A stretch of DNA of 64,000 nucleotides from positions 248,001 through 312,000 of the forward strand of contig WGMO01000001.1 in assembly GCA_016125075.1 (NCBI GenBank), given 5' to 3'. Origin of the DNA: Terrimonas sp. (lineage in GTDB: Bacteria; Bacteroidota; Bacteroidia; Chitinophagales; Chitinophagaceae). The translations under genes were made by a program, and so were the position numbers. The notes beneath the pieces were generated by a model, which saw nothing but the letters and a program-made list of their open reading frames with translations, had not been told where the DNA came from and searched no databases. This document shows positions 1 to 64,000 of the stretch, in pieces; position 1 is the first letter of the stretch, and each line of letters opens with the position of its first letter.

Positions 1-700
1 CAGTTGGGGATTGTTCGTAGGTGTCGGGCTGCCAGCTATGAAAAGGAAAAATGGGCATCTTGATCGCAAACGCAACAAAAAACATCCAGAAAAGCCAGCT
101 CTGTTCCCCACCCGTCAGGGTCGCATGATAAAAGGAATCCAGGGCAAAGGAATGATCGGCCGTTTTGCTATAGACATAGATGATACCCACCAGCATGAGC
201 AGGGATCCGATAAAGGTATAGATGAAGAATTTGAAAGTCACCGGTATCCTTCTCTCCCCACCCCAGATGGAACAGAGAAAATAAACGGGAATCAGGGCCA
301 GTTCCCAGAAAAAATAAAACAGCAAGGCATCGGTAGCCAGAAAAACACCCATCAAACCCGCCTGTGTTAACAGCATGAAACCAAAAAACCGGTTGGCGTT
401 TTTATAAGTATGCTGCCAGGTGGAAACGAGGATCAACGGATAAGCGATCGCCGTCAGCAGGGTCAGCACCCGTGCGATGCCATCTGCCTCCAGTGAAAAA
501 CGGGTGCCGAGCATGGGCAGCCAGTCGGCAGAAAAGCTTAACAGGGTCGTGCCTTTGGGTGCCAGCATGCCGTACAGCATGATGACCATGGTGACCACTG
601 CAGACAATAAGGAAAATGACCTGGCCGTATTTCCCTTTTTCAAGAAAAAGGAAATAATCCCACCCAGTAAAGGAATCAATATCATTAATACAGCAATCAT
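1..700 (-). CDS. nuoM: NADH-quinone oxidoreductase subunit M (C-terminal part outside window)
   Basis: Proton-pumping antiporter-like membrane subunit of respiratory complex I. The frame is open from an ATG at 700 to the window edge, giving 233 codons, so roughly the N-terminal half is present. It is highly hydrophobic and carries the family's key residues: the FFWELALIPVYF segment with the conserved TM5 glutamate at about residue 133, and the later FAIKMPIFPFHSW segment with the conserved TM7 lysine. It follows nuoL in the nuo operon; nuoN is expected just beyond the window. Start chosen because no earlier in-frame start preserves the normal N-terminus. Confidence 0.95.
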   Translation of the reverse strand, partial: MIAVLMILIPLLGGIISFFLKKGNTARSFSLLSAVVTMVIMLYGMLAPKGTTLLSFSADWLPMLGTRFSLEADGIARVLTLLTAIAYPLILVSTWQHTYKNANRFFGFMLLTQAGLMGVFLATDALLFYFFWELALIPVYFLCSIWGGERRIPVTFKFFIYTFIGSLLMLVGIIYVYSKTADHSFALDSFYHATLTGGEQSWLFWMFFVAFAIKMPIFPFHSWQPDTYEQSPT

Positions 701-726
701 ATTCTTAAAATCTTATTAGCTTCTCA

Positions 727-2625
727 TTATTTAATAAAGAACTGGTAAGCAAAAAATAGCAGGATGCTCAGTACCATCAGGAGTATATAACTGCCTACCT
801 GCCCGCTTTGCAGGTACCTGAAATGCCTGCTTAGATAATTCACGCCCCTGCCAACATTATTCACAAAAGCATCAATACCTGTTTTTTCCATACCCTCTTC
901 CAGCCAGGACCCCAGTTTACTGACCGGGTTCACGATTATCTTATTATAAATTTCATCCACATACCATTTATTCGCTAATATCTTTCCCACCGCTGTTTCC
1001 TTCTCTTCTTTATACCGGCCATACCGGTTCCAGGCAAAATAGATCATGATCAGCACCAGGCCGGTCGAAAGGCCCATCAGCATCCATTCTGTTGAATGGG
1101 ATACGCCATGCCCGTCTTTTGCCAGGGCAATAACCGGTGATAAAAATGTACTGAGATGGTCACCCCCATTCATGATCAATTCGGGGATTCCGACCCATCC
1201 TCCCAATACGGACAGTGCTGCCAGTATGATAAGGGGTATGGTCATCGTTGCGGGGCTTTCGTGAAGATGATGCTCCTGTTCCGCGGTACCCCGAAATTTA
1301 CCATTAAAAGTGATAAAGCATAAACGAAACATATAAAAGGCCGTGAGCAAGGCCCCAAAAAGGGCTGCCGCATAGATGATCCTGTTATGTTCAAAAGCAC
1401 TGAGTAAAATGGCATCTTTTGAAAAGAAGCCTGACAGGGGCGGTACACCTGCAATCGCGATACATCCCAATAAGAAAGTCCAGTAAGTGACCGGCATTTT
1501 TTTCCGTAAACCACCCATTTTCCTGATATCCTGTTCTCCCCCCATAGCATGGATCACACTGCCTGAACCCAGGAAGAGTAAAGCCTTGAAAAAGGCATGC
1601 GTCATCACATGGAATACCGCTGCCACATAAGCACCCGTGCCCAGGGCAATAAACATATAACCCAGCTGGCTAACCGTAGAATATGCCAGGACCTTCTTGA
1701 TGTCATTTTGCCGGAGGGCAATAGAAGCCGCAAGAAGGGCAGTGGCCGTACCGATCACCATGATCACCGTTTGTGTATGGTGGGCCATGGAAAACAAAAT
1801 ATTGCTCCTTGCAATCATATAGATACCCGCCGTCACCATGGTAGCAGCATGTATCAGTGCCGAAACGGGGGTAGGGCCCGCCATGGCATCCGGTAACCAG
1901 GTATACAGGGGAATCTGGGCGCTTTTTCCCGTTGCCCCGATAAACAGTAATAAGGTGATAACGGTAATATCGGTAGCGGTAAATTCCTTAAGGCGGGCAA
2001 ATTCAAATACATCAGAAAAGTTAGCATTCCCGACGATGGAAATGATCCAGAAAACGGCGATCAGGAAGGCCAGGTCGCCGATCCTGTTCATGATGAATGC
2101 CTTTCTTGCGGCATAATTAAAATCATTGTTCTTAAACCAGAAACCAATCAGCAGGTAGGAACAGAGTCCTACACCTTCCCAACCCATGAACATGACAACA
2201 TAGTTGGCACCCATCACCAGCAGGAGCATAAAAAAGATGAACAGGTTCAGGTAGGCAAAATACCGGCCGAAATGTTCCTTTTTTTCCTCGTGCATATAAG
2301 CCACCGAGTAAACATGGATGAGGAAACCCACCCCAGTAATGATCAGCAGGAACAGGGAGGAAAGAGCATCCACCTGGAATTCAAAGGGGATGCTGATATT
2401 GGCAACCTTGATAAAATTAAAATAATGTACAATGCCATCTCCCGTGATGCCGTTCCGGACATCGAAAAAGAGAATAAGGCTGAAGATAAAGGAAACCAGT
2501 ACCACACCCGACCCGAGAATACCGGTGATATTTTTTGAAAAATACTTTCTTCCCAATCCAATGACCACAAAGCCCAGGAAGGGCAATAAGGGAACCAGCC
2601 ATGCTAATGCTAAAATATTTTCCAT
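727..2625 (-). CDS. nuoL: NADH-quinone oxidoreductase subunit L
   Basis: Largest membrane subunit of complex I, at the distal end of the proton-pumping arm. At 632 residues it is close to the normal length. Conserved features visible: the GWEGVGLCSYLLIGFW segment with the TM5 glutamate (about residue 150), the GATGKSAQIPLYTWLPDAM segment with the pumping lysine (about 234), and the following PTPVSALIHAATMV stretch. The C-terminal lateral helix region is present and ends in a hydrophobic segment. It lies between nuoK (41 bases upstream) and nuoM (27 bases downstream), all on the minus strand, so co-transcription is likely. Confidence 0.98.
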   Translation of the reverse strand: MENILALAWLVPLLPFLGFVVIGLGRKYFSKNITGILGSGVVLVSFIFSLILFFDVRNGITGDGIVHYFNFIKVANISIPFEFQVDALSSLFLLIITGVGFLIHVYSVAYMHEEKKEHFGRYFAYLNLFIFFMLLLVMGANYVVMFMGWEGVGLCSYLLIGFWFKNNDFNYAARKAFIMNRIGDLAFLIAVFWIISIVGNANFSDVFEFARLKEFTATDITVITLLLFIGATGKSAQIPLYTWLPDAMAGPTPVSALIHAATMVTAGIYMIARSNILFSMAHHTQTVIMVIGTATALLAASIALRQNDIKKVLAYSTVSQLGYMFIALGTGAYVAAVFHVMTHAFFKALLFLGSGSVIHAMGGEQDIRKMGGLRKKMPVTYWTFLLGCIAIAGVPPLSGFFSKDAILLSAFEHNRIIYAAALFGALLTAFYMFRLCFITFNGKFRGTAEQEHHLHESPATMTIPLIILAALSVLGGWVGIPELIMNGGDHLSTFLSPVIALAKDGHGVSHSTEWMLMGLSTGLVLIMIYFAWNRYGRYKEEKETAVGKILANKWYVDEIYNKIIVNPVSKLGSWLEEGMEKTGIDAFVNNVGRGVNYLSRHFRYLQSGQVGSYILLMVLSILLFFAYQFFIK

Positions 2626-2665
2626 AAATCAAACACGTCGTCCATGAGGACCTTTTATTGCGTCG

Positions 2666-2995
2666 TTAGTTTTTCAGCCTGTTCAGGAAATTGATATCCA
2701 CCGAATGGATATTCCGGTACATCATTACAATGATCGCCAGGCCCACCGCCACTTCTGCCGCTGCCACTACCATGATAAAAAACACAAAAAGCTGTCCTTC
2801 TGAACCCGCGGCAGCATTCGTTGACAACAGTTGTAAATGGTGCATTTTGGAAAAAGCCACCAGCAACAGGTTTACGGCATTCAGCATGAGCTCAATGCAC
2901 ATAAAAATGATGATGGCATTCCTACGGGTCAGCACGCCCACAATCCCGATTGTGAACAATGCCATTGACAGCATGATGTAATTATTGATATCCAT
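2666..2995 (-). CDS. nuoK: NADH-quinone oxidoreductase subunit K
   Basis: Small three-helix membrane subunit of complex I, homologous to MrpC. The protein is 109 residues, slightly longer than the usual 100 or so, the extra residues forming a loop around position 50-60 (rich in His, Ser, Ala). The conserved glutamate-containing helices are visible ([20 protein letters not shown] and the [17 protein letters not shown] segment). Its stop to nuoL spacing and a one-base gap to nuoJ upstream indicate tight translational coupling inside the nuo operon. Confidence 0.97.
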
Positions 2996-2996
2996 T

Positions 2997-3497
2997 TTAT
3001 TCTTTCTTTCCGATCACAACAGCACCCACCATGGCGCTGAGAAATAAAATACTACTGATCTCAAAGGGGACCACGTATTCATTGAACAATGCCTTCCCCA
3101 GGTTGGCGATCAAACCGATATCCCCTTCTCCGGTTTGCACGACATTGGATTTAATATCTGAATCTTTTAATGCTGCCACGATGACCAGGAGCAAACAACC
3201 TCCCGCCACCGCTCCCGCAAATTTCAGCCATTTGTTCTTACGGGGTTCCGTATCATGCCGAAGGTCAATCAGCATCAGCACATAGAGAAACAGGACCATG
3301 ATGGCCCCTGTATATACAATCAGGTTGACGATGAATAAAAACTGGGCATTCATCAGCAGGTAATGACCGGAAATGGCAAAAAAGGTCATGATGAGCCAGA
3401 GCACACTGTACACGGGGTTTTTCCGGGTTATCATCATGAGTGAACTCCCGATGGCCATGGCTGTCAGTACCCAGAATAATATTTGTGTAATACTCAT
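2997..3497 (-). CDS. nuoJ: NADH-quinone oxidoreductase subunit J
   Basis: Membrane subunit of complex I that contacts NuoA, NuoH and NuoK and holds the pi-bulge helix used in coupling. The 166 residues contain about five hydrophobic segments; the conserved [22 protein letters not shown] and [19 protein letters not shown] regions are recognisable. The last residues ([10 protein letters not shown]) are typical of the family. It is separated from nuoI by about 30 bases and abuts nuoK, so it belongs to the same transcript. Confidence 0.97.
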
Positions 3498-3528
3498 GTT
3501 CTCTTAAGCTGTTATTCGTTGTTCGATA

Positions 3529-4071
3529 TTATGACATCACCCTTTCGCCCCTGGCTTTGTTAAAGCCCTCCGGGTCCTCTTTAGGATTCGGGATCAGTAG
3601 ATTTTCTTTTCCATAGATGAAACCCGCCCTGCCATAATTGGCCGGGGCAAAGGTTTGCGACAGGTAAATGGCATCTTTAGGGCAGGCTTCTTCACATAAT
3701 CCGCAAAAGATGCAGCGCAGCATGTTGATCTCATATTTCGCCGCATATTTTTCCTCCCGGTACAGATGCTCCTCACCCTTTTGCCTTTCTGCCGCTTCCA
3801 TGGTGATGGCTTCGGCGGGACAGGCAACGGCACAGAGACCGCAGGCGGTGCAGCGTTCCCTTCCTTCCTCATCCCTGTTCAGGATATGCAATCCCCTGAA
3901 GACCTTACTGAAACTCCTTTTTTGTTCCGGGTAGCTGATGGTGGCCTTCCTTTTAAAAATATGGATAAAAGTAACTGCCATGCCCTTTGCTATATTCCAG
4001 ACATACAATTTCTCCAGCCAGGTCATTGGCTTCCTGTTCACGGGTTTCGATCTGTTGGTTAATGTCTGCAT
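3529..4071 (-). CDS. nuoI: NADH-quinone oxidoreductase subunit I (2x[4Fe-4S] ferredoxin)
   Basis: Peripheral-arm subunit carrying clusters N6a and N6b that pass electrons toward NuoB. The 180-residue protein has two complete CxxCxxCxxxCP motifs, with cysteines at about 74/77/80/84 and 120/123/126/130. An N-terminal amphipathic segment (WLEKLYVWNIAKGMAVTFIHIF) is the usual membrane-contacting region. It is preceded by a 97-base gap after nuoH, longer than other gaps in this operon, which contains a candidate internal promoter. Confidence 0.98.
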   Translation of the reverse strand: MQTLTNRSKPVNRKPMTWLEKLYVWNIAKGMAVTFIHIFKRKATISYPEQKRSFSKVFRGLHILNRDEEGRERCTACGLCAVACPAEAITMEAAERQKGEEHLYREEKYAAKYEINMLRCIFCGLCEEACPKDAIYLSQTFAPANYGRAGFIYGKENLLIPNPKEDPEGFNKARGERVMS

Positions 4072-4102
4072 GCTTTTATCTGAACCTGTATTTATTTTTT
4101 CG

Positions 4103-4110
4103 CAAATATA
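4103..4110 (-). promoter_or_regulatory. candidate internal -7 box upstream of nuoI
   Basis: On the minus strand these bases read TATATTTG, an exact match to the Bacteroidota TAnnTTTG element, 31 bases before the nuoI start and within the longest gap in the second half of the nuo operon. No TTG lies at the usual 19-23 base distance upstream, so support is only partial. If active it would give a separate nuoI-to-N transcript. Confidence 0.3.
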
Positions 4111-4168
4111 TTTTTTTGTTCCTTTCTAATGCTGAAGATTCCACTCAGCATCCTATTATGCTTCCTTA

Positions 4169-5212
4169 TCAATTTCTCCACAGCACCACCACTGCCGTTA
4201 TCAGCATGTTGAGCAGGGCCAGGGGTACGAGTTTTTTCCATCCCAGGTCCATCAACTGGTCATACCGGAATCTCGGGATGGTCCAGCGGATCCACATGAA
4301 TATAAAGACAAATATCAGCCCCTTGGCCATTAAGGCCAGGAACTCCAGGGCACCGATCCACCAAACATCGCCAAATGCCGCCTCATTCACAAAGGGAATG
4401 TCATATCCGCCAAAATAAAGCGTGGACATCACCACACCACTGATAAACATGTTGATATATTCGGCAAAAAGGTAAAACCCCAGTTTCATGGAAGAATACT
4501 CCTGGTGATACCCGAAATTCAATTCATTTTCTGCTTCCGGAAGATCGAAGGGTGTTCGGTTACATTCTGCCAGGGCGCAGATGAAGAAAATAAAAAATCC
4601 CAGCGGCTGGTACACCACATTCCAAACACCATTCACCTGCTGGTCCACAAATACCCCTAACCGCACAGAACCCGTCACCATCAGCAAAGAGATCAGTGCA
4701 AGCCCCATGGGAAGTTCATAGGAAATCATCTGTGATGCGCCCCGAATGGCTGCCAGGAGGGAAAACTTATTGTTGGAGGCCCATCCCCCGATCATGATAC
4801 CATACACCCCCATACTCACAATGGCAAAAACAAATAAGATACCCACATTAATATCCGCGATCTGGAGGGCAATATCCCTTCCAAAAATATGAATCGTTCC
4901 GCCCCAGGGAATGACAGCGCTGGTCATCAATGCCGTTACCATGGCAATTCCCGGTCCCAGCACAAACAGGAATTTTACAGATGCATTGGGAATGATCTCT
5001 TCTTTCATGAACAATTTCAATCCGTCTGCCAGCGGTTGGAATAACCCGAACGGGCCTGCCCGGTTGGGTCCACGCCGATCCTGAATAATGGCCGCCACTT
5101 TTCTTTCGCCCCAGGTAGCATACATAGCCGTTACCAGGCACACGGTGACAATTAAAAGGATCAGTATTGCCTTCTCAATGAGTAAAAACCAGTCTATGGC
5201 AAGTAAATGCAT
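4169..5212 (-). CDS. nuoH: NADH-quinone oxidoreductase subunit H
   Basis: Membrane subunit at the junction with the peripheral arm that forms much of the quinone-binding chamber. Length 347 residues fits the family. Conserved hallmarks: ERKVAAIIQDRRGPNRAGPFG in the first third, the GWASNNKFSLLAAIRGASQMISYE block, the CALAECNRTPFDLPEAENEL block with the acidic residues of the E-channel, and the C-terminal RWTIPRFRYDQLM motif. Its ATG overlaps the stop of nuoG by one base (TAATG), implying coupled translation. Confidence 0.98.
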   Translation of the reverse strand: MHLLAIDWFLLIEKAILILLIVTVCLVTAMYATWGERKVAAIIQDRRGPNRAGPFGLFQPLADGLKLFMKEEIIPNASVKFLFVLGPGIAMVTALMTSAVIPWGGTIHIFGRDIALQIADINVGILFVFAIVSMGVYGIMIGGWASNNKFSLLAAIRGASQMISYELPMGLALISLLMVTGSVRLGVFVDQQVNGVWNVVYQPLGFFIFFICALAECNRTPFDLPEAENELNFGYHQEYSSMKLGFYLFAEYINMFISGVVMSTLYFGGYDIPFVNEAAFGDVWWIGALEFLALMAKGLIFVFIFMWIRWTIPRFRYDQLMDLGWKKLVPLALLNMLITAVVVLWRN

Positions 5213-6324
5213 TATGATTTGCTTTTTTCTTTTTTAAACGTTGCACCGGTTGCCGGTCCTTCAATTGCACTCAGGTCAACGGAAGGGTCGTTCACTTCAC
5301 TCACTTCATGGATATCCATCAGTAAGCGGGGCGCTCTCCCCATTACTTTGGCAATGGTTTCGTGGGGTTGCTGCATACCCAGGTAATGGCCCTGTGAGAT
5401 CACAGAATGGCGGTTGACCATAGACGGTCCTTCTACCACCCAATCGGCTGTTTTCTTTTTCTCAAACCGGCATTCATTGCAGATCCAGCCCGTTCCGCCT
5501 TTTGAGCTTTCTTTCACTTCACCCCACTGGTCTTTCCGTGCCGTAACCCGCAACACTTCCTCCCCCCGCATCCAGAGTTGCACTTCGCCACAACATTTAT
5601 CACAGTCACGGTGAGCATCAACCGGTTTGGTAAACCATACCCGGTTTTTAAACCTGAATGTCTTATCGGTGAGGGCTCCTACGGGGCATACATCAATGAC
5701 ATTGCCTATAAAATCGCTGGTCAGCGCTTTTTCGATATAAGTAGCGATCTGTGCATGGTCTCCCCGGTCCAGGATACCATGTCCCCTGTTTTCCGTGAGT
5801 TGATCCGCCACATAAACACAGCGATAACAAAGTATGCACCGGGTCATGTGTAACTGAATATACGGACCCAGGTCATGTTTTTCAAAAGTGCGCCGGTTAA
5901 ATTCATAACGGGTACCTTCCTTTCCATGTTCATACCCAAGATCCTGGAGATGGCATTCGCCGGCCTGGTCGCAGATCGGACAGTCAAGCGGATGGTTGAT
6001 CAACAGGAATTCAACAACACCCGCCCTTGCATCCTTCACGCGGTCGCTGGTAATGTTTTTCACTTCCATGCCATCCATAACCGCAGTACGGCAGGAAGCC
6101 ATCAACTTCGGCATCGGCCTGGGGTCTTTTTCCGAACCTTTCGACACTTCCACCAGACAGGTACGGCATTTACCGCCACTGCCTTTTAACTTACTGTAAA
6201 AGCACATGGCAGGGGGTGTAACATCGCCACCGATCATCCTGGCTGCTTCCAGCACAGTAGTACCCGGTGCCACTTCCACCGTAATATTGTCGATCGTTAC
6301 CTTAAAAAGTTGTTGTTCGCTCAT
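5212..6324 (-). CDS. nuoG: NADH-quinone oxidoreductase subunit G, short form
   Basis: Iron-sulfur subunit of the complex I peripheral arm. About 370 residues: an N-terminal [2Fe-2S] ferredoxin domain (cysteines in CFYSKLKGSGGKCRTCLVE), the His-Cys [4Fe-4S] segment (HPLDCPICDQAGECHLQD), a further [4Fe-4S] group (CILCYRCV, CPVGALT) and the DCDKCCGEV/ICNECRF segment that resembles the start of a molybdopterin-family Fe4S4 domain. The large molybdopterin-like C-terminal domain of E. coli NuoG (about 900 residues) is absent; this short form is known from Bacteroidota. Start set at the MSEQQ methionine; an ATG three codons earlier (6333) is equally possible. Confidence 0.95.
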   Translation of the reverse strand: MSEQQLFKVTIDNITVEVAPGTTVLEAARMIGGDVTPPAMCFYSKLKGSGGKCRTCLVEVSKGSEKDPRPMPKLMASCRTAVMDGMEVKNITSDRVKDARAGVVEFLLINHPLDCPICDQAGECHLQDLGYEHGKEGTRYEFNRRTFEKHDLGPYIQLHMTRCILCYRCVYVADQLTENRGHGILDRGDHAQIATYIEKALTSDFIGNVIDVCPVGALTDKTFRFKNRVWFTKPVDAHRDCDKCCGEVQLWMRGEEVLRVTARKDQWGEVKESSKGGTGWICNECRFEKKKTADWVVEGPSMVNRHSVISQGHYLGMQQPHETIAKVMGRAPRLLMDIHEVSEVNDPSVDLSAIEGPATGATFKKEKSKS

Positions 6325-6367
6325 ATTCACCAACTCCCTCCGGGAGTATTAATTTAATTCCAAAATA

Positions 6368-7744
6368 TTAGGCTGTTCCGGCCCCTTCTCCCACGGGAGC
6401 AGGCTGGATCGGCCTTGCATAATTGGCCAGACCGTAATTTTTCCTCAGGCATTCTTCCGGGTTTTCGACATGCCATTCAAACTCATCGCGGAAATGACGG
6501 ATCGCTGCTGCCACCGGCCAGGCGGCGGCATCCCCCAGGGGACAGATCGTATTCCCTTCTATCTTGCGCTGGATATCCCAGAGCAAATTAATATCACTCA
6601 TTTTGCCCTTCCCCTTCTCAATATTCAGTAATATTTTTTCCATCCATCCTGTTCCTTCGCGGCAGGGTGAACATTGTCCACAGCTTTCATGGCGGTAAAA
6701 CCTGGCTAAGGTATAGGTATGCCTGACCACGCATTGGTCTTCGTCCAGTACAATGAATCCACCCGATCCCATCATGGAACCGGTGGCAAAACCGCCATCT
6801 GACAAGCTCTCATAATTCATATAACGGGTCTCCCCTTTTGCGGTTTTCAATAGCAGGTTGGCGGGCAGGATCGGTACCGAAGAGCCACCGGGTATACAGG
6901 CTTTGAGCCTTTTGCCCCGGGCAATTCCCCCGCAATATTCGTCACTGTAAATAAATTCTTCCACGCTGATGGTCATATCGATCTCATACACGCCCGGTTT
7001 ATTGATATTGCCGCAGGCCGATATGAGTTTGGTTCCGGTAGAGCGACCTACCCCAATTTTCGAGTAGGCATCCCCGCCTTCATTGATGATGGGTACCACG
7101 GCCGCAATCGTTTCCACATTGTTCACCACGGTAGGACAATCCCATAACCCTTTTACCGCCGGAAAGGGAGGCTTGATCCTGGGGTTACCCCTTTTGCCTT
7201 CCAGGGATTCGAGCAGGGCCGTTTCTTCGCCACAGATATAGGCGCCGGCACCTCTTTGTACATAGATCTCACAGTCAAAGCCCGACCCTAAAATATTCTT
7301 TCCCAACCAGCCATTATTTTTTGCTTCGGCAATAGCCTGTTCAAGGATCCCGACAATCCAGGCATATTCACCGCGGATATAGATATATGATACCCGTGAA
7401 CCCAGCGCAAAAGAAGAAACGATCATCCCTTCAATCAGGAGATGCGGGATAAACTCCATGAGGTACCGGTCTTTAAAAGTTCCGGGCTCGCTCTCATCGG
7501 CATTGACGACAAGGTAACGGGGAATACCCTCCGGTTTTGCCAGGAAACTCCATTTCATCCCCGTCGGGAAACCGGCTCCACCCCGTCCGCGTAAACCGCT
7601 TTTCTTCACTTCTTCGGTGATCGCATCCGGGCTCATTGTTTTCAAAGCCTTTTCCACGCTGCGATAACCCCCTTCCCGGCGGTACACATCGTATCCCCTG
7701 ATACCTTCAATATGCGCTTTTTCTAATAATAATTTTCTTCCCAT
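6368..7744 (-). CDS. nuoF: NADH-quinone oxidoreductase subunit F (NADH- and FMN-binding)
   Basis: Entry subunit of complex I that oxidises NADH through FMN and passes electrons to cluster N3. The 458-residue protein shows the FMN/NADH glycine-rich region (GLRGRGGAGFPTGMKWSF), the second binding segment (QRGAGAYICGEETALLESLEG), and the C-terminal N3 cluster motif (HESCGQCSPCREGTGW, with the later ICPLGDAAAWP cysteine). It is followed by nuoG and preceded by an inserted SnoaL-like gene that separates it from nuoE. Confidence 0.98.
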   Translation of the reverse strand: MGRKLLLEKAHIEGIRGYDVYRREGGYRSVEKALKTMSPDAITEEVKKSGLRGRGGAGFPTGMKWSFLAKPEGIPRYLVVNADESEPGTFKDRYLMEFIPHLLIEGMIVSSFALGSRVSYIYIRGEYAWIVGILEQAIAEAKNNGWLGKNILGSGFDCEIYVQRGAGAYICGEETALLESLEGKRGNPRIKPPFPAVKGLWDCPTVVNNVETIAAVVPIINEGGDAYSKIGVGRSTGTKLISACGNINKPGVYEIDMTISVEEFIYSDEYCGGIARGKRLKACIPGGSSVPILPANLLLKTAKGETRYMNYESLSDGGFATGSMMGSGGFIVLDEDQCVVRHTYTLARFYRHESCGQCSPCREGTGWMEKILLNIEKGKGKMSDINLLWDIQRKIEGNTICPLGDAAAWPVAAAIRHFRDEFEWHVENPEECLRKNYGLANYARPIQPAPVGEGAGTA

Positions 7745-7785
7745 TGCATAGCATTAAGCCGGTGGCTGTTCGCTTTTATAATTTG

Positions 7786-8217
7786 TTATTGAATACTGAC
7801 TGCCTGTCGCCCCATCAACCGCCATTTTCCTTTTTCCTTTACCCACACCAGCATCATACTGAAATTGAGGGGCACCACGGTACCGTCTTTCTTGTTTTCC
7901 TTTGCCTTAAACAGATATCGCACAATGGCTGTTTTTCCCTCTACCAGCACTTTGATATTCTTTATGGAGGTGTCGGTATAGGTTGACTGGTTTTTACTGA
8001 TGCCGCTGATCGCCTCTTCCCGGGTCTGCAGATTGCCATGCGAATGTCCGTAGGTTGCTGTCTTTGCAAACAGGTCTTCCAGGGTTTGGTTATCCTTGGT
8101 CCCGAAAACGGTAAAGCTGAGCAGGTAGGTCCGTTCCACTAATTTCATTTCCTGTTTATCCTGTGCCTGCGCAGCAAATGCGACCAGCAATAAAAGGAAA
8201 GAAAGTGTTTTTTTCAT
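7786..8217 (-). CDS. exported SnoaL/NTF2-like (DUF4440-type) protein inside the nuo operon
   Basis: A 143-residue protein with a clear Sec signal peptide (MKKTLSFLLLLVAFAAQAQ), so it should act in the periplasm or at the envelope. The mature part resembles the SnoaL/DUF4440 cone-fold family: an N-terminal helix, a SHGNLQTREEAI segment, and closing strands ending VWVKEKGKWRLMGRQAV. A longer frame opens at 8256 but overlaps nuoE; the ATG at 8217 gives the signal peptide and a gap of 8 bases after nuoE. It sits between nuoE and nuoF, which normally adjoin. It is not a known complex I subunit; its function is unknown. Confidence 0.85.
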   Translation of the reverse strand: MKKTLSFLLLLVAFAAQAQDKQEMKLVERTYLLSFTVFGTKDNQTLEDLFAKTATYGHSHGNLQTREEAISGISKNQSTYTDTSIKNIKVLVEGKTAIVRYLFKAKENKKDGTVVPLNFSMMLVWVKEKGKWRLMGRQAVSIQ

Positions 8218-8225
8218 TTTGTCTT

Positions 8226-8723
8226 TTAGTTTACAGAAGCAGCATTTTTCCTGCATTCTTCTATGATACTATCAACTTTTTCTTTTGTCAGGTGCTCACG
8301 GTAATGCATACCCAGCTGCATCATGGGGGCATATCCACAGGCTCCCAGGCATTCTGCCGTTTTCAGCGTAAACATTCCATCCGCTGTTGTTTCTCCGGGT
8401 CTGATCCCCAGTTTTTCGTAGATATAATCAACAATATCGTCGCTCCCGTTGAGCATACAGGGCCCGGTATGGCAAACTTCAAACAGGTATTTACCCACGG
8501 GTTTCAGGTTATACATGCTGTAAAACGTAGCCACTTCATACACTTCTATCGGTTCGAGGTGCAGGAGGGAAGCTACATAATCCATGGTCTCGGCACTCAG
8601 CCATCCGCCAAACTCCTGCTGGGCCATGTGCAAAACGGGCAGCAGGGCACTTTTCTGCCTGCCCTCGGGATAACGGGCAATGATTTGCCCCACCTCTGTT
8701 AATTGTTGTTCTGTAAATTTCAT
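8226..8723 (-). CDS. nuoE: NADH-quinone oxidoreductase subunit E ([2Fe-2S] thioredoxin-like)
   Basis: Partner of NuoF in the NADH-oxidising module of complex I, holding cluster N1a. The 165 residues contain the family's four cluster cysteines in the order C-x4-C (CHTGPCMLNG) and C-x3-C (ECLGACGYAPM). The N-terminal helical part (QIIARYPEGRQKSALLPVLHMAQQ) is typical. It follows nuoD by about 20 bases and precedes the inserted SnoaL-like gene. Confidence 0.97.
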   Translation of the reverse strand: MKFTEQQLTEVGQIIARYPEGRQKSALLPVLHMAQQEFGGWLSAETMDYVASLLHLEPIEVYEVATFYSMYNLKPVGKYLFEVCHTGPCMLNGSDDIVDYIYEKLGIRPGETTADGMFTLKTAECLGACGYAPMMQLGMHYREHLTKEKVDSIIEECRKNAASVN

Positions 8724-8743
8724 TTGCGCATTTACAATTTACA

Positions 8744-9970
8744 TTATGCATCCATTTCTCCGGCAATCAGGTTAAGGCTGCTCATGGTGATGATCGCATC
8801 ACTCAGCAAACTGCCTTTTGTCAGTTCCTCAAATGCCTGGTAATAAATAAAACAGGGTCTCCGGAAATGTAACCGGTAAGGAGCCCGCCCTCCGTCGCTG
8901 ATCAGGTAAAAGCCCAGTTCGCCGTTACCTCCTTCCACTGACTGGTAAATTTCACCGGCCGGGATATCTGTCTCTCCCATAATGATCTTAAAATGGTAGA
9001 TCAGGGCTTCCATCTTGGTATATACATCCTTCTTTTCGGGCAGGAAGTATTCCGGCACATCCGCATGAAATATCTCGGCTTCTGCTCCTTTAAAATCCTG
9101 CACTTTCCTGAAAGCCTGTTCGATAATATTCAGGGACTGCCACATTTCTTCATTCCGCACCTGCCAGCGGTCGTAATTATCGCCGGTACTGCCAACGGGA
9201 ATATGAAAATCAAAATCTTCATAGCTGGAATAGGGAGAATGCACCCTCACGTCATAGTCAACTCCCGTGGCCCTGAGGTTAGGACCCGTAAAACCATAAT
9301 TCAGTGCCCTTTCAGCACTGATAGCGCCTGTTCCCTGTGTCCTGTCCATGAAGATCCGGTTCCGCTCAAACAGACCGATAAATTCTTTCAGTACCCCCGG
9401 ATATTCTTTCAGGAACTTTTCAATTTTCTGAAAGGCAATATCATTGAAATTCCTTTCAAAACCACCGATGCGGCCAATATTGGTGGTAAGCCTGGATCCA
9501 CAAATCTCTTCATAGATCTCATAGATCAGCTCGCGGTATTGCATTACATACAGGAATCCGGTATAGGCGCCGGCATCAACACCCACGATAGAATTACAGA
9601 TCAGATGATCCGATATGCGGGCCAGCTCCATAATGATGACGCGGAGATAGTCGACCCTTTTTGGCGTTTGCACCCCCAGGAGCTTTTCGCAGGTAAGGTG
9701 CCAGCCCATATTATTAATTGGGCTGCTGCAATAGTTCAGCCGGTCTGTCAGCGGGGTGATCTGGTAAAGCGGGCGCCTTTCGGCGATCTTTTCAAAAGCG
9801 CGATGGATATACCCCACGGTTTGTTCTGCAGAAACGATCCGCTCGCCATCCAGTTCGAGGATGTTTTGAAATACACCATGCGTTGCCGGGTGTGTGGGAC
9901 CCAGGTTCAATGTTGTGGTCTGCTTCTCAATACTTCCTTCCGGTAATTTTATATGCTCATGTTCTGTCAT
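8744..9970 (-). CDS. nuoD: NADH-quinone oxidoreductase subunit D
   Basis: Quinone-site subunit of complex I, the 49-kDa homologue related to the large subunit of NiFe hydrogenases. Length 408 residues. Conserved segments: LNLGPTHPATHGVF near the N-terminus with the quinone-site histidines, GYIHRAFEKIAE, the YCSSPINNMGW segment, and the C-terminal GELGFYLISDGGRAPYRLHFRRPCF block. The hydrogenase metal-binding cysteines are absent, as expected. A 115-base gap separates it from nuoC. Confidence 0.98.
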   Translation of the reverse strand: MTEHEHIKLPEGSIEKQTTTLNLGPTHPATHGVFQNILELDGERIVSAEQTVGYIHRAFEKIAERRPLYQITPLTDRLNYCSSPINNMGWHLTCEKLLGVQTPKRVDYLRVIIMELARISDHLICNSIVGVDAGAYTGFLYVMQYRELIYEIYEEICGSRLTTNIGRIGGFERNFNDIAFQKIEKFLKEYPGVLKEFIGLFERNRIFMDRTQGTGAISAERALNYGFTGPNLRATGVDYDVRVHSPYSSYEDFDFHIPVGSTGDNYDRWQVRNEEMWQSLNIIEQAFRKVQDFKGAEAEIFHADVPEYFLPEKKDVYTKMEALIYHFKIIMGETDIPAGEIYQSVEGGNGELGFYLISDGGRAPYRLHFRRPCFIYYQAFEELTKGSLLSDAIITMSSLNLIAGEMDA

Positions 9971-10085
9971 ATTACCCTGATCCCAAAATGGGTTTTATTA
10001 GTTTTGATAAGTTCCGTTATTCTGCTCTCTTTTTATTAAATACTGACATCCGGGGTATCCTCAGCACCGATGCCTGTTCACCCCC

Positions 10086-10589
10086 CTACCTGCCAAACAT
10101 ATCGTCGTCCTTATCGGTCCGGGTCTGGTCTTCGAGTGGATATTCTTTTCGCAGGGGGAAATAATCCATCTCGTCCACATTCAAAATGCGTTTCAGGTTA
10201 GGATGTCCTACAAAATTTACCCCAAAGAAATCGTAGGTTTCCCGCTCCATCCAGTTTGCTGATGAAAACAACCCGGTTGCCGTATACACATCCGGCTGTT
10301 CGATACCGGTAAATACTTTGAACCGGATCCTGACATTCTTTTCCAGGTTATGCAAATGGTACACCACAGCCAATTCCCTGCCGGTCTGGCCGGGATAATG
10401 CACAGCACAGATATCGGTCAAAAACCTGAACTGCAGATCCGTTTCGTCATATAAAAAATTAAGCACCTTCAGGTTCATCTCCTTGGGTGCTTCAAAAGTC
10501 AGCATACCAGCAGGTTCTTCATATCCGGGGATCTGATCACCAAACTTTTCTGAAAGCCGCTGTTTTATATATTCGTTTGTCAATGACAT
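10086..10589 (-). CDS. nuoC: NADH-quinone oxidoreductase subunit C
   Basis: The 30-kDa subunit of the complex I peripheral arm, which packs against NuoD. The 167-residue protein has the family signature ERETYDFFGVNFVGHPNLKR followed by the C-terminal FPLRKEYPLEDQ motif. It is not fused to NuoD, unlike the E. coli protein. It lies between nuoB (39 bases upstream) and nuoD. Confidence 0.97.
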   Translation of the reverse strand: MSLTNEYIKQRLSEKFGDQIPGYEEPAGMLTFEAPKEMNLKVLNFLYDETDLQFRFLTDICAVHYPGQTGRELAVVYHLHNLEKNVRIRFKVFTGIEQPDVYTATGLFSSANWMERETYDFFGVNFVGHPNLKRILNVDEMDYFPLRKEYPLEDQTRTDKDDDMFGR

Positions 10590-10628
10590 TTGCGTCTTTG
10601 TATTTTCCCCGGTTAAGGAGGAGTGTCT

Positions 10629-11213
10629 CTATTGAATACCATACGATTCCAGCAGGGCCTTATACTCCTGCCCGTTCCTTCTTCTGATACTTTCCCTGCC
10701 GATCAGGTCCTGTATCCGCATAAAGCCGTCAATAATGGCTTCCGGTCTGGGGGGGCAACCCGGCACATAAACATCCACCGGTACCACCTGGTCGATTCCC
10801 TGCAGGACGGAATAAGTATCAAAAATCCCGCCGCTGGAAGCACAGGCCCCCACTGCGATCACCCACCGGGGTTCCGCCATTTGCAGGTATACCTGTTTCA
10901 CGACCGGCCCCATTTTCTTAGCAATCGTACCCATCACCATTAACAGGTCACATTGCCGGGGTGAAAAACCGACACGTTCCGCACCAAAACGGGCAAGATC
11001 ATAGTGAGAAGCCATCGTGGCCATGAATTCGATTCCGCAACAGGAAGTGGCAAACGGGAGGGGCCAGATGGAATTTTTCCGGGCAAGGCCTACCACATCA
11101 CTCAGTTTTGTTGCAAAAAAACCCTCGCCCTGGTAGCCTTCCGGCATATTGGCAAGGGAAATATCATTTTCCAGTTTCCTGGGTGTAACGTTATATGATA
11201 CAGGACGAGCCAT
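10629..11213 (-). CDS. nuoB: NADH-quinone oxidoreductase subunit B (N2 cluster)
   Basis: Carries the terminal [4Fe-4S] cluster N2 that reduces quinone. The 194-residue protein shows all four ligand cysteines in the family pattern: the adjacent pair at about 58/59 in TSCCGIEFMA, one in VGACASSGGIFD and one in PGCPPRPEA. A 121-base gap with no recognisable gene separates it from nuoA upstream. Confidence 0.98.
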   Translation of the reverse strand: MARPVSYNVTPRKLENDISLANMPEGYQGEGFFATKLSDVVGLARKNSIWPLPFATSCCGIEFMATMASHYDLARFGAERVGFSPRQCDLLMVMGTIAKKMGPVVKQVYLQMAEPRWVIAVGACASSGGIFDTYSVLQGIDQVVPVDVYVPGCPPRPEAIIDGFMRIQDLIGRESIRRRNGQEYKALLESYGIQ

Positions 11214-11334
11214 AGTTTCAAATTGTAATTGGAGGGAACTTTGATGCTAACATATTATAACATTACTACAAATTCAAATCATAAAAGTTCCCATCGGTGC
11301 CCGGGGTCAAATGCTGACACCCGCAAAAAGAATA

Positions 11335-11745
11335 TCAGTCTTCCCATTTCAGGGCTCCTTTTTTCAGGATATATATAAAGCCACAAAGAAAAAATCCCAC
11401 AAACATCAGTACCGCATAGAATCCATGCCATCCAAGCCCCTTGATGTTCACCGCATACGGATAAAAGAAAATGACTTCCACATCAAAGAGGACAAACAGT
11501 ATGGCAACAAGAAAGTATTTTATGGCCATGGGCTGGCGGGCCTCTCCATGACTCCCGATACCGCTGGAAAAAACTTCCAGTTTGTCGGATGTTTTTCGTT
11601 TGGGTCCCAGCATGTGGGTGGCCCACAATAAAAACCCGATCAATCCCACCACAATAAGCACCTGGAGCGCCACAGGAATATAACTCCCTACGGTATTTAC
11701 ATCAAGTAAAAAGGCGGACAATCTGATCTGGAGAAAATTATACAT
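11335..11745 (-). CDS. nuoA: NADH-quinone oxidoreductase subunit A
   Basis: Three-helix membrane subunit of complex I and the first gene of the nuo operon. The 136 residues include the conserved loop KRKTSDKLEVFSSGIGSHGEARQPMAIKYFLVAILFVLFDVEVIFFYPYA in outline (loop with the family's acidic residue after helix 1, then FDVE-IFFYPYA). In most bacteria the loop contains a Cys (YECG); here it reads FSSGIGS. A good Bacteroidota -7 box lies 24 bases upstream of the start. Confidence 0.95.
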   Translation of the reverse strand: MYNFLQIRLSAFLLDVNTVGSYIPVALQVLIVVGLIGFLLWATHMLGPKRKTSDKLEVFSSGIGSHGEARQPMAIKYFLVAILFVLFDVEVIFFYPYAVNIKGLGWHGFYAVLMFVGFFLCGFIYILKKGALKWED

Positions 11746-11768
11746 AGTTCATCAAGGTCATCGGGTAG

Positions 11769-11776
11769 CAAAAATA
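11769..11776 (-). promoter_or_regulatory. candidate promoter -7 box of the nuo operon
   Basis: Minus-strand TATTTTTG, an exact TAnnTTTG match, placed so that transcription would begin about 18-20 bases before the nuoA start. It lies in the region between nuoA and the terminator of the upstream TPR gene. No TTG was found at the preferred upstream spacing. Confidence 0.45.
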
Positions 11777-11842
11777 AGGCAGCATTAGGAAAATACCTTA
11801 TAAATATTAACGGATATTTGAAGAATCAGGATAATCAATAAA

Positions 11843-11871
11843 AAGTCCCCGGAAGGATTTTCCGGGGACTT
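11843..11871 (-). terminator. intrinsic terminator after the TPR gene
   Basis: Perfect 12-bp stem (AAGTCCCCGGAA with its complement) and a 5-base loop, followed on the minus strand by TTTATTG. It closes the minus-strand TPR gene ending at 11891 and insulates the nuo operon promoter just downstream. Confidence 0.9.
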
Positions 11872-11890
11872 TCACCATATCTTCATGAAA

Positions 11891-13579
11891 TTATTTCTTT
11901 GAGCCCGTTCCTGAACTTTTACTGGTGGAACCGGAAGAAGTGTTGCCAATCACCTTTTTGATGGTTTCAATGTTACTTTTTATTGCTTCATTCTCGGGAT
12001 CGAGTGAAAGGTACCTTTCCAGGTATTCTACAGCTTTAGGAAGGTCCTTTCCTTTTTCAGTGTTCACATGATAGGTAGCCATTACCGCAAGGGTTTGCAG
12101 GATTGAAGGTTTGTTTTTCACGGAATCCTGGTAAAGCACTTCGAGTAATTTATCCCCGGTAGGTGCATACAGTCCCATTTCCCCGGTGGTATCGATGGCC
12201 CTTTGCGTATTGAACAGCCATTGCCAGCCATAAACCTGGTCGGGCCATTTTTGAGAATAGATGGTGAAGGGCTCCAGGGCTTTGTCATAATTACCACAGA
12301 AATAATATTCCAGGCCCGGATCAAACACATCGCGCTGGTTGGGTTCCGGAGATAATTTGTATGCTTCCCATAAAAGGTCGCCTGCCTTGCAGCGGTTACC
12401 GGCTTTTTTGAATTTATCGGCCCCATCCTGCAGGGTCTTGATCTTATTCTGTAAGGAGGTATCCAGTTTAACCCCCTCCAAAATGGAATTATACGCTACA
12501 TCCATCTGTCCGGGAACTTTCATATACACCAGGGCTTTCAGCACATAATCTTCAGAAATCACCTTATCGGTTTTCTCTTTTACAAAATACGTATCCACAT
12601 AATCCTTTGCCGACAGGGTATCCCCTTTCGCCACATAACAATATGCGATCATCTTATAAACTTTAGGATTCACTTCATCCCCGCCTTCATTGATCATTTC
12701 CTTGGCACCGGCTATCGCATCGTCATATTCCTTTTTGGCATACTTGGTCTGTACCGCAAAATATTTATTATTGACATCCGGGTCGGCATTGGCGATAAAT
12801 TTCTGTGCATATTCTTCGGCCCTTTCAAAATTGCCATTCCCCAGGAAATAATAATACAGGTCATAATATGCGGGTGCAAAACTGGGATCAGCATCCACTG
12901 CATTGTTCATATGTTCCAGCCAAACGATCCAGTTTTTCTGGGTTTCAAACAATTTTGCGGTTCTATAATGTGCAATGGCAAATTTCGGGTTGATCTTTAC
13001 GGCATTTTGATAGGCCTGGTAAGCATCACCCCCTGCCTGTCCCGGAAAAGCCTTTCTGTAGGCATTTCCAAGATTCAGATAGATCTCGGGGTTCTTACCA
13101 TCCCGGTCAATTGCTTCCTTTAACCTTTCGATCGCATAATTGAGGTCCCCGTATTTTGCATCAGCATTCGCCTCTCCTACTGCATTCAGGATATCCGGGT
13201 CATTCCCTTTCCTTTTATTGGCCGTCATCGTGAGGGCAGTTTCAAAACGCTGGCGAGCCTCGTTGGTCTTTGACTGGTCATAGAGCTCAGTATGACCCAT
13301 CCCCACCAGGATCAGGGGGGCATTACCATTCGTGGCCAGTGTTTTTTCATAGAGGGACTTCGCAGCCGGCACATCTTCCGTCATGATATAAGTCTGACCC
13401 AGCCAGTAAATGGCATCAAGGTCATTCGGATTGGCGGCAATCAACTTTTCAAAAACAGCTTTGGCACTTTTATAGCGCTGTTTGTACAAATCATTTTTAC
13501 CATCCTGAACAGATTGAGCCTGCAGGCTGGTAACAGCCATAAAACCCGCTACAAAAAGTACTAGTTTGCTTCTCTTCAT
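11891..13579 (-). CDS. exported tetratricopeptide-repeat protein
   Basis: A 562-residue protein with a signal peptide (LVLFVAGFMAVTSLQAQS) and a series of TPR-like helical repeats through most of the mature chain, for example NPNDLDAIYWLGQTYIM, NPEIYLNLGNAYRKAFPG, NPKFAIAHYRTAKLFE and DPSFAPAYYDLYYYFLGNG. The tail is a low-complexity Ser/Thr/Lys stretch (GNTSSGSTSKSSGTGSKK). It probably scaffolds protein contacts in the periplasm. It follows a PstS-like lipoprotein gene by 42 bases and a TonB gene, suggesting a TonB- or envelope-related role; no specific function can be assigned. Confidence 0.85.
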   Translation of the reverse strand: MKRSKLVLFVAGFMAVTSLQAQSVQDGKNDLYKQRYKSAKAVFEKLIAANPNDLDAIYWLGQTYIMTEDVPAAKSLYEKTLATNGNAPLILVGMGHTELYDQSKTNEARQRFETALTMTANKRKGNDPDILNAVGEANADAKYGDLNYAIERLKEAIDRDGKNPEIYLNLGNAYRKAFPGQAGGDAYQAYQNAVKINPKFAIAHYRTAKLFETQKNWIVWLEHMNNAVDADPSFAPAYYDLYYYFLGNGNFERAEEYAQKFIANADPDVNNKYFAVQTKYAKKEYDDAIAGAKEMINEGGDEVNPKVYKMIAYCYVAKGDTLSAKDYVDTYFVKEKTDKVISEDYVLKALVYMKVPGQMDVAYNSILEGVKLDTSLQNKIKTLQDGADKFKKAGNRCKAGDLLWEAYKLSPEPNQRDVFDPGLEYYFCGNYDKALEPFTIYSQKWPDQVYGWQWLFNTQRAIDTTGEMGLYAPTGDKLLEVLYQDSVKNKPSILQTLAVMATYHVNTEKGKDLPKAVEYLERYLSLDPENEAIKSNIETIKKVIGNTSSGSTSKSSGTGSKK

Positions 13580-13621
13580 TTCTTTAATTTTTCAATATTT
13601 AAAGTGTATAAAAATAACTAT

Positions 13622-14563
13622 TTATTCTTCACGAACTGCTGCTCTCCTGATATTGAACTGCATTTTGGCCGGCAGCAAATAAGCCCTTTTAAAAATCAAT
13701 TGTCCGCGCTCACCCAATAAAAAATCGGCAAATCCATGTCCCAGCCCATTATGCGTTTCCTTTAATATATAGACCAGTTTCCGGATCATTGGATATCTTC
13801 CTGCATAAATATTTGCTTGCCAGGGCTTTATAAAATCATTTTTGTCATCTTTGCTCTGAAGCATGGCTAATTTCACCTTTGTCAAAAAACTTTCCTGTTT
13901 AGGATCTTCAGGGTTCCCAATCCAGCTTACACCGATGAACCCGATAGCGTTGGGCGTTTTTGAAACATAATCGATCACTTCCTCACTGGTATGGGCCGCC
14001 ACTGCCTTATCTGTCAATGAATCTCCTCTTAACACTGAATCGATGATAAAACTGATGGTACTGGTTGCACGGAGACCATCAAATACCGGGATTAAATTTT
14101 CCTTAAATTTTCCCGTCAGCACAAGTTTCAGGTCATCCATGGTAAACCGGGTATACGTTGATGCCGGGTTAACGATGACGGCCACTGCATCATAAGCCAT
14201 GATCATCTGTGAGGTAGCCACATGCAGGGAGTCCAGGATCAGGTTTTTCTCTTCCGGGGAAATGGTCCGGGCAATGATCACCATCCTGATGCTATCCACC
14301 AGCAGATCTTCCAGGCAGGCCGCTTCCGGTTTATACTGTACATGGATCCTGGCACTGATGTCAGTTTCAAAAACAGCGATATGGGAGTCGATGACCGGTT
14401 TAAACGACTCGTCTGCACTTATATAGATAGAACCGGTTTTCCGGGTATCGGTCGGTTCGTTTTTCCTTGAATTCCGGGAATTACAGGCCGTATTTCCCCA
14501 TAGCAGGAGGATACAGACCAAAAGGGGTAACCCGTAAAATATGTTCCTAGCAAAGCGCCTCAT
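13622..14563 (-). CDS. PstS-like phosphate-type substrate-binding lipoprotein
   Basis: A 313-residue protein with an N-terminal lipoprotein signal (LLVCILLLWGNTACNSR, lipid cysteine at about residue 27) and the PstS-like periplasmic binding fold: SIYISADESFKPVIDSHIAVFE at the start, an ARTISPEEKNLIL segment corresponding to the phosphate-loop region, VIVNPASTYTRFTMDDLKLVLTG, and NAIGFIGVSWIGN. There is no pstCAB transporter nearby; instead it is flanked by TonB, a small membrane protein and a TPR protein. In this setting it may be a regulatory or scaffold protein rather than an ABC transporter component. Its ligand cannot be read from sequence. Confidence 0.8.
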   Translation of the reverse strand: MRRFARNIFYGLPLLVCILLLWGNTACNSRNSRKNEPTDTRKTGSIYISADESFKPVIDSHIAVFETDISARIHVQYKPEAACLEDLLVDSIRMVIIARTISPEEKNLILDSLHVATSQMIMAYDAVAVIVNPASTYTRFTMDDLKLVLTGKFKENLIPVFDGLRATSTISFIIDSVLRGDSLTDKAVAAHTSEEVIDYVSKTPNAIGFIGVSWIGNPEDPKQESFLTKVKLAMLQSKDDKNDFIKPWQANIYAGRYPMIRKLVYILKETHNGLGHGFADFLLGERGQLIFKRAYLLPAKMQFNIRRAAVREE

Positions 14564-14572
14564 AAAAATTCA

Positions 14573-14809
14573 CTACCTTTTTTTTGAATAGCCCCTGTAT
14601 AATCGGAAGGAGCCGTATAAAATGGCAGACACCCCAAAAATATTCGAAAGCACCGGATCGTCCTGCAATCTGCCCAGGTCATAGCCGAGCCGTTTATGAA
14701 AAATAAAGAAGAGACCCACTGCCAGCCAAACAACACCCATAATATAGTTGTAAAGCGAATGCAGTGGGAGCTTCTGTTGCTTATCTTTTCGCTCAAATTC
14801 AGCGGCCAT
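14573..14809 (-). CDS. small two-helix inner-membrane protein
   Basis: About 78 residues with a charged N-terminus (MAAEFERKDKQQK), two predicted membrane helices (YNYIMGVVWLAVGLFFIFH and ILSNIFGVSAILYGSFRLY-like region) and a basic tail (RGYSKKR). It sits 9 bases before the PstS-like gene and 37 bases after tonB on the same strand. A start two codons earlier at 14815 is possible. No family recognised; conserved small proteins in this position are expected in related genomes but that was not tested. Confidence 0.7.
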   Translation of the reverse strand: MAAEFERKDKQQKLPLHSLYNYIMGVVWLAVGLFFIFHKRLGYDLGRLQDDPVLSNIFGVSAILYGSFRLYRGYSKKR

Positions 14810-14846
14810 TTTCAATCTTTTGTGAAAGTTGGAAAGATAAAAAATT

Positions 14847-15665
14847 TTACTCTTCCTGCCCTACAAAAGTTACCGGCTGTGTAAAATACATGGAAATCGC
14901 CCGGCCATTCTGTTTACCCGGCTCCCAACCGGGCATCTTCTTCATGACCCGTATCACTTCCTTATCCAGTTCATTTCCACCGCTCTGTACAATCTGATAT
15001 TCCGAAATACCCCCTTCTTTATCCACCAGGAATTTTATCATCACGGTAACTTTCTGCCCGGGCTCAAGGTCATCGGGTGCCCTCATGTTTTTTCTAAGAA
15101 AATTCATCAGTGCCTCCATTCCACCCCGGTAAGAAGGCAGGTAAGAAGGACCTGTTACGACAGGAGCCGTTGCCGTTTCTTCTTTAACGGAATTCCCATC
15201 CCCCTCGTTCGTTTGGGGCCTGATGACCTGGTTGGGATCCTGGAGCTTTTCCCCGTCTTTATTGATATCAGCAACCAGCGCTTCGAGAATGGATGCCTGG
15301 TCGGGCATATCGGTTTTCTCATTGTCGGGAACGATGATGATCTGATTAACACTTTTAACCTGTTTGACCTCGGTTTGTTTTTCGGGTCGCTTTTTGGGGG
15401 GATCGATCTCTTCCTTTTTATCTTTTATCATATCCACCACCGAAATAACAACATCCTTGTCGGGAACCGGTGATTCATTACCGCTATCCGTTGCTTTCAG
15501 ACCGGTAAGAAAGATAAACAGCCCGAAGATCAGGAGTGTTGTAACGATGGCCTTCAGGAGTCGCAGATGATAGTTTTTACGCAAGGCATATGCACCATAG
15601 GCTTTGTTGCGATGCTCGAATAAGATATCCAGCAGGTCTGCCTGTAAAATTTGTTGATTTGTCAT
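14847..15665 (-). CDS. tonB: energy transducer TonB
   Basis: Couples the ExbB-ExbD proton-driven motor to outer-membrane receptors. The 272-residue protein has a short cytoplasmic N-terminus, one membrane helix (about residues 38-56, TTLLIFGLFIFLTGL), a charged Lys/Pro/Glu periplasmic linker (KKEEIDPPKKRPEKQTEVKQ) and a C-terminal TonB domain (SYRGGMEALMNFLRKN, VMIKFLVDKEGGISEYQIV, KKMPGWEPGKQNGRAISMYFTQPVTF). The N-terminal EHRNKAYGAYALRKNY segment is characteristic of Bacteroidota TonB proteins. exbB/exbD are not in this window. Confidence 0.92.
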   Translation of the reverse strand: MTNQQILQADLLDILFEHRNKAYGAYALRKNYHLRLLKAIVTTLLIFGLFIFLTGLKATDSGNESPVPDKDVVISVVDMIKDKKEEIDPPKKRPEKQTEVKQVKSVNQIIIVPDNEKTDMPDQASILEALVADINKDGEKLQDPNQVIRPQTNEGDGNSVKEETATAPVVTGPSYLPSYRGGMEALMNFLRKNMRAPDDLEPGQKVTVMIKFLVDKEGGISEYQIVQSGGNELDKEVIRVMKKMPGWEPGKQNGRAISMYFTQPVTFVGQEE

Positions 15666-15746
15666 GGCTATACTTTAGCATTGAGATGCATTTTGTCATG
15701 TAATCCATAAATGGATAAGTTATCCCGAAGGGGATCATGCGGCCTT

Positions 15747-15780
15747 TTGGCAAATTCCTCGCTACGGGTAATTATCTTTG
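15747..15780 (+). promoter_or_regulatory. promoter of the phosphatase-hisS operon; leaderless geometry
   Basis: TTG at 15747-15749, 23 bases, then TATCTTTG at 15773-15780. The ATG of the phosphatase begins 5 bases after the last G, which is where transcription is expected to begin, so the transcript may be leaderless. Confidence 0.6.
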
Positions 15781-15784
15781 CAGC

Positions 15785-16288
15785 ATGAATATCTTAATGG
15801 TATGTCTTGGTAATATCTGCCGCAGCCCCCTCGCAGAGGGCATCTTACAAAATAAAGTATGGCAGGCCGGTTTAGGATGGCAGGTGGATAGTGCGGGCAC
15901 CAATGGTTATCATACCGGGGAACCACCCCATCCCCTGTCGCAAAAAGTGGCCAGGATGCATGGTATCGATATCAGCCGGCAAAGGGCCCGGCGATTTTCC
16001 CCCAATGACTTTGAACGCTACGATAAAATATATGTAATGGCAACGGATGTGATGCAGGATGTGCAAAGGATTGCCGGCAGGCATTTTGACAACCGGAAAA
16101 TCGAACTGCTTATGAATGAATTATTCCCTGGCCGCGACCTCGATGTTCCGGATCCCTGGTATGGAACCGAGCCCGGTTATCATGAAGTATACAGGATGAT
16201 CGATGAAGCCTGTACGAAGATCATCGAAAAAGAAATGAAAAAGGCAAATGTGAATCTAAAGGATAACAAACCTGAAATAAGGAATTAA
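15785..16288 (+). CDS. low-molecular-weight protein-tyrosine phosphatase
   Basis: Cysteine-dependent phosphatase of the LMW-PTP/Wzb/ArsC fold. The 167-residue protein begins MNILMVCLGNICRSPLAEG, which contains the catalytic P-loop C(x)5R(S), and ends with the general-acid loop DVPDPWYG. A longer frame opens at 15737, but the ATG at 15785 gives the canonical start and sits directly after a promoter -7 box. The stop overlaps the hisS start (TAATG), so both are co-translated. Possible roles are tyrosine-phosphate control of envelope polysaccharides; the substrate is unknown. Confidence 0.93.
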   Translation: MNILMVCLGNICRSPLAEGILQNKVWQAGLGWQVDSAGTNGYHTGEPPHPLSQKVARMHGIDISRQRARRFSPNDFERYDKIYVMATDVMQDVQRIAGRHFDNRKIELLMNELFPGRDLDVPDPWYGTEPGYHEVYRMIDEACTKIIEKEMKKANVNLKDNKPEIRN

Positions 16289-17664
16289 TGGCAAAAGTCA
16301 ATGTGAGTATACCCCAGGGCACCAGGGATTTCGGACCGGAAACCGTTCGCAAGCGAAATTTTATTTTTAATACGATCCGGGAAATTTTTGAACAATACGG
16401 TTTTCAGCCGCTTGAAACCCCTGCCATGGAAAACCTGGATACCCTGATGGGCAAATACGGCGAGGAAGGAGACAAACTGATTTTTAAAATACTGAATAAC
16501 GGATTGAATGATCCCAAGAATATTGAGAAAGCAAAAAAGGCATTTCAAAACCTGCTGAGCGGCAAGAATGATAAGGACCTGACAGAAAGGGCCCTGAAAT
16601 ATGACCTCACAATTCCTTTTGCAAGATATGTTGCCATGCATCATGGACAGCTGGTATTCCCTTTCAAAAGATATCAAATGCAACCGGTCTGGCGTGCCGA
16701 CCGGCCGCAGAAAGGCCGGTACCGTGAATTCTATCAATGCGACGCCGATATTGTAGGGAGCAATACCCTGCTGAATGAACGCGAACTGGTACATATCTAT
16801 CATGCCGTATTCTCCCAGTTAGGGATACACGAATATGCCTTAAAGATCAATTCAAGAAAAATCCTGGCCGCCCTGGCTGCTATCTGTGGTGGCGAAGAAA
16901 AGTTGACCGACATCACGGTGGCCATCGATAAATTAGACAAGGTGGGGCCTGAAAAAGTCAGGGAAGAACTTTCCCAAAAAGGGCTCAACGAAAAACAACT
17001 TGCAATCCTATCCGGGTACCTGGCTATTTCCGGCAGCAATGCAGAAATCCTGTCCGGTCTTTCAGCATTACTGGGTCAAACCGTTGCCGGCAAGGAAGGC
17101 ATTCAGGAACTCTCCTATCTCCTTGACAGTACAAAAACGACCCCTGCATTAAGGATCATGATTGATCCCACCCTGGCACGCGGCCTTAATTATTATACCG
17201 GCATCATCCTGGAAGCAAAGGCCCCCGAAACGGTGAAGATGGGCAGTATTGGTGGCGGAGGACGTTATGATGACCTCACCGGTTTATTCGGGGTTCCCGG
17301 TATCCCGGGAGTGGGGATCTCTTTCGGGGTCGACCGGATCTATGATGTGATGGAAGAACTTGGTCTGTTTCCCGAAACAGTCAATGTGGGAACCCGGGTC
17401 TTGTTTTTTAACCTGGGAGAAGCGGAAAGTGAAATGTCGTTTAACATCATGCAGGCCTTACGTTATAAAAAAATTGCCTGCGAAATATTTCATGAAACCG
17501 CGAAAATGGACAAGCAGTTCAAATACGCTGAAAAGAAAAACATCCCTTACGCGGCTATTATTGGTGCCCGTGAACTGGCTGAAAAAAATATTACCCTTAA
17601 AAACCTGCACACAGGAAAACAGGAAACCCTTACTACTGAGTCCTTATTAATATATAGCTTTTAA
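16288..17664 (+). CDS. hisS: histidyl-tRNA synthetase
   Basis: Class II aminoacyl-tRNA synthetase charging tRNA-His. 458 residues, normal for the family. Motif 1 region (PQGTRDFGPETVRKRNFIF, FQPLETPAMEN), motif 2 (RYQMQPVWRADRPQKGRYREFYQCDADIVG), the HisA motif ARGLNYYTGIILEAK and motif 3 (GGRYDDLTGLFG, PGVGISFGVDRI) are visible, with the C-terminal anticodon-binding domain after about residue 370. Start overlaps the preceding phosphatase stop. Confidence 0.98.
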   Translation: MAKVNVSIPQGTRDFGPETVRKRNFIFNTIREIFEQYGFQPLETPAMENLDTLMGKYGEEGDKLIFKILNNGLNDPKNIEKAKKAFQNLLSGKNDKDLTERALKYDLTIPFARYVAMHHGQLVFPFKRYQMQPVWRADRPQKGRYREFYQCDADIVGSNTLLNERELVHIYHAVFSQLGIHEYALKINSRKILAALAAICGGEEKLTDITVAIDKLDKVGPEKVREELSQKGLNEKQLAILSGYLAISGSNAEILSGLSALLGQTVAGKEGIQELSYLLDSTKTTPALRIMIDPTLARGLNYYTGIILEAKAPETVKMGSIGGGGRYDDLTGLFGVPGIPGVGISFGVDRIYDVMEELGLFPETVNVGTRVLFFNLGEAESEMSFNIMQALRYKKIACEIFHETAKMDKQFKYAEKKNIPYAAIIGARELAEKNITLKNLHTGKQETLTTESLLIYSF

Positions 17665-17671
17665 CCCTTTT

Positions 17672-19450
17672 ATGAAATTCAAGAACCTCCACCTGATCCT
17701 TTTTGGCATACTGTTACAGATTTCCGCTTTTGCACAAAAAGATGAACTGCTACATTACCTACCGGAAAACGCCAATTTTGTGCTGCACCTGAACCTGGGC
17801 AAACTATCCAAAAAGATCAGCTGGGATGAGATCACCCAGATGGATTTTTTTGGAATGATTTCTAAAAAGGCCAGCGAAAAAGCGAAGACCTTCATTAACC
17901 AACCCGGTGAGACAGGAATTGATTTCAGTGCCGGCATTTATTTTGTTTTTAAAATGGCCCCTACCGGAAACAATGACGGGGAAACAAAAGACGATAGCAA
18001 TCTGATGATCCTGGCAAAAATGAATGATGAAAACCTGTTTATGGCCCTGGTAAAAAACAACGCCGGCAAAAATTCGTATATCGCCACCCGCGGACAAAAT
18101 CATTTTATGATCGAAAAAGGGGGCGCTGCTGCCTGGAATAAATCAGTGGCCATGTTAACCATCAGTACCGGAAAAAAATCAGGCAACAAACTTTCTAAAA
18201 AAGAAATAAAAGGGATCGAGAAGCAGTTGACGGCCATGATCAGCCCGGCAAAAAACAATTTCTATACCCAAGACACCCGTTACCAGCAACTGGTAACACA
18301 GGACCCTGATATAGCCATCTGGTCAGATGGAACCCTTGGTAAACTGGGCGGGATGAAAAAAAATCCTTTTGCTGCACTCAACCTCGGCCTCACCAACAAT
18401 GACGGTTTTAAAGCTACGGCCATCAATTTTGAGAACGGGAAGATCATCTCAACAAACAGTAACTGGATCAGTGATTCCCTGGCACAGGTGATGTCTGCCA
18501 TTCTATCAAAACATTATAACAAGCATTTATTGAATAAGCTTCCGGCAGGCAATCCGTTGATGTTTATGAGCTTCTCGATGGATATGGAGAAAATGGGGGC
18601 CTACCTGGAACAATCCGGTATATCCGAAAAGCTGAACAGCATGCTGGAAAAGGACAGTATCCGGCTCAGTGATTTCCGGGGTGCCCTGGAGGGAGATTTT
18701 ATGATCGCTGTAAATATCCCGGATAAAGCCACCGCACCCAATGAAGAAACCGGCCCTCCCACGATCAGTGGTATGCAGTTTTATTTTGTGGCCACCGTAA
18801 AGGATGAAGACAAGATGAATAAACTGATTGCCACTGTCAACAAACAGGTTGAAAAAGCAAAAGAAAAAAAGAATAAGGATTGGGATGATGAAATGGATCC
18901 CGCAATAGTGGATACCACGATCAACGACAACGATGAAATTCCTCCGCCTGTTGTCATCGATACGCTTCCCCCGGAAGTTGAAATGGAGGGTGATACAGAT
19001 ACCTACAGGCAACATCCTTCATCCCCATTTAACAATATGAAACCGGTAATGCTAAATGAAGATGGCCTTTTTATCTTTTCTTTTTCGCAGGAAGCGGTGG
19101 ATGCTTATAAAAACAATTTAGGGAACAGTAATTTTTCCGAACTGAATAAAAATTATGGGGCTTCCCCCATGCTGATGTCAATAGACCTGAAAACCATAAT
19201 GGGTTTCGCCCTTGGGAAGGGACCTAAAACATCATCCGGCAATGAAGATGAAGAAAGAATGAATCAGTTCTTCAATAGCTTTGACAAAATGGTGATCTAT
19301 GGTGGTGATGTGGAAGGCAACAGGCTGAACAGCAATTTCGAGGTTCTTTTTTCCGATCCGGAGGTTAACAGCCTAAAACAGATCATGAAAATGTTTGGAC
19401 TTGTTTTCCAATCCATAGAGGCCGACAAGAAAAAAACTTCGTCCAACTGA
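17672..19450 (+). CDS. exported DUF4836-family protein
   Basis: A 592-residue exported protein: signal peptide (LHLILFGILLQISAFAQ), then the DUF4836-like start ELLHYLPENANFVLHLNLGKLSKKI and further segments such as NPLMFMSFSMDMEKMGAYLEQSG and the C-terminal NSNFEVLFSDPEVNSLKQIMKM. An acidic, proline-rich linker (about residues 395-450, rich in D/E/P/T) divides the chain. The family is found mainly in Bacteroidota and has no established function. It follows hisS by 7 bases, so it is probably on the same transcript, although functional connection to tRNA charging is not implied. Confidence 0.85.
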   Translation: MKFKNLHLILFGILLQISAFAQKDELLHYLPENANFVLHLNLGKLSKKISWDEITQMDFFGMISKKASEKAKTFINQPGETGIDFSAGIYFVFKMAPTGNNDGETKDDSNLMILAKMNDENLFMALVKNNAGKNSYIATRGQNHFMIEKGGAAAWNKSVAMLTISTGKKSGNKLSKKEIKGIEKQLTAMISPAKNNFYTQDTRYQQLVTQDPDIAIWSDGTLGKLGGMKKNPFAALNLGLTNNDGFKATAINFENGKIISTNSNWISDSLAQVMSAILSKHYNKHLLNKLPAGNPLMFMSFSMDMEKMGAYLEQSGISEKLNSMLEKDSIRLSDFRGALEGDFMIAVNIPDKATAPNEETGPPTISGMQFYFVATVKDEDKMNKLIATVNKQVEKAKEKKNKDWDDEMDPAIVDTTINDNDEIPPPVVIDTLPPEVEMEGDTDTYRQHPSSPFNNMKPVMLNEDGLFIFSFSQEAVDAYKNNLGNSNFSELNKNYGASPMLMSIDLKTIMGFALGKGPKTSSGNEDEERMNQFFNSFDKMVIYGGDVEGNRLNSNFEVLFSDPEVNSLKQIMKMFGLVFQSIEADKKKTSSN

Positions 19451-19550
19451 TCGTTAAGGAAACCGGGATATCAGGGTAGCTAGGGATGCACCGATAATAG
19501 CCAGCCAAACGGTCTGCTGCCTGCAACGCATTGCTTCGATGGACTGTAAA

Positions 19551-19574
19551 AATAAACCCCGGTTTGATCCGGGG
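19551..19574 (-). terminator. intrinsic terminator after the DUF3471-like gene
   Basis: Stem CCCCGG/CCGGGG with a 6-base loop at 19557-19574; on the minus strand it is followed by a T-rich run (TTTATTTTTA). It closes the minus-strand gene ending at 19597 and may also slow the convergent DUF4836 transcript. Confidence 0.8.
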
Positions 19575-19596
19575 CTTCTCTGTACCATCTTTTTTG

Positions 19597-19992
19597 TTAT
19601 TTAATGCTTTCTGTTATGACCGGCATCTTACCCGGGTATTGGATATAGCGGAATGACCATAATCCATTTTCCTTTTTGATCCCGTCAAGAATATAGCCCC
19701 CGGCCTCAATATGAACACCATTCACAACGCCAGTTTCACTTCTTTTGAATAAGGCCGTACCCTGAAATTCGACAATAGTATACAGGTCCTTTGCTTCTTT
19801 GACCAATAAAGAAGAACCGGCGGTGGAATACATATTCAATATGCTGTCGGTAAGCGTTACCTCAACATCGGGAACCACGCTTCCCTCCGGAAAAAGATAT
19901 ACACCCGTGTATTCCTGCAATGAATCTTTTTGCGCCAGGGCTGTGGAAAAGCTGGCCAGCACAACCCATAAAAAAAGAAATCCTTTTTTCAT
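19597..19992 (-). CDS. small exported DUF3471-like protein
   Basis: About 131 residues with a signal peptide (MKKGFLFLWVVLASFSTALAQ) and a single all-beta domain (EYTGVYLFPEGSVVPDVEVTL, LVKEAKDLYTIVEFQGTALF, NGVHIEAGGYILDGIKKENG) resembling the DUF3471 domain often attached to class C beta-lactamase-like proteins; here it stands alone. A longer frame extends to 20256 over the rlmN start and is rejected. An alternative ATG lies two codons upstream (19998). A minus-strand TAATTTTG box at 20035-20042 may be its promoter, back to back with that of rlmN. Confidence 0.7.
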   Translation of the reverse strand: MKKGFLFLWVVLASFSTALAQKDSLQEYTGVYLFPEGSVVPDVEVTLTDSILNMYSTAGSSLLVKEAKDLYTIVEFQGTALFKRSETGVVNGVHIEAGGYILDGIKKENGLWSFRYIQYPGKMPVITESIK

Positions 19993-20044
19993 ACCCATAA
20001 TTTTAATGGAAAATAAGCTATGCCCTGAAAATGGCAAAATTATC

Positions 20045-20078
20045 TTGTCCTTTAAGAATGAAGGGCTGCTTACCTTTG
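20045..20078 (+). promoter_or_regulatory. promoter of rlmN; leaderless geometry
   Basis: TTG at 20045-20047, 23 bases, then TACCTTTG at 20071-20078. The rlmN ATG at 20083 starts 5 bases after the last G, the same arrangement as at 15780/15785. Confidence 0.6.
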
Positions 20079-20082
20079 CCCG

Positions 20083-21132
20083 ATGAAAAGGGAGAAACAG
20101 AATATCAGGCACCTCAGCCTGGAGGAATTGGAAGCCTATTTTATTGACCGGAATGAGCAGAAATTCAGGGTGAAACAGGTCTGGGAATGGTTGTGGCAGA
20201 AACATGCTTTCAGCTTTGAACAGATGACCAACCTTTCCAAGGCGCTCCGGCAGCAACTGGCGAATGATTTTTCTTTACCGGCCCTTACGGTTGATGCTAC
20301 CCAATATAGCGCCGATGGCACTGTTAAATCAAGGTTTAAAACATTTGACGGCCATCTTATTGAGGGTGTGCTGATCCCCACTGATGAAAGAAAGACCGCC
20401 TGCGTTTCCTCACAGATCGGGTGCAGCCTGAGTTGCAAGTTCTGTGCAACCGGATATATTGACAGGAAACGAAACCTTGATTATGATGAGATCTACGATG
20501 AAGTGGTGCTGATCAACCAGCAAAGCGAGCGTATCTACGACAAGAAACTGACCAATATTGTCTTCATGGGTATGGGGGAGCCCCTGCTGAATTATAAGAA
20601 TGTGCTGAAAGCCATTGAAAGGATCACTTCCCCTGATGGCCTGGGGATGAGCCCAAGACGAATTACCGTTTCCACTGCCGGGGTGGCAAAACAGATCCGG
20701 CAACTGGGTGATGACAAAGTGAAATTCAAACTGGCCCTGTCCTTACATGCTGCCAATGACAAGAAAAGACATGAGATCATGCCCATCAATGACAGCAATG
20801 ATATCCATTCGCTGGTGGAAGCCCTGAATTATTTTTACCAGCAAACAAAGAATGAGATCACCTTTGAATACATCCTCTTCAATGATTTTAATGACAGCCC
20901 CCAGGACGCCGATGAACTGATAAAAATATACCGGCAGGTACCGGCCGACCTGATCAATATCATCGAATACAACCCAATCGATTTTGCCAGTTTCACCAAG
21001 CCTTCTGAAGAAAAGACGGATGCCTTTATGCACTATCTTGAAAAAAACAGGGTCAATGCCCGTTTACGCCGTAGCCGGGGTAAAGATATTGATGCGGCCT
21101 GCGGGCAACTGGCCAATAAGGAAGGTCATTAA
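20083..21132 (+). CDS. rlmN: 23S rRNA (adenine(2503)-C(2))-methyltransferase
   Basis: Radical-SAM methyltransferase that modifies A2503 of 23S rRNA (and A37 of some tRNAs). The 349-residue protein has an N-terminal accessory domain (LEELEAYFIDRNEQKFRVKQVWEWLW), the CxxxCxxC cluster motif in IGCSLSCKFCATGY, the glycine-rich VFMGMGEPLLNY segment, the RRITVSTAGVA and LALSLHAAND blocks, and the C-terminal LRRSRGKDIDAACGQL segment with the methyl-accepting cysteine. Start fixed by the promoter immediately upstream. Confidence 0.97.
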   Translation: MKREKQNIRHLSLEELEAYFIDRNEQKFRVKQVWEWLWQKHAFSFEQMTNLSKALRQQLANDFSLPALTVDATQYSADGTVKSRFKTFDGHLIEGVLIPTDERKTACVSSQIGCSLSCKFCATGYIDRKRNLDYDEIYDEVVLINQQSERIYDKKLTNIVFMGMGEPLLNYKNVLKAIERITSPDGLGMSPRRITVSTAGVAKQIRQLGDDKVKFKLALSLHAANDKKRHEIMPINDSNDIHSLVEALNYFYQQTKNEITFEYILFNDFNDSPQDADELIKIYRQVPADLINIIEYNPIDFASFTKPSEEKTDAFMHYLEKNRVNARLRRSRGKDIDAACGQLANKEGH

Positions 21133-21291
21133 CCTGCATTAACACCATTCATCCGTTTTTCCGGCCGGCCAATAAAGAACAGGGCTGCAAATTAAACCTG
21201 TGGTCACGGTTCCTGTCCCTACTATGTTAAAAAAATTAAAACCCCCGGAAGTTTTCCGCTACGGAGGCATCAAACTAAAAAAAGTAAAGAC

Positions 21292-21945
21292 ATGAAAAAA
21301 TTATTATTAACAGCAACCATCGCCATGATGGCCACTGTATTTGTACAGGCACAGGACATGCCACGTCGCAGGCCGATGCGGGACCCGGGAAAGATGATGA
21401 ATGAACTGAATCTTTCTGATGAACAAAAAGCAAAAGCAAAGACCTACAACGAAGATTACCGGAAACAGATGCAGGCACTCCGGAAAGACCACCAGGAAAA
21501 GATGCAAAGCCTGCTGACAAAAGAGCAGAAAGAGAAGATCGTAAAATCAAGGGAAGAGCGGAGGGCCATAGCCCGGGTCGATGCGAATGCAAGAGCAGAA
21601 AAAATGAAGATCCGGCTGGGTCTTACCGATGAGCAAGCTGCCAAAATCGAAAAAAACAGGGCTGAAATGCACCAGCAAATGCAATCCCTTCGGGATAATA
21701 AATCCCTGAGCCCCGATGACAGAAAAGCAAAAATGCAGGAACTGTTTAAACAACAAAGGGAAGATATGCAGTCTGTCCTTACTAAAGAGCAACAGGCCAA
21801 ATGGAAGGCACTGCAATCCAATAAGGGCCGGAAAGGACCAAAAGGACCGATGGGAAACAAGGGACCGAAAGGACCGAAAGGCCCAAAGGGACCGAAAGGC
21901 CCAATGAATGATACGCAAGGGATGAAACCCATCCGGGAACAATGA
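21292..21945 (+). CDS. Spy/CpxP-like exported protein with a collagen-like C-terminal tail
   Basis: A 217-residue exported protein: signal peptide (KLLLTATIAMMATVFVQAQ), then a highly charged, helical, Gln/Lys/Met-rich body with three LTxxQ-like motifs (LNLSDEQKAKAK, SLLTKEQKEKI, LGLTDEQAAKI, SVLTKEQQAKW), the signature of the Spy/CpxP/DUF4890 group of periplasmic chaperone-like proteins. The C-terminus carries nine consecutive Gly-X-Y triplets, mainly Gly-Pro-Lys (coding bases 21826-21906), which is unusual. It stands alone and ends 20 bases before a strong terminator. A role in envelope protein folding is inferred from the family only. Confidence 0.82.
   Translation: MKKLLLTATIAMMATVFVQAQDMPRRRPMRDPGKMMNELNLSDEQKAKAKTYNEDYRKQMQALRKDHQEKMQSLLTKEQKEKIVKSREERRAIARVDANARAEKMKIRLGLTDEQAAKIEKNRAEMHQQMQSLRDNKSLSPDDRKAKMQELFKQQREDMQSVLTKEQQAKWKALQSNKGRKGPKGPMGNKGPKGPKGPKGPKGPMNDTQGMKPIREQ
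21826..21906 (+). repeat. nine Gly-X-Y codon triplets (collagen-like tract)
   Basis: Nine tandem 9-base units each encoding Gly-X-Y, chiefly Gly-Pro-Lys (variants GRK, GPM, GNK). Units differ at third codon positions (gga/ggc, ccg/cca, aaa/aag), so the tract is not a perfect simple repeat but could still vary in length. Confidence 0.9.
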
Positions 21946-21965
21946 TTCTGCAAGCAAAAAAAATG

Positions 21966-21987
21966 ACCCGCTCCGGCGGGTTTTTTT
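21966..21987 (+). terminator. intrinsic terminator
   Basis: Stem CCCGC/GCGGG (plus one A-T pair) with a TCCG loop followed by seven T residues. It terminates the plus-strand Spy/CpxP-like gene ending at 21945. Confidence 0.9.
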
Positions 21988-21992
21988 ATACC

Positions 21993-22000
21993 TATATTTG
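21993..22000 (+). promoter_or_regulatory. candidate -7 box of the pseudouridine synthase pair
   Basis: TATATTTG, an exact TAnnTTTG match, 38 bases before the next ATG and directly after the terminator. No TTG at the usual spacing because the terminator T-run occupies that position. Confidence 0.45.
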
Positions 22001-22038
22001 CCACTCAACTACTGTTGTAAAACAGCAAATCAACTTCC

Positions 22039-22992
22039 ATGAAAAAGAAAAGCAGCTCCGCTCCGAAAAAGAAAGCCTCTCATTTCGATAAGTTTAAAAA
22101 GAAAAAAAGTAACGCTGCGATCAAAGAACAGTTCCGGCAGGAAAAAAAGAAATGGAAAAAAGAACGGGAAGCATTTTTTGAAAAAAAGAAAGCCGATGCC
22201 AGGGCCCAGCAACAGGGAATACCATCAGCCAATACGATCATTGTCAACCCGAAATCCAAAGACCTTCACCTGCAGATGCCGCTGAATAAATTTATTGCGC
22301 ATAGCGGTGTTTGTGCCAGAAGGGAAGCTGCTGATATGGTAAAAGAAGGAAAAGTGAAAGTGAACGGGACAGTGATCGTGGAACCCGGGTTTAAAGTATC
22401 CGCCAAAGACGATATCCAGGTGAACGGTAAAAAAGTCAACCTCGAAAAGAACCTGGTGTACATTCTGCTCAACAAACTAAAGGATTATATCACCACCACG
22501 GATGACCCCAGGAACAGGAAAACGGTGATCGAACTGATTAAGAATGCAACAAAAGAAAGGATATACCCCGTAGGGCGCCTGGACAGGAATACTTCGGGGG
22601 TTTTGTTACTGACCAACGACGGGGACCTTTCACAAAAACTCACCCACCCCAGCAACCAGGTTAAAAAACTGTATGCTGTTACACTGGACCGACCCCTCGA
22701 AAAAAATGATTTTGAAAAGATCCTGGCCGGGATCACCCTGGAAGATGGAAAGGTTACCGTCGACTCCCTGGCCTATAGTGATATAAAAGACAAGAAACAG
22801 GTTGGTATTGAAATTCACAGTGGGCGCAACCGTATAGTACGGCGCATCTTTGAACATCTGGGTTACGATGTAAAAGCACTGGACCGGGTGATTTTTGCCG
22901 GACTCACCAAAAAAAATGTGGAAAGAGGAAAATGGCGATTACTGTCAGAAAAAGAAGTCAGGGACCTTAAATATTTCGGTAAAGGGAAATAA
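22039..22992 (+). CDS. RluB/RsuA-type ribosomal large-subunit pseudouridine synthase
   Basis: Isomerises a specific uridine in rRNA. The 317-residue protein has a strongly basic, lysine-rich extension (about residues 1-80), an S4 RNA-binding domain (MPLNKFIAHSGVCARREAADMVKEGKVKVNG) and a RsuA-family catalytic domain with the signature PVGRLDRNTSGVLLLTNDGDL containing the catalytic aspartate, followed by SGRNRIVRRIFEHLGYDVKAL. RluB is more likely than RsuA because of length and the GRNR-VRR motif, but the exact target uridine cannot be set from sequence. It is followed 6 bases later by a second synthase. Confidence 0.9.
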   Translation: MKKKSSSAPKKKASHFDKFKKKKSNAAIKEQFRQEKKKWKKEREAFFEKKKADARAQQQGIPSANTIIVNPKSKDLHLQMPLNKFIAHSGVCARREAADMVKEGKVKVNGTVIVEPGFKVSAKDDIQVNGKKVNLEKNLVYILLNKLKDYITTTDDPRNRKTVIELIKNATKERIYPVGRLDRNTSGVLLLTNDGDLSQKLTHPSNQVKKLYAVTLDRPLEKNDFEKILAGITLEDGKVTVDSLAYSDIKDKKQVGIEIHSGRNRIVRRIFEHLGYDVKALDRVIFAGLTKKNVERGKWRLLSEKEVRDLKYFGKGK

Positions 22993-22998
22993 TCAACG

Positions 22999-23721
22999 AT
23001 GAAGATTAGTGATCTGCTTATTTCGGAAGATGATGACATTATTGCTATCAACAAACCCTCCGGCTTACTGACCATCCCCAACCGGGAAGCCAATGAAATT
23101 TCGCTGAAAGACCTGTTGATAGAAAAATATGGACAGGTCTTTGTCGTTCACCGTCTTGACCGGGAAACCAGCGGAATGATCATTTTCGCAAAAAACGAAA
23201 AAGCCCATCGTCATTTTTCCCTGCAATTCGAGAACCGGGAAACCGAAAAAATATACCAGGGTCTTGTGCTCGGCACACCCGACCCAACAACAGGAACGAT
23301 CAATGCCCCCATTGCTGAACATTCGGTAAAAAGAGGAATGATGATCATCCATCGCAGGGGCAAAACATCAATCACGGATTATGCCCTGCTCAGGGATTTC
23401 AAAAGATATGCCTGGTTACAGTTCCAGATCCATACCGGCCGCACCCACCAGATCCGGATCCACATGAAAGAACTGGGTAACCCGATTGTTTGTGATCCAT
23501 TATATGGAGACGGGAAACCGGTTTTACTTTCTTCTTTGAAGAAAAAGTTCAACCTCTCAAAAAATGAACTGGAAGAAAAACCCATTCTCAACCGGCTGGC
23601 CCTTCACGCCTTCCAGTTATCCATTACCGGCCCCGGGGGGAAAGTCTATACCCTGCAGGCCCCCCTGCACAAAGACCTGCGTGCATTATTACAACAGCTC
23701 GAAAAAAACAGTTCGGCTTAG
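22999..23721 (+). CDS. RluA-family pseudouridine synthase
   Basis: A 240-residue catalytic domain of the RluA family without an S4 domain. Visible motifs: DDIIAINKPSGLLTIP, the active-site block FVVHRLDRETSGMIIFAKN with the catalytic aspartate, and the LQFQIHTGRTHQIRIHMKELG segment followed by DPLYGDG. Target could be rRNA or tRNA (RluA/RluC/TruC-like); not decidable here. It probably shares a transcript with the preceding gene. Its 3' end faces the TauE/SafE gene, 21 bases away. Confidence 0.9.
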   Translation: MKISDLLISEDDDIIAINKPSGLLTIPNREANEISLKDLLIEKYGQVFVVHRLDRETSGMIIFAKNEKAHRHFSLQFENRETEKIYQGLVLGTPDPTTGTINAPIAEHSVKRGMMIIHRRGKTSITDYALLRDFKRYAWLQFQIHTGRTHQIRIHMKELGNPIVCDPLYGDGKPVLLSSLKKKFNLSKNELEEKPILNRLALHAFQLSITGPGGKVYTLQAPLHKDLRALLQQLEKNSSA

Positions 23722-23742
23722 TCTACTCAATACCCGGGTAAT

Positions 23743-24690
23743 TCATAAAAAAACAGCGCGGTATACCGTAATGAGGCTCATGACAATGACCAGTATTCCA
23801 ACAATCACAAACATTTTCCTGACCGGCAACCGGGAAGTCAGCATGGCAGAGAAGGGTGCTGTAATGATACCGCCGATCAGCAGACCTGCCACAATATTCC
23901 AATGATGGATGCCCACCTGGAATACAAATGTGATGGCACTGGCCACCGTCAGGATGAATTTTGCGACGGTGGAACTTCCGATCACATAGCGGGGTGTTCG
24001 GCCGTTCTTGATAAAGGTACCCGTCACCAATGGCCCCCATCCCCCGCCACCAAATGAATCGATGAATCCCCCTACGAGACCGAGAACGGGAATATTGGTT
24101 TTTTTCCGTGCACTGTCAGGCTTTTTCTTTTTAAAGGAATTCTGCAGGATTCTTACCCCGAGGTAAAGGGTATAAAGGGCGATCACAGGTTTTGTCATCT
24201 TCGCATAGCGTTCACCGACATAAGTGAGCAATAAAGCCCCGATCACGGCACCGATGATCGCCGGCAGGGCCAATAGTTTTGTCAATTTCTTATTGACATT
24301 TCCGAGTTTATAATGACTGATGCTACCTGCAGCAGTCGTAAACGATTCTGCAGAATGGATACTGGCACTGATAATCGGCGGTGACACATTCAACATCAGC
24401 AAGATGGTGGTACAAATCACCCCGTAACCCATACCCATTGAACCCGCAACGATCTCTGCGAGAAAGCCCACCAGTAACATCCAATAAAAAAGATGATGAT
24501 CCTTATTCAGCGTATCCAGGACCTCATGAAAAGGAACATAGGTGTAGAGAAGGTAAGCAATCGCAATGATAAGGATCCCGATACCCAATGTGATCAGGTA
24601 ACGGTTCGCCCTTTTCTGTCCGTCGGCCACGATATCCGAACTAATGCCTTCTTCTGCCAAAAAAGTATTTACAGGTTGTTGATCATGCAT
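23743..24690 (-). CDS. TauE/SafE-family (sulfite exporter-type) membrane permease
   Basis: About 315 residues with roughly eight hydrophobic segments and the internal repeat of the TauE/SafE/UPF0721 family (MLLVGFLAEIVAGSMGMGYG; NIPVLGLVGGFIDSFGGGGWGPLVTG). It is the last gene of the tetrapyrrole/siroheme operon and its start overlaps the end of the cysG-like gene by 8 bases. Because members export sulfite, sulfoacetate or other organosulfur anions, its place in a sulfite-reduction regulon fits removal or exchange of sulfur anions, but the substrate is inferred. Starts at 24699 or 24738 are also possible. Confidence 0.85.
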   Translation of the reverse strand: MHDQQPVNTFLAEEGISSDIVADGQKRANRYLITLGIGILIIAIAYLLYTYVPFHEVLDTLNKDHHLFYWMLLVGFLAEIVAGSMGMGYGVICTTILLMLNVSPPIISASIHSAESFTTAAGSISHYKLGNVNKKLTKLLALPAIIGAVIGALLLTYVGERYAKMTKPVIALYTLYLGVRILQNSFKKKKPDSARKKTNIPVLGLVGGFIDSFGGGGWGPLVTGTFIKNGRTPRYVIGSSTVAKFILTVASAITFVFQVGIHHWNIVAGLLIGGIITAPFSAMLTSRLPVRKMFVIVGILVIVMSLITVYRAVFL

Positions 24691-25291
24691 GGCTATCATT
24701 TTTTGCAGTTGTGACCGATAATTCCCGGGTGATGGCATTCAGTCTTTTCACTTTCTCCTCAAACCCCCCTTTTATTTCATTTCTTATGATCTGCAGGTTG
24801 TCCAGGAGTTCGTCCATTTCTTCCGGTAAGATATCAATCAACAGCTCTTTTATTCTTTTGGCGATGGTAGGTGACATACCATTGGTACTGATGGCGATCT
24901 TGATATACCCTTTTTGCACAATACTCCCCAGGTAAAGATCGCAGAGATCCGGAGTGTCGGCCACATTGACCAACAAAAACCTTTCCCCGGCATGCTCTTT
25001 TATTTCCCGGTGCAGGCCTGGATTGTCTGTTGCGCAGATCACAAGGTGTTTGTGTTCCAGGTCTGCCAGGACAAATGGCCTTTCTTCAATCTTGCAATGG
25101 GGGTGGCGGGCGACCAGGTCCCGGATCTCTTTCCGCACAAAGGGAGCAACGATGGTGACCGGAGCCTCCGGGGCATTGGACAGCAGGGAATCCAATTTTT
25201 CCAATCCCACATTCCCTCCTCCCACCAGCAGGGTTTGCAATTGTTCCAGTTTAAGAAAAACCGGGTATAACTTATTCTTATTTGAATTCAT
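24683..25291 (-). CDS. precorrin-2 dehydrogenase / sirohydrochlorin ferrochelatase domain (CysG N-terminal type)
   Basis: Converts precorrin-2 to sirohydrochlorin with NAD and probably inserts iron to give siroheme. The 202 residues correspond to the N-terminal half of CysG or to Met8: a Rossmann motif (LLVGGGNVGLEKLDSLL), HLVICATDNPGLHREIKEHA, LVNVADTPDLCDLYLGSIVQKGYIKIAISTNGMSPTIAKRIKE. The methyltransferase half is missing and is supplied by the separate cobA gene at 37853. Start at 25291 lies one base after the upstream stop; an in-frame ATG at 25327 would overlap the upstream gene. Confidence 0.93.
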   Translation of the reverse strand: MNSNKNKLYPVFLKLEQLQTLLVGGGNVGLEKLDSLLSNAPEAPVTIVAPFVRKEIRDLVARHPHCKIEERPFVLADLEHKHLVICATDNPGLHREIKEHAGERFLLVNVADTPDLCDLYLGSIVQKGYIKIAISTNGMSPTIAKRIKELLIDILPEEMDELLDNLQIIRNEIKGGFEEKVKRLNAITRELSVTTAKNDSHA

Positions 25292-25292
25292 A

Positions 25293-25973
25293 TCATTGAA
25301 TAAATGAAAAGTTTTTTTGAAATACAATTGACGCTATATGTTGGATGGATGCCGGCCTGCGGATACCTATATACCCTACCAGTAACTGGCTTGTGGACGA
25401 GAACCGGTAACCAAGCGATCCTGATAGCCTGTTTTGATCAAACATCATGGGCCTGCCTCTTTTATTTTGGAGCATCCATTCATCGATTACCTGTATTTCC
25501 CAGCGCAAACCCCATGGCCATAATAGGGCGGTCCGGTATCGAAGCCGGAATGCCACATCAGCAGGTAATTTATCGACCGTAGAAAAAAATCGTTCCTCCA
25601 GCCTCATACGATGGGTCCATTGAAAGGCGTTCCCAATAAAAATTTTATCCTCCAGTTCCTGCCATATCCTTTTTTCGAAGCCAAATTCTTTACTGGACGG
25701 TGATAAAGAAACACGATGAAAGAATAAAGCCATGCCGCTGGCAGCCTGCAGATGTTGATCCAGCCGATACCGGATACCGGTCCGATAAAAAAACTGCTGT
25801 GCCTGCAGGGAATGGTCCTGGGTCCTGTACCCTTCATCATTGTGCCATTCCCATTTTGACGAGAGCTTTATGTGCTGCTGAAAGCCTAACCATACACCCG
25901 TATGGGGTCTTTGTGCAGGTAATTCAACTGCCACCATAAAAAAAAAGTAAATATAGATGCCCCTTTTCCACAT
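25293..25973 (-). CDS. exported DUF2490-family protein
   Basis: About 226 residues, with a signal peptide (MWKRGIYIYFFFMVAVELPAQ) and a beta-rich body (GVWLGFQQHIKLSSKWEWHNDEGYR, FYRTGIRYRLDQHLQAASGMALFFHR, LRYRTALLWPWGLRWEIQVIDEW, LSGSLGYRFSSTSQLLVGYIGIR) typical of DUF2490, predicted as a small outer-membrane barrel. It is inserted between hemB and the cysG-like gene in the tetrapyrrole operon, with 1-base gaps on either side, so it is certainly co-expressed. The family has no established function. The longer frame up to 26072 overlaps hemB and is not used. Confidence 0.8.
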   Translation of the reverse strand: MWKRGIYIYFFFMVAVELPAQRPHTGVWLGFQQHIKLSSKWEWHNDEGYRTQDHSLQAQQFFYRTGIRYRLDQHLQAASGMALFFHRVSLSPSSKEFGFEKRIWQELEDKIFIGNAFQWTHRMRLEERFFSTVDKLPADVAFRLRYRTALLWPWGLRWEIQVIDEWMLQNKRGRPMMFDQNRLSGSLGYRFSSTSQLLVGYIGIRRPASIQHIASIVFQKNFSFIQ

Positions 25974-25974
25974 A

Positions 25975-26970
25975 TCAATATTCCATTTTGTCGATCCATA
26001 CTTTTGCCTGACCAGCGGCATAGGAAATAATGATATCTGCCCCTGCCCTGGCCAGGGCTGACCATACTTCAAGGTGTGCGGCTTCCCGATTCAGTAAACC
26101 CTGGGCAGCCAGACTTTCCAATGCCGCATATTCACCGCTCACATGGTAAGCAGCAAGCGGTTTAAAGGTTTCCCTTTTCAAACCCGCAATTATATCTGTA
26201 TACAATGTGGCCGGTTTGACCATCAGGATATCTGCCCCCTCTTTTTCATCCCGTATGGCGGAAGCGATAGCATCTTTCCGGTTCAAAGGAGAAATCTGGT
26301 AGCTTTTCCGGTTACCCAACCCCTTCGCATTGGGTGAAGAATGACAGGCATCCCGAAATGGTCCATAAAACTGTGAACTGAATTTGGCCGCATAACTCAT
26401 GATGCTGACATCGTCATAACCCATGGCGTCAAGCAGGGTCCGGATCGCCCCGATCCGACCATCCATCATGTCGCTGGGAGCAATACAATCGGCACCAGCC
26501 TGTGCTAACTGCAAGGCATAGTTGCTAAGTACCTCAACGGTAAGATGATTAACCAATTTAACCTGGTGTTTATCCAATATGCCACAATGGCCATGGGAAG
26601 TGTAACTACAAAGGCAGAGATCCGCGGCCAGCCATACATCATCACCAAAATGCTCCCTGATCTCACTGAAAACGGACCGCGCAAATGAAAAATCAAAATC
26701 CTTTTCCTTTTTTGATGCCGGTACCGGGAAGACCAGGAATTTACTGATCCCGTTGTTCAGTTTATTTTCAATATTCCTCAACACCGACTGCGAGGAATCC
26801 ACCGGCACACCGGGTAACCCCTTCACTGCTCTTGTGGTGGGGATAGCCTCTTCCACAAACAAGGGTTGAATAAAACTTTTATGCGACAACCTCACATCGG
26901 CCGTAAGTTCACGCATATGCGTACCCGCCCGCAGGCGCCGCCTGGTTAGGGGGTAGAATATCTTTTCCAT
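25975..26970 (-). CDS. hemB: delta-aminolevulinic acid dehydratase (porphobilinogen synthase)
   Basis: Condenses two 5-aminolevulinate molecules to porphobilinogen. The 331-residue protein carries the zinc-site cysteines (about 119, 121, 129 in DLCLCSYTSHGHCG) and both active-site lysines: K196 in SYAAKFSSQFYGPFRDA and K252 in ILMVKPATLYTDI. So it is the Zn-type enzyme. Its start overlaps the 3' end of the hemC-hemD gene by 25 bases, evidence of coupled translation. Confidence 0.97.
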   Translation of the reverse strand: MEKIFYPLTRRRLRAGTHMRELTADVRLSHKSFIQPLFVEEAIPTTRAVKGLPGVPVDSSQSVLRNIENKLNNGISKFLVFPVPASKKEKDFDFSFARSVFSEIREHFGDDVWLAADLCLCSYTSHGHCGILDKHQVKLVNHLTVEVLSNYALQLAQAGADCIAPSDMMDGRIGAIRTLLDAMGYDDVSIMSYAAKFSSQFYGPFRDACHSSPNAKGLGNRKSYQISPLNRKDAIASAIRDEKEGADILMVKPATLYTDIIAGLKRETFKPLAAYHVSGEYAALESLAAQGLLNREAAHLEVWSALARAGADIIISYAAGQAKVWIDKMEY

Positions 26971-28478
26971 GCCAAAAATGATTTTATAGTGGGGAAAACA
27001 ACCGGTTCAATACCAGCGGTTTTCAATAATGTGGCCGTTTCTCCAAAAGGACAGGCATGCACGGCTCCCTGTTTAACAAACTGCTTATGTTGTTCATATT
27101 GGGCTGCACTGGTCCAGAATAAGATATCTGCATTCCTGACCTGTTGCTTTATTTCTTCATCCTGCCTGTTGACCAGTGAATGGGTCGCCAGTACATTCCA
27201 ACCTTTTTTCTTCCAGTTAGCTGCGGCATTTTCATTTGTGATCATCAGTACTTCTTCTTTTCTGATGCGCAGCAATGGCATCTCCCATATTGGTGGCAAT
27301 GTTTCAACACCCAGTGCATCAGCAGAACCCTCAACCCAGACCCCTTTCTTAGCCAGTTCAAACCATGTCTTTGTTCCGGCAGCCCAGACCCGTTTTTCCT
27401 GTAACTGTGCCAGTAAACCGGCACTGGTATTTCCCTGTATACTCTTATAATTCGCCAGGTAGACCACCGGTTCCGGGATAAGGGTATTGATGTCCCGGTA
27501 GGCATAATCAAAAAAATCACGCATCCTGTCTGTGCTGCTGAATAAGATCTTTCCAGCGGTCTCCAGTTCGGGTAATTCGGACCAGCGGATAAATTCTTTT
27601 TCATTTTCATCCTTCCCGGCAGCGTAGGTGAGTTTTTGGTCTCCATAGTAAATTGTCGTTACCCCAAACTTCTGTAAACAACCCCTGCCATATTGTTGTG
27701 CCGTTCTTTTTTCATGGATACAATCTGAATGAAGCGATTGATCATTGATAGCATCCAGGATCCGGATGGCTGTTGTATTGCTGAAATGAGCTTCTGCAAC
27801 AATGGCCCCCTGGCAGGGTGCGGGCACACATTCAAAAATGGGCAACAGCATTTTTCTTTTTCCCTTTAATAAATCATGCACAGGTTGATTGGCTGACCCG
27901 CTGATGGATTCAGCTTGTAACAACCGATTCAGTCCTGCTGTGGCCAGGATCGTGGCATCATATTCACCGTTGGAAAGTTTATGCAACCGGGTTTCGACAT
28001 TTCCCCGAATAGGTTTGACGGCCATCTGTATCTCAGCACCCCACTGTGGCAGTGCTTTCTTCAAAAAGCCCAAGACAATTTCCTCTCTCCGTGGCGAGCA
28101 GGTGCCGACAATGAGGGTCTCTCCTTTCTTTATTTTATTTTCAACGTCTTCATTGAAAAGCGCAAGATCCCTGACGTCGTCACGGTCAATCACTGCAAAA
28201 TGGTTCGGGCCAAAAAAATGTTCTCCGCTCATATCCTTCAATGAATGCACCGCAATATCAGCATCGCCCCGGGCAAGCCGGGCAAAGATCTCACCGGTAA
28301 AAAAATCTGTTCCCTCCATCGTTTGCAGCGGAATATCCCTAAGAACGTCACCCCGGCTGGTTACCGGAAGCAGTTCCACCCCGATACCGGGAAAATTCAG
28401 TTCAATTTTCTGTTTCACCAGCTCCATCTGCAAAAGCGAGAGCCTGGATCCCCTGCCGGTCAGCCTGATGGTCTCCAT
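26946..28478 (-). CDS. hemC: hydroxymethylbilane synthase fused to a uroporphyrinogen-III synthase-like domain
   Basis: 510 residues. Residues 1 to about 285 are porphobilinogen deaminase (HemC): GRGSRLSLLQ, ARGDADIAVHSLKDM, GTCSPRREE, IRGNVETRLHKL, PAPCQGAIVAE and the dipyrromethane-cofactor cysteine C267 in QYGRGCLQKFG. The remaining 220 residues have the two-lobed alpha/beta pattern and position expected of HemD (KILFSSTDRMRDFF, KRVWAAGTKTWFELAKKG, ADILFWTSAAQYEQH, PFGETATLLKTAGIEPV), though sequence conservation of HemD is low. The fusion would channel hydroxymethylbilane to uroporphyrinogen III. The start lies 77 bases inside the upstream synthase gene; later starts would remove the RGSRLSLLQ motif. 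Confidence 0.9.
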   Translation of the reverse strand: METIRLTGRGSRLSLLQMELVKQKIELNFPGIGVELLPVTSRGDVLRDIPLQTMEGTDFFTGEIFARLARGDADIAVHSLKDMSGEHFFGPNHFAVIDRDDVRDLALFNEDVENKIKKGETLIVGTCSPRREEIVLGFLKKALPQWGAEIQMAVKPIRGNVETRLHKLSNGEYDATILATAGLNRLLQAESISGSANQPVHDLLKGKRKMLLPIFECVPAPCQGAIVAEAHFSNTTAIRILDAINDQSLHSDCIHEKRTAQQYGRGCLQKFGVTTIYYGDQKLTYAAGKDENEKEFIRWSELPELETAGKILFSSTDRMRDFFDYAYRDINTLIPEPVVYLANYKSIQGNTSAGLLAQLQEKRVWAAGTKTWFELAKKGVWVEGSADALGVETLPPIWEMPLLRIRKEEVLMITNENAAANWKKKGWNVLATHSLVNRQDEEIKQQVRNADILFWTSAAQYEQHKQFVKQGAVHACPFGETATLLKTAGIEPVVFPTIKSFLAWKRYSTP

Positions 28479-29655
28479 GGATGATTTTTTTGAGGCTGTG
28501 CGCCAGGTGATGGATATGTTTTAGCTGGTGCCTGCCCGTTATGATAATACGCAGACATTCTTCTCCTCTTGGGACGGTAGGAAAATTGATAGGTTGTAAA
28601 TAAACACCTTGTTCCAGGAGCAACCTGGACGCTACCGACCTGCAATGTTCAGCACCCGGTACCGGCACGATTGTGATATGAGAAGGGTTCTCCCGGTATT
28701 CGACACCTGCTTGCCTCAATGCAGTCCTCAACTGTTCAACTTTTTGAGGAAGTACCTGCCTGTCACCTGCCTGGATCAGTTCGATACTTTTCCGGGCAGC
28801 GCTGCAAATAGCCGGAGGCAAAGAAGTTGTGAAAATAAACCCGTTCCCGAAGCTTCTTACAAAATCAATGATGGTCTTTGAAGCCGTGATATAGCCCCCA
28901 AACACACCTATAGCTTTTGACAAAGTGCCATTCAAAATATCAATCTTCTCCTGGAGCTGTTCCCTTTCAAAGATACCGGCACCGTTTTTACCATAAAGAC
29001 CCACGGCATGGACTTCATCCACATAGGTCATGGCATTGAATTCCGCAGCCAGCTGAACAATTTCCTGCACAGGGGCGATCGACCCACTCATTGAATACAC
29101 AGATTCAAATACGATAATTTTAGGCTGGTGGTAAGGAACGGATTGCAGGCAGTCGCGTAAATGGGCCATATCATTATGACGGAAAACAAATTTTTTGTTT
29201 TTACAACCCCGCATGCCTTCGATGATGGAGGCATGATTTTCCTGGTCGGAAAAGAAAACCAGGTCATTGATATTCCTGGCCAGTGTTTGCAGCGTAGTAA
29301 CATTGGCCTGGTAGGCGCCATTGAAAAGCAGGGCTGCTTCTTTCCCATGCCAGGCCGAAAGAGTTGCCTCCAGTTCCCGGTGGTAAATGGTCGTACCCGA
29401 AATATTCCGTGTACCACCGCTTCCTGTTCCGCTTTTATAAGTGGTATGGCTCAGTTTCCCGATCACGGCTTCATGGGTACTCATGCAGAGATAATCATTA
29501 CTGCACCAGTTCACAGCAGCACGCTGTTCCCCTTGGACATTTGTATAATAAAAATGTGGAAAATGCTGCACACTTTTGTTCACTTCAAGAAAATAGCGAT
29601 AATGCCCTTCCTGTTTCAATTGCAACAATTTTTCTTCTAATAATTTTTTATACAT
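28402..29655 (-). CDS. 5-aminolevulinate synthase (Shemin pathway)
   Basis: PLP enzyme condensing glycine and succinyl-CoA to 5-aminolevulinate. Within the alpha-oxoamine synthase family the signatures are those of ALAS: NWCSNDYLCM (49-58), GGTRNISGTTIYH (80-92), NHASIIEGMRG, VDEVHAVGLYG (212-222), the PLP lysine K247 in GTLSKAIGVFGGY, and PTVPRGEECLRI (359-370). 417 residues fits. AONS, KBL and SPT carry different residues at the GTRNISGT position. First gene of the tetrapyrrole operon, 11 bases downstream of a palindromic operator. The last 25 residues overlap hemC out of frame. Most Bacteroidota make aminolevulinate from glutamyl-tRNA, so this gene is notable and may be acquired; its base use does not look foreign. 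Confidence 0.92.
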   Translation of the reverse strand: MYKKLLEEKLLQLKQEGHYRYFLEVNKSVQHFPHFYYTNVQGEQRAAVNWCSNDYLCMSTHEAVIGKLSHTTYKSGTGSGGTRNISGTTIYHRELEATLSAWHGKEAALLFNGAYQANVTTLQTLARNINDLVFFSDQENHASIIEGMRGCKNKKFVFRHNDMAHLRDCLQSVPYHQPKIIVFESVYSMSGSIAPVQEIVQLAAEFNAMTYVDEVHAVGLYGKNGAGIFEREQLQEKIDILNGTLSKAIGVFGGYITASKTIIDFVRSFGNGFIFTTSLPPAICSAARKSIELIQAGDRQVLPQKVEQLRTALRQAGVEYRENPSHITIVPVPGAEHCRSVASRLLLEQGVYLQPINFPTVPRGEECLRIIITGRHQLKHIHHLAHSLKKIIHGDHQADRQGIQALAFADGAGETEN

Positions 29656-29665
29656 TTATTTTTAT

Positions 29666-29688
29666 TACCCTACAAAAATAGTAGACTA
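29666..29688 (-). promoter_or_regulatory. Rrf2-type operator, site 1 (ALAS operon)
   Basis: Minus strand reads TAGTCTAC, 7 bases, GTAGGGTA. The central CTAC-N7-GTAG is a perfect inverted repeat. It covers the -7 box of the ALAS promoter, as expected for repression. Three further copies occur at 31331, 40945 and 42443. Confidence 0.8.
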
Positions 29689-29703
29689 ATAATAAGCTGC
29701 CAA
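29673..29703 (-). promoter_or_regulatory. promoter of the ALAS-hemCD-hemB-cysG-tauE operon
   Basis: Minus strand: TTG (29703-29701), 20 bases, TATTTTTG (29680-29673), an exact match to the Bacteroidota housekeeping promoter. The -7 box lies inside operator site 1. Confidence 0.75.
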
Positions 29704-29823
29704 AAAGAATTATTGAACTGTACAAACGGCCGTTTGAAAAAGAGCGCCCTGCCAGGCACATGCACAAAATATTCCGGACACTATCGTTTAGACTCGAAGA
29801 TGTGCTTATCCCGTGAGGATACA

Positions 29824-31119
29824 CTACTCCGTAATAATCTCCATTTGTCCTTCTCCGTCCGTGATAGCGGGCATTTGGGGATCTGTATAGTTATAATAAG
29901 AGAGCACAGCCCTGCGCAGCTGTTCTGCCAGCACAAATTTGGGATTGTCCTTACTGAAGATATAATCAGTCCGTTCATTGGGGTTAAAGTCCTTGGCACA
30001 TAAAATATCATACATATAGAAGAGGCCCCACTTGCCGACCCGGATAATGGCTTTTCGCCGGACTAAAATGCTACAGAATACTTCGCTTTTTCTGCGGGTT
30101 TTGATACCGATGCAAACCCCAAAAGTCCTGGTATCATCGTCATTCAGGTATTTCACGAGGTGGTGTTTCAGTTTCAGGGCTTCGAGACTGTTGTCTTCCA
30201 CCTGGAAATTAAGTTCGTTGGCCGCATGCCGTACATTGATCTGGTACTTATCCAGAAGGAAATTCCAGTCCAAACGATTTTTTTCTTCGATGCCTTTGAT
30301 GATAATCGTTTTCCAGGGCGTTGAACAGAGTTGCGTGATCCTGGTCTCCACGCATAAGAGGCATACTTCCTTTAAGAACCGGATGCTGAATAGTTCATCC
30401 CGCCGGTAGATGCCCAGCCAGTATTTGTCATGATACCGGTTCAATCCTTCATAATAAGGAAGATTAAAGGGAGGTAAGCTAAGCGGTTCCCCGGAAGGTT
30501 TTGTGTTAAATGTATGGGTACCGGCCAAAGCATACAGCGCATCACCGTCTGCCGCCGCATTATCGTAAAAGGCATCAGCATCTCCAAGAATCGTCTTTTC
30601 AATATGTTGCGACATGACTGCCAGGTCGTTTGTAAGCACCACATCCTTCCATTCATAAATGATATTGGTTTTGGGAAAACGGATAAACAGGTACCAGTAA
30701 TCCTGCTCAGCCGGTGAGGCCACCCAATTGATATTACCGGTGAGTAAAGGTGTAAAACTTTGGTTGGCATCGCTGATATTGATCTTTAAACGTGGCGAGA
30801 ACCCAAAGGAGGAAAAGATCGACTTGTAGATGTCTTCCGACAACCAGGTATTGATGATGAAGGCTTCCTGCGCCGGATATGAGCTCATGATATTGGGAAA
30901 ATCCTCCCGGTTGATCTCATAACTGACGCCCAGGGTTTCCAGTTCACTGGTAAGATTAGCAAGCTCTTCGATCTCAACATCCAATAATAATTGCTGGCGT
31001 AAACCAAAGCGGACATACAACAATCCCGATTTACCGGCAGCCAGCAGTATATTATACAGATCATTGGGAGGAATAATACCCCCGACAAAATTGATCTTGA
31101 TGGTATTGATATTTTTCAT
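29824..31119 (-). CDS. sulfite/nitrite reductase-like half-domain protein without cluster ligands
   Basis: A 431-residue protein with the ferredoxin-like half-domain pattern of siroheme reductases: near the N-terminus INFVGGIIPPNDLYNILLAAGKSGLLYVRFGLRQQLLL in outline, and a second copy around WYLFIRFP and LLCVETRITQLCSTPWKTIIIKG. The two CxnC pairs that bind the [4Fe-4S]-siroheme centre are absent, so it is probably not a reductase. Related Bacteroidota proteins often end in a rubredoxin domain; none is present here or in the 170 bases downstream. It is divergent from the HEPN sulfite reductase, suggesting an accessory or electron-transfer role. Function inferred only from family and neighbour. 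Confidence 0.7.
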   Translation of the reverse strand: MKNINTIKINFVGGIIPPNDLYNILLAAGKSGLLYVRFGLRQQLLLDVEIEELANLTSELETLGVSYEINREDFPNIMSSYPAQEAFIINTWLSEDIYKSIFSSFGFSPRLKINISDANQSFTPLLTGNINWVASPAEQDYWYLFIRFPKTNIIYEWKDVVLTNDLAVMSQHIEKTILGDADAFYDNAAADGDALYALAGTHTFNTKPSGEPLSLPPFNLPYYEGLNRYHDKYWLGIYRRDELFSIRFLKEVCLLCVETRITQLCSTPWKTIIIKGIEEKNRLDWNFLLDKYQINVRHAANELNFQVEDNSLEALKLKHHLVKYLNDDDTRTFGVCIGIKTRRKSEVFCSILVRRKAIIRVGKWGLFYMYDILCAKDFNPNERTDYIFSKDNPKFVLAEQLRRAVLSYYNYTDPQMPAITDGEGQMEIITE

Positions 31120-31164
31120 GATACAAGCTTTTTATCCGTTTATTCAAATATCCCTTTTTTTAAC

Positions 31165-31180
31165 ATGAACACTTGTTCAT
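31165..31180. promoter_or_regulatory. perfect palindrome ATGAACACTTGTTCAT
   Basis: Seven-base half sites (ATGAACA and TGTTCAT) around a CT centre, 46 bases upstream of the minus-strand half-domain gene. It differs from the Rrf2-type site and may bind another regulator. A shorter related element, TGAACTTGTTCA, occurs at 33834-33845 beyond the sulfite reductase. Confidence 0.45.
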
Positions 31181-31298
31181 ATTTCATTTTTAGACTTTGA
31201 ATGAGCGACAACAGGCATAAAGTACATGGACCTGGTCCCCATGCCCCTGTTCCCGGTGGAGCCAAATCTATCTTCAGGGCGGAAATCAAAAATATATT

Positions 31299-31328
31299 TT
31301 GCCCTTAAAGCCCATCAGGCTATTTTTG
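31299..31328 (+). promoter_or_regulatory. promoter of the sulfite reductase gene
   Basis: TTG (31299-31301), 19 bases, TATTTTTG (31321-31328). Exact consensus for Bacteroidota. The operator begins 2 bases downstream, over the expected transcription start. Confidence 0.8.
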
Positions 31329-31330
31329 TA

Positions 31331-31353
31331 TAGTCTACTATTTTAGTAGGGTA
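31331..31353 (+). promoter_or_regulatory. Rrf2-type operator, site 2 (sulfite reductase)
   Basis: TAGTCTAC, 7 bases (TATTTTA), GTAGGGTA, identical in both half sites to site 1. It lies just downstream of the -7 box, a position that would block initiation. Confidence 0.8.
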
Positions 31354-31416
31354 TAAACTCTATTACTGCGGGGATCCCGTAAATCCTTTCAGCAGTGTAA
31401 AACGAAAACAACGACT

Positions 31417-33546
31417 ATGCAGAGTTTCCGCACAGAGCTGGAAAATCCCCTGGTGGAGCAGGACATCATTGATCTGGAAAAAAAGATCCGTGCATTCCGG
31501 GAAGGAACTATGGATGAAGAGAAATTCCGCAGCCTTCGTCTCGCCCGGGGAGTTTATGGCCAGCGTCAACCCGGTGTACAGATGGTTAGGATCAAACTTC
31601 CTTACGGAAAAATGACCCTCAAACAATGGGAACGTATCAGCCATGTTTCTGATGAATATTCTACCGGGAATTTACACCTGACAACCCGGCAGGATATCCA
31701 GATCCATTTTGTAAGCCTGGACCGCACCCCGGAAATGTGGGCGGAACTGGAACAGGACCAAATAACCATCCGGGAAGCCTGTGGTAACACGGTCAGGAAT
31801 ATCACCGCTTCCGACCTGGCCGGTATTGATCCGGAAGAACCTTTTGATGTGACACCCTATGCACATGCGATGTTTGAATATTTCTTACGCAAACCCTTTT
31901 GCCAGGAAATGGGCCGTAAGTTCAAGATCGCATTCAGCAGCAGTGAAAAAGATTCCGCGCTCACCTTTATGCATGACCTGGGTGCCCTGCCCAGGATAAA
32001 GATCATCGATGGAAAAGAAATCCGTGGCTTTAAGATCCTGGTGGGGGGTGGACTGGGTGCACAACCCCATCTGGCCATCACCACCCATGAATTCCTCGAG
32101 GAAGACAGGCTGATACCCTACCTCGAAGCGGTATTAAGGGTTTTTGACCGGCATGGGGAACGAAACAGCCGGCACAAAGCCCGTATCAAATTCCTGATCC
32201 AGAAAATTGGGATAGACGCTTTCAACGCGCTGGTACAGGAAGAATGGGAGGCCGTTGCAACAAAAACCTTTAGCGTTAATCGGGCTGAGCATATAAACCC
32301 CAATATTCATCATGATAGGATCAGCCAGTCCTTTAATTTACCGGAGACCCCGGACATAGATCCCTACCGGTTTGAGGTTTGGAAAAAATGCAATGTTGTA
32401 GAACAGAAGCAAACCGGTTTTTTTGCTGTGTATGTTCGCGTGCCCAATGGCAATATCAGCAGCCATACCAGCCGGCGCCTGATCGAAAAATTGAAAGGTG
32501 TGATAGCGGATGATGTGCGGGTAACCATTAACCAGGGACTCCAGTTCCGTTTTATCAAAGCAGAACACCTCGAATATATATACCATGTGTTATCGGTAGA
32601 AAATCTGGGAGCAGCCGGTTTTGGGAGTGTGGCCGATATCACATCCTGTCCTGGTACCGACACCTGTAACCTGGGGATCAGTAACAGTACCGGCACAGCA
32701 TTGGTACTGTCGGAAATGATCGAAGAAGAATATCCCGAACTGTTATACAATAAGGACCTGAGCATCAAGATCAGTGGGTGTATGAACAGTTGCGGACAGC
32801 ATGGTATGGCATCGATCGGGTTTCATGGTTCATCCTTAAAAGCCAGAGGCCAGGTTGTACCCGCCCTCCAGGTATTGGTGGGGGGCGGCATACTGGGGGG
32901 AGGTGAAGGGCGGATTGCCGCAAAGGTTATCAAAGTGCCGAGTAAGAGAGGTCCGGATGTGGTCAGGACCCTCCTGGACGATTATCAACTGAATGCACAT
33001 GAAGGTGAACGTTATGACAACTATGTACAACGGCAAACCGATAAATATTTTTATGAACTCCTCAAACCCCACGCCAATCTGGATACACTGCAGGATGATG
33101 ATTTTATTGACTGGGGGCAGGAACAGAAATTCGCTACAGCGATCGGTGTGGGCGAATGTGCAGGGGTGATGATCGACCTGGTCGCTACCCTGATTTTAGA
33201 AGCCCGGGAGAAAATGGAGAACAGTGAAGCCTGCCTGGCAGCCGGTCAGTGGTCCGACGCCCTGTACCACGCCTATAGCGCACAGGTTCATGCTGCCAAA
33301 GCCCTGCTCTTACAACAGGGAGTACAGTGCAATACACAGCATGGCATATTAAAAGACTTCGATCTGCATTTCACTGAAAAAGGTCTATACACCGACCGGC
33401 CCAATTTCAAGGACGCCGTATTAGCGATCAACCGGGAATCGCCCGGAGAAGCATTCGGGTACCGTTACCATGCAGAAGCCCGAGCGTTCCTGGAATTTTC
33501 AGTCGTATGGAGAAAACAGGCGGTAACCGGTATGCAAAATGAATGA
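31417..33546 (+). CDS. assimilatory sulfite (nitrite-type) reductase with C-terminal HEPN domain
   Basis: Siroheme enzyme, most likely reducing sulfite to sulfide in assimilation given its neighbours. 709 residues: two half-domain/catalytic-domain repeats up to about 560, with the complete cluster motif C-x5-C (C411, C417 in SCPGTDTCNLG) and C-x3-C (C455, C459 in GCMNSCGQHG). Residues from about 589 form a helical HEPN domain (LEAREKMENSEACLAAGQWSDALYHAYSAQVH in outline, ending FLEFSVVWRK). The HEPN part lacks an obvious RxxxxH nuclease motif, so it is probably a binding module. Similar fusions are annotated across Bacteroidota. Nitrite reduction cannot be excluded by sequence alone. Confidence 0.9.
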   Translation: MQSFRTELENPLVEQDIIDLEKKIRAFREGTMDEEKFRSLRLARGVYGQRQPGVQMVRIKLPYGKMTLKQWERISHVSDEYSTGNLHLTTRQDIQIHFVSLDRTPEMWAELEQDQITIREACGNTVRNITASDLAGIDPEEPFDVTPYAHAMFEYFLRKPFCQEMGRKFKIAFSSSEKDSALTFMHDLGALPRIKIIDGKEIRGFKILVGGGLGAQPHLAITTHEFLEEDRLIPYLEAVLRVFDRHGERNSRHKARIKFLIQKIGIDAFNALVQEEWEAVATKTFSVNRAEHINPNIHHDRISQSFNLPETPDIDPYRFEVWKKCNVVEQKQTGFFAVYVRVPNGNISSHTSRRLIEKLKGVIADDVRVTINQGLQFRFIKAEHLEYIYHVLSVENLGAAGFGSVADITSCPGTDTCNLGISNSTGTALVLSEMIEEEYPELLYNKDLSIKISGCMNSCGQHGMASIGFHGSSLKARGQVVPALQVLVGGGILGGGEGRIAAKVIKVPSKRGPDVVRTLLDDYQLNAHEGERYDNYVQRQTDKYFYELLKPHANLDTLQDDDFIDWGQEQKFATAIGVGECAGVMIDLVATLILEAREKMENSEACLAAGQWSDALYHAYSAQVHAAKALLLQQGVQCNTQHGILKDFDLHFTEKGLYTDRPNFKDAVLAINRESPGEAFGYRYHAEARAFLEFSVVWRKQAVTGMQNE

Positions 33547-33857
33547 TTTGTAATTTTTCTTTTATAGTCCGGCTTGTTTAACTGTCTGTCTGAGAGCATT
33601 GGAATAATGCTTTATTGATGAACACAGCATCTACATCTGCCATACAGGTAAAACCGGTTGGCAGAATGGCAATCATCATTCATACAACCTGAATTCTATT
33701 GGCTTTTTGGCAACTACCAGTCCTTAAATTGATAATGGTATATCCTGCTATAACATATATCGTACATTAAATTTCCCTTTTAAAGTATTTTGAAACAATC
33801 AATTCAGCAATCCGAATCCCCTACCGATTTGTTTGAACTTGTTCATTAATAGATCCG
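33547..33857. other. intergenic region, 311 bases
   Basis: No coding frame of note and no clear terminator after the sulfite reductase. The only structure is the short palindrome TGAACTTGTTCA at 33834-33845, just before the ATPase beta remnant. Confidence 0.7.
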
Positions 33858-34150
33858 GTGCAGGAATGTACTATGATTACAGGCTTTAAAAACAAAGTGA
33901 GTAAACTGAAGCATGGAAAAATCATAGCTGTCAGGGGAATTGTGGTCGATGTCAATTTTGATAACAATATCCCGCCTCTTTTCTCCTTATTAAAAAACGG
34001 TTTGCAACATGAAGTGGTCATTGAAGTGATGGCCCAACAGGGGATGAACATCGTATCCGGGGCATGGCTTTAAAACCCACCCAGGGCCTCTACCGGGGGA
34101 TGAACTTTGAAAATACAAACAGGATATCCATTTACACAAACATAAGAATC
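33858..34150 (+). pseudogene. remnant of an alternative (N-type) F1-ATPase beta subunit gene, frameshifted
   Basis: The first frame (33858-34073, 71 codons) contains HGKIIAVRGIVVDVNFDNN, IPPLFSLLKNGLQHEVVIEV and MAQQGMNIV, which match the N-terminal barrel of F1 beta, in particular the RGxVVDVxF and VVIEV-AQ wording of the alternative sodium-type enzyme. It hits a stop at 34071, but the frame starting at 34064 continues the same homology with MALKPTQGLYRGMNFENTN. A frameshift near 34050-34063 therefore broke the gene. Nothing resembling the Walker A motif or the rest of the subunit follows before the terminator at 34182, so only about 90 of 460 residues remain. Confidence 0.72.
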
Positions 34151-34181
34151 GTTTTTCCGGTACACTGCCTATGCAAAAAAA

Positions 34182-34197
34182 GCACCCTTGCGGGTGC
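34182..34197 (-). terminator. intrinsic terminator, usable in both directions
   Basis: Stem GCACCC/GGGTGC with a TTGC loop. On the minus strand it is followed by seven T residues and closes the barrel-protein gene ending at 34225; on the plus strand CCTTTCTT follows. Confidence 0.88.
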
Positions 34198-34224
34198 CTT
34201 TCTTCATCTGTCATCCTTAACATG

Positions 34225-34899
34225 CTACTTGCCCTTGAAAAAATATCCTACCGTTAACTGGATTCCATTATTCCTGTACTTGCCTTCGTCCGACCTTTCC
34301 AGATTTGTCAATCCAAGCTGGTAACTGCCCTGGACATATATACCATTTGATAATTGTAAGCCTCCCTGAAAACTGAGACCTGCATCACCTTTTTTGAAAC
34401 CGGCCCCGTTATTATCGTCCTTGCTGAATGCATCCACCTTTTCATGGGTCTCGTTCCTGCTGCCGTTCGGCATCGTATAACTGTTTGCAACTTTTGATTT
34501 TCCACTGAATCCATAACCTGCATATGCACCCGCGCCTGCATACAGTTTCAGGTTATTCAACGGAATATTGTATAATACATAGAGGGGCACCTGAACATAA
34601 TGAAGGTTGTTCTCCACCACCACTTTGTGGTTGACGATCTCTGACAGAACAGCACTGACTTTAACCCCTTTTTGCTGGTATTGTACTCCACTACGAAGGG
34701 TAATATTATTTCCCCACGCATATTGTACCACGGCACCGGCACCCGGTAAAAGCTTCATATCTTTTTTGTACTGTATGTCCCCGTAATCTTTTACGGTTGC
34801 GGAGGCAAGATTAGCTGTCGCTTCCACACCCCATGAAAACTGTGCAAAACCCATTTGGTACACCGCGAGGGCACTAAACATTAACATCATCTTTTTCAT
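34225..34899 (-). CDS. outer-membrane beta-barrel protein (porin-family, OmpA/OMP_b-brl type)
   Basis: A 224-residue protein with a signal peptide (MMLMFSALAVYQMGFAQ) and alternating hydrophobic strands with glycine and aromatic residues (FSWGVEATANLASATVKDYG, LRSGVQYQQKGVKVSAV, KLYAGAGAYAGYGFSGKS, LSFQGGLQLSNGIYVQGSYQLGL), ending in a C-terminal strand GIQLTVGYFFKGK. This is the layout of eight-stranded Bacteroidota barrels. It is a single-gene unit with its own terminator; ligand and role are unknown. Confidence 0.82.
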   Translation of the reverse strand: MKKMMLMFSALAVYQMGFAQFSWGVEATANLASATVKDYGDIQYKKDMKLLPGAGAVVQYAWGNNITLRSGVQYQQKGVKVSAVLSEIVNHKVVVENNLHYVQVPLYVLYNIPLNNLKLYAGAGAYAGYGFSGKSKVANSYTMPNGSRNETHEKVDAFSKDDNNGAGFKKGDAGLSFQGGLQLSNGIYVQGSYQLGLTNLERSDEGKYRNNGIQLTVGYFFKGK

Positions 34900-35202
34900 A
34901 AACTTGATAAGGTTTTTTGGTTAATAATAATTTACACGAAGAAACATTAGCGGGCGCCCACGAAAAAGACCGGAAAGCATGAATTGAGGAATTTACAGAT
35001 GGACTGCGGCATTTAGGATTCCATCAGTTATACCCCTGTATTTTCAGCCATACAATATTCCGGATTCAGGGAAGAAACCGGAAAAACGACCGAAAACTAT
35101 CCATGCTACCGGCAGCAAAAAGAAATACTTAAAAAATTGACGAATGGATTTTACGACTGTCAAATGATCCGTATATTTATAGAGCAGAAACCTTATTTTA
35201 CC
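34900..35202. other. intergenic region, 303 bases
   Basis: Lies between divergent genes. No coding frame, strong hairpin or clear TAnnTTTG box was found apart from AT-rich tracts next to each gene start. Confidence 0.6.
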
Positions 35203-36021
35203 ATGAAAATTCTCTTCGCCTTATCTGTCATCTTCCTATCCCTGCAGTCTGCAGTAGGGCAGGTCCCGGTTTTAAACTTTGAAGACTGGAGGATCATTAA
35301 CGGCAGCGAACAACCGGTAAACTGGCAGACCAATAATGAAGTCCCCCGGTCCGTTTCCATCACAAAATCGACTGACCGTTTTGAGGGGAGTTATGCACTC
35401 CAACTGGTCAATAATGGCCCTTCCTTTGAAGGCCCTGCTTCTGGATATGCCACAACTGTTTTTACGAGCATTGAAAAAGTGAATAAGATTGCTGCCACTG
35501 TAAAATGCGACAGCCTTGAAGGGACAGGAAAAGGAGTTATCCGGGTTTCTGGATACCTCAATAATCAAATTTCGGTAATCGGGTATTGGGAAACCACCAT
35601 CCTTATCCCCCAGTATACCCTGGTGGACATACCTCTTAACCCGGTTGAAAATTATGACAGTATCCGGGTTGAACTGATCGGTAGCTCCCAGATGGATCCC
35701 ACGGGATGGCCAACCGGTTTTGTTCGGTTGAAAATCGACCAGTTGAAGGGAGAAAGTATACCCGGCTCCGGTATATTTCCCAACGATCTTACCATACATA
35801 TCTTACCCAACCCGGTAAGCGGTCTGCTCAACCTCCGGTACCCCGGTGGATCTGTTTCAACTTTACAGCTACTTGATATCCACGGCAGGGTGGTCTTGCA
35901 AATACAACCACACAGTTCCTCCATCCAACTGGATGTTTCACAACTCCAAAAAGGGTTATATATCATCCGAACCCTTGACAACAATGGGGCTGTTAAGACT
36001 AAAAGGACCATCCTTCAATAA
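35203..36021 (+). CDS. secreted protein with type IX secretion (T9SS) type A sorting domain
   Basis: 272 residues: signal peptide (MKILFALSVIFLSLQSAVGQ), a beta-rich central domain (FEDWRIINGSEQPVNWQTNN, EGSYALQLVNNG, GVIRVSGYLNNQISVIGYWE, a jelly-roll-like carbohydrate-binding layout) and a C-terminal sorting domain of about 75 residues (IHILPNPVSGLLNLRYPGG, LQLLDIHGRVVLQ, QLQKGLYIIRTLDN). The sorting domain directs export through the gliding/T9SS machinery and cell-surface attachment. Start at 35203 gives the signal peptide; an upstream in-frame ATG at 35137 does not. No enzymatic motif seen. Confidence 0.85.
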   Translation: MKILFALSVIFLSLQSAVGQVPVLNFEDWRIINGSEQPVNWQTNNEVPRSVSITKSTDRFEGSYALQLVNNGPSFEGPASGYATTVFTSIEKVNKIAATVKCDSLEGTGKGVIRVSGYLNNQISVIGYWETTILIPQYTLVDIPLNPVENYDSIRVELIGSSQMDPTGWPTGFVRLKIDQLKGESIPGSGIFPNDLTIHILPNPVSGLLNLRYPGGSVSTLQLLDIHGRVVLQIQPHSSSIQLDVSQLQKGLYIIRTLDNNGAVKTKRTILQ

Positions 36022-36115
36022 CTATTATCTCCCACTTCACCCCCCCATACGACCATCCCTGTATATTCAGCCCGACAAACCGGTAAACAGGTTTATATTG
36101 ATAAAAACAACGTTT

Positions 36116-36637
36116 ATGGAGAAGAACTTTTATTCCCGCAGGAATTTTATCTCGGGATGCGCCATCATGGGCAGCGGATTTTTATTCTATCCCGCGACTA
36201 TTTATTCACAACAGGAAAAACCCAAACCCATTGATCAGAAAGTGGTCAATGAATTTGTAAAAGTGGCCCATACCAATCTTGACCGGCTGAAGGAATTACT
36301 GGAAGCGTATCCGCTTCTTCTGAATGCCTCCTGGGACTGGGGTGGCGGTGACTTTGAAACGGCGATCGGGGCCGCCGGTCATATGGGGCATAAAGAATTC
36401 GCCCATTACCTGATCAGTAAAGGAGCCCGGTATGATATCTTTGTAATGACCATGCTGGGAAAAACCAGGATTGTAAAGACGATCCTTGACGAATACCCGG
36501 AGTTATTACATTCACAGGGCCCACATGGATTTACCTTATTGCACCATGCAGAAAAGGGTGGTGAAGACGGCAAAGAACTGTTTACCTATTTTGAATCAAA
36601 AGGTTTAAAAGAAAAACATATCAAACTTTATCAGTAA
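36116..36637 (+). CDS. exported ankyrin-repeat protein with Tat-like signal
   Basis: 173 residues. The N-terminus has a twin-arginine motif followed by a hydrophobic stretch (SRRNFISGCAIMGSGFLFYPATIYS), so it is probably Tat-exported or a Tat lipoprotein-like precursor. The body shows ankyrin-type helix pairs (LDRLKELLEAYPLLLNASWDWGG, GAAGHMGHKEFAHYLISKGA, MLGKTRIVKTILDEYPELLHSQG, HGFTLLHHAEKGGEDGKEL). The longer frame opening at 35846 overlaps the T9SS gene and is rejected. Partner protein unknown. Confidence 0.78.
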   Translation: MEKNFYSRRNFISGCAIMGSGFLFYPATIYSQQEKPKPIDQKVVNEFVKVAHTNLDRLKELLEAYPLLLNASWDWGGGDFETAIGAAGHMGHKEFAHYLISKGARYDIFVMTMLGKTRIVKTILDEYPELLHSQGPHGFTLLHHAEKGGEDGKELFTYFESKGLKEKHIKLYQ

Positions 36638-36670
36638 ATCGTTTTTAATCCATTCACAACAATCCATTAC

Positions 36671-37153
36671 ATGCCTACCGAACAACACCGAAAACCCATC
36701 AAACGCAGTCCAGAACTGGCTCCCTTATCAAGACAACACCACGATGGGTTACTACTGGTGTTTAAAATAAAACAAGGTGTAAGAAAAAGCATTGAAACCG
36801 GCAGGATTTCCCGCTATGTACATTGGTACTGGCTGGAACACCTGGCACCACATTTTGAGCTGGAAGAATCCCTGTTAACGCCCCTGCTTCCTGCCAGCAA
36901 TATTTTATTGCAACAGATGCAGCGGGAACATGCCCTGATCAGGAAGCAGGTGTCAGATTTAAAAGAATCGGCAGAACCCAGGCAATTACTGGACCTGGCA
37001 AAAGCGTTGGATGACCATATCCGTTTTGAAGAAAGGGAACTTTTCCCCTACATGGAAGCAACCCTTTCCAGGGAAAACCTGGAGAAAACCGGTGAGGCAC
37101 TGTCGGATACAAAAATCGCTACAGGTACCTGGGCTGATCCTTTCTGGATTTAA
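36671..37153 (+). CDS. hemerythrin HHE-domain protein
   Basis: 160 residues forming a four-helix bundle with metal-ligand pattern of HHE domains: LSRQHHDGLLLVFKIKQGV, LAPHFELEESLLTPLL, REHALIRKQV and LDDHIRFEERELFPYME. Such domains bind a di-iron centre and sense or handle oxygen, NO or iron. It stands between the ankyrin gene and a convergent methyltransferase gene. Function beyond di-iron binding is not readable. Confidence 0.85.
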   Translation: MPTEQHRKPIKRSPELAPLSRQHHDGLLLVFKIKQGVRKSIETGRISRYVHWYWLEHLAPHFELEESLLTPLLPASNILLQQMQREHALIRKQVSDLKESAEPRQLLDLAKALDDHIRFEERELFPYMEATLSRENLEKTGEALSDTKIATGTWADPFWI

Positions 37154-37157
37154 GGGA

Positions 37158-37817
37158 TCAGGTGGCCGGTTCTAAAACGAGGATGGTTACCGCCACCTGC
37201 TGATCGAGGTGGGTCACCGTAATTTCCTCCTGCCAGCTGCATAATGGCATTAATAATTCCAGGAAATCCCGGCCCTGTATCCGTTGAGGGGTACTGATTA
37301 TGATGGTACTTCCCTGGTTGATGAAACGCAAAAGAACGGCATAGATCGTTTCAAATTCGATGGGATCATAGTTGATATCACTTAATAAAATAAGATCGGC
37401 ATCCAGGTGATCCGGCAGGGTATGCCAGTTGAGCTGGACACAGGAAATATTCTTGAGTTGATTCCTGTCAATGGACTTATTTTGGAAGAAAACGGCTTCA
37501 AAAGCATAATCGCTGACGATAACCCGTTCAGCATATTTGGCAGAAAGCATGGATGGTAACCCAAGCCCGCCCGCCAGTTCGAGCACTTTTTTTCCATATA
37601 CAAAATGGGTATGCGCATTGATAAAACGGCAGATGGCAATGGAAGCCGGCCATACCTGTGCCCAATAAGGGAAGGGCGTTAATTCATTTCTTTGCAGCCG
37701 ATGGTAATATTGTTCTTTGACCTTATCGGTATCGGGAATACATATTTGCACTTCCTGTGTTCCAAATTGAAAAGCCTGTACGGTTTCACCATTATTGCTG
37801 TCCCTTTCTGTATGCAT
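37158..37817 (-). CDS. class I SAM-dependent methyltransferase (METTL21/EEF-lysine-like)
   Basis: 219 residues with a Rossmann-type SAM-binding core: TPFPYWAQVWPASIAICRFI, motif I GKKVLELAGGLGLPSMLSAK, motif II VIVSDYAFEAV, and DADLILLSDINYDPIEFE (post-motif region). The WPAS segment followed by ELAGGLGLP is characteristic of the METTL21/nicotinamide N-methyltransferase-like (protein lysine or small-molecule) group. It follows cobA by 35 bases on the same strand and may be co-transcribed with the cys genes, but a link to sulfur metabolism is not shown. Confidence 0.8.
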   Translation of the reverse strand: MHTERDSNNGETVQAFQFGTQEVQICIPDTDKVKEQYYHRLQRNELTPFPYWAQVWPASIAICRFINAHTHFVYGKKVLELAGGLGLPSMLSAKYAERVIVSDYAFEAVFFQNKSIDRNQLKNISCVQLNWHTLPDHLDADLILLSDINYDPIEFETIYAVLLRFINQGSTIIISTPQRIQGRDFLELLMPLCSWQEEITVTHLDQQVAVTILVLEPAT

Positions 37818-37852
37818 CCGGTTGCAAGGTACGGATTATGTGGCGTAGATGT

Positions 37853-38656
37853 CTAGGCTTCCAATTCCCTGAAAACACTCCCGGAATTTTCTGTAGCATT
37901 AAACCATCCGAATTTGTCATACAGGGAAACAACATGCCCGATGATGACCAGTGAGGGAGAACGGAAGGAACTGTTGCCAAAATCTGCTTTGCATTGCTGC
38001 AGGGAAGAGATATGCACCGCCTGGAATGGAGTGGTGGCCTGTTCAATCACGGCCAGGGGTGTTGAAGGATGACGGGTATATCGCAGTAAAATTTCTGCGA
38101 GGTCAGTAATATTTTTTGCCGCCATATAAAAAACCAGCGTATCATGTGTCTGGGCCAGCTGTTTCCATTTTTCCGGGCTATACCCGCTGTTCGGATTAAA
38201 GGTCAGCAACTGTACACCCTGTGAAAAATTCCGGGCCGTAAGCGGAATACCGGTATAAGCAGAGGCACCACTGGCTGCTGTAATACCCGGTATGATCTCG
38301 TAAGGTATTCCCTGCTCCACCAGGGAGGACAACTCGTCGAATATATTGCTGAAAAATGCCGTATCTCCCCCTTTTAACCGCAATACCGCTTTGCCGGACA
38401 ATGCCTGTTCCACGATATAACCGGTTACCTGTTCCTGGGTCATGGAGGCTTCATGGTATCCCTGTTTTCCGGCAAAAATGACAGTCGCATCCTTCGCTGC
38501 ATATTTTTCTATGATGAGGGGATTTACCAGACGATCCGTGATGATGACATCGGCTGTTGCCAAACGATTCATCAATTTCAAAGTAATCAGTTCTTCATCA
38601 CCGGGTCCTGCACCGGCCAGGGTCACTTTTCCCGTCTTATCTTTTTCTATCATCAT
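37853..38656 (-). CDS. cobA: uroporphyrinogen-III C-methyltransferase
   Basis: Methylates uroporphyrinogen III twice with SAM to make precorrin-2, the first committed step toward siroheme. The 267-residue protein has the SUMT signatures VTLAGAGPGDEELITLKLMN, DVIITDRLVNPLIIE, VLRLKGGDTAFFSNIFDE and GITAASGASAYTGIPLTAR. It completes the siroheme path with the separate CysG-type dehydrogenase at 24683. It lies 33 bases after cysN in the cysDN operon, so siroheme supply is tied to sulfate activation. Confidence 0.95.
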   Translation of the reverse strand: MMIEKDKTGKVTLAGAGPGDEELITLKLMNRLATADVIITDRLVNPLIIEKYAAKDATVIFAGKQGYHEASMTQEQVTGYIVEQALSGKAVLRLKGGDTAFFSNIFDELSSLVEQGIPYEIIPGITAASGASAYTGIPLTARNFSQGVQLLTFNPNSGYSPEKWKQLAQTHDTLVFYMAAKNITDLAEILLRYTRHPSTPLAVIEQATTPFQAVHISSLQQCKADFGNSSFRSPSLVIIGHVVSLYDKFGWFNATENSGSVFRELEA

Positions 38657-38689
38657 CGCTCCTTTACCATTAAGACAAATAAATACGGG

Positions 38690-39934
38690 TTATTGTTGCA
38701 ATAAAACTGCCGCCACGGTACTGTTGCTGGTTTCATCGATCAGGACGGCACTGCCATTCACACTTAATTTTTCATAGCTGTCAAAGACCAGTGGTGAGGC
38801 GGTTTTAAGCGTTGCATTTACCACTTCGTTGAGTTTGACTGGTGCATCTACGGCTTGTTGCTGAAGGCTGTTCACATCCAGTTTATATGCTACGTCACGC
38901 ACCACCACCCTCAGCAGCCTGCTATTGTGCTGGAGTAAATACTTATTCCCCGGCTGCAGGGGTTTTTCATCCATCCAGCAAAGGAGTACATCAGTTTCAT
39001 TACTGACTGCTGGCAGGTTATCGGATCGCACAATACTATCACCCCGGCTGATATCGATATCATCCGCCAGGTGGATCACAACACTCTGCGGGGCAAATAC
39101 TTCTTCCACCTCCCTGCCGCCCACTTCCAGTTTGCTGATGACGGATTCAATGCCCTGTGGCAATACGGTTACGCTATCACCTGATTTATAAACACCGCTG
39201 ATCACGGTGCCGGCATATCCCCGGTAATCATGTAATGTATCAGTTTGAGGCCGGATCACTAACTGCACCTGGAAACGGGGATCGGTCAGATTGATATCAT
39301 CTTTCGTTTCCACTTCTTCGAGGTACTGCAATAAAGGTTTCCCTTCGTACCAATCCATCACTTTCGAAGGATCTACGATATTATCGCCCCGTAAAGCACT
39401 GATAGGAATATAGCTGACATTTCTTAACCCCAGTTGTACAGCCACCTTGCTATAATCGATCACGATATTATTGAACACATCCTGTGAAAAATCCACCAGG
39501 TCCATTTTATTGACTGCTACCACCACATGCGGGATTCTTAACAGGGAAGCGATAATGGAATGTCTCCGGGTTTGTTCCACCACACCCTGGCGGGCATCGA
39601 TCAGTACAATCATCAGGCTGGCATTGGAAGCGCCGGTGATCATATTCCGGGTATATTGTACATGACCCGGTGCATCGGCAATGATGAACTTTCTTTTAGG
39701 TGTAGTGAAGTAACGGTAAGCCACATCAATGGTGATGCCCTGCTCCCTTTCGGCCCGCAGACCATCAGTGAGTAATGCGAGGTCAACCTGCCCTGCCTCC
39801 ATGTTGCGGGTAGACCTTTCAAGCGCCTCCATCTGGTCGACAAGGATATTTTTACTGTCGAACAACAGCCTCCCGATCAATGTGCTCTTTCCATCATCAA
39901 CACTTCCAGCAGTGATAAAACGTAACAGATCCAT
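38690..39934 (-). CDS. cysN: sulfate adenylyltransferase subunit 1 (GTPase)
   Basis: GTPase subunit that drives ATP sulfurylase to make adenylylsulfate (APS). The 414 residues resemble elongation factor Tu: P-loop GSVDDGKSTLIGRL (about 9-22), DAPGHVQYTRNMITGAS, the NKMDL specificity motif, then two beta-barrel domains. No APS kinase (CysC) domain is attached, consistent with reduction of APS directly by CysH. It follows cysD by about 88 bases. Confidence 0.97.
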   Translation of the reverse strand: MDLLRFITAGSVDDGKSTLIGRLLFDSKNILVDQMEALERSTRNMEAGQVDLALLTDGLRAEREQGITIDVAYRYFTTPKRKFIIADAPGHVQYTRNMITGASNASLMIVLIDARQGVVEQTRRHSIIASLLRIPHVVVAVNKMDLVDFSQDVFNNIVIDYSKVAVQLGLRNVSYIPISALRGDNIVDPSKVMDWYEGKPLLQYLEEVETKDDINLTDPRFQVQLVIRPQTDTLHDYRGYAGTVISGVYKSGDSVTVLPQGIESVISKLEVGGREVEEVFAPQSVVIHLADDIDISRGDSIVRSDNLPAVSNETDVLLCWMDEKPLQPGNKYLLQHNSRLLRVVVRDVAYKLDVNSLQQQAVDAPVKLNEVVNATLKTASPLVFDSYEKLSVNGSAVLIDETSNSTVAAVLLQQ

Positions 39935-40022
39935 GTATTCGGTATTTTGTTTTGCTAATGAATGAGTATGTAAAAAAGGTGAAGCGCATTCCGGCTGATA
40001 ACCGGCGCCCGGGTATTTTGTC

Positions 40023-40931
40023 TTAAAAATAACCGTTCTTTTTCCTGTCCTCCATCGCCGCCTCGGTCACTTTATCATCAATCCTTGTTTCACCCCTTTC
40101 GCTGATCCTGCTGGCAATGATTTCCTCTATCACACGGTCAAGGGTATCCGCAGTAGATTCAACTGCCGCGGTGCAGGTCATATCGCCCACGGTACGGTAA
40201 CGCACCCGCCGCGTGGCGATCACATCCTGTTCATCGATCTGGATAAAGGGTGATACTGCGATCAACTGGCCCTCATGTTCCAGCACCTCTCTTTCGTGTG
40301 AAAAATAAATCGACGGCAGGGCGATCTTTTCTTTCCGGATATAATTCCAGATATCCAGTTCCGTCCAGTTGCTGATCGGGAATATGCGGACATTTTCGCC
40401 CTTGTGGATACGACCATTATAAATATTCCAGAGTTCCGGGCGTTGCAGTTTGGGGTTCCACTGGCCAAACTCATCCCGCACGGAGAAGATCCTTTCCTTG
40501 GCCCTTGCTTTTTCTTCATCTCTTCTTGCCCCACCGATACAGGCATCAAATTTGAATTCTTCGATGGTATCGAGGAGTGTATAGGTCTGCAGCCAGTTAC
40601 GGCTGGCAAATTTCCCTTTAGGTTCGGTCAGGCTTTTTTCCCGGATCGTATCCTCCACTTTTCTCACAATGAGCGATGCATTCACTTCAGCAGCCAGGGC
40701 ATCCCGAAAATCCAGCGCTTCGCTGAAATTATGCCCCGTATCGATATGGACCAATGGAAAGGGGATCTTTCCGGGGGCAAAAGCTTTCCGGGCCAAATGT
40801 ACCATCGTAATGGAATCTTTGCCCCCGCTGAAAAGCAATGCTGGTCTTTCAAACTGTGCTGCGATTTCCCGAAAAATATGAATACTTTCTGCTTCCAGTT
40901 CTTCGAGGTAATCCAAATGATATTTTGCCAT
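40023..40931 (-). CDS. cysD: sulfate adenylyltransferase subunit 2
   Basis: Catalytic ATP sulfurylase subunit, transferring AMP from ATP to sulfate. The 302-residue protein shows the PP-loop SGGKDSITMVHLARKAF, the substrate segment IDTGHNFSEALDFRD, CIGGARRDEEKARAKERIFS and the C-terminal RYRTVGDMTCTAAVESTA block followed by RISERGETRIDD. First gene of the cysD-cysN-cobA operon; operator site 3 is 13 bases upstream of its start. Confidence 0.97.
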   Translation of the reverse strand: MAKYHLDYLEELEAESIHIFREIAAQFERPALLFSGGKDSITMVHLARKAFAPGKIPFPLVHIDTGHNFSEALDFRDALAAEVNASLIVRKVEDTIREKSLTEPKGKFASRNWLQTYTLLDTIEEFKFDACIGGARRDEEKARAKERIFSVRDEFGQWNPKLQRPELWNIYNGRIHKGENVRIFPISNWTELDIWNYIRKEKIALPSIYFSHEREVLEHEGQLIAVSPFIQIDEQDVIATRRVRYRTVGDMTCTAAVESTADTLDRVIEEIIASRISERGETRIDDKVTEAAMEDRKKNGYF

Positions 40932-40944
40932 GCCCTGATTTTAT

Positions 40945-40967
40945 TAGTCTACTTAATTAGTAGGGTA
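40945..40967 (-). promoter_or_regulatory. Rrf2-type operator, site 3 (cysD operon)
   Basis: Plus strand reads TAGTCTAC, 7 bases (TTAATTA), GTAGGGTA, so relative to cysD it is inverted compared with sites 1, 2 and 4. A weak -7 box TACTTTTA on the minus strand (40975-40968) directly abuts it upstream; no TTG at the expected spacing. Confidence 0.78.
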
Positions 40968-41033
40968 TAAAAGTACAACATTAGCGGGAATTATGCCCTG
41001 ATTTTCGTTAAGAATCTTTAAAAAGGGAGGTAA

Positions 41034-41747
41034 CTACTGTTTGTTTGGATCCTGGAGGTGTTCATGCAAGCCGCATTCTTTTTGCGAGCTTTCCCACCAC
41101 CAACGACCGGCCCTGGGATCTTCGCCGGGTTCAATGGCCCTGGTACAAGGGGCACACCCAATACTGATATACCCTTTATCATGGAGGGTATTGCAGGGGA
41201 TATTATGCTGTTGGATATAACTGATCATCTCTTCATAGCCCCAATGGATAAGCGGATTAAATTTATACAATTGTCTTTCCTCATCCCATTCCAGCATCTT
41301 CATATCACTTCTGTTGGCAGATTGTGCTGCCCTTAAACCGGTGATCCAGACCTTTGCTCCTTCCAGGGCGCGGTTCAGGGGTTTCACTTTTCGGATATGA
41401 CAGCATTGTTTCCTGTTCCCGACCGATTCATAAAAACCATTGACGCCCTTTGCCAGCACATATGCTTCCACATCGGCAGGGTCGGGGAAAAGGACCCGGA
41501 TATTGATCTTATACCGGGCATTGGTTTTTTCCAGCAAGTCATACGCCTCATAAAACAAACGGCCTGTATCGAGGGTAAAAATATCGACCGGGATTTGATG
41601 TTCCCCAATAACTGCCGTGATCACCTGGTCTTCCTGGCCCAGTGAACTGGAGAATACCACCTTACCGGGAAACAGGCTGGTTACCAGCTTGAGTGCCTCC
41701 GGTAAGGGGTAGTCTTCAATTTTTTCCAATAACTGATCGTCGTTCAT
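41034..41747 (-). CDS. cysH: APS reductase (phosphoadenylyl-sulfate reductase family, iron-sulfur type)
   Basis: Reduces adenylylsulfate to sulfite. 237 residues with the PP-loop-like FSSSLGQEDQV segment and a C-terminal catalytic cysteine C225 in ECGLH. It also carries the cysteine pairs C115/C116 (QCCHIRK) and C198/C201 (GCAPC) that bind a [4Fe-4S] cluster and mark the APS-using subclass, rather than the cluster-free PAPS reductase of E. coli. No cysC is present nearby, in agreement. It follows the peroxiredoxin gene by 19 bases, so both are read from the promoter at 42423. Confidence 0.95.
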   Translation of the reverse strand: MNDDQLLEKIEDYPLPEALKLVTSLFPGKVVFSSSLGQEDQVITAVIGEHQIPVDIFTLDTGRLFYEAYDLLEKTNARYKINIRVLFPDPADVEAYVLAKGVNGFYESVGNRKQCCHIRKVKPLNRALEGAKVWITGLRAAQSANRSDMKMLEWDEERQLYKFNPLIHWGYEEMISYIQQHNIPCNTLHDKGYISIGCAPCTRAIEPGEDPRAGRWWWESSQKECGLHEHLQDPNKQ

Positions 41748-41766
41748 GATCCGGAATTGCTACAGC

Positions 41767-42402
41767 CTATTTGTCGGGCTGTGGTGTATAACGCAGATAA
41801 GGTTTTATGACTTTGACGCCCTTTGGAAACTTTTTAATCGCATCCTCGGTCGATACTGCCGGCACCACGATCACATCTTCTCCTTCTTTCCAGTCGGCAG
41901 GTGTAGCCACACTATAATTCGCTGTCAATTGCAGGGAATCCACCACGCGCAGCACTTCGTTAAAATTTCTTCCGGTGGAAGCGGGATAGGTGATCATCAG
42001 TTTAACGGTCTTGTCTGGCCCGATCACAAACAGGGAGCGCACTGTTGCCGTGGCAGAGGCATTGGGATGGATCATATCATATAAGGTGGCCACATTCCTG
42101 TCTTCATCCGCAATGATCGGAAAACCCACGGAACAATGCTGTGTTTCATCAATATCCTTTCGCCATGCAAAATGCTTATCAATGGGATCGATGCTCACCG
42201 CCAGCACTTTCACATTCCTTTTAGCAAACTCTTCCTGCAAAAGAGCGGTCTTGCCCAGTTCGGTCGTACAAACCGGTGTGAAATCGGCAGGGTGGGAAAA
42301 AAGAATCCCCCATCCATTACCCAGGTATTCATGAAAATCAATCTCACCTTCTGTTGTCACTGCTTTGAAATTGGGTGCAGTGTCACCAAGACGTAATGAC
42401 AT
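41767..42402 (-). CDS. 1-Cys (Prx6-type) peroxiredoxin
   Basis: Thiol peroxidase removing peroxides. 211 residues; the peroxidatic cysteine is in SHPADFTPVCTTELG, and the long C-terminal dimerisation extension (KEGEDVIVVPAVSTEDAIKKFPKG, ending YLRYTPQPDK) is that of the Prx6 subfamily; a conserved resolving cysteine is not evident. Its grouping with cysH under an operator of the sulfur regulator suggests protection of thiol and sulfide chemistry or of the Fe-S reductases, an inference from context. Confidence 0.95.
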   Translation of the reverse strand: MSLRLGDTAPNFKAVTTEGEIDFHEYLGNGWGILFSHPADFTPVCTTELGKTALLQEEFAKRNVKVLAVSIDPIDKHFAWRKDIDETQHCSVGFPIIADEDRNVATLYDMIHPNASATATVRSLFVIGPDKTVKLMITYPASTGRNFNEVLRVVDSLQLTANYSVATPADWKEGEDVIVVPAVSTEDAIKKFPKGVKVIKPYLRYTPQPDK

Positions 42403-42422
42403 AGTGTTAAATTTTAAGTGAA

Positions 42423-42453
42423 CAAAAATAAGTTAATTATACTACCCTACCAA
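42423..42453 (-). promoter_or_regulatory. promoter of the peroxiredoxin-cysH operon
   Basis: Minus strand: TTG (42453-42451), 20 bases, TATTTTTG (42430-42423), exact consensus. The -33 element lies within operator site 4. Confidence 0.75.
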
Positions 42454-42465
42454 AATAGTAGACTT
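42443..42465 (-). promoter_or_regulatory. Rrf2-type operator, site 4 (peroxiredoxin-cysH)
   Basis: Minus strand reads AAGTCTAC, 7 bases (TATTTTG), GTAGGGTA; one outer base differs from the other three sites. It covers the -33 element of the peroxiredoxin promoter and lies 9 bases after the end of the Rrf2 regulator gene. Confidence 0.8.
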
Positions 42466-42474
42466 TATCCTTTC

Positions 42475-42882
42475 TTACACCACCAGGTCCTTCAGGGTCC
42501 TTCCTTCCAGGATTTCGAGGGTGGCATCCCTGACATCGATCATGAGGTCATGAAGACCGCAGCTTTTTTCATCACAATTCTTGCAGCGCTCATAAAAATA
42601 CAGGCTCACACAGGGTAACATGGCGATCGGTCCGTTGATCAAACGGACAATGGTCGCTACCTTGATCTTTGCCGGATCCTGTTTCAGGTAATAGCCCCCG
42701 CCCTTGCCCTTCTTACTGTCCAGGATACCTGCCTTTTTCAGTTCCAGGAGGATATTTTCAAGAAATTTCAGCGGTATTTTCTTTTTCCTGGCAATCTCTG
42801 AAATCAGGACAGGCCCTTTTTTGTAATGCTCTGTAAGATAGGTCAGGGCTTTGAACGCATATTGTGATTTTGCTGACAGCAT
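42475..42882 (-). CDS. Rrf2-family transcriptional regulator (CymR-like)
   Basis: 135-residue winged-helix repressor. The N-terminal helix-turn-helix follows the Rrf2 pattern (SAKSQYAFKALTYLTEHY, ISEIARKKKIPLKFLENILLELKKAGILDSKKGKGGGYYL). The C-terminal half has four cysteines (C91, C100, C103, C108 in PCVSLYFYERCKNCDEKSCGLH), more than CymR, so it may bind an Fe-S cluster or sense thiols. It lies in a line with OsmC (4-base gap) and CDF genes and beside operator site 4, and is the obvious candidate to bind all four operators; autoregulation through the CDF/OsmC promoter is not evident. Confidence 0.88.
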   Translation of the reverse strand: MLSAKSQYAFKALTYLTEHYKKGPVLISEIARKKKIPLKFLENILLELKKAGILDSKKGKGGGYYLKQDPAKIKVATIVRLINGPIAMLPCVSLYFYERCKNCDEKSCGLHDLMIDVRDATLEILEGRTLKDLVV

Positions 42883-42886
42883 ATGC

Positions 42887-43282
42887 TTATAATAACTCCA
42901 ATTTATAATTAATCGCTGAATTTTTGCGCAGCATAGCCGTCACCCCGCAATATTTTTCCATGGAAAGGTCGATTGCTTTCCTGATTTTCGCCTCATCGGC
43001 GGCATCCGCCTTCATTTTATAGGTGATCAGGATGTCGGTAAACACTTTGGGGAACTCAGTTGTCTGGTCAGCTTCCACTTCCATACTAAATTGGGAAAAG
43101 CTGACCCGCATTTTGGTTAAAATATCGACGATATCTACCCCGCTGCAACCGGCCAGGCTTGACAGCAAAAGTGCCTTGGGGCCGTGGCCGTTCTTTTTAT
43201 CGCCGTCAATCAATATCCTGTTTCCATCGTGGTTGCCCTCAAAGCGATGGTCACCCAGCCAGGTCGTAACTGTTTTAGTCAT
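42887..43282 (-). CDS. OsmC/Ohr-family protein
   Basis: 131 residues of the OsmC fold: opening TVTTWLGDHRFEGNHDGNRIL, central helix with SSLAGCSGVDIVDILTKM (a cysteine in the usual peroxidatic position) and a C-terminal SMEKYCGVTAMLRKNSAINYKLEL with the second cysteine. Members reduce organic peroxides or handle thiol compounds. Its start overlaps the CDF gene's stop by 4 bases and it ends 4 bases before the Rrf2 gene. Confidence 0.9.
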   Translation of the reverse strand: MTKTVTTWLGDHRFEGNHDGNRILIDGDKKNGHGPKALLLSSLAGCSGVDIVDILTKMRVSFSQFSMEVEADQTTEFPKVFTDILITYKMKADAADEAKIRKAIDLSMEKYCGVTAMLRKNSAINYKLELL

Positions 43283-44262
43283 ATCTGATGCTTTTTATTC
43301 CTGATAATATTGTCCAATGTCCAGTCAATACGCTGTTCAAAATTATGTTTTCGCTCCTTACAATGCTGCTTATTACAAATACGGCAGGAGAATTCAAGGC
43401 ATCCGTCGGAATGCACAAAGAGCTCGACCGATTCACCGAACTCATCCTTGACCAGTTTTGAAAGCACATCAATTTCCTGGTGGGCTTCATTCACATTCAG
43501 GTACCAGGGTACCGTCAGGTGGCAATCCAGGTGCAGGATGCTTCCATATTTAATCACCCGCAGGTTATGCAGATCGATCCAGTTCTCAGACCGGTTCCTG
43601 TTGAGCAGCTTCACCATTCTTCCCAGTAATTTACCATCCGCCTCATCCATGATCCCGGCAATCGAGGATCGGAGGATCCGGTATCCTGTATATAAAATTA
43701 TAAAGGCAAAGATGATCGCTACCGCACTGTCGATCCACAGCTGTCCTGTGAAATACAATAATAATAAACCGGCAATGAGACCTAAAGTTGAGTAACTGTC
43801 GGAAATAAGGTGTTTGCCGCTGGCCAGCAGCGCCAGCGAATCATTTTTCTTCCCCTTGCGGGTGGCCACATAACCCACGGCAAAGTTGGTGACACCCGAA
43901 ATGGCAATCAGCAATATACCATTGTCCAGTTGATGCAGGGCAGCCGGATGGATCATGTTCCCGACAGCCTTGTAAATGATGATGGCGGCGGCAGAAAGGA
44001 TCAGGGTACCTTCCACGGCGGCAGAAAGGAATTCAGCCTTCCCATGGCCATAGGGGTGGTCCTCATCGCGGGGTTTTGCAGAAACATATAAACTGAACAG
44101 ACCGATGAACCCTGCCGCTACGTTCACGATACTTTCCAGCGCATCGGTCAGGATCGCAACCGAATGCGTAAGATAATAAGCCGTAAATTTCAAGGCCAGC
44201 AACACCACCGATACGGTGGCCACCCATTTCTGCAGGCGCAGGTTTTGCTGATTGATTTTCAA
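43279..44262 (-). CDS. cation diffusion facilitator (CDF) family transporter with C-terminal Cys cluster
   Basis: Membrane antiporter that exports divalent metals such as Zn, Fe or Mn. 327 residues: six hydrophobic segments, HxxxD-type metal sites (THSVAILTDALESIVN, GKHLISDSYSTLGL), the cytoplasmic CDF domain (LHNLRVIKYGSILHLDCHLTVP) and a 40-residue tail with clustered cysteines (CLEFSCRICNKQHCKERKHNF). The tail looks like a metal-binding extension common in related Bacteroidota proteins. It heads the OsmC-Rrf2 unit. Confidence 0.9.
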   Translation of the reverse strand: MKINQQNLRLQKWVATVSVVLLALKFTAYYLTHSVAILTDALESIVNVAAGFIGLFSLYVSAKPRDEDHPYGHGKAEFLSAAVEGTLILSAAAIIIYKAVGNMIHPAALHQLDNGILLIAISGVTNFAVGYVATRKGKKNDSLALLASGKHLISDSYSTLGLIAGLLLLYFTGQLWIDSAVAIIFAFIILYTGYRILRSSIAGIMDEADGKLLGRMVKLLNRNRSENWIDLHNLRVIKYGSILHLDCHLTVPWYLNVNEAHQEIDVLSKLVKDEFGESVELFVHSDGCLEFSCRICNKQHCKERKHNFEQRIDWTLDNIIRNKKHQI

Positions 44263-44295
44263 AATATTTTCAGTTTGCTGAGGGGCATTATAAAA

Positions 44296-45756
44296 TCAAC
44301 GGCCATTTGAATGTCTTGCATCAAAGTCACCTTTCAGTTTCCTGGCAAAGGCATTCAGTTTCTTCCAACCGCGGAAATAATATTCCTTATTGAATAACTG
44401 TGAATCACGGATGGCCTTATACACCAGGAAAAGACCAATGGGTGTCAGGACAAGTGTTGCCATCCACATGCCCCCGAACGAACTCATCACATTCTCTTTC
44501 ACAAATTTTTCGCCCGTCGTATTCAGAAAATAAAAGAACATAAAGAATATGACCGCAAAGATCAGGGGTGTGCCCAGGCCCCCTTTCCGGATGATTGAAC
44601 CCAGTGGGGCACCGATCAGAAATAACACTACACAGGCAATGGAAAGGGTCAGTTTCCGGTGCCATTCTATTTCATGGTGCCGAAGTTCTTTCAGTTTGAT
44701 ATTGTAATCGGAAGCATTCACTCCCGAACTGAGCATGGTGGAATTCAGTACCCCTGCCACCCCCCTGTTGACCATATTGATCGCCGAATCAGGCAAGATA
44801 TCTTCCAGCTTATTGACACTGTCCGGTAATTTTTTTTCCGGCCTTTTATACCCGGAGTCCAGGTATTTCATGAATTGAAGATTGGAGAAAACATCCGTTT
44901 TGATCCTTTCTTTTACCTGATTGACCTGTTTTCGCAGGGAATCGATACTATGGTCCAGTTGCCGCATACTCAGCATACGGTACTGGTTCTTGTTCACCGT
45001 GTCATTCGTCCTGTTAAACATCAGTGAACTCAGGTCAAACTGTTTCTTATACTCCTTAAATCCTAAACGGATATATTCCGTACTCCGGTCGCCCCGGTTA
45101 CCCCGCTCCTCATAGCGCCACCCGTTATACAGGCTGATCTCCAGGAACCTTTTGCTGGCCGTGGTTCGCATGACACCACTTTTGGCAATGATAAAATTAT
45201 CCTGCAGGTAATTATTCCCTTTTTCATAGATGATCACATCCCTGATAATGCTGTCTGATTCCTTTTTCCCCACTTTGATGGCAAAGTCTTCCGTACGGTG
45301 GTTAAAAACCCCTTCCTGGATATCAAAAGCCGGTTTTGCATACACGATATCGGCGAGCAGGGTTCTTGATTTGAGGTTTGCCACCGGAATGATATAATTA
45401 TTAAATAAAAACGCGACTCCTGAAATCAGGATGGAAGTGACCAGGAGCGGGCGCATAAACCGGAGCAGGGAGATACCGGCCGATTTGATGGCCACCAGTT
45501 CCATGCTTTCCGCCAGGTTGCCAAAGGTCATGATGGACGAAAGCAGGATGGCGAGTGGAAGGGCCAGGGGAACAAGGGCTGCACTCTGGTAGACCATGAA
45601 TTCCAGGATCACACCGGTACTCAGTCCTTTCCCGACAAAGTCATCGATATAGAGCCAGAAAAACTGCATCAGCAGTACCAGGAGCGTAATAAAAAAAGTA
45701 GCGACAAATGGACCGATAAATGCTTTAATGATCAGTATATCCAGCTTTCTAAACAC
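44296..45756 (-). CDS. LptF/LptG-family lipopolysaccharide export permease
   Basis: 486 residues. N-terminal membrane helices (LIIKAFIGPFVATFFITLLVLLMQFFWLYIDD; SAALVPLALPLAILLSSIMTFGNLAE), a long periplasmic beta-jelly-roll region (about 120-370) and C-terminal helices (IACVVLFLIGAPLGSIIRKGGLG; FAVIFFMFFYFLNTTGEKF) are the LptF/G layout. Such permeases join LptB2 to extract LPS from the inner membrane. Whether it acts as F or G cannot be told. It is separated from the convergent-strand genes by a divergent promoter region at 45757-45785. Confidence 0.92.
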   Translation of the reverse strand: MFRKLDILIIKAFIGPFVATFFITLLVLLMQFFWLYIDDFVGKGLSTGVILEFMVYQSAALVPLALPLAILLSSIMTFGNLAESMELVAIKSAGISLLRFMRPLLVTSILISGVAFLFNNYIIPVANLKSRTLLADIVYAKPAFDIQEGVFNHRTEDFAIKVGKKESDSIIRDVIIYEKGNNYLQDNFIIAKSGVMRTTASKRFLEISLYNGWRYEERGNRGDRSTEYIRLGFKEYKKQFDLSSLMFNRTNDTVNKNQYRMLSMRQLDHSIDSLRKQVNQVKERIKTDVFSNLQFMKYLDSGYKRPEKKLPDSVNKLEDILPDSAINMVNRGVAGVLNSTMLSSGVNASDYNIKLKELRHHEIEWHRKLTLSIACVVLFLIGAPLGSIIRKGGLGTPLIFAVIFFMFFYFLNTTGEKFVKENVMSSFGGMWMATLVLTPIGLFLVYKAIRDSQLFNKEYYFRGWKKLNAFARKLKGDFDARHSNGR

Positions 45757-45785
45757 CCTGCAGTTTTAAATTAATATCTTTATAA

Positions 45786-46397
45786 ATGAGCCGGACAAAA
45801 ATACAGTTTTCACCCAAGGAGTTGGCATTGATTGTAAATAGCGACTGGATTTTAACAAAGAACAGGATCATGGAAAAAACGGCAGCATGGCTGGAAGAAA
45901 TCAAGACGGCCTATAATACCGTCCTGCTAACCCACCCGGCAGCGCATGCCCCATTGATCAATGCTGCAGGTTATAAAATTTCGAAAGGGGAAAATTACAG
46001 GGGCCTTCCCTGGCTGATGCTTGATTACCCCAGAATTTTCGGAAAAGAAGATACCATGGCAATCCGCACCATGTTTTGGTGGGGCCAATATTTCAGTATC
46101 ACCCTTCATTTATCGGGTGATTGGAAAAAGAAAACAGCAGCAAACATTATACAGGGTTTGGACCGCCTGCAAAAGGAAGAATTCCGGCTGGCCGTAGGCC
46201 ATCAGCAATGGGACCATCATTTTGAACAGGATAATTTTGGCAGTTTAACCGGGTTGAACCGGGAGGAAGCCATCAGGATCATCACCGAAAAACCATTCCT
46301 GAAAATCGGAAAGCACTATCCCCTGCAGGAATGGGAACAGGTGCCGGAATGGATGGCAAAAGATTTTACAACACTGGTTAAGCTAAGTGGTATTTAA
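45786..46397 (+). CDS. conserved hypothetical protein
   Basis: 203 residues with no signal peptide and no membrane segment; aromatic and charged, with a KTRIQFSPKELALIVNSDW-like opening (S-R-T-K-I-Q), PWLMLDYPRIFGKEDTMAIRTMFWWGQYFS and GHQQWDHHFEQDNF. No family recognised. A near-consensus -7 box (TATCTTTA, 45775-45782) ends 4 bases before the ATG, suggesting a leaderless transcript. Its 3' end overlaps the convergent START-like gene by 4 bases. Confidence 0.7.
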   Translation: MSRTKIQFSPKELALIVNSDWILTKNRIMEKTAAWLEEIKTAYNTVLLTHPAAHAPLINAAGYKISKGENYRGLPWLMLDYPRIFGKEDTMAIRTMFWWGQYFSITLHLSGDWKKKTAANIIQGLDRLQKEEFRLAVGHQQWDHHFEQDNFGSLTGLNREEAIRIITEKPFLKIGKHYPLQEWEQVPEWMAKDFTTLVKLSGI

Positions 46398-46774
46398 TTA
46401 CCAAGACGGTGGAAAAGCTCTTTCACCTGGTAATCCCATAACATGCTTTGGTCTTTTATCTCTTTCTTTTCTGCAAAATCGGAAATAACAAGGATGGTTT
46501 GGTTGGTCACTTCCGATTTCTCAATACGAAATTCAAAATACTCGCCATCTGTTGTATGGGACCAATGAAACCGGATGAATTTATCCTGTTCCCTGTCCAG
46601 TACATCGGCCTTATCGGCAGAACCATTCCACACAAAACTGAAAACACCTTCCTTTTCATCAACCTTATCGGCAAACCATTCCTGTAATCCTGAAGGAGTG
46701 GCAAGAAATTCATATAAAATAGAAGGAGAACATCTTACGGGAAACTCCAAAGTGTATAGTTGTTTCTGACTCAT
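46394..46774 (-). CDS. START/AHSA1-like domain protein
   Basis: 126 residues of the helix-grip fold: YTLEFPVRCSPSILYEFLATPSGLQEWFAD, FSFVWNGSADKADVL, IRFHWSHTTDGEYFEFRIE and a C-terminal helix (SMLWDYQVKELFHRL). The family includes Hsp90 co-chaperone-like and lipid-binding proteins. The longer frame up to 46939 has no family-like N-terminus; the ATG at 46774 gives the expected start. Ligand unknown. Confidence 0.82.
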   Translation of the reverse strand: MSQKQLYTLEFPVRCSPSILYEFLATPSGLQEWFADKVDEKEGVFSFVWNGSADKADVLDREQDKFIRFHWSHTTDGEYFEFRIEKSEVTNQTILVISDFAEKKEIKDQSMLWDYQVKELFHRLGN

Positions 46775-47097
46775 CAAATTTTTTATTTTTTGCTCCGCTG
46801 GCTTGCAAGTATAAACAATTAATGCTTCCGTCAAAATATTTTTATTGGGATAATACGACCGATACAGGCATAAAGCTCCCTTCCCCTGAAAATAATTAAC
46901 CCTGTTCTGCGTTATAGAAAAGCAAATTTTTTTTGGCAATTATATTATTTTAGGTAAATTGCCTTGACGATCAATATGTTCTGGACAAGAAACGGAAGAT
47001 TGTGATGGGATTTTCGGGTTGTGCAAAATCCAAGACTAATAAACTTTAAGTATCTATAACCCTTTAAAAAACCCATTTAGTACCCATACCTATGAGC
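46775..47097. other. intergenic region before rpoD, 323 bases
   Basis: Divergent region holding the presumed rpoD promoter and leader. AT-rich, with a 7-bp inverted repeat GGCAATT/AATTGCC at 46935-46963 (15-base spacer). No exact TAnnTTTG box was found in front of rpoD and no small gene is convincing. Confidence 0.6.
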
Positions 47098-47967
47098 ATG
47101 CGACAGCTAAAGATCACGAAGTCGATTACGAATCGTGAATCTCAAAGCCTGGAAAAATACCTCCAGGAAATCGGGAAGGTTGAATTAATCACCCCCGAAG
47201 AAGAAGTTAAATTAGCCCGACTCATCAAGCTTGGCGACCAAAAGGCTTTAGACAGACTGACTAAGGCTAACCTGCGCTTTGTGGTGTCTGTAGCCAAACA
47301 GTACCAGAACCAGGGGCTATCACTTCCCGACCTCATCAACGAAGGCAATCTTGGCCTGATCAAGGCCGCCCAGCGTTTTGATGAAACCCGCGGTTTTAAA
47401 TTTATTTCCTATGCCGTTTGGTGGATCCGGCAAAGCATCCTGCAGGCCCTGGCAGAACAGGCCCGGATTGTCCGGCTTCCTTTAAATAAAGTGGGCCTCA
47501 CCAACAGGATCCAGAAGGCTTTTTCCCAACTGGAACAGGAATACGAACGGGAACCTTCTGCGGAAGAACTGGCCGATCTCCTGAAAATGGACCTGGATGA
47601 GGTTGCAGCCACCCTGAGTATTTCCTCCCGCCATGTGAGCATGGATACCCCCCTTTCGGAAGGAGAAGATAGCACCCTGATGGATGTGCTGGTCAATACC
47701 AATGCCGAAAAGACCGATGCAGCGCTGGACCATAAAGAATCCCTGAAACAGGAAATAGAGCGATCCCTGAAAACGCTTACCGAGCGTCAAAAAGAAGTGA
47801 TCTGCTTTTTCTTCGGGATTGGGGTTGACCACCCGATGAGCCTGGAAGATATTGGCGAAAAATTCAGCCTGACCCGTGAAAGGGTGCGCCAGATCAAGGA
47901 TAAGGCCATTACAAAACTCAGAACCAATAACCGGGGTAATCAGCTCAGAAGCTTCCTGGGTGTTTAA
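47098..47967 (+). CDS. rpoD: primary RNA polymerase sigma factor (sigma-70/RpoD)
   Basis: Housekeeping sigma factor of about 289 residues. Regions 1.2 ([23 protein letters not shown]), 2 ([37 protein letters not shown]), 3 and 4 ([24 protein letters not shown]) are present; region 1.1 and the non-conserved insert are missing, as in all Bacteroidota primary sigma factors, which fits the atypical TAnnTTTG promoters here. Start set at [10 protein letters not shown], the usual N-terminus in the phylum; an ATG two codons earlier (47092) is possible. Confidence 0.97.
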
Positions 47968-48023
47968 AAGAATAATTATTGAACTAAATAAGTATACACT
48001 GAATTAATTTCTACACTTCTTCC

Positions 48024-48031
48024 TACTTTTG
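48024..48031 (+). promoter_or_regulatory. candidate -7 box of ffh
   Basis: TACTTTTG, an exact match, 86 bases before the ffh ATG. No TTG at the usual spacing, so support is partial. Confidence 0.4.
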
Positions 48032-48117
48032 CAAATTCATTAAAGAATGTTTCCATTTGGTTACATTCTTTTTCTTTTTGTGAAAGCGATCAACATTTAT
48101 TTTACAAGCGGTAGCAT

Positions 48118-49443
48118 ATGTTTAATTCATTACAGGAGAAATTAGAATCTGCGTTTAAGAACCTGAAGGGACAAAGCAGGATCACGGAACTGAATATAGC
48201 TTCCACCATCAAGGAAATTCGTCGTGCCCTTGTAGACGCCGATGTCAATTATAAGATCGCCAAAGAATTTACGGATAAGGTAAAGGATAAGGCGGTGGGT
48301 GAAAAAGTGATCAATGCCATCTCTCCGGGTCAGCTGATGACCAAGATCGTAAAAGATGAACTGGCCGCACTGATGGGAGGCCAGGAAGCCGGTTTCAATG
48401 CGAAGGGAAACCCGGCCGTCATCCTGATCGCCGGCTTACAGGGTAGCGGTAAAACCACCTTCAGCGGAAAACTGGCCCATTACCTGAAAACCAAAAAGAA
48501 CCTCTCTCCCCTACTGGTTGCAGCCGATATTTACAGACCAGCTGCCATGGAGCAGCTGCGGGTGCTGGGGGAACAAATTGGGGTTGAGGTGTATGTCGAG
48601 CTTGAAAACAAGGATGCGGTTTCCATTGCACAAAATGCCATCCTGGAAGCAAAGAGTAAAAATAAAAATGTGGTCATCATCGATACGGCCGGAAGGCTGG
48701 CCATTGACGAGGCCATGATGACCGAGGTAGCCAATATCAGGAATGCGGTAAAGCCCCAGGAAATTCTGTTTGTCGTGGATAGTATGACCGGGCAGGATGC
48801 GGTGAATACTGCCAAATCATTTAATGACCGGCTGGATTTTACCGGTGTCGTGCTGACCAAGCTGGATGGCGACACCCGGGGTGGTGCTGCCCTTTCGGTA
48901 CAGTATACGGTCAATAAGCCGATCAAGTTTATCAGCAGCGGCGAAAAAATGGATACCCTTGATGTGTTTTACCCGGACAGGATGGCCCAGCGGATCCTGG
49001 GCATGGGGGATATCACGTCTCTGGTTGAAAAAGCCCAGGAACAATTTGATGAGGTACAGGCTAAAAAACTGGAAAGCAAGATCCGGAAAAACAAATTTGA
49101 TTTTGCCGATTTTAAGACACAACTGGAACAGATCAAGAAAATGGGGAACCTGAAAGACCTGATGGGCATGATTCCCGGGATGGGCAAGCAGATAAAAGAC
49201 ATCGATATCAGCGATGATTCTTTTAAAGGCATTGAAGCGATGATCAATTCCATGACTCCGGCAGAAAGGGAAAACCCCGACCTGATTGATGGCAACCGCC
49301 GGAAAAGGATCGCCAAAGGCGCCGGAAAAGACATTGCTGAAGTCAATGCTTTTATGAAACAGTTTGAACAGATGCGCCAGATGATGAAAACGATGAACAA
49401 AATGCCCATGAGCCGGATGATGCCCGGGATGGGAAAAAGATAA
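48118..49443 (+). CDS. ffh: signal recognition particle protein Ffh
   Basis: GTPase that targets nascent inner-membrane proteins to FtsY and SecYEG. 441 residues: N-domain (SLQEKLESAFKNLKGQSRITE), G-domain with GLQGSGKTTFSGKLA, DTAGRLAIDEAMM, TKLDGDTRGG, and a methionine-rich M-domain after about residue 300 (MGNLKDLMGMIPGMGK; MMKTMNKMPMSRMMPGMGK) that binds SRP RNA and signal sequences. Length is normal. Followed by rpsP from its own promoter. Confidence 0.98.
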   Translation: MFNSLQEKLESAFKNLKGQSRITELNIASTIKEIRRALVDADVNYKIAKEFTDKVKDKAVGEKVINAISPGQLMTKIVKDELAALMGGQEAGFNAKGNPAVILIAGLQGSGKTTFSGKLAHYLKTKKNLSPLLVAADIYRPAAMEQLRVLGEQIGVEVYVELENKDAVSIAQNAILEAKSKNKNVVIIDTAGRLAIDEAMMTEVANIRNAVKPQEILFVVDSMTGQDAVNTAKSFNDRLDFTGVVLTKLDGDTRGGAALSVQYTVNKPIKFISSGEKMDTLDVFYPDRMAQRILGMGDITSLVEKAQEQFDEVQAKKLESKIRKNKFDFADFKTQLEQIKKMGNLKDLMGMIPGMGKQIKDIDISDDSFKGIEAMINSMTPAERENPDLIDGNRRKRIAKGAGKDIAEVNAFMKQFEQMRQMMKTMNKMPMSRMMPGMGKR

Positions 49444-49554
49444 TTGGAGCATTTTCAACAGGTCTTATAATCTCATATGAATGAATGATTTGCCCGCTGG
49501 TCCGGAGGATCGATTGCCACAATCCGGTCTATTTACCATTTATCATTCAGTTGT

Positions 49555-49585
49555 TTGGGAAATTACACCCTGTGCGTTACATTTG
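49555..49585 (+). promoter_or_regulatory. promoter of rpsP
   Basis: TTG (49555-49557), 20 bases, TACATTTG (49578-49585): exact spacing and sequence for a Bacteroidota promoter, 45 bases before the rpsP ATG. Confidence 0.75.
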
Positions 49586-49629
49586 CAGTTCGAACAATTA
49601 TTATTCACGCATTTAAATGTCTATTTAAG

Positions 49630-50076
49630 ATGCCAGTTAAAATCCGTTTACAGAGACACGGTTCAAAAAAGAGACCGTTCTACTTCATCGTTGTGGCCGA
49701 TGGCCGCTCTCCCCGCGATGGCAAATTCATCCAGAAATTAGGTACTTACAACCCCCTTACCGTTCCGGCTACCATCAGCCTGGATCGCCAGAAAGCTTTG
49801 GAATGGCTGAACAAAGGTGCTCAACCCACTGATACAGTTCGCCGCATCCTGAGTTTTAAAGGAGTCTTGTACCTGAAACATTTGTTACGCGGAGTGAAAC
49901 TGGGTCTGTTTGATGATGCCACCGCTATGGAAAAATTCCAGAAGTGGCACAGCGAACATGAAGCCCATGTTAAAAAACGCCAGGAAGAAGCTTACCGTGC
50001 AAAAAGAGCCAGAAGGAATCCCCCGGTTCGCAGAACCGAAAGGAAGCCTGAAAGCAATGCCGGTGGTGAAGGATAA
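49630..50076 (+). CDS. rpsP: 30S ribosomal protein S16
   Basis: Small-subunit ribosomal protein. 148 residues: the S16 core ([59 protein letters not shown]) plus a basic C-terminal extension (residues about 100-148, [21 protein letters not shown]) that makes it longer than the 80-residue E. coli protein, as is usual in Bacteroidota. The track-like longer frame starting at 49555 covers the promoter and is rejected. Confidence 0.96.
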
Positions 50077-50104
50077 ATTACTAATCCATCCTGAAAAGTT
50101 CTTG

Positions 50105-50134
50105 AGGTGGTGTCTTCGGGCATCACCTTTTTTT
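50105..50134 (+). terminator. intrinsic terminator between rpsP and rimM
   Basis: Ten-base-pair stem (one G-T pair) capped by a C(TTCG)G tetraloop and followed by a T-run. This strong hairpin separates rpsP from rimM, which are usually co-transcribed in other bacteria. Confidence 0.9.
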
Positions 50135-50203
50135 ATCCCTTTCCTTTGGGCAGAAGTATATTATTTTTGAAAAAAATACGTTCACCAATCTTTCAATCCG
50201 ATC

Positions 50204-50722
50204 TTGACCGAATATTTTACAATTGGCAAACTGGCCGCCGTTCATGGTGTACAGGGCGAACTGGTGCTCCGGCATATGCTGGGAAAGCAATCAGCGCTGA
50301 AAGGGCTATCGGCTATTTTTATAGAAGACCGGAAAGACTCCTTTCTTCCCTGGTTCATCGAAACGGCGAGGATCAAAAATGATGAAGAGATCTTTCTTAA
50401 ACTTGAACAGGTAGATTCACGGGAAGCTGCGGTGCGGCTCCTGAAAAAAGAAGTCTGGGTGACCGAAAAGGATTTCAAGAAACTGGCAGCCCCCTCCTCC
50501 CCCATCAGCCTGCTGGGTTACAGCATCATTGATCATCAACATAACCTGGGGCCCATACTGGAGGTCATCGAACAACCTCACCAACTGCTGTGCAGGCTGG
50601 AGATCGGTCAAAAAGAAGCGCTGATTCCTTTGCATGAACAAAGCCTGAAAAAGATCGACCATAAAAAAAAGGAAGTGCATGTGGAACTGCCCGATGGTTT
50701 ACTGGATATCTATAAGGGATAA
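50204..50722 (+). CDS. rimM: 16S rRNA processing protein RimM
   Basis: Assists 30S maturation near the 16S rRNA 3' domain. 172 residues: N-terminal barrel (YFTIGKLAAVHGVQGELVLRHM), the EVDSREAA-type linker (LEQVDSREAAVRLLKKEVWV) and C-terminal PRC-barrel (LLGYSIIDHQHNLGPILEVIEQ, EALIPLHEQSLKKID). The start is a TTG (50204); no ATG or GTG lies between it and the in-frame stop at 50168. It follows rpsP after a terminator, so it needs its own promoter, which was not identified. Confidence 0.95.
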   Translation: MTEYFTIGKLAAVHGVQGELVLRHMLGKQSALKGLSAIFIEDRKDSFLPWFIETARIKNDEEIFLKLEQVDSREAAVRLLKKEVWVTEKDFKKLAAPSSPISLLGYSIIDHQHNLGPILEVIEQPHQLLCRLEIGQKEALIPLHEQSLKKIDHKKKEVHVELPDGLLDIYKG

Positions 50723-50737
50723 CGCCTCGGCACAGAA

Positions 50738-51217
50738 TTATAACCTTATGAATTCTGCCAGTAATTTCATCCGGAAATAGAGATTGACCAGCATCGCCGA
50801 AACATTATTTTTTACTTCTTTTACCGAGCCTTTCATTTTCCTGATATTCTTCAGCTCTTCAATCTTTTCATCAATCTTGTCGACCAGCTTTTCTGCATCC
50901 CAACCGATATATTTTTTATTCCTGTCGTCCGCTATATGAAAGGCCTTGATCGTTCCGGGTTTCAGCTTGTTGAATTTGAAGTTATTACGGATCGCCTCCT
51001 TGATGGCTTCATTTTCCAACAGGTCGATCATCCTGTCTGCTTCCACATGATTCCGGAATCCGTTATGAAAAATATTCAGGTTGTTCCGCAGTTCACGGAT
51101 CACCTGTTTTTTGTGAATATCATTGGTTTTAGCCTCCTTTTGCAGGAAAGCCAGCAGGTCCTTTAGGGGGCCGATCCCCGTTTTAAGCCATTCCCATTGC
51201 ATAAAAAATCCTCCCAT
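50738..51217 (-). CDS. hypothetical protein, helical, charged
   Basis: 159 residues, no signal peptide or membrane helix, mostly helical and rich in Lys, Asn and Glu (DIHKKQVIRELRNNLNIFHNG, ADRMIDLLENEAIKEAIRNNF, DAEKLVDKIDEKIEELKNI). A start at MQWEWLKTG (51202) would drop the first five residues. Family not recognised; the pattern is of the short helical-bundle proteins seen beside defence or toxin genes, but nothing here supports such a role. It is convergent with rimM and divergent from dinB. Confidence 0.6.
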   Translation of the reverse strand: MGGFFMQWEWLKTGIGPLKDLLAFLQKEAKTNDIHKKQVIRELRNNLNIFHNGFRNHVEADRMIDLLENEAIKEAIRNNFKFNKLKPGTIKAFHIADDRNKKYIGWDAEKLVDKIDEKIEELKNIRKMKGSVKEVKNNVSAMLVNLYFRMKLLAEFIRL

Positions 51218-51247
51218 GCCTTCCAGATCGGAAGGGATTTAATACTG

Positions 51248-51255
51248 TAAATTTG
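51248..51255 (+). promoter_or_regulatory. candidate -7 box of dinB
   Basis: TAAATTTG, an exact match, 12 bases before the TTG start of dinB. No upstream TTG at 19-23 bases. No LexA-type box was seen. Confidence 0.4.
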
Positions 51256-51266
51256 AACACTAAATC

Positions 51267-52433
51267 TTGCATGACAAAATACACCATATCGCCCATTTTG
51301 ACCTTGATTCATTTTTTGTATCAGTAGAAATCCTCAACAATCCCTCCTTAAAAGGCAAACCTGTGCTGGTAGGGGGTTATGAACGGGGCGTGGTGGCAGC
51401 CTGCAGTTATGAGGCCAGAAAATTCGGCATACACTCTGCCATGCCGATGAAAAAAGCCATGCAACTTTGCCCCGAAGCCATCATCACTCATTCAAGCCGG
51501 GGTGAATACAGCAAGTTTTCAAGATGGGTGACCGACATTATCGCTGCCAAAGTGCCTTTGTTTGAAAAAGCATCCATTGATGAATTCTATATCGACCTAA
51601 CAGGGATGGACAAGTTTTTTGGCGTGAGCAAATATGCCCAGGAACTCCGGCATACCATTACCCGTGAAACTGGCCTTCCGATCTCCTGTGGACTCTCTTC
51701 GGCAAAATTCATCAGCAAGATTGCGACCAATGAAGCCAAACCCAACGGTTTCCTGGAGATCCCCCATGGCAGGGAAACCGCATTTTTATGGCCCCTTCCT
51801 GTAGAAAAAATAAATGGCGTGGGCAAACAGACCGAGATCCAGCTCAAAAATATGGGGCTCTATACCATTGGTGATATTGCCAAAATGCCCCTGGAAACCC
51901 TCGAATCCCAATTGGGAAAATGGGGCCATTCCCTCTGGGAAAAAGCACAGGGTATCGGGAGTACTGCGATCCATACCGACTGGGTGCAGAAAAGTATGAG
52001 CCACGAAAACACCTTTGATACGGATCACAAAGACCTTGATTTCCTGTACAAGGAATTGGTCCGGCTTACGGAAAAGACTGCCTATGCCCTGCGGGAAGAT
52101 GAAAAACTTACGGGTTGTGTCACGATCAAGATCCGGTATGCCGACTTCGAAACCACCAGCCGCCAGGAGGTCATCGATTATACAGCATTGGATGACCAGC
52201 TCATCGCCAAAGCGAGGAGCATTTTTGATAAGCAATACCAAAAAGGAAGACCCGTGCGCTTACTGGGTGTGCGGTTTAGCCAGCTAATCCCTTTCACCAT
52301 GCAGATGAGCTTATTTGAAGACCATTCGGGTAAACTCAATCTCTACAAGGCTGTTGATCATATCAAAGACGGGTTCGGGAGCCAGGTAGTTACGAAAGCA
52401 GCTACCATCCCCAAAAAAGAAAAAGAAGAATAG
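51267..52433 (+). CDS. dinB: DNA polymerase IV (Y-family, DinB)
   Basis: Error-prone translesion polymerase. 388 residues with the Y-family signature IAHFDLDSFFVSVEIL, the second metal site in KASIDEFYIDLTGMDKFFG, the helix-hairpin-helix region (VGKQTEIQLKNMGLYTIGDI) and the little finger domain (VTIKIRYADFETTSRQEVIDY). The C-terminus is Lys/Glu rich (PKKEKEE). The start is a TTG at 51267; an ATG at 51271 is out of frame and the in-frame codon before it is a stop. Confidence 0.95.
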   Translation: MHDKIHHIAHFDLDSFFVSVEILNNPSLKGKPVLVGGYERGVVAACSYEARKFGIHSAMPMKKAMQLCPEAIITHSSRGEYSKFSRWVTDIIAAKVPLFEKASIDEFYIDLTGMDKFFGVSKYAQELRHTITRETGLPISCGLSSAKFISKIATNEAKPNGFLEIPHGRETAFLWPLPVEKINGVGKQTEIQLKNMGLYTIGDIAKMPLETLESQLGKWGHSLWEKAQGIGSTAIHTDWVQKSMSHENTFDTDHKDLDFLYKELVRLTEKTAYALREDEKLTGCVTIKIRYADFETTSRQEVIDYTALDDQLIAKARSIFDKQYQKGRPVRLLGVRFSQLIPFTMQMSLFEDHSGKLNLYKAVDHIKDGFGSQVVTKAATIPKKEKEE

Positions 52434-52552
52434 CCATTCAAATGTACCAGTGTGCGACGCAACAGAAGATGATAAGAAATCATGCGCTTGACAGCATAAA
52501 TATTTATCTTCGCAATCTTTGGATTTTATAAATACGAAAAAATACAATTGTT

Positions 52553-53920
52553 ATGTCACAGGCCTGGAAAAATTACCTTGAAGAGAATAAAGAACGTTTT
52601 TTGACTGAAATGATGGATCTACTTCGCATACCCTCAGTGAGTGCAAAAACAGAACATAAGGCGGATATGCTGACATGTGCTGAAGCCGTCAAAAAAAGCA
52701 TGTTGTCGGCCGGTTGCGATAAGGCGGAAGTGATGGCTACAGCGGGTCACCCTGTGGTGTATGGAGAAAAAATAATTGATCCCGCCCAACCCACGGTGCT
52801 GGTGTACGGGCACTACGATGTACAGCCACCGGAACCGCTCGAATTATGGCACAGCGGTCCCTTTGACCCCGTGATTAAAGACGGAAAGGTCTATGCCCGC
52901 GGTTCGGCCGATGATAAAGGACAATTTTACATGCATGTAAAAGCCCTGGAAACCCTGGTGAAGACCAATACCATGACGACCAATATCAAATTCCTGATCG
53001 AAGGGGAAGAAGAAGTGGGCTCTCCCAACCTCGGAAGTTTTGTTGCCGATCATAAGGATATGCTGAAAGCAGATGTGATTCTGATCAGCGACAGTTCGAT
53101 GCTGAGTATGGAAAATCCTTCGTTGGATACCGGTGTTCGCGGGTTAAGCTATATAGAAGTGGAAGTGACTTCGGCCAACCGTGACCTGCACAGTGGCACA
53201 TACGGCGGTGCTGTCGCCAACCCTATCACGATCCTGGCGAAGATGATCGCCAGCTGTCATGATGAAAACAATCATATCACGATTCCGGGATTTTATGATG
53301 ATGTTGCCATCGCCAGTAAGGAAGAACGCGAACTCATCAATAAGGCGCCTTATGATGAACAGGAATATAAAGAAGAACTGGGTGTTAAGGAGCTATGGGG
53401 TGAAAAAGGGTATACCACCTATGAAAGAACCGGTATCCGCCCAACCCTTGAAATCAACGGCATCTGGGGTGGATATACCGGGGAAGGCGCCAAAACCGTA
53501 CTGCCTTCAAAAGCCACCGCAAAGATTTCTGCCAGGCTGGTCCCCAACCAGTCATCGGATAAGATGACAGAAAAACTGATGAATTATTTCAAATCCATCG
53601 CCCCGGATTGTGTTACCATCTCCGCTTTTCATCATCATGGCGGCGAACCCTATATGACACCAATCCATAGCAAAGGGTACGAGGCGGCTGCAAAAGCGAT
53701 CGCCACAACATTCGGAAAAGAACCCATACCGGTTCGGGGGGGAGGCAGTATTCCCATCTGCTCCATCCTGGAAAAGGAACTGGATATCAAGATTATTTTC
53801 ATGGGTTTTGGCCTGGACAATGATAACCTGCACAGCCCCAATGAAAAATATAATATTGCGAATTTTTACAAAGGGATTGAAACGATTCCTTATTTCCATA
53901 AATATTTCGCGGCAGAATAA
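52553..53920 (+). CDS. M20-family metallodipeptidase
   Basis: Zinc dipeptidase acting on small peptides. 455 residues: metal-site segments VYGHYDVQPPEPLELWHSGPF and GSADDKGQ, the catalytic EGEEEVGSPNLG, the lid/dimerisation domain in the middle, and the GGGSIPICSILEKEL block near the C-terminus with DNDNLHSPNEKYN. No signal peptide, so probably cytoplasmic. Single-gene unit followed by a probable terminator. Confidence 0.93.
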   Translation: MSQAWKNYLEENKERFLTEMMDLLRIPSVSAKTEHKADMLTCAEAVKKSMLSAGCDKAEVMATAGHPVVYGEKIIDPAQPTVLVYGHYDVQPPEPLELWHSGPFDPVIKDGKVYARGSADDKGQFYMHVKALETLVKTNTMTTNIKFLIEGEEEVGSPNLGSFVADHKDMLKADVILISDSSMLSMENPSLDTGVRGLSYIEVEVTSANRDLHSGTYGGAVANPITILAKMIASCHDENNHITIPGFYDDVAIASKEERELINKAPYDEQEYKEELGVKELWGEKGYTTYERTGIRPTLEINGIWGGYTGEGAKTVLPSKATAKISARLVPNQSSDKMTEKLMNYFKSIAPDCVTISAFHHHGGEPYMTPIHSKGYEAAAKAIATTFGKEPIPVRGGGSIPICSILEKELDIKIIFMGFGLDNDNLHSPNEKYNIANFYKGIETIPYFHKYFAAE

Positions 53921-53944
53921 CCTTCCTGCCCGCCATCGATAACT

Positions 53945-53972
53945 AATCCCTGTCCGTTAACCGGGATTTTTT
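53945..53972 (+). terminator. probable intrinsic terminator after the M20 peptidase gene
   Basis: AATCCC/GGGATT six-base stem with a 12-base loop, followed by a T-run; it ends where the next gene's promoter begins. Confidence 0.6.
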
Positions 53973-53979
53973 AATTTTG
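53972..53979 (+). promoter_or_regulatory. -7 box of the S4 protein gene; leaderless geometry
   Basis: TAATTTTG ends 6 bases before the ATG at 53985, almost the same arrangement as at 15780 and 20078. No TTG at 19-23 bases upstream, where the terminator lies. Confidence 0.45.
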
Positions 53980-53984
53980 AAAGG

Positions 53985-54371
53985 ATGACTGGAAAAGAAA
54001 AACTCCGACTTGACAAATATCTTTGGGCCATCCGGCTATTTAAAACCCGGTCACTGGCTGCCACTGCCTGCGAAAGCGGAAAGGTGAAGTTTGAGGGTGC
54101 CCAGGCCAAAGCTTCAAAAACAGTGAATATCGGCGATGAATATGAAGTGAAAACGGAAGCAAAACGATGGCGCATCAGGGTGTCGGGTCTTATGCATAGC
54201 AGGGTTCGCTACGAAGAAGCTATTAAAAATTATATTGATATCACTCCGGCCGAGGAGATACAACGCCTGCAATACCAGGCAGCCAGTTTCCATACCGGGA
54301 AAAGAAGGAGCAAGATCGGCCGGCCCACCAAAAAAGAAAGGCGGGATATGGACGATTTCCTCGATCCATAG
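53985..54371 (+). CDS. S4-domain RNA-binding protein (Hsp15/HslR-like)
   Basis: 128 residues, an S4 domain (LRLDKYLWAIRLFKTRSLAATACESGKVKFEG) followed by a basic tail (FHTGKRRSKIGRPTKKERRDMDDF). Hsp15-type proteins bind free 50S subunits carrying stalled nascent chains. Placement next to a small heat-shock protein (same strand) fits a stress role. Family assignment is good, cellular role inferred. Confidence 0.9.
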   Translation: MTGKEKLRLDKYLWAIRLFKTRSLAATACESGKVKFEGAQAKASKTVNIGDEYEVKTEAKRWRIRVSGLMHSRVRYEEAIKNYIDITPAEEIQRLQYQAASFHTGKRRSKIGRPTKKERRDMDDFLDP

Positions 54372-54478
54372 AACTGATGATGCCCGTCATTGATTTTTCT
54401 TCCGGCTATCATTGTTTCCTGCCCACCCGGGGATTTATATTCGTCGTGAAAATAATTCATTCACACAAAATTTCTATT

Positions 54479-54931
54479 ATGGAAAACAAAGCTTTGGAAA
54501 AAACAAGAACAGCCCGGCCAACCTTGTTTGATGGCGGATGGATGGAAAAGTTTTTCAATGCTCCTTTGGATGAGTTCTTCAATTTCGGAAAAGTCATGAA
54601 CGTACCCGCAGTCAATGTAAGCGAAACCGATAAGGAATTCAGGCTTTGCATTGCAGCGCCCGGCCTTGAAAAAAATGACTTCAAAGTGGAAGTTGTTGAC
54701 GACATGCTGACCATCAGTGCTGAAAAAGAGAAAGAAGAAAAAGAAGAGAAAGAAGGTCGTTTTAACAGGAGGGAATACAATTACAGCAGCTGGAGCCGCA
54801 GTTTTAGCTTACCGGAAGGTTGCAAACTGGAAAAAATTGATGCCCGGTATGAGCATGGTGAGTTAAAGATTCACATCCCGAAATCTGAGGTAAAAGAAAC
54901 AAGGAAGATCAAAAACATTTCTGTGAACTAG
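54479..54931 (+). CDS. Hsp20/alpha-crystallin family small heat-shock protein
   Basis: ATP-independent holdase. 150 residues: N-terminal region (PTLFDGGWMEKFFNAPLDEFF), alpha-crystallin domain (PAVNVSETDKEFRLCIAAPGLEKNDFKVEV in outline; LTISAEKEKEEKEE; RSFSLPEGCKLEKIDARYEHGELKIHIPK) and a short tail with a V/I-x-I/V-like end (KIKNISVN). The longer frame from 54377 is rejected because the ATG at 54479 gives the normal start. Terminated by the hairpin at 54950. Confidence 0.93.
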   Translation: MENKALEKTRTARPTLFDGGWMEKFFNAPLDEFFNFGKVMNVPAVNVSETDKEFRLCIAAPGLEKNDFKVEVVDDMLTISAEKEKEEKEEKEGRFNRREYNYSSWSRSFSLPEGCKLEKIDARYEHGELKIHIPKSEVKETRKIKNISVN

Positions 54932-54949
54932 CAGGAAGTGCCGGAATTC

Positions 54950-54987
54950 AGCCCATGTCCTCAGTTAGTGAGGCGTGGGCTTTTTTT
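54950..54987 (+). terminator. intrinsic terminator after the Hsp20 gene
   Basis: Two-part stem (AGCCCA/TGGGCT outer, CCTCA/TGAGG inner) with a 5-base loop, followed by seven T residues. It also faces the convergent response-regulator gene ending at 54993. Confidence 0.9.
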
Positions 54988-54992
54988 ATGTA

Positions 54993-56048
54993 TCAGTACA
55001 ACAGGTTCCTGAGTTTATCAAGATTGGTAACCAGGATCTTCCCTTCCCGTACTTCAATGAGTTTTTCCCCCTTAAAGTCGCTCAGGGTCCTGATCAGCGA
55101 TTCTGTTGCCGTACCCACATAATGGGCAATATCTTCCCGGGAGATCTCTATCGGATGACTGCCATCGGCGCCGCTATATTTTCCCTGGATATCCACCAGG
55201 GCCTTTGCCACCCTTTTCCTTAAAGAGCTGTAGGCCAGGTTGAGCAATCGCTCCTCTTTCTCCTTCACATTCTGGGTGATGATGCGGATAAATTTAGCGG
55301 CAATATTGATATCCCCGTTGATCATGTTCAGGAAATCCTCCCGGGGGATCTGCATGATCTCCGCGTCTTCAAGGATAACAGCTGAATCATCATAATTCTT
55401 ATCTTCTATCAGGGCGGAATAGCCGATAAAATCACCATCACTAAAAAGATCGGTGATGTATTCCTTACCATCTTCATGGATCTTGAAGCATTTCACCTTG
55501 CCTTTCAGCAGGCAATAGATATAACGGGGCCTTTTGCCTTCCTGGTACAGGTTCTGCTTCTTGTTATAAAATTCCACATCATACTGGTCTGCCAGGTGTT
55601 TCAGCAAACCCGTATCCTTGGCATCCCTGATAAACTGGGAAACCCCCTGCTGGGTGGGTGCATACTTCTGCTCCATGATCTCATTCTTCTTCAACCGGAT
55701 CTCAATGGCATTCAGTAATTCAATATCCTCAAAGGGTTTTGTGATATAATCATCTGCACCCATTTCCATCCCTTTCCGGAAATCACTTCTTTCGGTCTTG
55801 GCTGTTAAAAAGATGAATGGGATATTCTGGGTTTCATCATTCTTCCGCAGCAGGTGCAAAACACCATAACCATCCAGTTCCGGCATCATGATGTCACAGA
55901 CGATAACGGAAGGCTTTTCTTTTAGCGCTATTTCAACACCTGTTTTGCCGTTTTCGGCGGTAAAGGTCTTATACCCTGCCAGGTCGAGTATCTCGGCGGT
56001 ATTTTCCCTGATCTCTGTGTTATCGTCGATGACTAATACTGATTTCAT
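54993..56048 (-). CDS. response regulator with CRP/FNR output (receiver, cNMP-binding, HTH)
   Basis: 351 residues in three parts: receiver domain 1-120 with the phospho-acceptor D52 (VIVCDIMMPELDG), acidic D8/D9 and K104-type (DDYITKPFE) residues; a cyclic-nucleotide-binding-like domain (about 140-260, LFSDGDFIGYSALIEDKNY, EDAEIMQIPREDF); and a C-terminal HTH of the CRP family (IEISREDIAHYVGTATESLIRTLSDFKGEKLI). Thus a phosphorylated CRP-like DNA-binding regulator. Its stop overlaps nothing, and its start is 4 bases inside the next (sensor kinase) gene, so they form a two-component pair. FNR-like sites in the nos region make it a candidate nos regulator (inference). Confidence 0.93.
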   Translation of the reverse strand: MKSVLVIDDNTEIRENTAEILDLAGYKTFTAENGKTGVEIALKEKPSVIVCDIMMPELDGYGVLHLLRKNDETQNIPFIFLTAKTERSDFRKGMEMGADDYITKPFEDIELLNAIEIRLKKNEIMEQKYAPTQQGVSQFIRDAKDTGLLKHLADQYDVEFYNKKQNLYQEGKRPRYIYCLLKGKVKCFKIHEDGKEYITDLFSDGDFIGYSALIEDKNYDDSAVILEDAEIMQIPREDFLNMINGDINIAAKFIRIITQNVKEKEERLLNLAYSSLRKRVAKALVDIQGKYSGADGSHPIEISREDIAHYVGTATESLIRTLSDFKGEKLIEVREGKILVTNLDKLRNLLY

Positions 56049-57598
56049 GCTTTTGCGGGTAATTTTATGGTTATGGTTGTTCCTTCGTCCAGTTTACTTT
56101 GCAAATGTACAGTTCCACGCAATAAATCGGCATACCTTTTCACAATATGGAGGCCAAGCCCAGTTCCCTGGATATTGGTGGCATTGGAAGCCCTGAAAAA
56201 ACTGCTGAACAGGTGCTGCTGGTCATTTTCAGGGATTCCGATACCCCTGTCAACCACTTTCAATATTATGCCCCGGTTATCCACCAGCGAATGAATCGTT
56301 ATGGCACTGTTTTCCCCGGAAAACTTGGCAGCATTGCTGGAGAGGTTGATCAGCATGTTTTTTATGAGCCGCTTATCAGAATGGACCGATCGCTCACCCT
56401 GGTGCTGCACAATAACTTCCTGGCCTTTTTTCAGCACCGGTTTCAGTTCTTCTGCTGTTTCCATTAACAATTCTTCCAGGTCAAAAGAAGAAATACTGAC
56501 CATTTCCTTGTTCTCATCCAAACGGCCCAACGAAAGGAAATCTTCCAGGATTTCGTTGAGGTGCTTTACGGAATCCTTGATCCTATTGATATGTTTATTC
56601 CGTTTTTCCTGTTCTTCCGCCTGCGTATATTTCGCCAGCAAAGAGGCCGATGAAAGCACAGAACTCAGGGGTGTCCTGAATTCATGGGAAGCCATGGAGA
56701 CAAACCTGCTTTTAATCTCATTTAACTGGCGCTCCTTATCAAGGGCCTCCCTGAGTTCGATTTGGGATTGTTCCAGTTTCGTCAACGCCTCTTTCAGGAT
56801 CTGCGTACGCTCCTCCACTTTTATTTCCAGTTCTGTATTCAGCTTTCTGATATCGTTGGTTATTTTTTCCAGTTCTTTTTGCTGCCGTATCATGTTCGCT
56901 TCAGCCTGTTTCCGCAAACTGATATCAACGACAAAGGCAATCACATACATCTCATTCTTTTGACGATAATGACTCAGGCTGACCTCCACCGGGAATTCTT
57001 CCCCGTTTTTTTTACGGGCATAGAGGTCCCTTCCCGAACCCATGGTCCTGTTCTGCGGATGCTGATAAAAATGATCCCTGAGTTTTACATGTTTTTCCTG
57101 TGTACGCACGGGCAATAACCTCTCGATCCTGCTCCCGATCAGTTCTGAAGCTGCATACCCAAATATGGCTTCAGCAGCCGGGTTCAGTAAAACAATTTTC
57201 GCCGCACCATCTGTTAAAATGATCCCTTCTGTGGCATTTTCAAACAGGGAGGTCATATGCTTTTTTTCAAACTCAATGCCGGACTGTTGTTTTTTGAAAT
57301 AAACGGTAATAACAGTTGCCAGTAAAACCGGGGCTAATTCCAGTAAGCCCCACCCTGCACTAAACGCGGAATGGCTATCCTTTCCCAAAATGGGATTGAT
57401 CAACATAACCACTGCCAATGCAGCCAAACCCGTTAGCCAGGTTACCCGCAGACCGGGGACAAAGACGGTAAGAAAAATGACAAAGGGAAATCCTGTTTCA
57501 CCAACCGGGTAAGTTGGGAAAAAATAGGCAAGGAACCCAATGATGATAAAGGAGATAGCAGCAAGCCATGCAGCATACCTGCCGTTGATTTTCAACAT
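56045..57598 (-). CDS. PAS-domain membrane sensor histidine kinase
   Basis: 517 residues: about four membrane helices (WLAAISFIIIGFLAYFF, FVIFLTVFVPGLRVTWL, AALAVVMLINPIL, LLELAPVLLATVITVYF), a PAS domain (residues about 135-250, MTSLFENATEGIILTDGAAKIVLLNPAAEAIFGY), a coiled-coil linker (IRKLNTELEIKVEERTQILKEAL), the phosphoacceptor H-box (MASHEFRTPLSSVLSSASL) and an ATPase domain (NMLINLSSNAAKFSGENSAI, DRGIGIPENDQQHLFSSFFRA, GTGLGLHIVKRYA). Upstream in-frame ATGs up to 57763 are not part of the conserved protein. Partner of the REC-CRP regulator, whose start it overlaps by 4 bases. Confidence 0.93.
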   Translation of the reverse strand: MLKINGRYAAWLAAISFIIIGFLAYFFPTYPVGETGFPFVIFLTVFVPGLRVTWLTGLAALAVVMLINPILGKDSHSAFSAGWGLLELAPVLLATVITVYFKKQQSGIEFEKKHMTSLFENATEGIILTDGAAKIVLLNPAAEAIFGYAASELIGSRIERLLPVRTQEKHVKLRDHFYQHPQNRTMGSGRDLYARKKNGEEFPVEVSLSHYRQKNEMYVIAFVVDISLRKQAEANMIRQQKELEKITNDIRKLNTELEIKVEERTQILKEALTKLEQSQIELREALDKERQLNEIKSRFVSMASHEFRTPLSSVLSSASLLAKYTQAEEQEKRNKHINRIKDSVKHLNEILEDFLSLGRLDENKEMVSISSFDLEELLMETAEELKPVLKKGQEVIVQHQGERSVHSDKRLIKNMLINLSSNAAKFSGENSAITIHSLVDNRGIILKVVDRGIGIPENDQQHLFSSFFRASNATNIQGTGLGLHIVKRYADLLRGTVHLQSKLDEGTTITIKLPAKA

Positions 57599-57662
57599 GG
57601 AAACAATTGATGATTTACTGTTTGTGAAGATAGGAAAGTTCAGGCAAAAGGAAAGAGACGCA

Positions 57663-58421
57663 TTAAGGTCTGTCGTCCTGCAATAATTCCTTTTCCATCT
57701 GGATGGCGCCGGGAAAGAGGATATTATTTTCCAGGTGCAGGTGTTGGACCAGGTCATTATCAAACTCCATCATTTTGTAGAAGGTCACCTTATGCATATT
57801 GCAGGGTTTCGGCGGCAGGGTGTAATGGTTGGTGATTGCCCTGACCCTTTTGATCTGTTCATTGGTAACATCATGTTCATTCCGCATCATTTCTTCAACC
57901 GGCTTCCGGAGGGTCCTGACCAGCAACCCGGCATAGCTTTCCTTATTATAATAGGCATAGGCGATCTGCTTGATATACGGGAAAATGATCTCCTCTTCCT
58001 GTTGCATATGGGGAATCATGTGTTTTTCCATCCTGCTGAAGATCTTGCTCAGCTCAACCAGTTCCGGGAATTTATTTTTATGGCTTTCTACAAACCTGTC
58101 AACATAATCCCTCACTTCAGGTATCGCTTTTTTTAGATAACGGTGATGTACATTGATGATGTAATCGGCCAGGAAATCGAGTTTCCATTCTTCAAAGGGA
58201 AGAGAATTGGAAATATGGATGTTACGGGTAGCCGCTTTTAATTCTTTGAGGATGGCATCGGTATCCAGGCCCCGCATGGCACAGGCTGTTTCAAGGGGCC
58301 ATTTCCCGCCGCAGCAAAAATCAATATCATACTTACGGAATACATCTGCCGTCCGATAATCATGCGCAACAATCTCGTTCACAAAGGAAGTGCCGTCTAT
58401 TTTGAAATCTGATAGAAACAT
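57663..58421 (-). CDS. ric: iron-sulfur cluster repair protein (Ric/ScdA/YtfE type)
   Basis: Di-iron hemerythrin-type protein that repairs Fe-S clusters damaged by nitric oxide or oxidants. 252 residues: N-terminal ScdA domain (FVNEIVAHDYRTADVFRKYDIDFCCGGKWPLETAC) and a hemerythrin domain with ligand histidines (HHRYLKKAIPEVRDYVDRFVE, HMIPHMQQEEEIIFPYIK, MRNEHDVTNEQIKRVRAITN, LVQHLHLENNILFP). The start at 58421 gives the family N-terminus. Position between the two-component pair and an NsrR-like regulator and next to nosZ points to defence against NO or N2O chemistry. Confidence 0.93.
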   Translation of the reverse strand: MFLSDFKIDGTSFVNEIVAHDYRTADVFRKYDIDFCCGGKWPLETACAMRGLDTDAILKELKAATRNIHISNSLPFEEWKLDFLADYIINVHHRYLKKAIPEVRDYVDRFVESHKNKFPELVELSKIFSRMEKHMIPHMQQEEEIIFPYIKQIAYAYYNKESYAGLLVRTLRKPVEEMMRNEHDVTNEQIKRVRAITNHYTLPPKPCNMHKVTFYKMMEFDNDLVQHLHLENNILFPGAIQMEKELLQDDRP

Positions 58422-58500
58422 ACGCCCCGGAAAATAATTTGGGGGCAAAATAAAATGAATCGCATAAACCAAACATGATTATTATCAGGTCCGGATACGA

Positions 58501-58947
58501 CTAAACTCCTGTTGTGGCAATATTATGAAGTTGTAATTTTTTGGTACCGGTGATCAGATCATTAATAGTTGTTTTGGAGAGGAGTGCAATAAACTCCTCC
58601 CTGATCTGCTGCACCTTATCATGGAGTGGACAGGGATGTATTTTATCACATTGGTTAAACCGTAGTTCACATTGTGTTAATTGTTCAATATGGTCAGTCG
58701 TTCTGTAAACATCTAATAAGGATTTTGAGAGTGTATTTTCCCCCAGGCTAAAACCCCCGTTCGGCCCCTTTACTGAAGTCAATAACCCGTTTCTGACCAA
58801 TTCCTGCAGGATTTTCCCCAAAAAATGCCGGGGCACAGAAAGTTTTTCAGAAATCTCTTCGATTTGCACCTTGCGCTCCTCTTTTTGGACTAATGCAATA
58901 TATAAGATACCCCTGATGGCATAACCAAAGGTCTTTGATAATATCAT
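58501..58947 (-). CDS. Rrf2-family transcriptional regulator (NsrR-like)
   Basis: 148-residue winged-helix protein. HTH region (KTFGYAIRGILYIALVQKEERKVQIEEISEKLSVPRHFLGKILQELVRNGLL in outline, then SVKGPNGGF) is typical Rrf2. Three cysteines spaced C-x6-C-x5-C (C93, C100, C106 in QCELRFNQCDKIHPCPLH) are close to the Fe-S-binding pattern of NsrR and IscR, which suits NO sensing. It is divergent from the cytochrome-nosZ operon across 160 bases and next to ric. It is the obvious candidate to bind the 32-bp palindrome at 59056. Confidence 0.88.
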   Translation of the reverse strand: MILSKTFGYAIRGILYIALVQKEERKVQIEEISEKLSVPRHFLGKILQELVRNGLLTSVKGPNGGFSLGENTLSKSLLDVYRTTDHIEQLTQCELRFNQCDKIHPCPLHDKVQQIREEFIALLSKTTINDLITGTKKLQLHNIATTGV

Positions 58948-59011
58948 CGGCTATTTTTTCAAAATTATTTGCAGGCCGTTAGGGACTACCTGATTTTAAT
59001 CAATACCGGCT

Positions 59012-59025
59012 TTGACACACATCAT
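59012..59025 (+). promoter_or_regulatory. FNR/CRP-like half-conserved box
   Basis: TTGACACACATCAT matches TTGAYnnnnRTCAA except in one position, and its centre lies about 41 bases upstream of the projected transcription start of the nos operon, the class II activator position. Confidence 0.45.
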
Positions 59026-59047
59026 CTTTCGCATTAAAGGTCGAAAA

Positions 59048-59087
59048 TACTTTTGAATAATAAAAGACATCAATGTCTTTTATTATT
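59048..59087 (+). promoter_or_regulatory. nos operon -7 box and overlapping 32-bp palindrome
   Basis: TACTTTTG at 59048-59055 is followed at once by a perfect inverted repeat with 15-base arms (AATAATAAAAGACAT and its complement) around CA, 59056-59087. It covers the expected transcription start, so a bound protein would block initiation. Confidence 0.75.
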
Positions 59088-59107
59088 TTTTATCAAAATA
59101 TGCAAAT

Positions 59108-59584
59108 ATGAAACTGAATGGCGCAATGAACAACCTGAAACTTCTGCCGGTCATACTGGTTTTACTTTCCTGTGGAAATGAAGGCGTAAAAACAGATGAA
59201 AAGCCTGTTGATATCCAGGAACTGGCAAAAAATCAGCCGGAAGTGCACGGCACTGAGCTGAAAGAAGGTGATATTACCCTTTCCAATCCATTAGACACAA
59301 CAATGGTCCATGCAGGGAAAGCGATCTACGAGTTAAAATGTCAATCCTGTCACAGACTGACTGAAGACAAGTTGGTGGGGCCGGGTTGGAAAAATGTCAC
59401 CAAACGGCGTCAGCCCCTCTGGATCATGAATATGATTACTAATGTAGAAATGATGCTGGAATCGGACCCGGAAGCACAGAAACTGCTGGAATTATGTTTG
59501 GTCAGGATGCCCAACCAAAATTTAAACCGGGAAGAAGCCAGGCAGGTTATTGAATTCATGCGCAATAACGATGGAGAAAAATAA
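59108..59584 (+). CDS. c-type cytochrome lipoprotein, probable electron donor to NosZ
   Basis: 158 residues. Lipoprotein signal with lipobox ending at C22 (LLSC), then a single haem-binding site C78-x2-C81-H82 (KCQSCHRL) and a probable axial Met near residue 134 (RMPNQN). Class I cytochrome c fold. It is the first gene of the nos operon, 26 bases before nosZ, and very likely feeds electrons to NosZ; this is inference from position. A second ATG at 59126 is an alternative start. Confidence 0.9.
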   Translation: MKLNGAMNNLKLLPVILVLLSCGNEGVKTDEKPVDIQELAKNQPEVHGTELKEGDITLSNPLDTTMVHAGKAIYELKCQSCHRLTEDKLVGPGWKNVTKRRQPLWIMNMITNVEMMLESDPEAQKLLELCLVRMPNQNLNREEARQVIEFMRNNDGEK

Positions 59585-59610
59585 ATACGTCCACAATAAA
59601 ATTTTAAATA

Positions 59611-61611
59611 ATGAAACTCCCATTCCCCAAAACATGGCAGGCCCTGTTGCTTGTATCGGCTGCACTTTTTATGCTTCAAAGCTGCAAACCCAAAGGGGCC
59701 CAATCGGCGGTTGGCGGTGACGCTGCATCAAAAACCTATGTACCACCCGGAAAATACGATGAATTGTACAATTTTGTATCCGGGGGCTTCAGCGGCCAGT
59801 TATCCGTTTACGGTATCCCGTCCGGGAGGCTGTTCAGGGTAATTCCCGTATTTTCAGTAGACCCTGAAAAAGGCTATGGTTTCAGTGAGGAAACAAAACC
59901 CATGTTAAATACTTCACATGGTTTTGTACCCTGGGATGATGCACACCACCCGGAACTTTCACAGACCAACGGTGAAATTGACGGACGCTGGATCTTTATC
60001 AATGGGAATAATACCCCACGGATAGCCAGGATTGATCTCAGGACTTTCCGGACTGCCGAAATCATCGAAATACCGAACAGTGCAGGCAATCACTCCTCTG
60101 CATTCGTAACCCCCAGCACGGAATATGTGGTGGCAGGCTGCCGTTTCAGTATTCCAATGGATAATATGAATGGTGATGTTCCTATCAGCACCTATAAACA
60201 AAATTTCAAGGGAACGGTAAGTTTTATCAAAGTGGATTCCATCACCGGAAACTTGAAACTTGCCTTCCAGATCCTGACTCCCGGAGTAAATTTCGACCTG
60301 AGTCATGCCGGTAAAGGCCCCAGCAATGGATGGTTTTTCTTTTCCTGTTATAACTCCGAACAGGCGAACACTTTGCTCGAAGTAAACGCATCGCAGCGGG
60401 ATAAGGATTTCATCATGGCCGTAAACTGGAAAAAAGCTGAGGAATATCTGCAACAGGGAAAAGGGAAAAAGCAAGCCGTACGGTATGCCCATAATATCTA
60501 TAATGAAAAAAGTCATACCGCTATTTCCAATATTGAAACGGAAACCACAATTCTTGACTATAAAGAATTAAAAGACCTGATTTACCTGATTCCCTGTCCA
60601 AAATCACCCCACGGCTGTGATGTTGATCCCACCGGCGAATACATTGTAGGGAGTGGTAAACTGGCAGCACTAATGCCTGTGTTTTCATTTGCCAAGATAC
60701 AACAGGCCATTGCCGATAAGAATTATGATGGAGACTATGAAGGCATCCCCGTTATCAAATATGAAGCCGCTTTACATGGTGAAGTGCAAAAACCCGGTTT
60801 GGGACCCTTGCATACGGAATTTGACAATAATGGAAATGCGTATACATCAATGTTTGTGTCCTCCGAAATTGTAAAATGGAACGTGAAAAGCCTGCAGGTG
60901 CTCGACAGGGTTCCCACTTACTATTCCATTGGCCATCTTTGTGTACCGGGAGGAGATAGCCGGAAGCCCTATGGAAAATATGTAATTGCCTACAACAAAA
61001 TCACGAAAGACCGGTTTTTACCCACCGGTCCGGAACTGACACAAAGTGCGCAATTGTATGATATCAGCGGTGACAAAATGAAATTAATCCTTGATTTCCC
61101 CACCATTGGGGAGCCACACTATGCACAAGCCTGCCCGGCTGCCCTGATCACGAAAAATTCCGTGAAGTTCTATAAAATTGAAGAGAACGAGAATGCTTTT
61201 GTCTCCAAGGGAGACAAAGAAACAAAAGTGGTGAGAAACGGTAAACGGGTTGATGTGTATATGACTGCCATCCGGTCGCATTTTACGCCGGATAATATTG
61301 AAGGAATCAAAATGGGGGATGAAGTTTATTTCCATGTCACCAATATGGAACAGGACTGGGATGTTCCCCATGGTTTTGCAATCAAAGGCGCCAACAATGC
61401 AGAATTACTCATTATGCCCGGTGAAACACAAACCCTGAAATGGATACCTGAAAAAACGGGTATGTACCCGATGTATTGTACCGACTTTTGCTCTGCCCTG
61501 CACCAGGAGATGCAAGGGTATATAAGAGTGTCTCCCGCAGGCAGTAACGTCCCGATTTATTTTGGAACCGGGCAAACAGCTAATCCGAGTGAGGCTGCCA
61601 AAACGGAATGA
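59611..61611 (+). CDS. nosZ: nitrous-oxide reductase, clade II (Sec lipoprotein type)
   Basis: Copper enzyme reducing N2O to N2 in the periplasm. 666 residues. The N-terminus is a Sec lipoprotein signal (ALLLVSAALFMLQSCKPK), not a Tat signal, which places it in clade II. Histidines of the CuZ site are in DDAHHPELS, GNHSSAFVTPS, DLSHAGKGPSN, KSPHGCDVDPTGEY, GPLHTEFDNNGNAY, IGHLCVPGGDS and GEPHYAQAC. The CuA domain has C623-x3-C627-x3-H631-x2-M634 (YCTDFCSALHQEM) and a preceding VPHGF segment. No nir or nor genes lie in the window. Confidence 0.97.
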   Translation: MKLPFPKTWQALLLVSAALFMLQSCKPKGAQSAVGGDAASKTYVPPGKYDELYNFVSGGFSGQLSVYGIPSGRLFRVIPVFSVDPEKGYGFSEETKPMLNTSHGFVPWDDAHHPELSQTNGEIDGRWIFINGNNTPRIARIDLRTFRTAEIIEIPNSAGNHSSAFVTPSTEYVVAGCRFSIPMDNMNGDVPISTYKQNFKGTVSFIKVDSITGNLKLAFQILTPGVNFDLSHAGKGPSNGWFFFSCYNSEQANTLLEVNASQRDKDFIMAVNWKKAEEYLQQGKGKKQAVRYAHNIYNEKSHTAISNIETETTILDYKELKDLIYLIPCPKSPHGCDVDPTGEYIVGSGKLAALMPVFSFAKIQQAIADKNYDGDYEGIPVIKYEAALHGEVQKPGLGPLHTEFDNNGNAYTSMFVSSEIVKWNVKSLQVLDRVPTYYSIGHLCVPGGDSRKPYGKYVIAYNKITKDRFLPTGPELTQSAQLYDISGDKMKLILDFPTIGEPHYAQACPAALITKNSVKFYKIEENENAFVSKGDKETKVVRNGKRVDVYMTAIRSHFTPDNIEGIKMGDEVYFHVTNMEQDWDVPHGFAIKGANNAELLIMPGETQTLKWIPEKTGMYPMYCTDFCSALHQEMQGYIRVSPAGSNVPIYFGTGQTANPSEAAKTE

Positions 61612-61617
61612 ATATAC

Positions 61618-61660
61618 AAGCAGCAACCCTCCCTACCAGTAGGGTTGCTGCTTATTTTTT
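61618..61660 (+). terminator. strong hairpin between nosZ and the fasciclin gene
   Basis: A 13-bp stem (AAGCAGCAACCCT with its complement) with a 10-base loop, followed by ATTTTTT. It lies inside the nos gene group and would reduce or end transcription after nosZ. Confidence 0.88.
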
Positions 61661-61681
61661 ACCGCATACAAACGATTTAAT

Positions 61682-62254
61682 ATGAAAAAGATTAAACAGT
61701 TTATTCCTGTCATATTCTTATCCCTGCTATCCATTTGTTGCAATAATGCTACAGAGAGCGGGCCATCCAATACCAACCAGGATCTATCCCAGACAGGGGG
61801 TGGCCAGGATAATGTGCAGGACAACGAATCCCAAAAGGATATTGTAAAAATCGCCATAGGGTCAAAAGACCACAGCACCCTTGTAGCGGCTTTAAAACAG
61901 GCCGATTATGTCGATGACCTCACTAATGCCGGGCCATTTACCGTATTTGCCCCGACGAATGCAGCCTTTGAAAAATTACCCGCCGGGACCGTGGAATCGC
62001 TGATGAAAAATGAAAAAAAATCAGACTTGCAGAACTTGTTGGAGTATCATGTTTCCATTGGTGTTTTTAAAGAAGATATGCTGCAGGATGGTCAAACCAT
62101 TGGGCAAGCCAATAGCGAAAAGATCTTTATCAAAAAAACCCCGGATGGCAAGATAAAGATTAATGGTACTGCCAATATCATCGCCGCAATACCGGCGAGC
62201 AATGGACTTATTTATGTGATTGATGAAGTATTACTGCCCCCGGTTAAAAATTAA
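61682..62254 (+). CDS. fasciclin (FAS1) domain lipoprotein
   Basis: 190 residues with a lipoprotein signal (VIFLSLLSICCNN, lipid cysteine at 19 or 20), a low-complexity Asn/Gln/Asp linker and one FAS1 domain (DHSTLVAALKQADYVDDLTNAGPFTVFAPTNAAFEKLP in outline, ending NGLIYVIDEVLLPP). FAS1 proteins mediate protein or surface adhesion. A FAS1 gene beside nosZ is known from Bacteroidota nos clusters, where its role is not established. It follows the hairpin at 61618. Confidence 0.9.
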   Translation: MKKIKQFIPVIFLSLLSICCNNATESGPSNTNQDLSQTGGGQDNVQDNESQKDIVKIAIGSKDHSTLVAALKQADYVDDLTNAGPFTVFAPTNAAFEKLPAGTVESLMKNEKKSDLQNLLEYHVSIGVFKEDMLQDGQTIGQANSEKIFIKKTPDGKIKINGTANIIAAIPASNGLIYVIDEVLLPPVKN

Positions 62255-62314
62255 TCGAAATGAATGTATGGGTGGAAGCCCTTTAGCGCAAAGCAGACAA
62301 CATAAAGAAAAATC

Positions 62315-63346
62315 ATGAAGCATCCATTAAGTGTAACATCAAGAATTCTGGTAGCATTTGCCAGTGGGGCCCTGTTGGCAGTTTATTTCTTACCCGCCTG
62401 GAGGATTGACCTTTTTGCGCCCCAATACCCCGAAGGGCTCTCCATGTTTATTTGGATCAATAAGATAACGGGCGATGTTGATATCATCAACGGGCTCAAC
62501 CACTATATTGGTATGAAACATATTTCTGCGGACATGTTTCCGGAATTCAGGTTTTTACCTTATGTGGTGGGGTTTTTTATTGTACTGGGTATGCTGGCTT
62601 CCATAACAGGGAACAGAAAACTGCTGGCGGCATATGTTCTCTTTACCGTTATTGGTGGTGTACTGGTTCCCTATGATCTATACCGCTGGGGGTATGCCTA
62701 TGGTCATGAGCTGGATCCAAAAGCTGCCATACAGGTCCCGGGGCTTTCTTATCAACCACCGGTATTCGGGCATAAACGATTGCTCAATTTTGATGCTTAT
62801 TCTTTCCCCGATGTTGCGGGTTGGATCGTATTCGGAGCAGGTTTATTGGCAGCATCAGTGCTCTTTTTTGAATGGTATAGGTCCCGGAAAGGTAGAGCAA
62901 TCCCTGTAAAAACTATCCTGATCGCTTTTTGCATGCTTATTTTCCCGTTTACTTCCTGTACCGTAAAACCAGTTCCTTTTAACATCGGAAAAGATAATTG
63001 CACGATGTGCAAGATGGGAGTGGCTGACCTACGGTTTGGGGGGGAGATCATTACAAAAAAAGGAAAGATTTTCAAATTTGATGATGCCGGTTGCCTGTTG
63101 ACATATATAAAATCCGGTGAAATGGATACGACCCAAATCAAAGATATCCTTATCATGAATTTCTTACATCCCAACACCTTCATTACGACAAGTAAGAGCC
63201 AGTTCCTGGTCTCCTCATCGATCAAAAGCCCCATGAACAGCAGTATAGCCGGATTCGAAAACAGGGCCGTGGCAGAAAAAGTGAAAGGGGAAAATGAGGG
63301 AGAAATCATGAGCTGGCAAGAACTGCAAAACAGCACTGCACAATGA
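62315..63346 (+). CDS. nosL: NosL-type copper chaperone fused to an N-terminal membrane domain
   Basis: 343 residues. Residues 1 to about 195 form a polytopic membrane region with about four helices (ILVAFASGALLAVYFLPAW, FLPYVVGFFIVLGMLASI, LLAAYVLFTVIGGVLV, VAGWIVFGAGLLAASVLFF). An internal signal-like helix follows (ILIAFCMLIFPFTSC, lipobox-like C215), then a NosL domain with the copper motif C229-x2-C232-x-M234 (NCTMCKMGVADLRFGGEI) and the FDDAGCLLTYI segment. NosL delivers copper to NosZ. The stop overlaps the nosD start (ATGA). No frameshift is needed: the fusion is one open frame. Confidence 0.88.
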   Translation: MKHPLSVTSRILVAFASGALLAVYFLPAWRIDLFAPQYPEGLSMFIWINKITGDVDIINGLNHYIGMKHISADMFPEFRFLPYVVGFFIVLGMLASITGNRKLLAAYVLFTVIGGVLVPYDLYRWGYAYGHELDPKAAIQVPGLSYQPPVFGHKRLLNFDAYSFPDVAGWIVFGAGLLAASVLFFEWYRSRKGRAIPVKTILIAFCMLIFPFTSCTVKPVPFNIGKDNCTMCKMGVADLRFGGEIITKKGKIFKFDDAGCLLTYIKSGEMDTTQIKDILIMNFLHPNTFITTSKSQFLVSSSIKSPMNSSIAGFENRAVAEKVKGENEGEIMSWQELQNSTAQ

Positions 63347-64000
63347 CACGCTTTTACCTGTTAATATTGAGCCTGGTTATTACGTCCCGTGTATTATCCA
63401 ATACGATAAGAGTTGGCAGCAATGAAAAATTGAAAACAATCAAACAGGCGTTGCTGCTGGCAAAAAGTGGCGATACGGTTCTTGTACAGTATGGGATCTA
63501 CCGCGAAGGTTCCCTCACCATAACAAAACCGCTAACCCTTCTCGGAATAGGCTTCCCGGTTCTGGACGGTGAAAACAAAGTTGAAAACCTTGTCATCAGC
63601 GGAAAAGATGTTACCATAAGGGGATTCCAATTCAGGGACTCCAGGCATTCCAGTTCAAATGATTATGCTGCCATCGACATTATCGATGCTACCAACATCC
63701 GCATTGACAACAATAAAATCATCAATGCCCATTTTGGCATCCACATTGCTAACTCTACCTATTGTACGGTTAGTAATAATTTCATCAAAGGGCAAGCCGT
63801 ATCGGAACAAAGTGCGGGAAATGGCATCCATATCTGGAAATCTGACCATGCCACTATTGAAAACAACCATATCCAGGGTCACAGGGATGGTATATATTTT
63901 GAATTTGTAACACAATCGGTCATTCGAAAAAACACCAGTGAAAACAATATCCGTTATGGCCTTCATTTCATGTTTTCCCACCAGGATCAATATATCGGTA
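63343..64000 (+). CDS. nosD: nitrous oxide reductase maturation protein NosD (N-terminal part)
   Basis: Open from ATG 63343, overlapping the nosL stop, to the window edge (219 codons). Signal peptide (MTRFYLLILSLVITSRVLS) followed by a right-handed parallel beta-helix typical of NosD/CASH domains: LKTIKQALLLAKSGDTVLVQYGIYREG, KPLTLLGIGFPVLDGEN, DVTIRGFQFRDS, NIRIDNNKIINAHFGIHIAN, CTVSNNFIKG, HATIENNHIQGHRDGIYFEF, SVIRKNTSENNIRYGLHFMFSH. NosD works with NosFY in maturing the CuZ site of NosZ; nosF and nosY are expected downstream of the window. Confidence 0.95.
   Translation, partial: MTRFYLLILSLVITSRVLSNTIRVGSNEKLKTIKQALLLAKSGDTVLVQYGIYREGSLTITKPLTLLGIGFPVLDGENKVENLVISGKDVTIRGFQFRDSRHSSSNDYAAIDIIDATNIRIDNNKIINAHFGIHIANSTYCTVSNNFIKGQAVSEQSAGNGIHIWKSDHATIENNHIQGHRDGIYFEFVTQSVIRKNTSENNIRYGLHFMFSHQDQYIG

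Follow-up and report, generated by a model that had tools for sequence, protein, structure and literature searches.

5-Aminolevulinate synthase (ALAS) is a known enzyme, here placed in a pathway context that is new: within one Bacteroidota lineage no other source of 5-aminolevulinate (ALA) was detected, and the enzyme is tied to siroheme rather than to heme. Bacteroidota mostly make tetrapyrroles from glutamate, and the glycine-using ALAS is known from animals and alphaproteobacteria. The gene lies in a 64,000-nucleotide stretch of a Terrimonas genome, the whole of which is referred to below as the window. With a probability of roughly 0.83, we consider that this C4 enzyme feeds siroheme in a genome where neither a heme branch nor the glutamate-fed (C5) front end was detected.

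The 417-aa product contains all five motifs by which the sequence-only reading had recognized it as ALAS; the SNDYL motif and the DEVH/GTLSK regions are common to alpha-oxoamine synthases. Profile models bear the assignment out: only TIGR01821 (5-aminolevulinate synthase) is passed, with 488.9 bits against a cut-off of 338.55, while bioF (329 of 426 bits), two KBL models (302 of 460 and 255 of 493) and the SPT models (243 of 640 or less) do not reach theirs. The top structural relative is R. capsulatus ALAS (PDB 2bwn, E 2.7e-111); the best non-ALAS chain is found at 7e-63. Active-site residues R21, N54, T83, H142, D214, H217, K248, T365 and R374 (R. capsulatus numbering) are kept, among them the substrate residues R21 and T83 and the PLP lysine K248. 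A discriminating site is Thr83, within TRNISGT: all six ALAS rows, among them that of the window, have Thr here; two KBL and the KBL of this genome have Val, and one BioF has Ser. A role for Thr83 in ALAS is described in PMC4525017. By these sequence criteria the gene is a true C4 (Shemin) ALAS.

In trees, the Bacteroidota ALAS form a single clade (support 100/98), and a branch of 100/95 sets eight rows, including three KBL, off from ALAS, which thus groups apart from KBL. Alignment A1 and the trees exclude two incomplete ALAS, that of G346, which lies at a contig end, and that of G200, which is in two pieces, along with one outgroup row with stops. It seems to us extremely improbable that the protein belongs instead with another alpha-oxoamine synthase (AONS, KBL or SPT) or with the cyclizing ALAS from secondary metabolism. 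The fold family is the same, bioF and KBL models do give 302–329 bits, and when two long-branched rows (a BioF and an SPT/AONS-like one) are included, the best tree has ALAS on one side of a branch, with weak bootstrap (54/98). However, once these two rows are removed, ALAS separates from the eight others at SH-aLRT 100, hemC and hemB directly follow the gene, and the genome encodes its own KBL and an SPT/AONS-like paralogue as separate genes. Cyclizing ALAS of actinomycete secondary metabolism have Ser at positions 83 and 365 (PMC4525017), whereas the window protein has Thr at both. The gene was presumably gained from outside the phylum. A recent transfer from a sampled alphaproteobacterial group is not favored, the Bacteroidota clade lying inside none of them in a thinly sampled tree that is poorly resolved over much of its depth and whose bootstrap had yet to settle (0.977). 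A viral origin was likewise set aside, as one scan of viral contigs, reaching close relatives only, found none.

The ALAS gene is the first of an operon (Table 1).

Table 1. Features of the window around the ALAS gene, with the evidence for each name
Feature	Coordinates	Strand	Evidence
5-Aminolevulinate synthase (ALAS), first gene of operon	28402..29655	-	TIGR01821 488.9 bits; PDB 2bwn E 2.7e-111; trees
HemC (residues 1-303) fused to C-terminal domain, probably uroporphyrinogen III synthase HemD	26946..28478	-	TIGR00212 165.0 bits (cut-off 164); AF2 model
Porphobilinogen synthase HemB, siroheme-operon lineage	25975..26970	-	NF006762 351.4 bits, above cut-off
DUF2490 protein within operon	25293..26072	-	PF10677 107 bits
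Precorrin-2 dehydrogenase / siroheme synthase N-domain (SirC-like)	24683..25327	-	TIGR01470 105.1 bits, above cut-off
TauE/SafE-type transporter	23743..24738	-	PF01925 132.7 bits
431-aa protein upstream of ALAS, NiR/SiR-like fold, no rubredoxin tail	29824..31119	-	No Pfam; Foldseek
Siroheme-type sulfite/nitrite reductase, C-terminal HEPN domain	31417..33546	+	PF01077 153.6 bits; PF03460; PF05168
Uroporphyrinogen-III C-methyltransferase CobA	37853..38656	-	TIGR01469 233.1 bits, above cut-off
Sulfate adenylyltransferase large subunit CysN	38690..39934	-	TIGR02034 529 bits, above cut-off
Sulfate adenylyltransferase small subunit CysD	40023..40931	-	PF01507 148 bits and place beside CysN; named by domain and reading
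PAPS/APS reductase CysH	41034..41747	-	PF01507 150 bits; named by domain and reading
Rrf2-family regulator heading cys genes	42475..42882	-	PF02082 120.9 bits

Same-strand reading frames overlap by 77 nt (ALAS/hemC), 25 nt (hemC/hemB) and 56 nt (sirC/tauE), as counted from mechanical ORF starts that may not be the true ones. The gene set and order proposed earlier (hemC-D, hemB, siroheme dehydrogenase, TauE) stand, except that the DUF2490 gene intervenes between hemB and sirC and that the hemD half is weakly supported. The assignment to siroheme also holds: a SirC-like gene lies in the operon, and CobA and a siroheme-type reductase are nearby, which together make up a siroheme biosynthesis module (CobA plus SirC/CysG-N type genes next to a siroheme enzyme). 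The 431-aa protein matches NirA (1zj8) in Foldseek at E 1e-11, on a model of pLDDT 63; a 498-aa relative has a rubredoxin. The case that sulfur may control the operon is circumstantial: the cys genes nearby start with a gene for an Rrf2-type regulator, and at a related locus (L058) one single-strand run holds a regulator of this type together with cys genes, cobA, cysJ-/cysI-type genes and the ALAS operon. No RNA element was found at Rfam gathering scores between positions 22000 and 45000; a promoter scan came near chance (18 found, 13.2 expected), and a terminator scan gave 17 against 8.9 expected.

In the 510-aa HemC fusion, residues 1–303 of the AF2 model (pLDDT 90) match porphobilinogen deaminases, and the fused C-terminal domain is probably the uroporphyrinogen III synthase HemD. 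The HEM4 model (PF02602, gathering score 27.5) scores 24.1 bits in L058 and 11.5 in the window, and reaches E < 0.01 in two of the 21 members of alignment A2, being below cut-off in each result seen. A profile comparison with heme-operon HemD gave an hhalign probability of 0.18%, a PDB profile search for HemD gave no match, and the match lists of a fold search were filled by HemC.

The genome is 99.97% complete; as a draft of 32 contigs it could lack a gene. GlutR was not found in it with a model that is positive in 10 of 14 control genomes, and no HemL lies above cut-off (best 192 of 527 bits; HemL of three relatives score 595–606). The four sub-cut-off HemL matches are two argD-type proteins (under the argD cut-offs), an ornithine aminotransferase and BioA. 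Thus, a search of the genome for hemA and hemL detects neither, and ALAS is the only detected ALA source. The sequence-only reading had left two options: the idea of two routes to ALA is not supported for this genome, as a second, glutamate-fed route lacks both GlutR and a HemL above cut-off, and ALAS stands where the glutamate route is missing. URO-D and ferrochelatase were not found in the genome either, with models that are each positive in 8 of 14 controls. This absence of the heme branch had not been foreseen. Among the branches searched, which left out cobalamin, the siroheme branch alone is present, and because the heme branch is also undetected, ALAS appears to serve siroheme.

We extended the search to 394 sampled Chitinophagaceae genomes. 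GlutR is present in 268, in line with the GlutR part of the earlier statement that Bacteroidota normally use GlutR and HemL. ALAS is present in 27, and only two genomes (G023 and G136) have both when the listed GlutR genomes are compared by eye with the ALAS genomes (Fisher p 1.4e-11, kinship ignored). The 27 include the partial ALAS of G346 and G200; an ALAS-like contig-edge fragment of 298 bits (G296) is outside them. URO-D and siroheme reductase were counted in 75 of the 394 genomes, hand-picked and non-random (all 27 with ALAS, 31 of 266 with GlutR only, 17 of 101 with neither). URO-D occurs in 4/27, 31/31 and 1/17 of these groups, and siroheme reductase in 26/27, 25/31 and 1/17, respectively, the match in G048 being weak (32.8 bits). 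Since four ALAS genomes have URO-D (G023 and G136, with GlutR; G048 and G324, without it, G324 being 7% contaminated), the link between ALAS and missing URO-D is not absolute.

Could ALAS feed heme as well, simply standing in for the C5 front end, the heme branch having been missed through a draft gap or an unknown decarboxylase or chelatase? Heme-copper oxidases, which require heme, are encoded in all 27 ALAS genomes, twice in the Terrimonas genome, and in G048 (83% complete, GlutR not found) ALAS may supply heme, as the ALAS operon is accompanied by hemE, hemF, a UPF0093 (HemJ-type) gene and hemH. Against this, neither URO-D nor ferrochelatase was detected in a nearly complete genome, 23 of the 27 ALAS genomes gave no URO-D, and AhbC is above cut-off in none of the 27. 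We therefore regard heme feeding as unlikely. As for a heme-from-siroheme (Ahb) route, AhbC, the one component sought, reached at best 66.9 of 650 bits. The Terrimonas organism would then be a heme auxotroph, its ALA probably flowing to siroheme alone.

ALAS-hemC(D)-hemB-sirC-tauE is for the most part a conserved operon. In a survey of 26 loci, one for each other ALAS genome, hemC comes next after ALAS in 23 and sirC lies downstream in 22; three of the four loci without sirC end at a contig end. A scan of genome contigs covered its best 80 matches. The CobA and SirC-type steps belong to the siroheme and cobalamin branches alike, which would allow cobalamin to be the main product; yet the neighbouring genes identified encode sulfite reductase and Cys proteins, or are of nitrate-assimilation type, and siroheme reductase accompanies nearly every ALAS, making cobalamin a very doubtful candidate.

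We propose that siroheme synthesis proceeds as follows. ALAS would condense glycine with succinyl-CoA to ALA, which HemB, HemC and the fused domain, probably HemD, would convert to uroporphyrinogen III. Siroheme for the adjacent sulfite reductase would then be completed by CobA, whose gene lies within the neighbouring cys cluster, together with the SirC-like protein, assumed to have siroheme ferrochelatase activity. Because the heme branch and the C5 front end are both undetected, the cell is expected to rely on an external supply of heme for its heme-copper oxidases, yet to make its own siroheme. On a wider scale, an evolutionary account seems to us evenly balanced between right and wrong: a self-contained, glycine-fed siroheme module of Chitinophagaceae (ALAS-hemC(D)-hemB-sirC with cobA) entered an ancestor within Bacteroidota a single time and was passed on independently of the heme operon, and it lets carriers drop all heme synthesis and become heme auxotrophs but siroheme prototrophs. 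Carriers could discard heme synthesis, front end included, because with the module neither sulfur nor nitrate assimilation would depend any longer on heme-pathway intermediates made from glutamate. G023 and G136, with both modules, may be intermediates in this loss, as may G048, whose reduced heme cluster may be supplied by ALAS.

These observations offer a testable genomic rule for the need of external heme among Chitinophagaceae and for the retention of hemB and hemC in some of them. Genomes of this type might be miscalled by pathway-completeness scores; in one study, anything under 50% completeness counts as an auxotroph (PMC11139205). Among the matches listed in a search of open-licence papers, none had ALAS in Bacteroidota as its subject, judged from the title or the opening of the abstract, from which we do not claim absence from print.

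Compared with known systems, the window ALAS is of the same sequence family, with the same active-site residues, as the alphaproteobacterial and mitochondrial enzyme (Rhodobacter HemA, EC 2.3.1.37; TIGR01821), but the Bacteroidota proteins form their own clade, and this one stands in a siroheme operon. A Cys in the C-terminal tail occurs in 1 of 25 Bacteroidota ALAS and in 21 of 29 alphaproteobacterial rows picked out of 67; in C. crescentus, such a Cys binds inhibitory heme (PMC6154995). Its absence is a soft argument, as 8 of the 29 also lack it. The cyclizing actinomycete ALAS is likewise an ALAS outside alphaproteobacteria, and differs from the window enzyme at residues 83 and 365; the window enzyme has hem and cys neighbours. 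ALAS on mobile DNA does exist, as the phage-borne vAlaS (Nat Commun 2024, PMC11480375), whereas our scan of viral contigs gave no viral relative close to the window ALAS. Finally, the C5-fed heme operon of Chitinophagaceae (L064, L069, L070: GlutR, hemC, hemD, hemB, hemL and others) has the same chemistry from ALA to uroporphyrinogen III and differs in its front end and in having heme as end product. Identity between the two operons is 36–42% for HemB and 27–31% for HemC, while siroheme-operon HemB copies share 50–70% among themselves; judged by these values, HemB (and HemC) of the siroheme operon are a lineage apart, and the ALAS-hemC(D)-hemB module would have a history separate from that of the family heme operon.

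The ORF that the sequence-only reading had named a 5-aminolevulinate synthase (ALAS; 417 aa) carries every motif quoted for it and passes a sole NCBIfam equivalog, TIGR01821 (488.9 bits, cut-off 338.55); the bioF, KBL and serine palmitoyltransferase (SPT) models stay below their own cut-offs. Its top five solved relatives are all ALAS, the best being R. capsulatus 2bwn (E 2.7e-111), and the best non-ALAS chain is at E 7e-63. The active-site residues are those of the R. capsulatus enzyme, including Thr83 and Thr365. According to PMC4525017, Thr83 positions the succinyl-CoA carboxyl, and Ser occupies both positions in the cyclizing ALAS of actinomycetes, whereas the window enzyme has Thr at both; residue 83 is Val in two KBL and Ser in one BioF. 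TIGR01821 scores are bimodal across the family: complete ALAS reach 478-520 bits and partial ones 373 and 401, with the next-best score at 312 bits in the family and 322 in the phylum-wide sample. The same genome also encodes, as paralogues, a KBL whose 694 bits exceed the cut-off and an SPT/AONS-like protein that falls short of each listed cut-off. In a phylogeny, ALAS occupied one side of a branch with SH-aLRT 100 when a long BioF and an SPT/AONS-like row were left out, but with weak support (54/98) when they were kept. Judged by sequence, the window enzyme belongs to the known ALAS family.

The proposed operon was recovered for hemC, hemB, sirC-like and tauE genes, all following ALAS on its strand; hemD stands less firmly, as the second half of a HemC fusion. 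An AF2 model of this fusion (pLDDT 90) matches HemC over residues 1-303 in structural match lists. HEM4 scored 24.1 bits in one relative (cut-off 27.5), E 0.01 was passed by 2 of 21 fusions, and profile comparison of the fused domain with the HemD of heme operons gave no match. Uroporphyrinogen III synthase (HemD) is probably this fused domain.

Features of the window and of two related contig stretches
Feature	Position	Strand	Arrangement
ALAS	28402-29655	-	
510-aa HemC fusion, HemB, DUF2490 protein, SirC-like precorrin-2 dehydrogenase, TauE transporter		-	in this order after ALAS; ORFs overlap
431-aa protein	29824-31119	-	
Siroheme-type sulfite/nitrite reductase	31417-33546	+	past the next upstream gene, opposite strand to ALAS
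CobA, CysN, CysD, CysH, peroxiredoxin, Rrf2 regulator	37853-42882	-	
L058 (ALAS locus of a relative): SirC and TauE domains	12679-14190	+	single 503-aa ORF; two overlapping ORFs in the window
L071 (contig of genome G048): hemH, hemE, hemF, UPF0093	954-4684		no hemB or hemC match on this contig

The window's sulfite/nitrite reductase has a C-terminal HEPN domain (PF05168, 31.7 bits). Reductases at ALAS loci are either close relatives of it (72-76% identity) or distant ones (23-26%) lying upstream; in L058 the distant one is of CysI type and neighbours a CysJ-type flavoprotein. The 431-aa protein has no Pfam match, and its predicted structure, of low confidence, is similar to NirA/sulfite reductase hemoprotein. 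Six longer relatives (495-498 aa) align in four tail cysteines, a C-terminal rubredoxin being shown in one; the rubredoxin tail is missing from the window copy and from that of locus L056.

In 26 other ALAS genomes, hemC comes after ALAS at 23 loci and hemB at 22; sirC and tauE lie downstream, likewise at 22. Contig ends interrupt three loci (L041, L051, L062), and in L040 an unrelated long ORF separates hemB from sirC. True exceptions are L046, without hemC, hemB or sirC in the stretch covered, and L057, with the order ALAS-sirC-tauE and neither hemC nor hemB. In L058, L039 and L049, cysN, cobA and two ORFs (matching CysJ- and CysI-type domains in L058) run into ALAS-hemC-hemB-sirC/tauE on one strand. 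Sulfite reductase, CobA or CysN occurs in 20 of the 26 loci, and a relative of the 431-aa protein in the other six. This relative adjoins a molybdopterin oxidoreductase of nitrate-reductase type in L046 and L050 (in the latter, a MobA-like gene and an MFS transporter were confirmed nearby) and, judged by eye, in L044. Thus, ALAS sits with siroheme consumers.

A second route to aminolevulinate (ALA), suggested by the sequence-only reading, found no backing: neither GlutR nor HemL was found in the genome (3.92 Mb, 99.97% complete). The HemL model retrieved only weaker aminotransferases, four in all and none above 192 of 527 bits, namely two argD-type proteins, ornithine aminotransferase and BioA, while HemL of three relatives score 595-606 bits. 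ALAS is therefore the sole detected ALA source. URO-D and ferrochelatase were likewise not found, so none of the sought enzymes leading from uroporphyrinogen III towards heme was detected. Heme-copper oxidase is encoded by two genes here and is present in 27/27 ALAS genomes; AhbC, the marker of heme synthesis from siroheme, exceeds its cut-off in 0/27.

Among 394 genomes of the family, inferred to be Chitinophagaceae, ALAS exceeds the cut-off in 27 and GlutR in 268: 2 have both, 25 ALAS only, 266 GlutR only and 101 neither (Fisher P 1.4e-11, kinship ignored). Five genera (g25, g53, g83, g86, g87) each contain ALAS-only and GlutR-only species, so the swap was not one old split. In a non-random pick of 75 genomes, URO-D was detected in 4/27 ALAS, 31/31 GlutR-only and 1/17 neither-route genomes (a partial 124-bit match), and the siroheme reductase domain in 26/27, 25/31 and 1/17. 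The sole ALAS genome lacking the reductase is 64% complete, and the match in G048 is weak. With 16 of the 17 lacking the reductase and 16 lacking URO-D, many neither-route genomes may make no tetrapyrrole. Phylum-wide, ALAS exceeded the cut-off in 3/395 genomes, all within this family (0/381 outside). The best 80 matches of a named-genome scan added two Saprospiraceae and one Candidatus Kapaibacterium MAG (48-50% identity), followed by alphaproteobacteria and SAR86 (44-49%). Two SAR86-cluster loci (L139, L143) encode ALAS-like proteins (44-45% identity) that the tree places with the ALAS rows, giving a further case from beyond the alphaproteobacteria.

A tree of 64 rows unites the 31 Bacteroidota ALAS in a single clade (100/98) outside every sampled alphaproteobacterial group, and the window enzyme pairs with that of its congener G021 (100/99). 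HemB proteins encoded in the ALAS operon share 50-70% identity across Chitinophagaceae, Saprospiraceae and Kapaibacterium, compared with 36-42% to heme-operon HemB; the split holds even inside G136, which like G023 carries both sets. Because of this distance, ALAS, hemC(D) and hemB appear to travel as a module separate from the heme operon. The latter, in GlutR genomes (for example at locus L064), comprises GlutR, hemC, hemD, hemE, hemF, hemB and hemL (hemC and hemB named by similarity to the window's copies). G048 (83% complete), where GlutR was not found, carries its ALAS operon apart from a set of hemH, hemE, hemF and a UPF0093 gene; it may be an intermediate in which ALAS feeds heme.

These genes most likely encode a glycine-fed siroheme pathway, with the identity of HemD as its weak point and with the other gene identities established but activities, flux, uptake and regulation predicted. 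ALAS would condense glycine and succinyl-CoA into ALA, HemB would convert ALA to porphobilinogen and HemC porphobilinogen to hydroxymethylbilane, from which the fused domain would probably form uroporphyrinogen III. CobA would then yield precorrin-2, and the SirC-type protein siroheme for use by the neighbouring sulfite reductase; heme is presumably imported.

Among the open-licence papers listed, titles and abstract openings gave no account of such a Bacteroidota ALAS, although one may still have been published. In Caulobacter ALAS, inhibitory heme is bound by a C-terminal cysteine, Cys398, according to PMC6154995. In contrast, a tail cysteine is present in 1/25 Bacteroidota ALAS, compared with 21/29 alphaproteobacterial rows (29 picked from 67). 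Losing feedback by heme would be consistent with an enzyme no longer serving heme, yet 8 of the 29 alphaproteobacterial rows also have no such cysteine. The window enzyme differs from known ALAS in its host group, its apparent siroheme-only use and its surroundings, from which the heme branch is missing.
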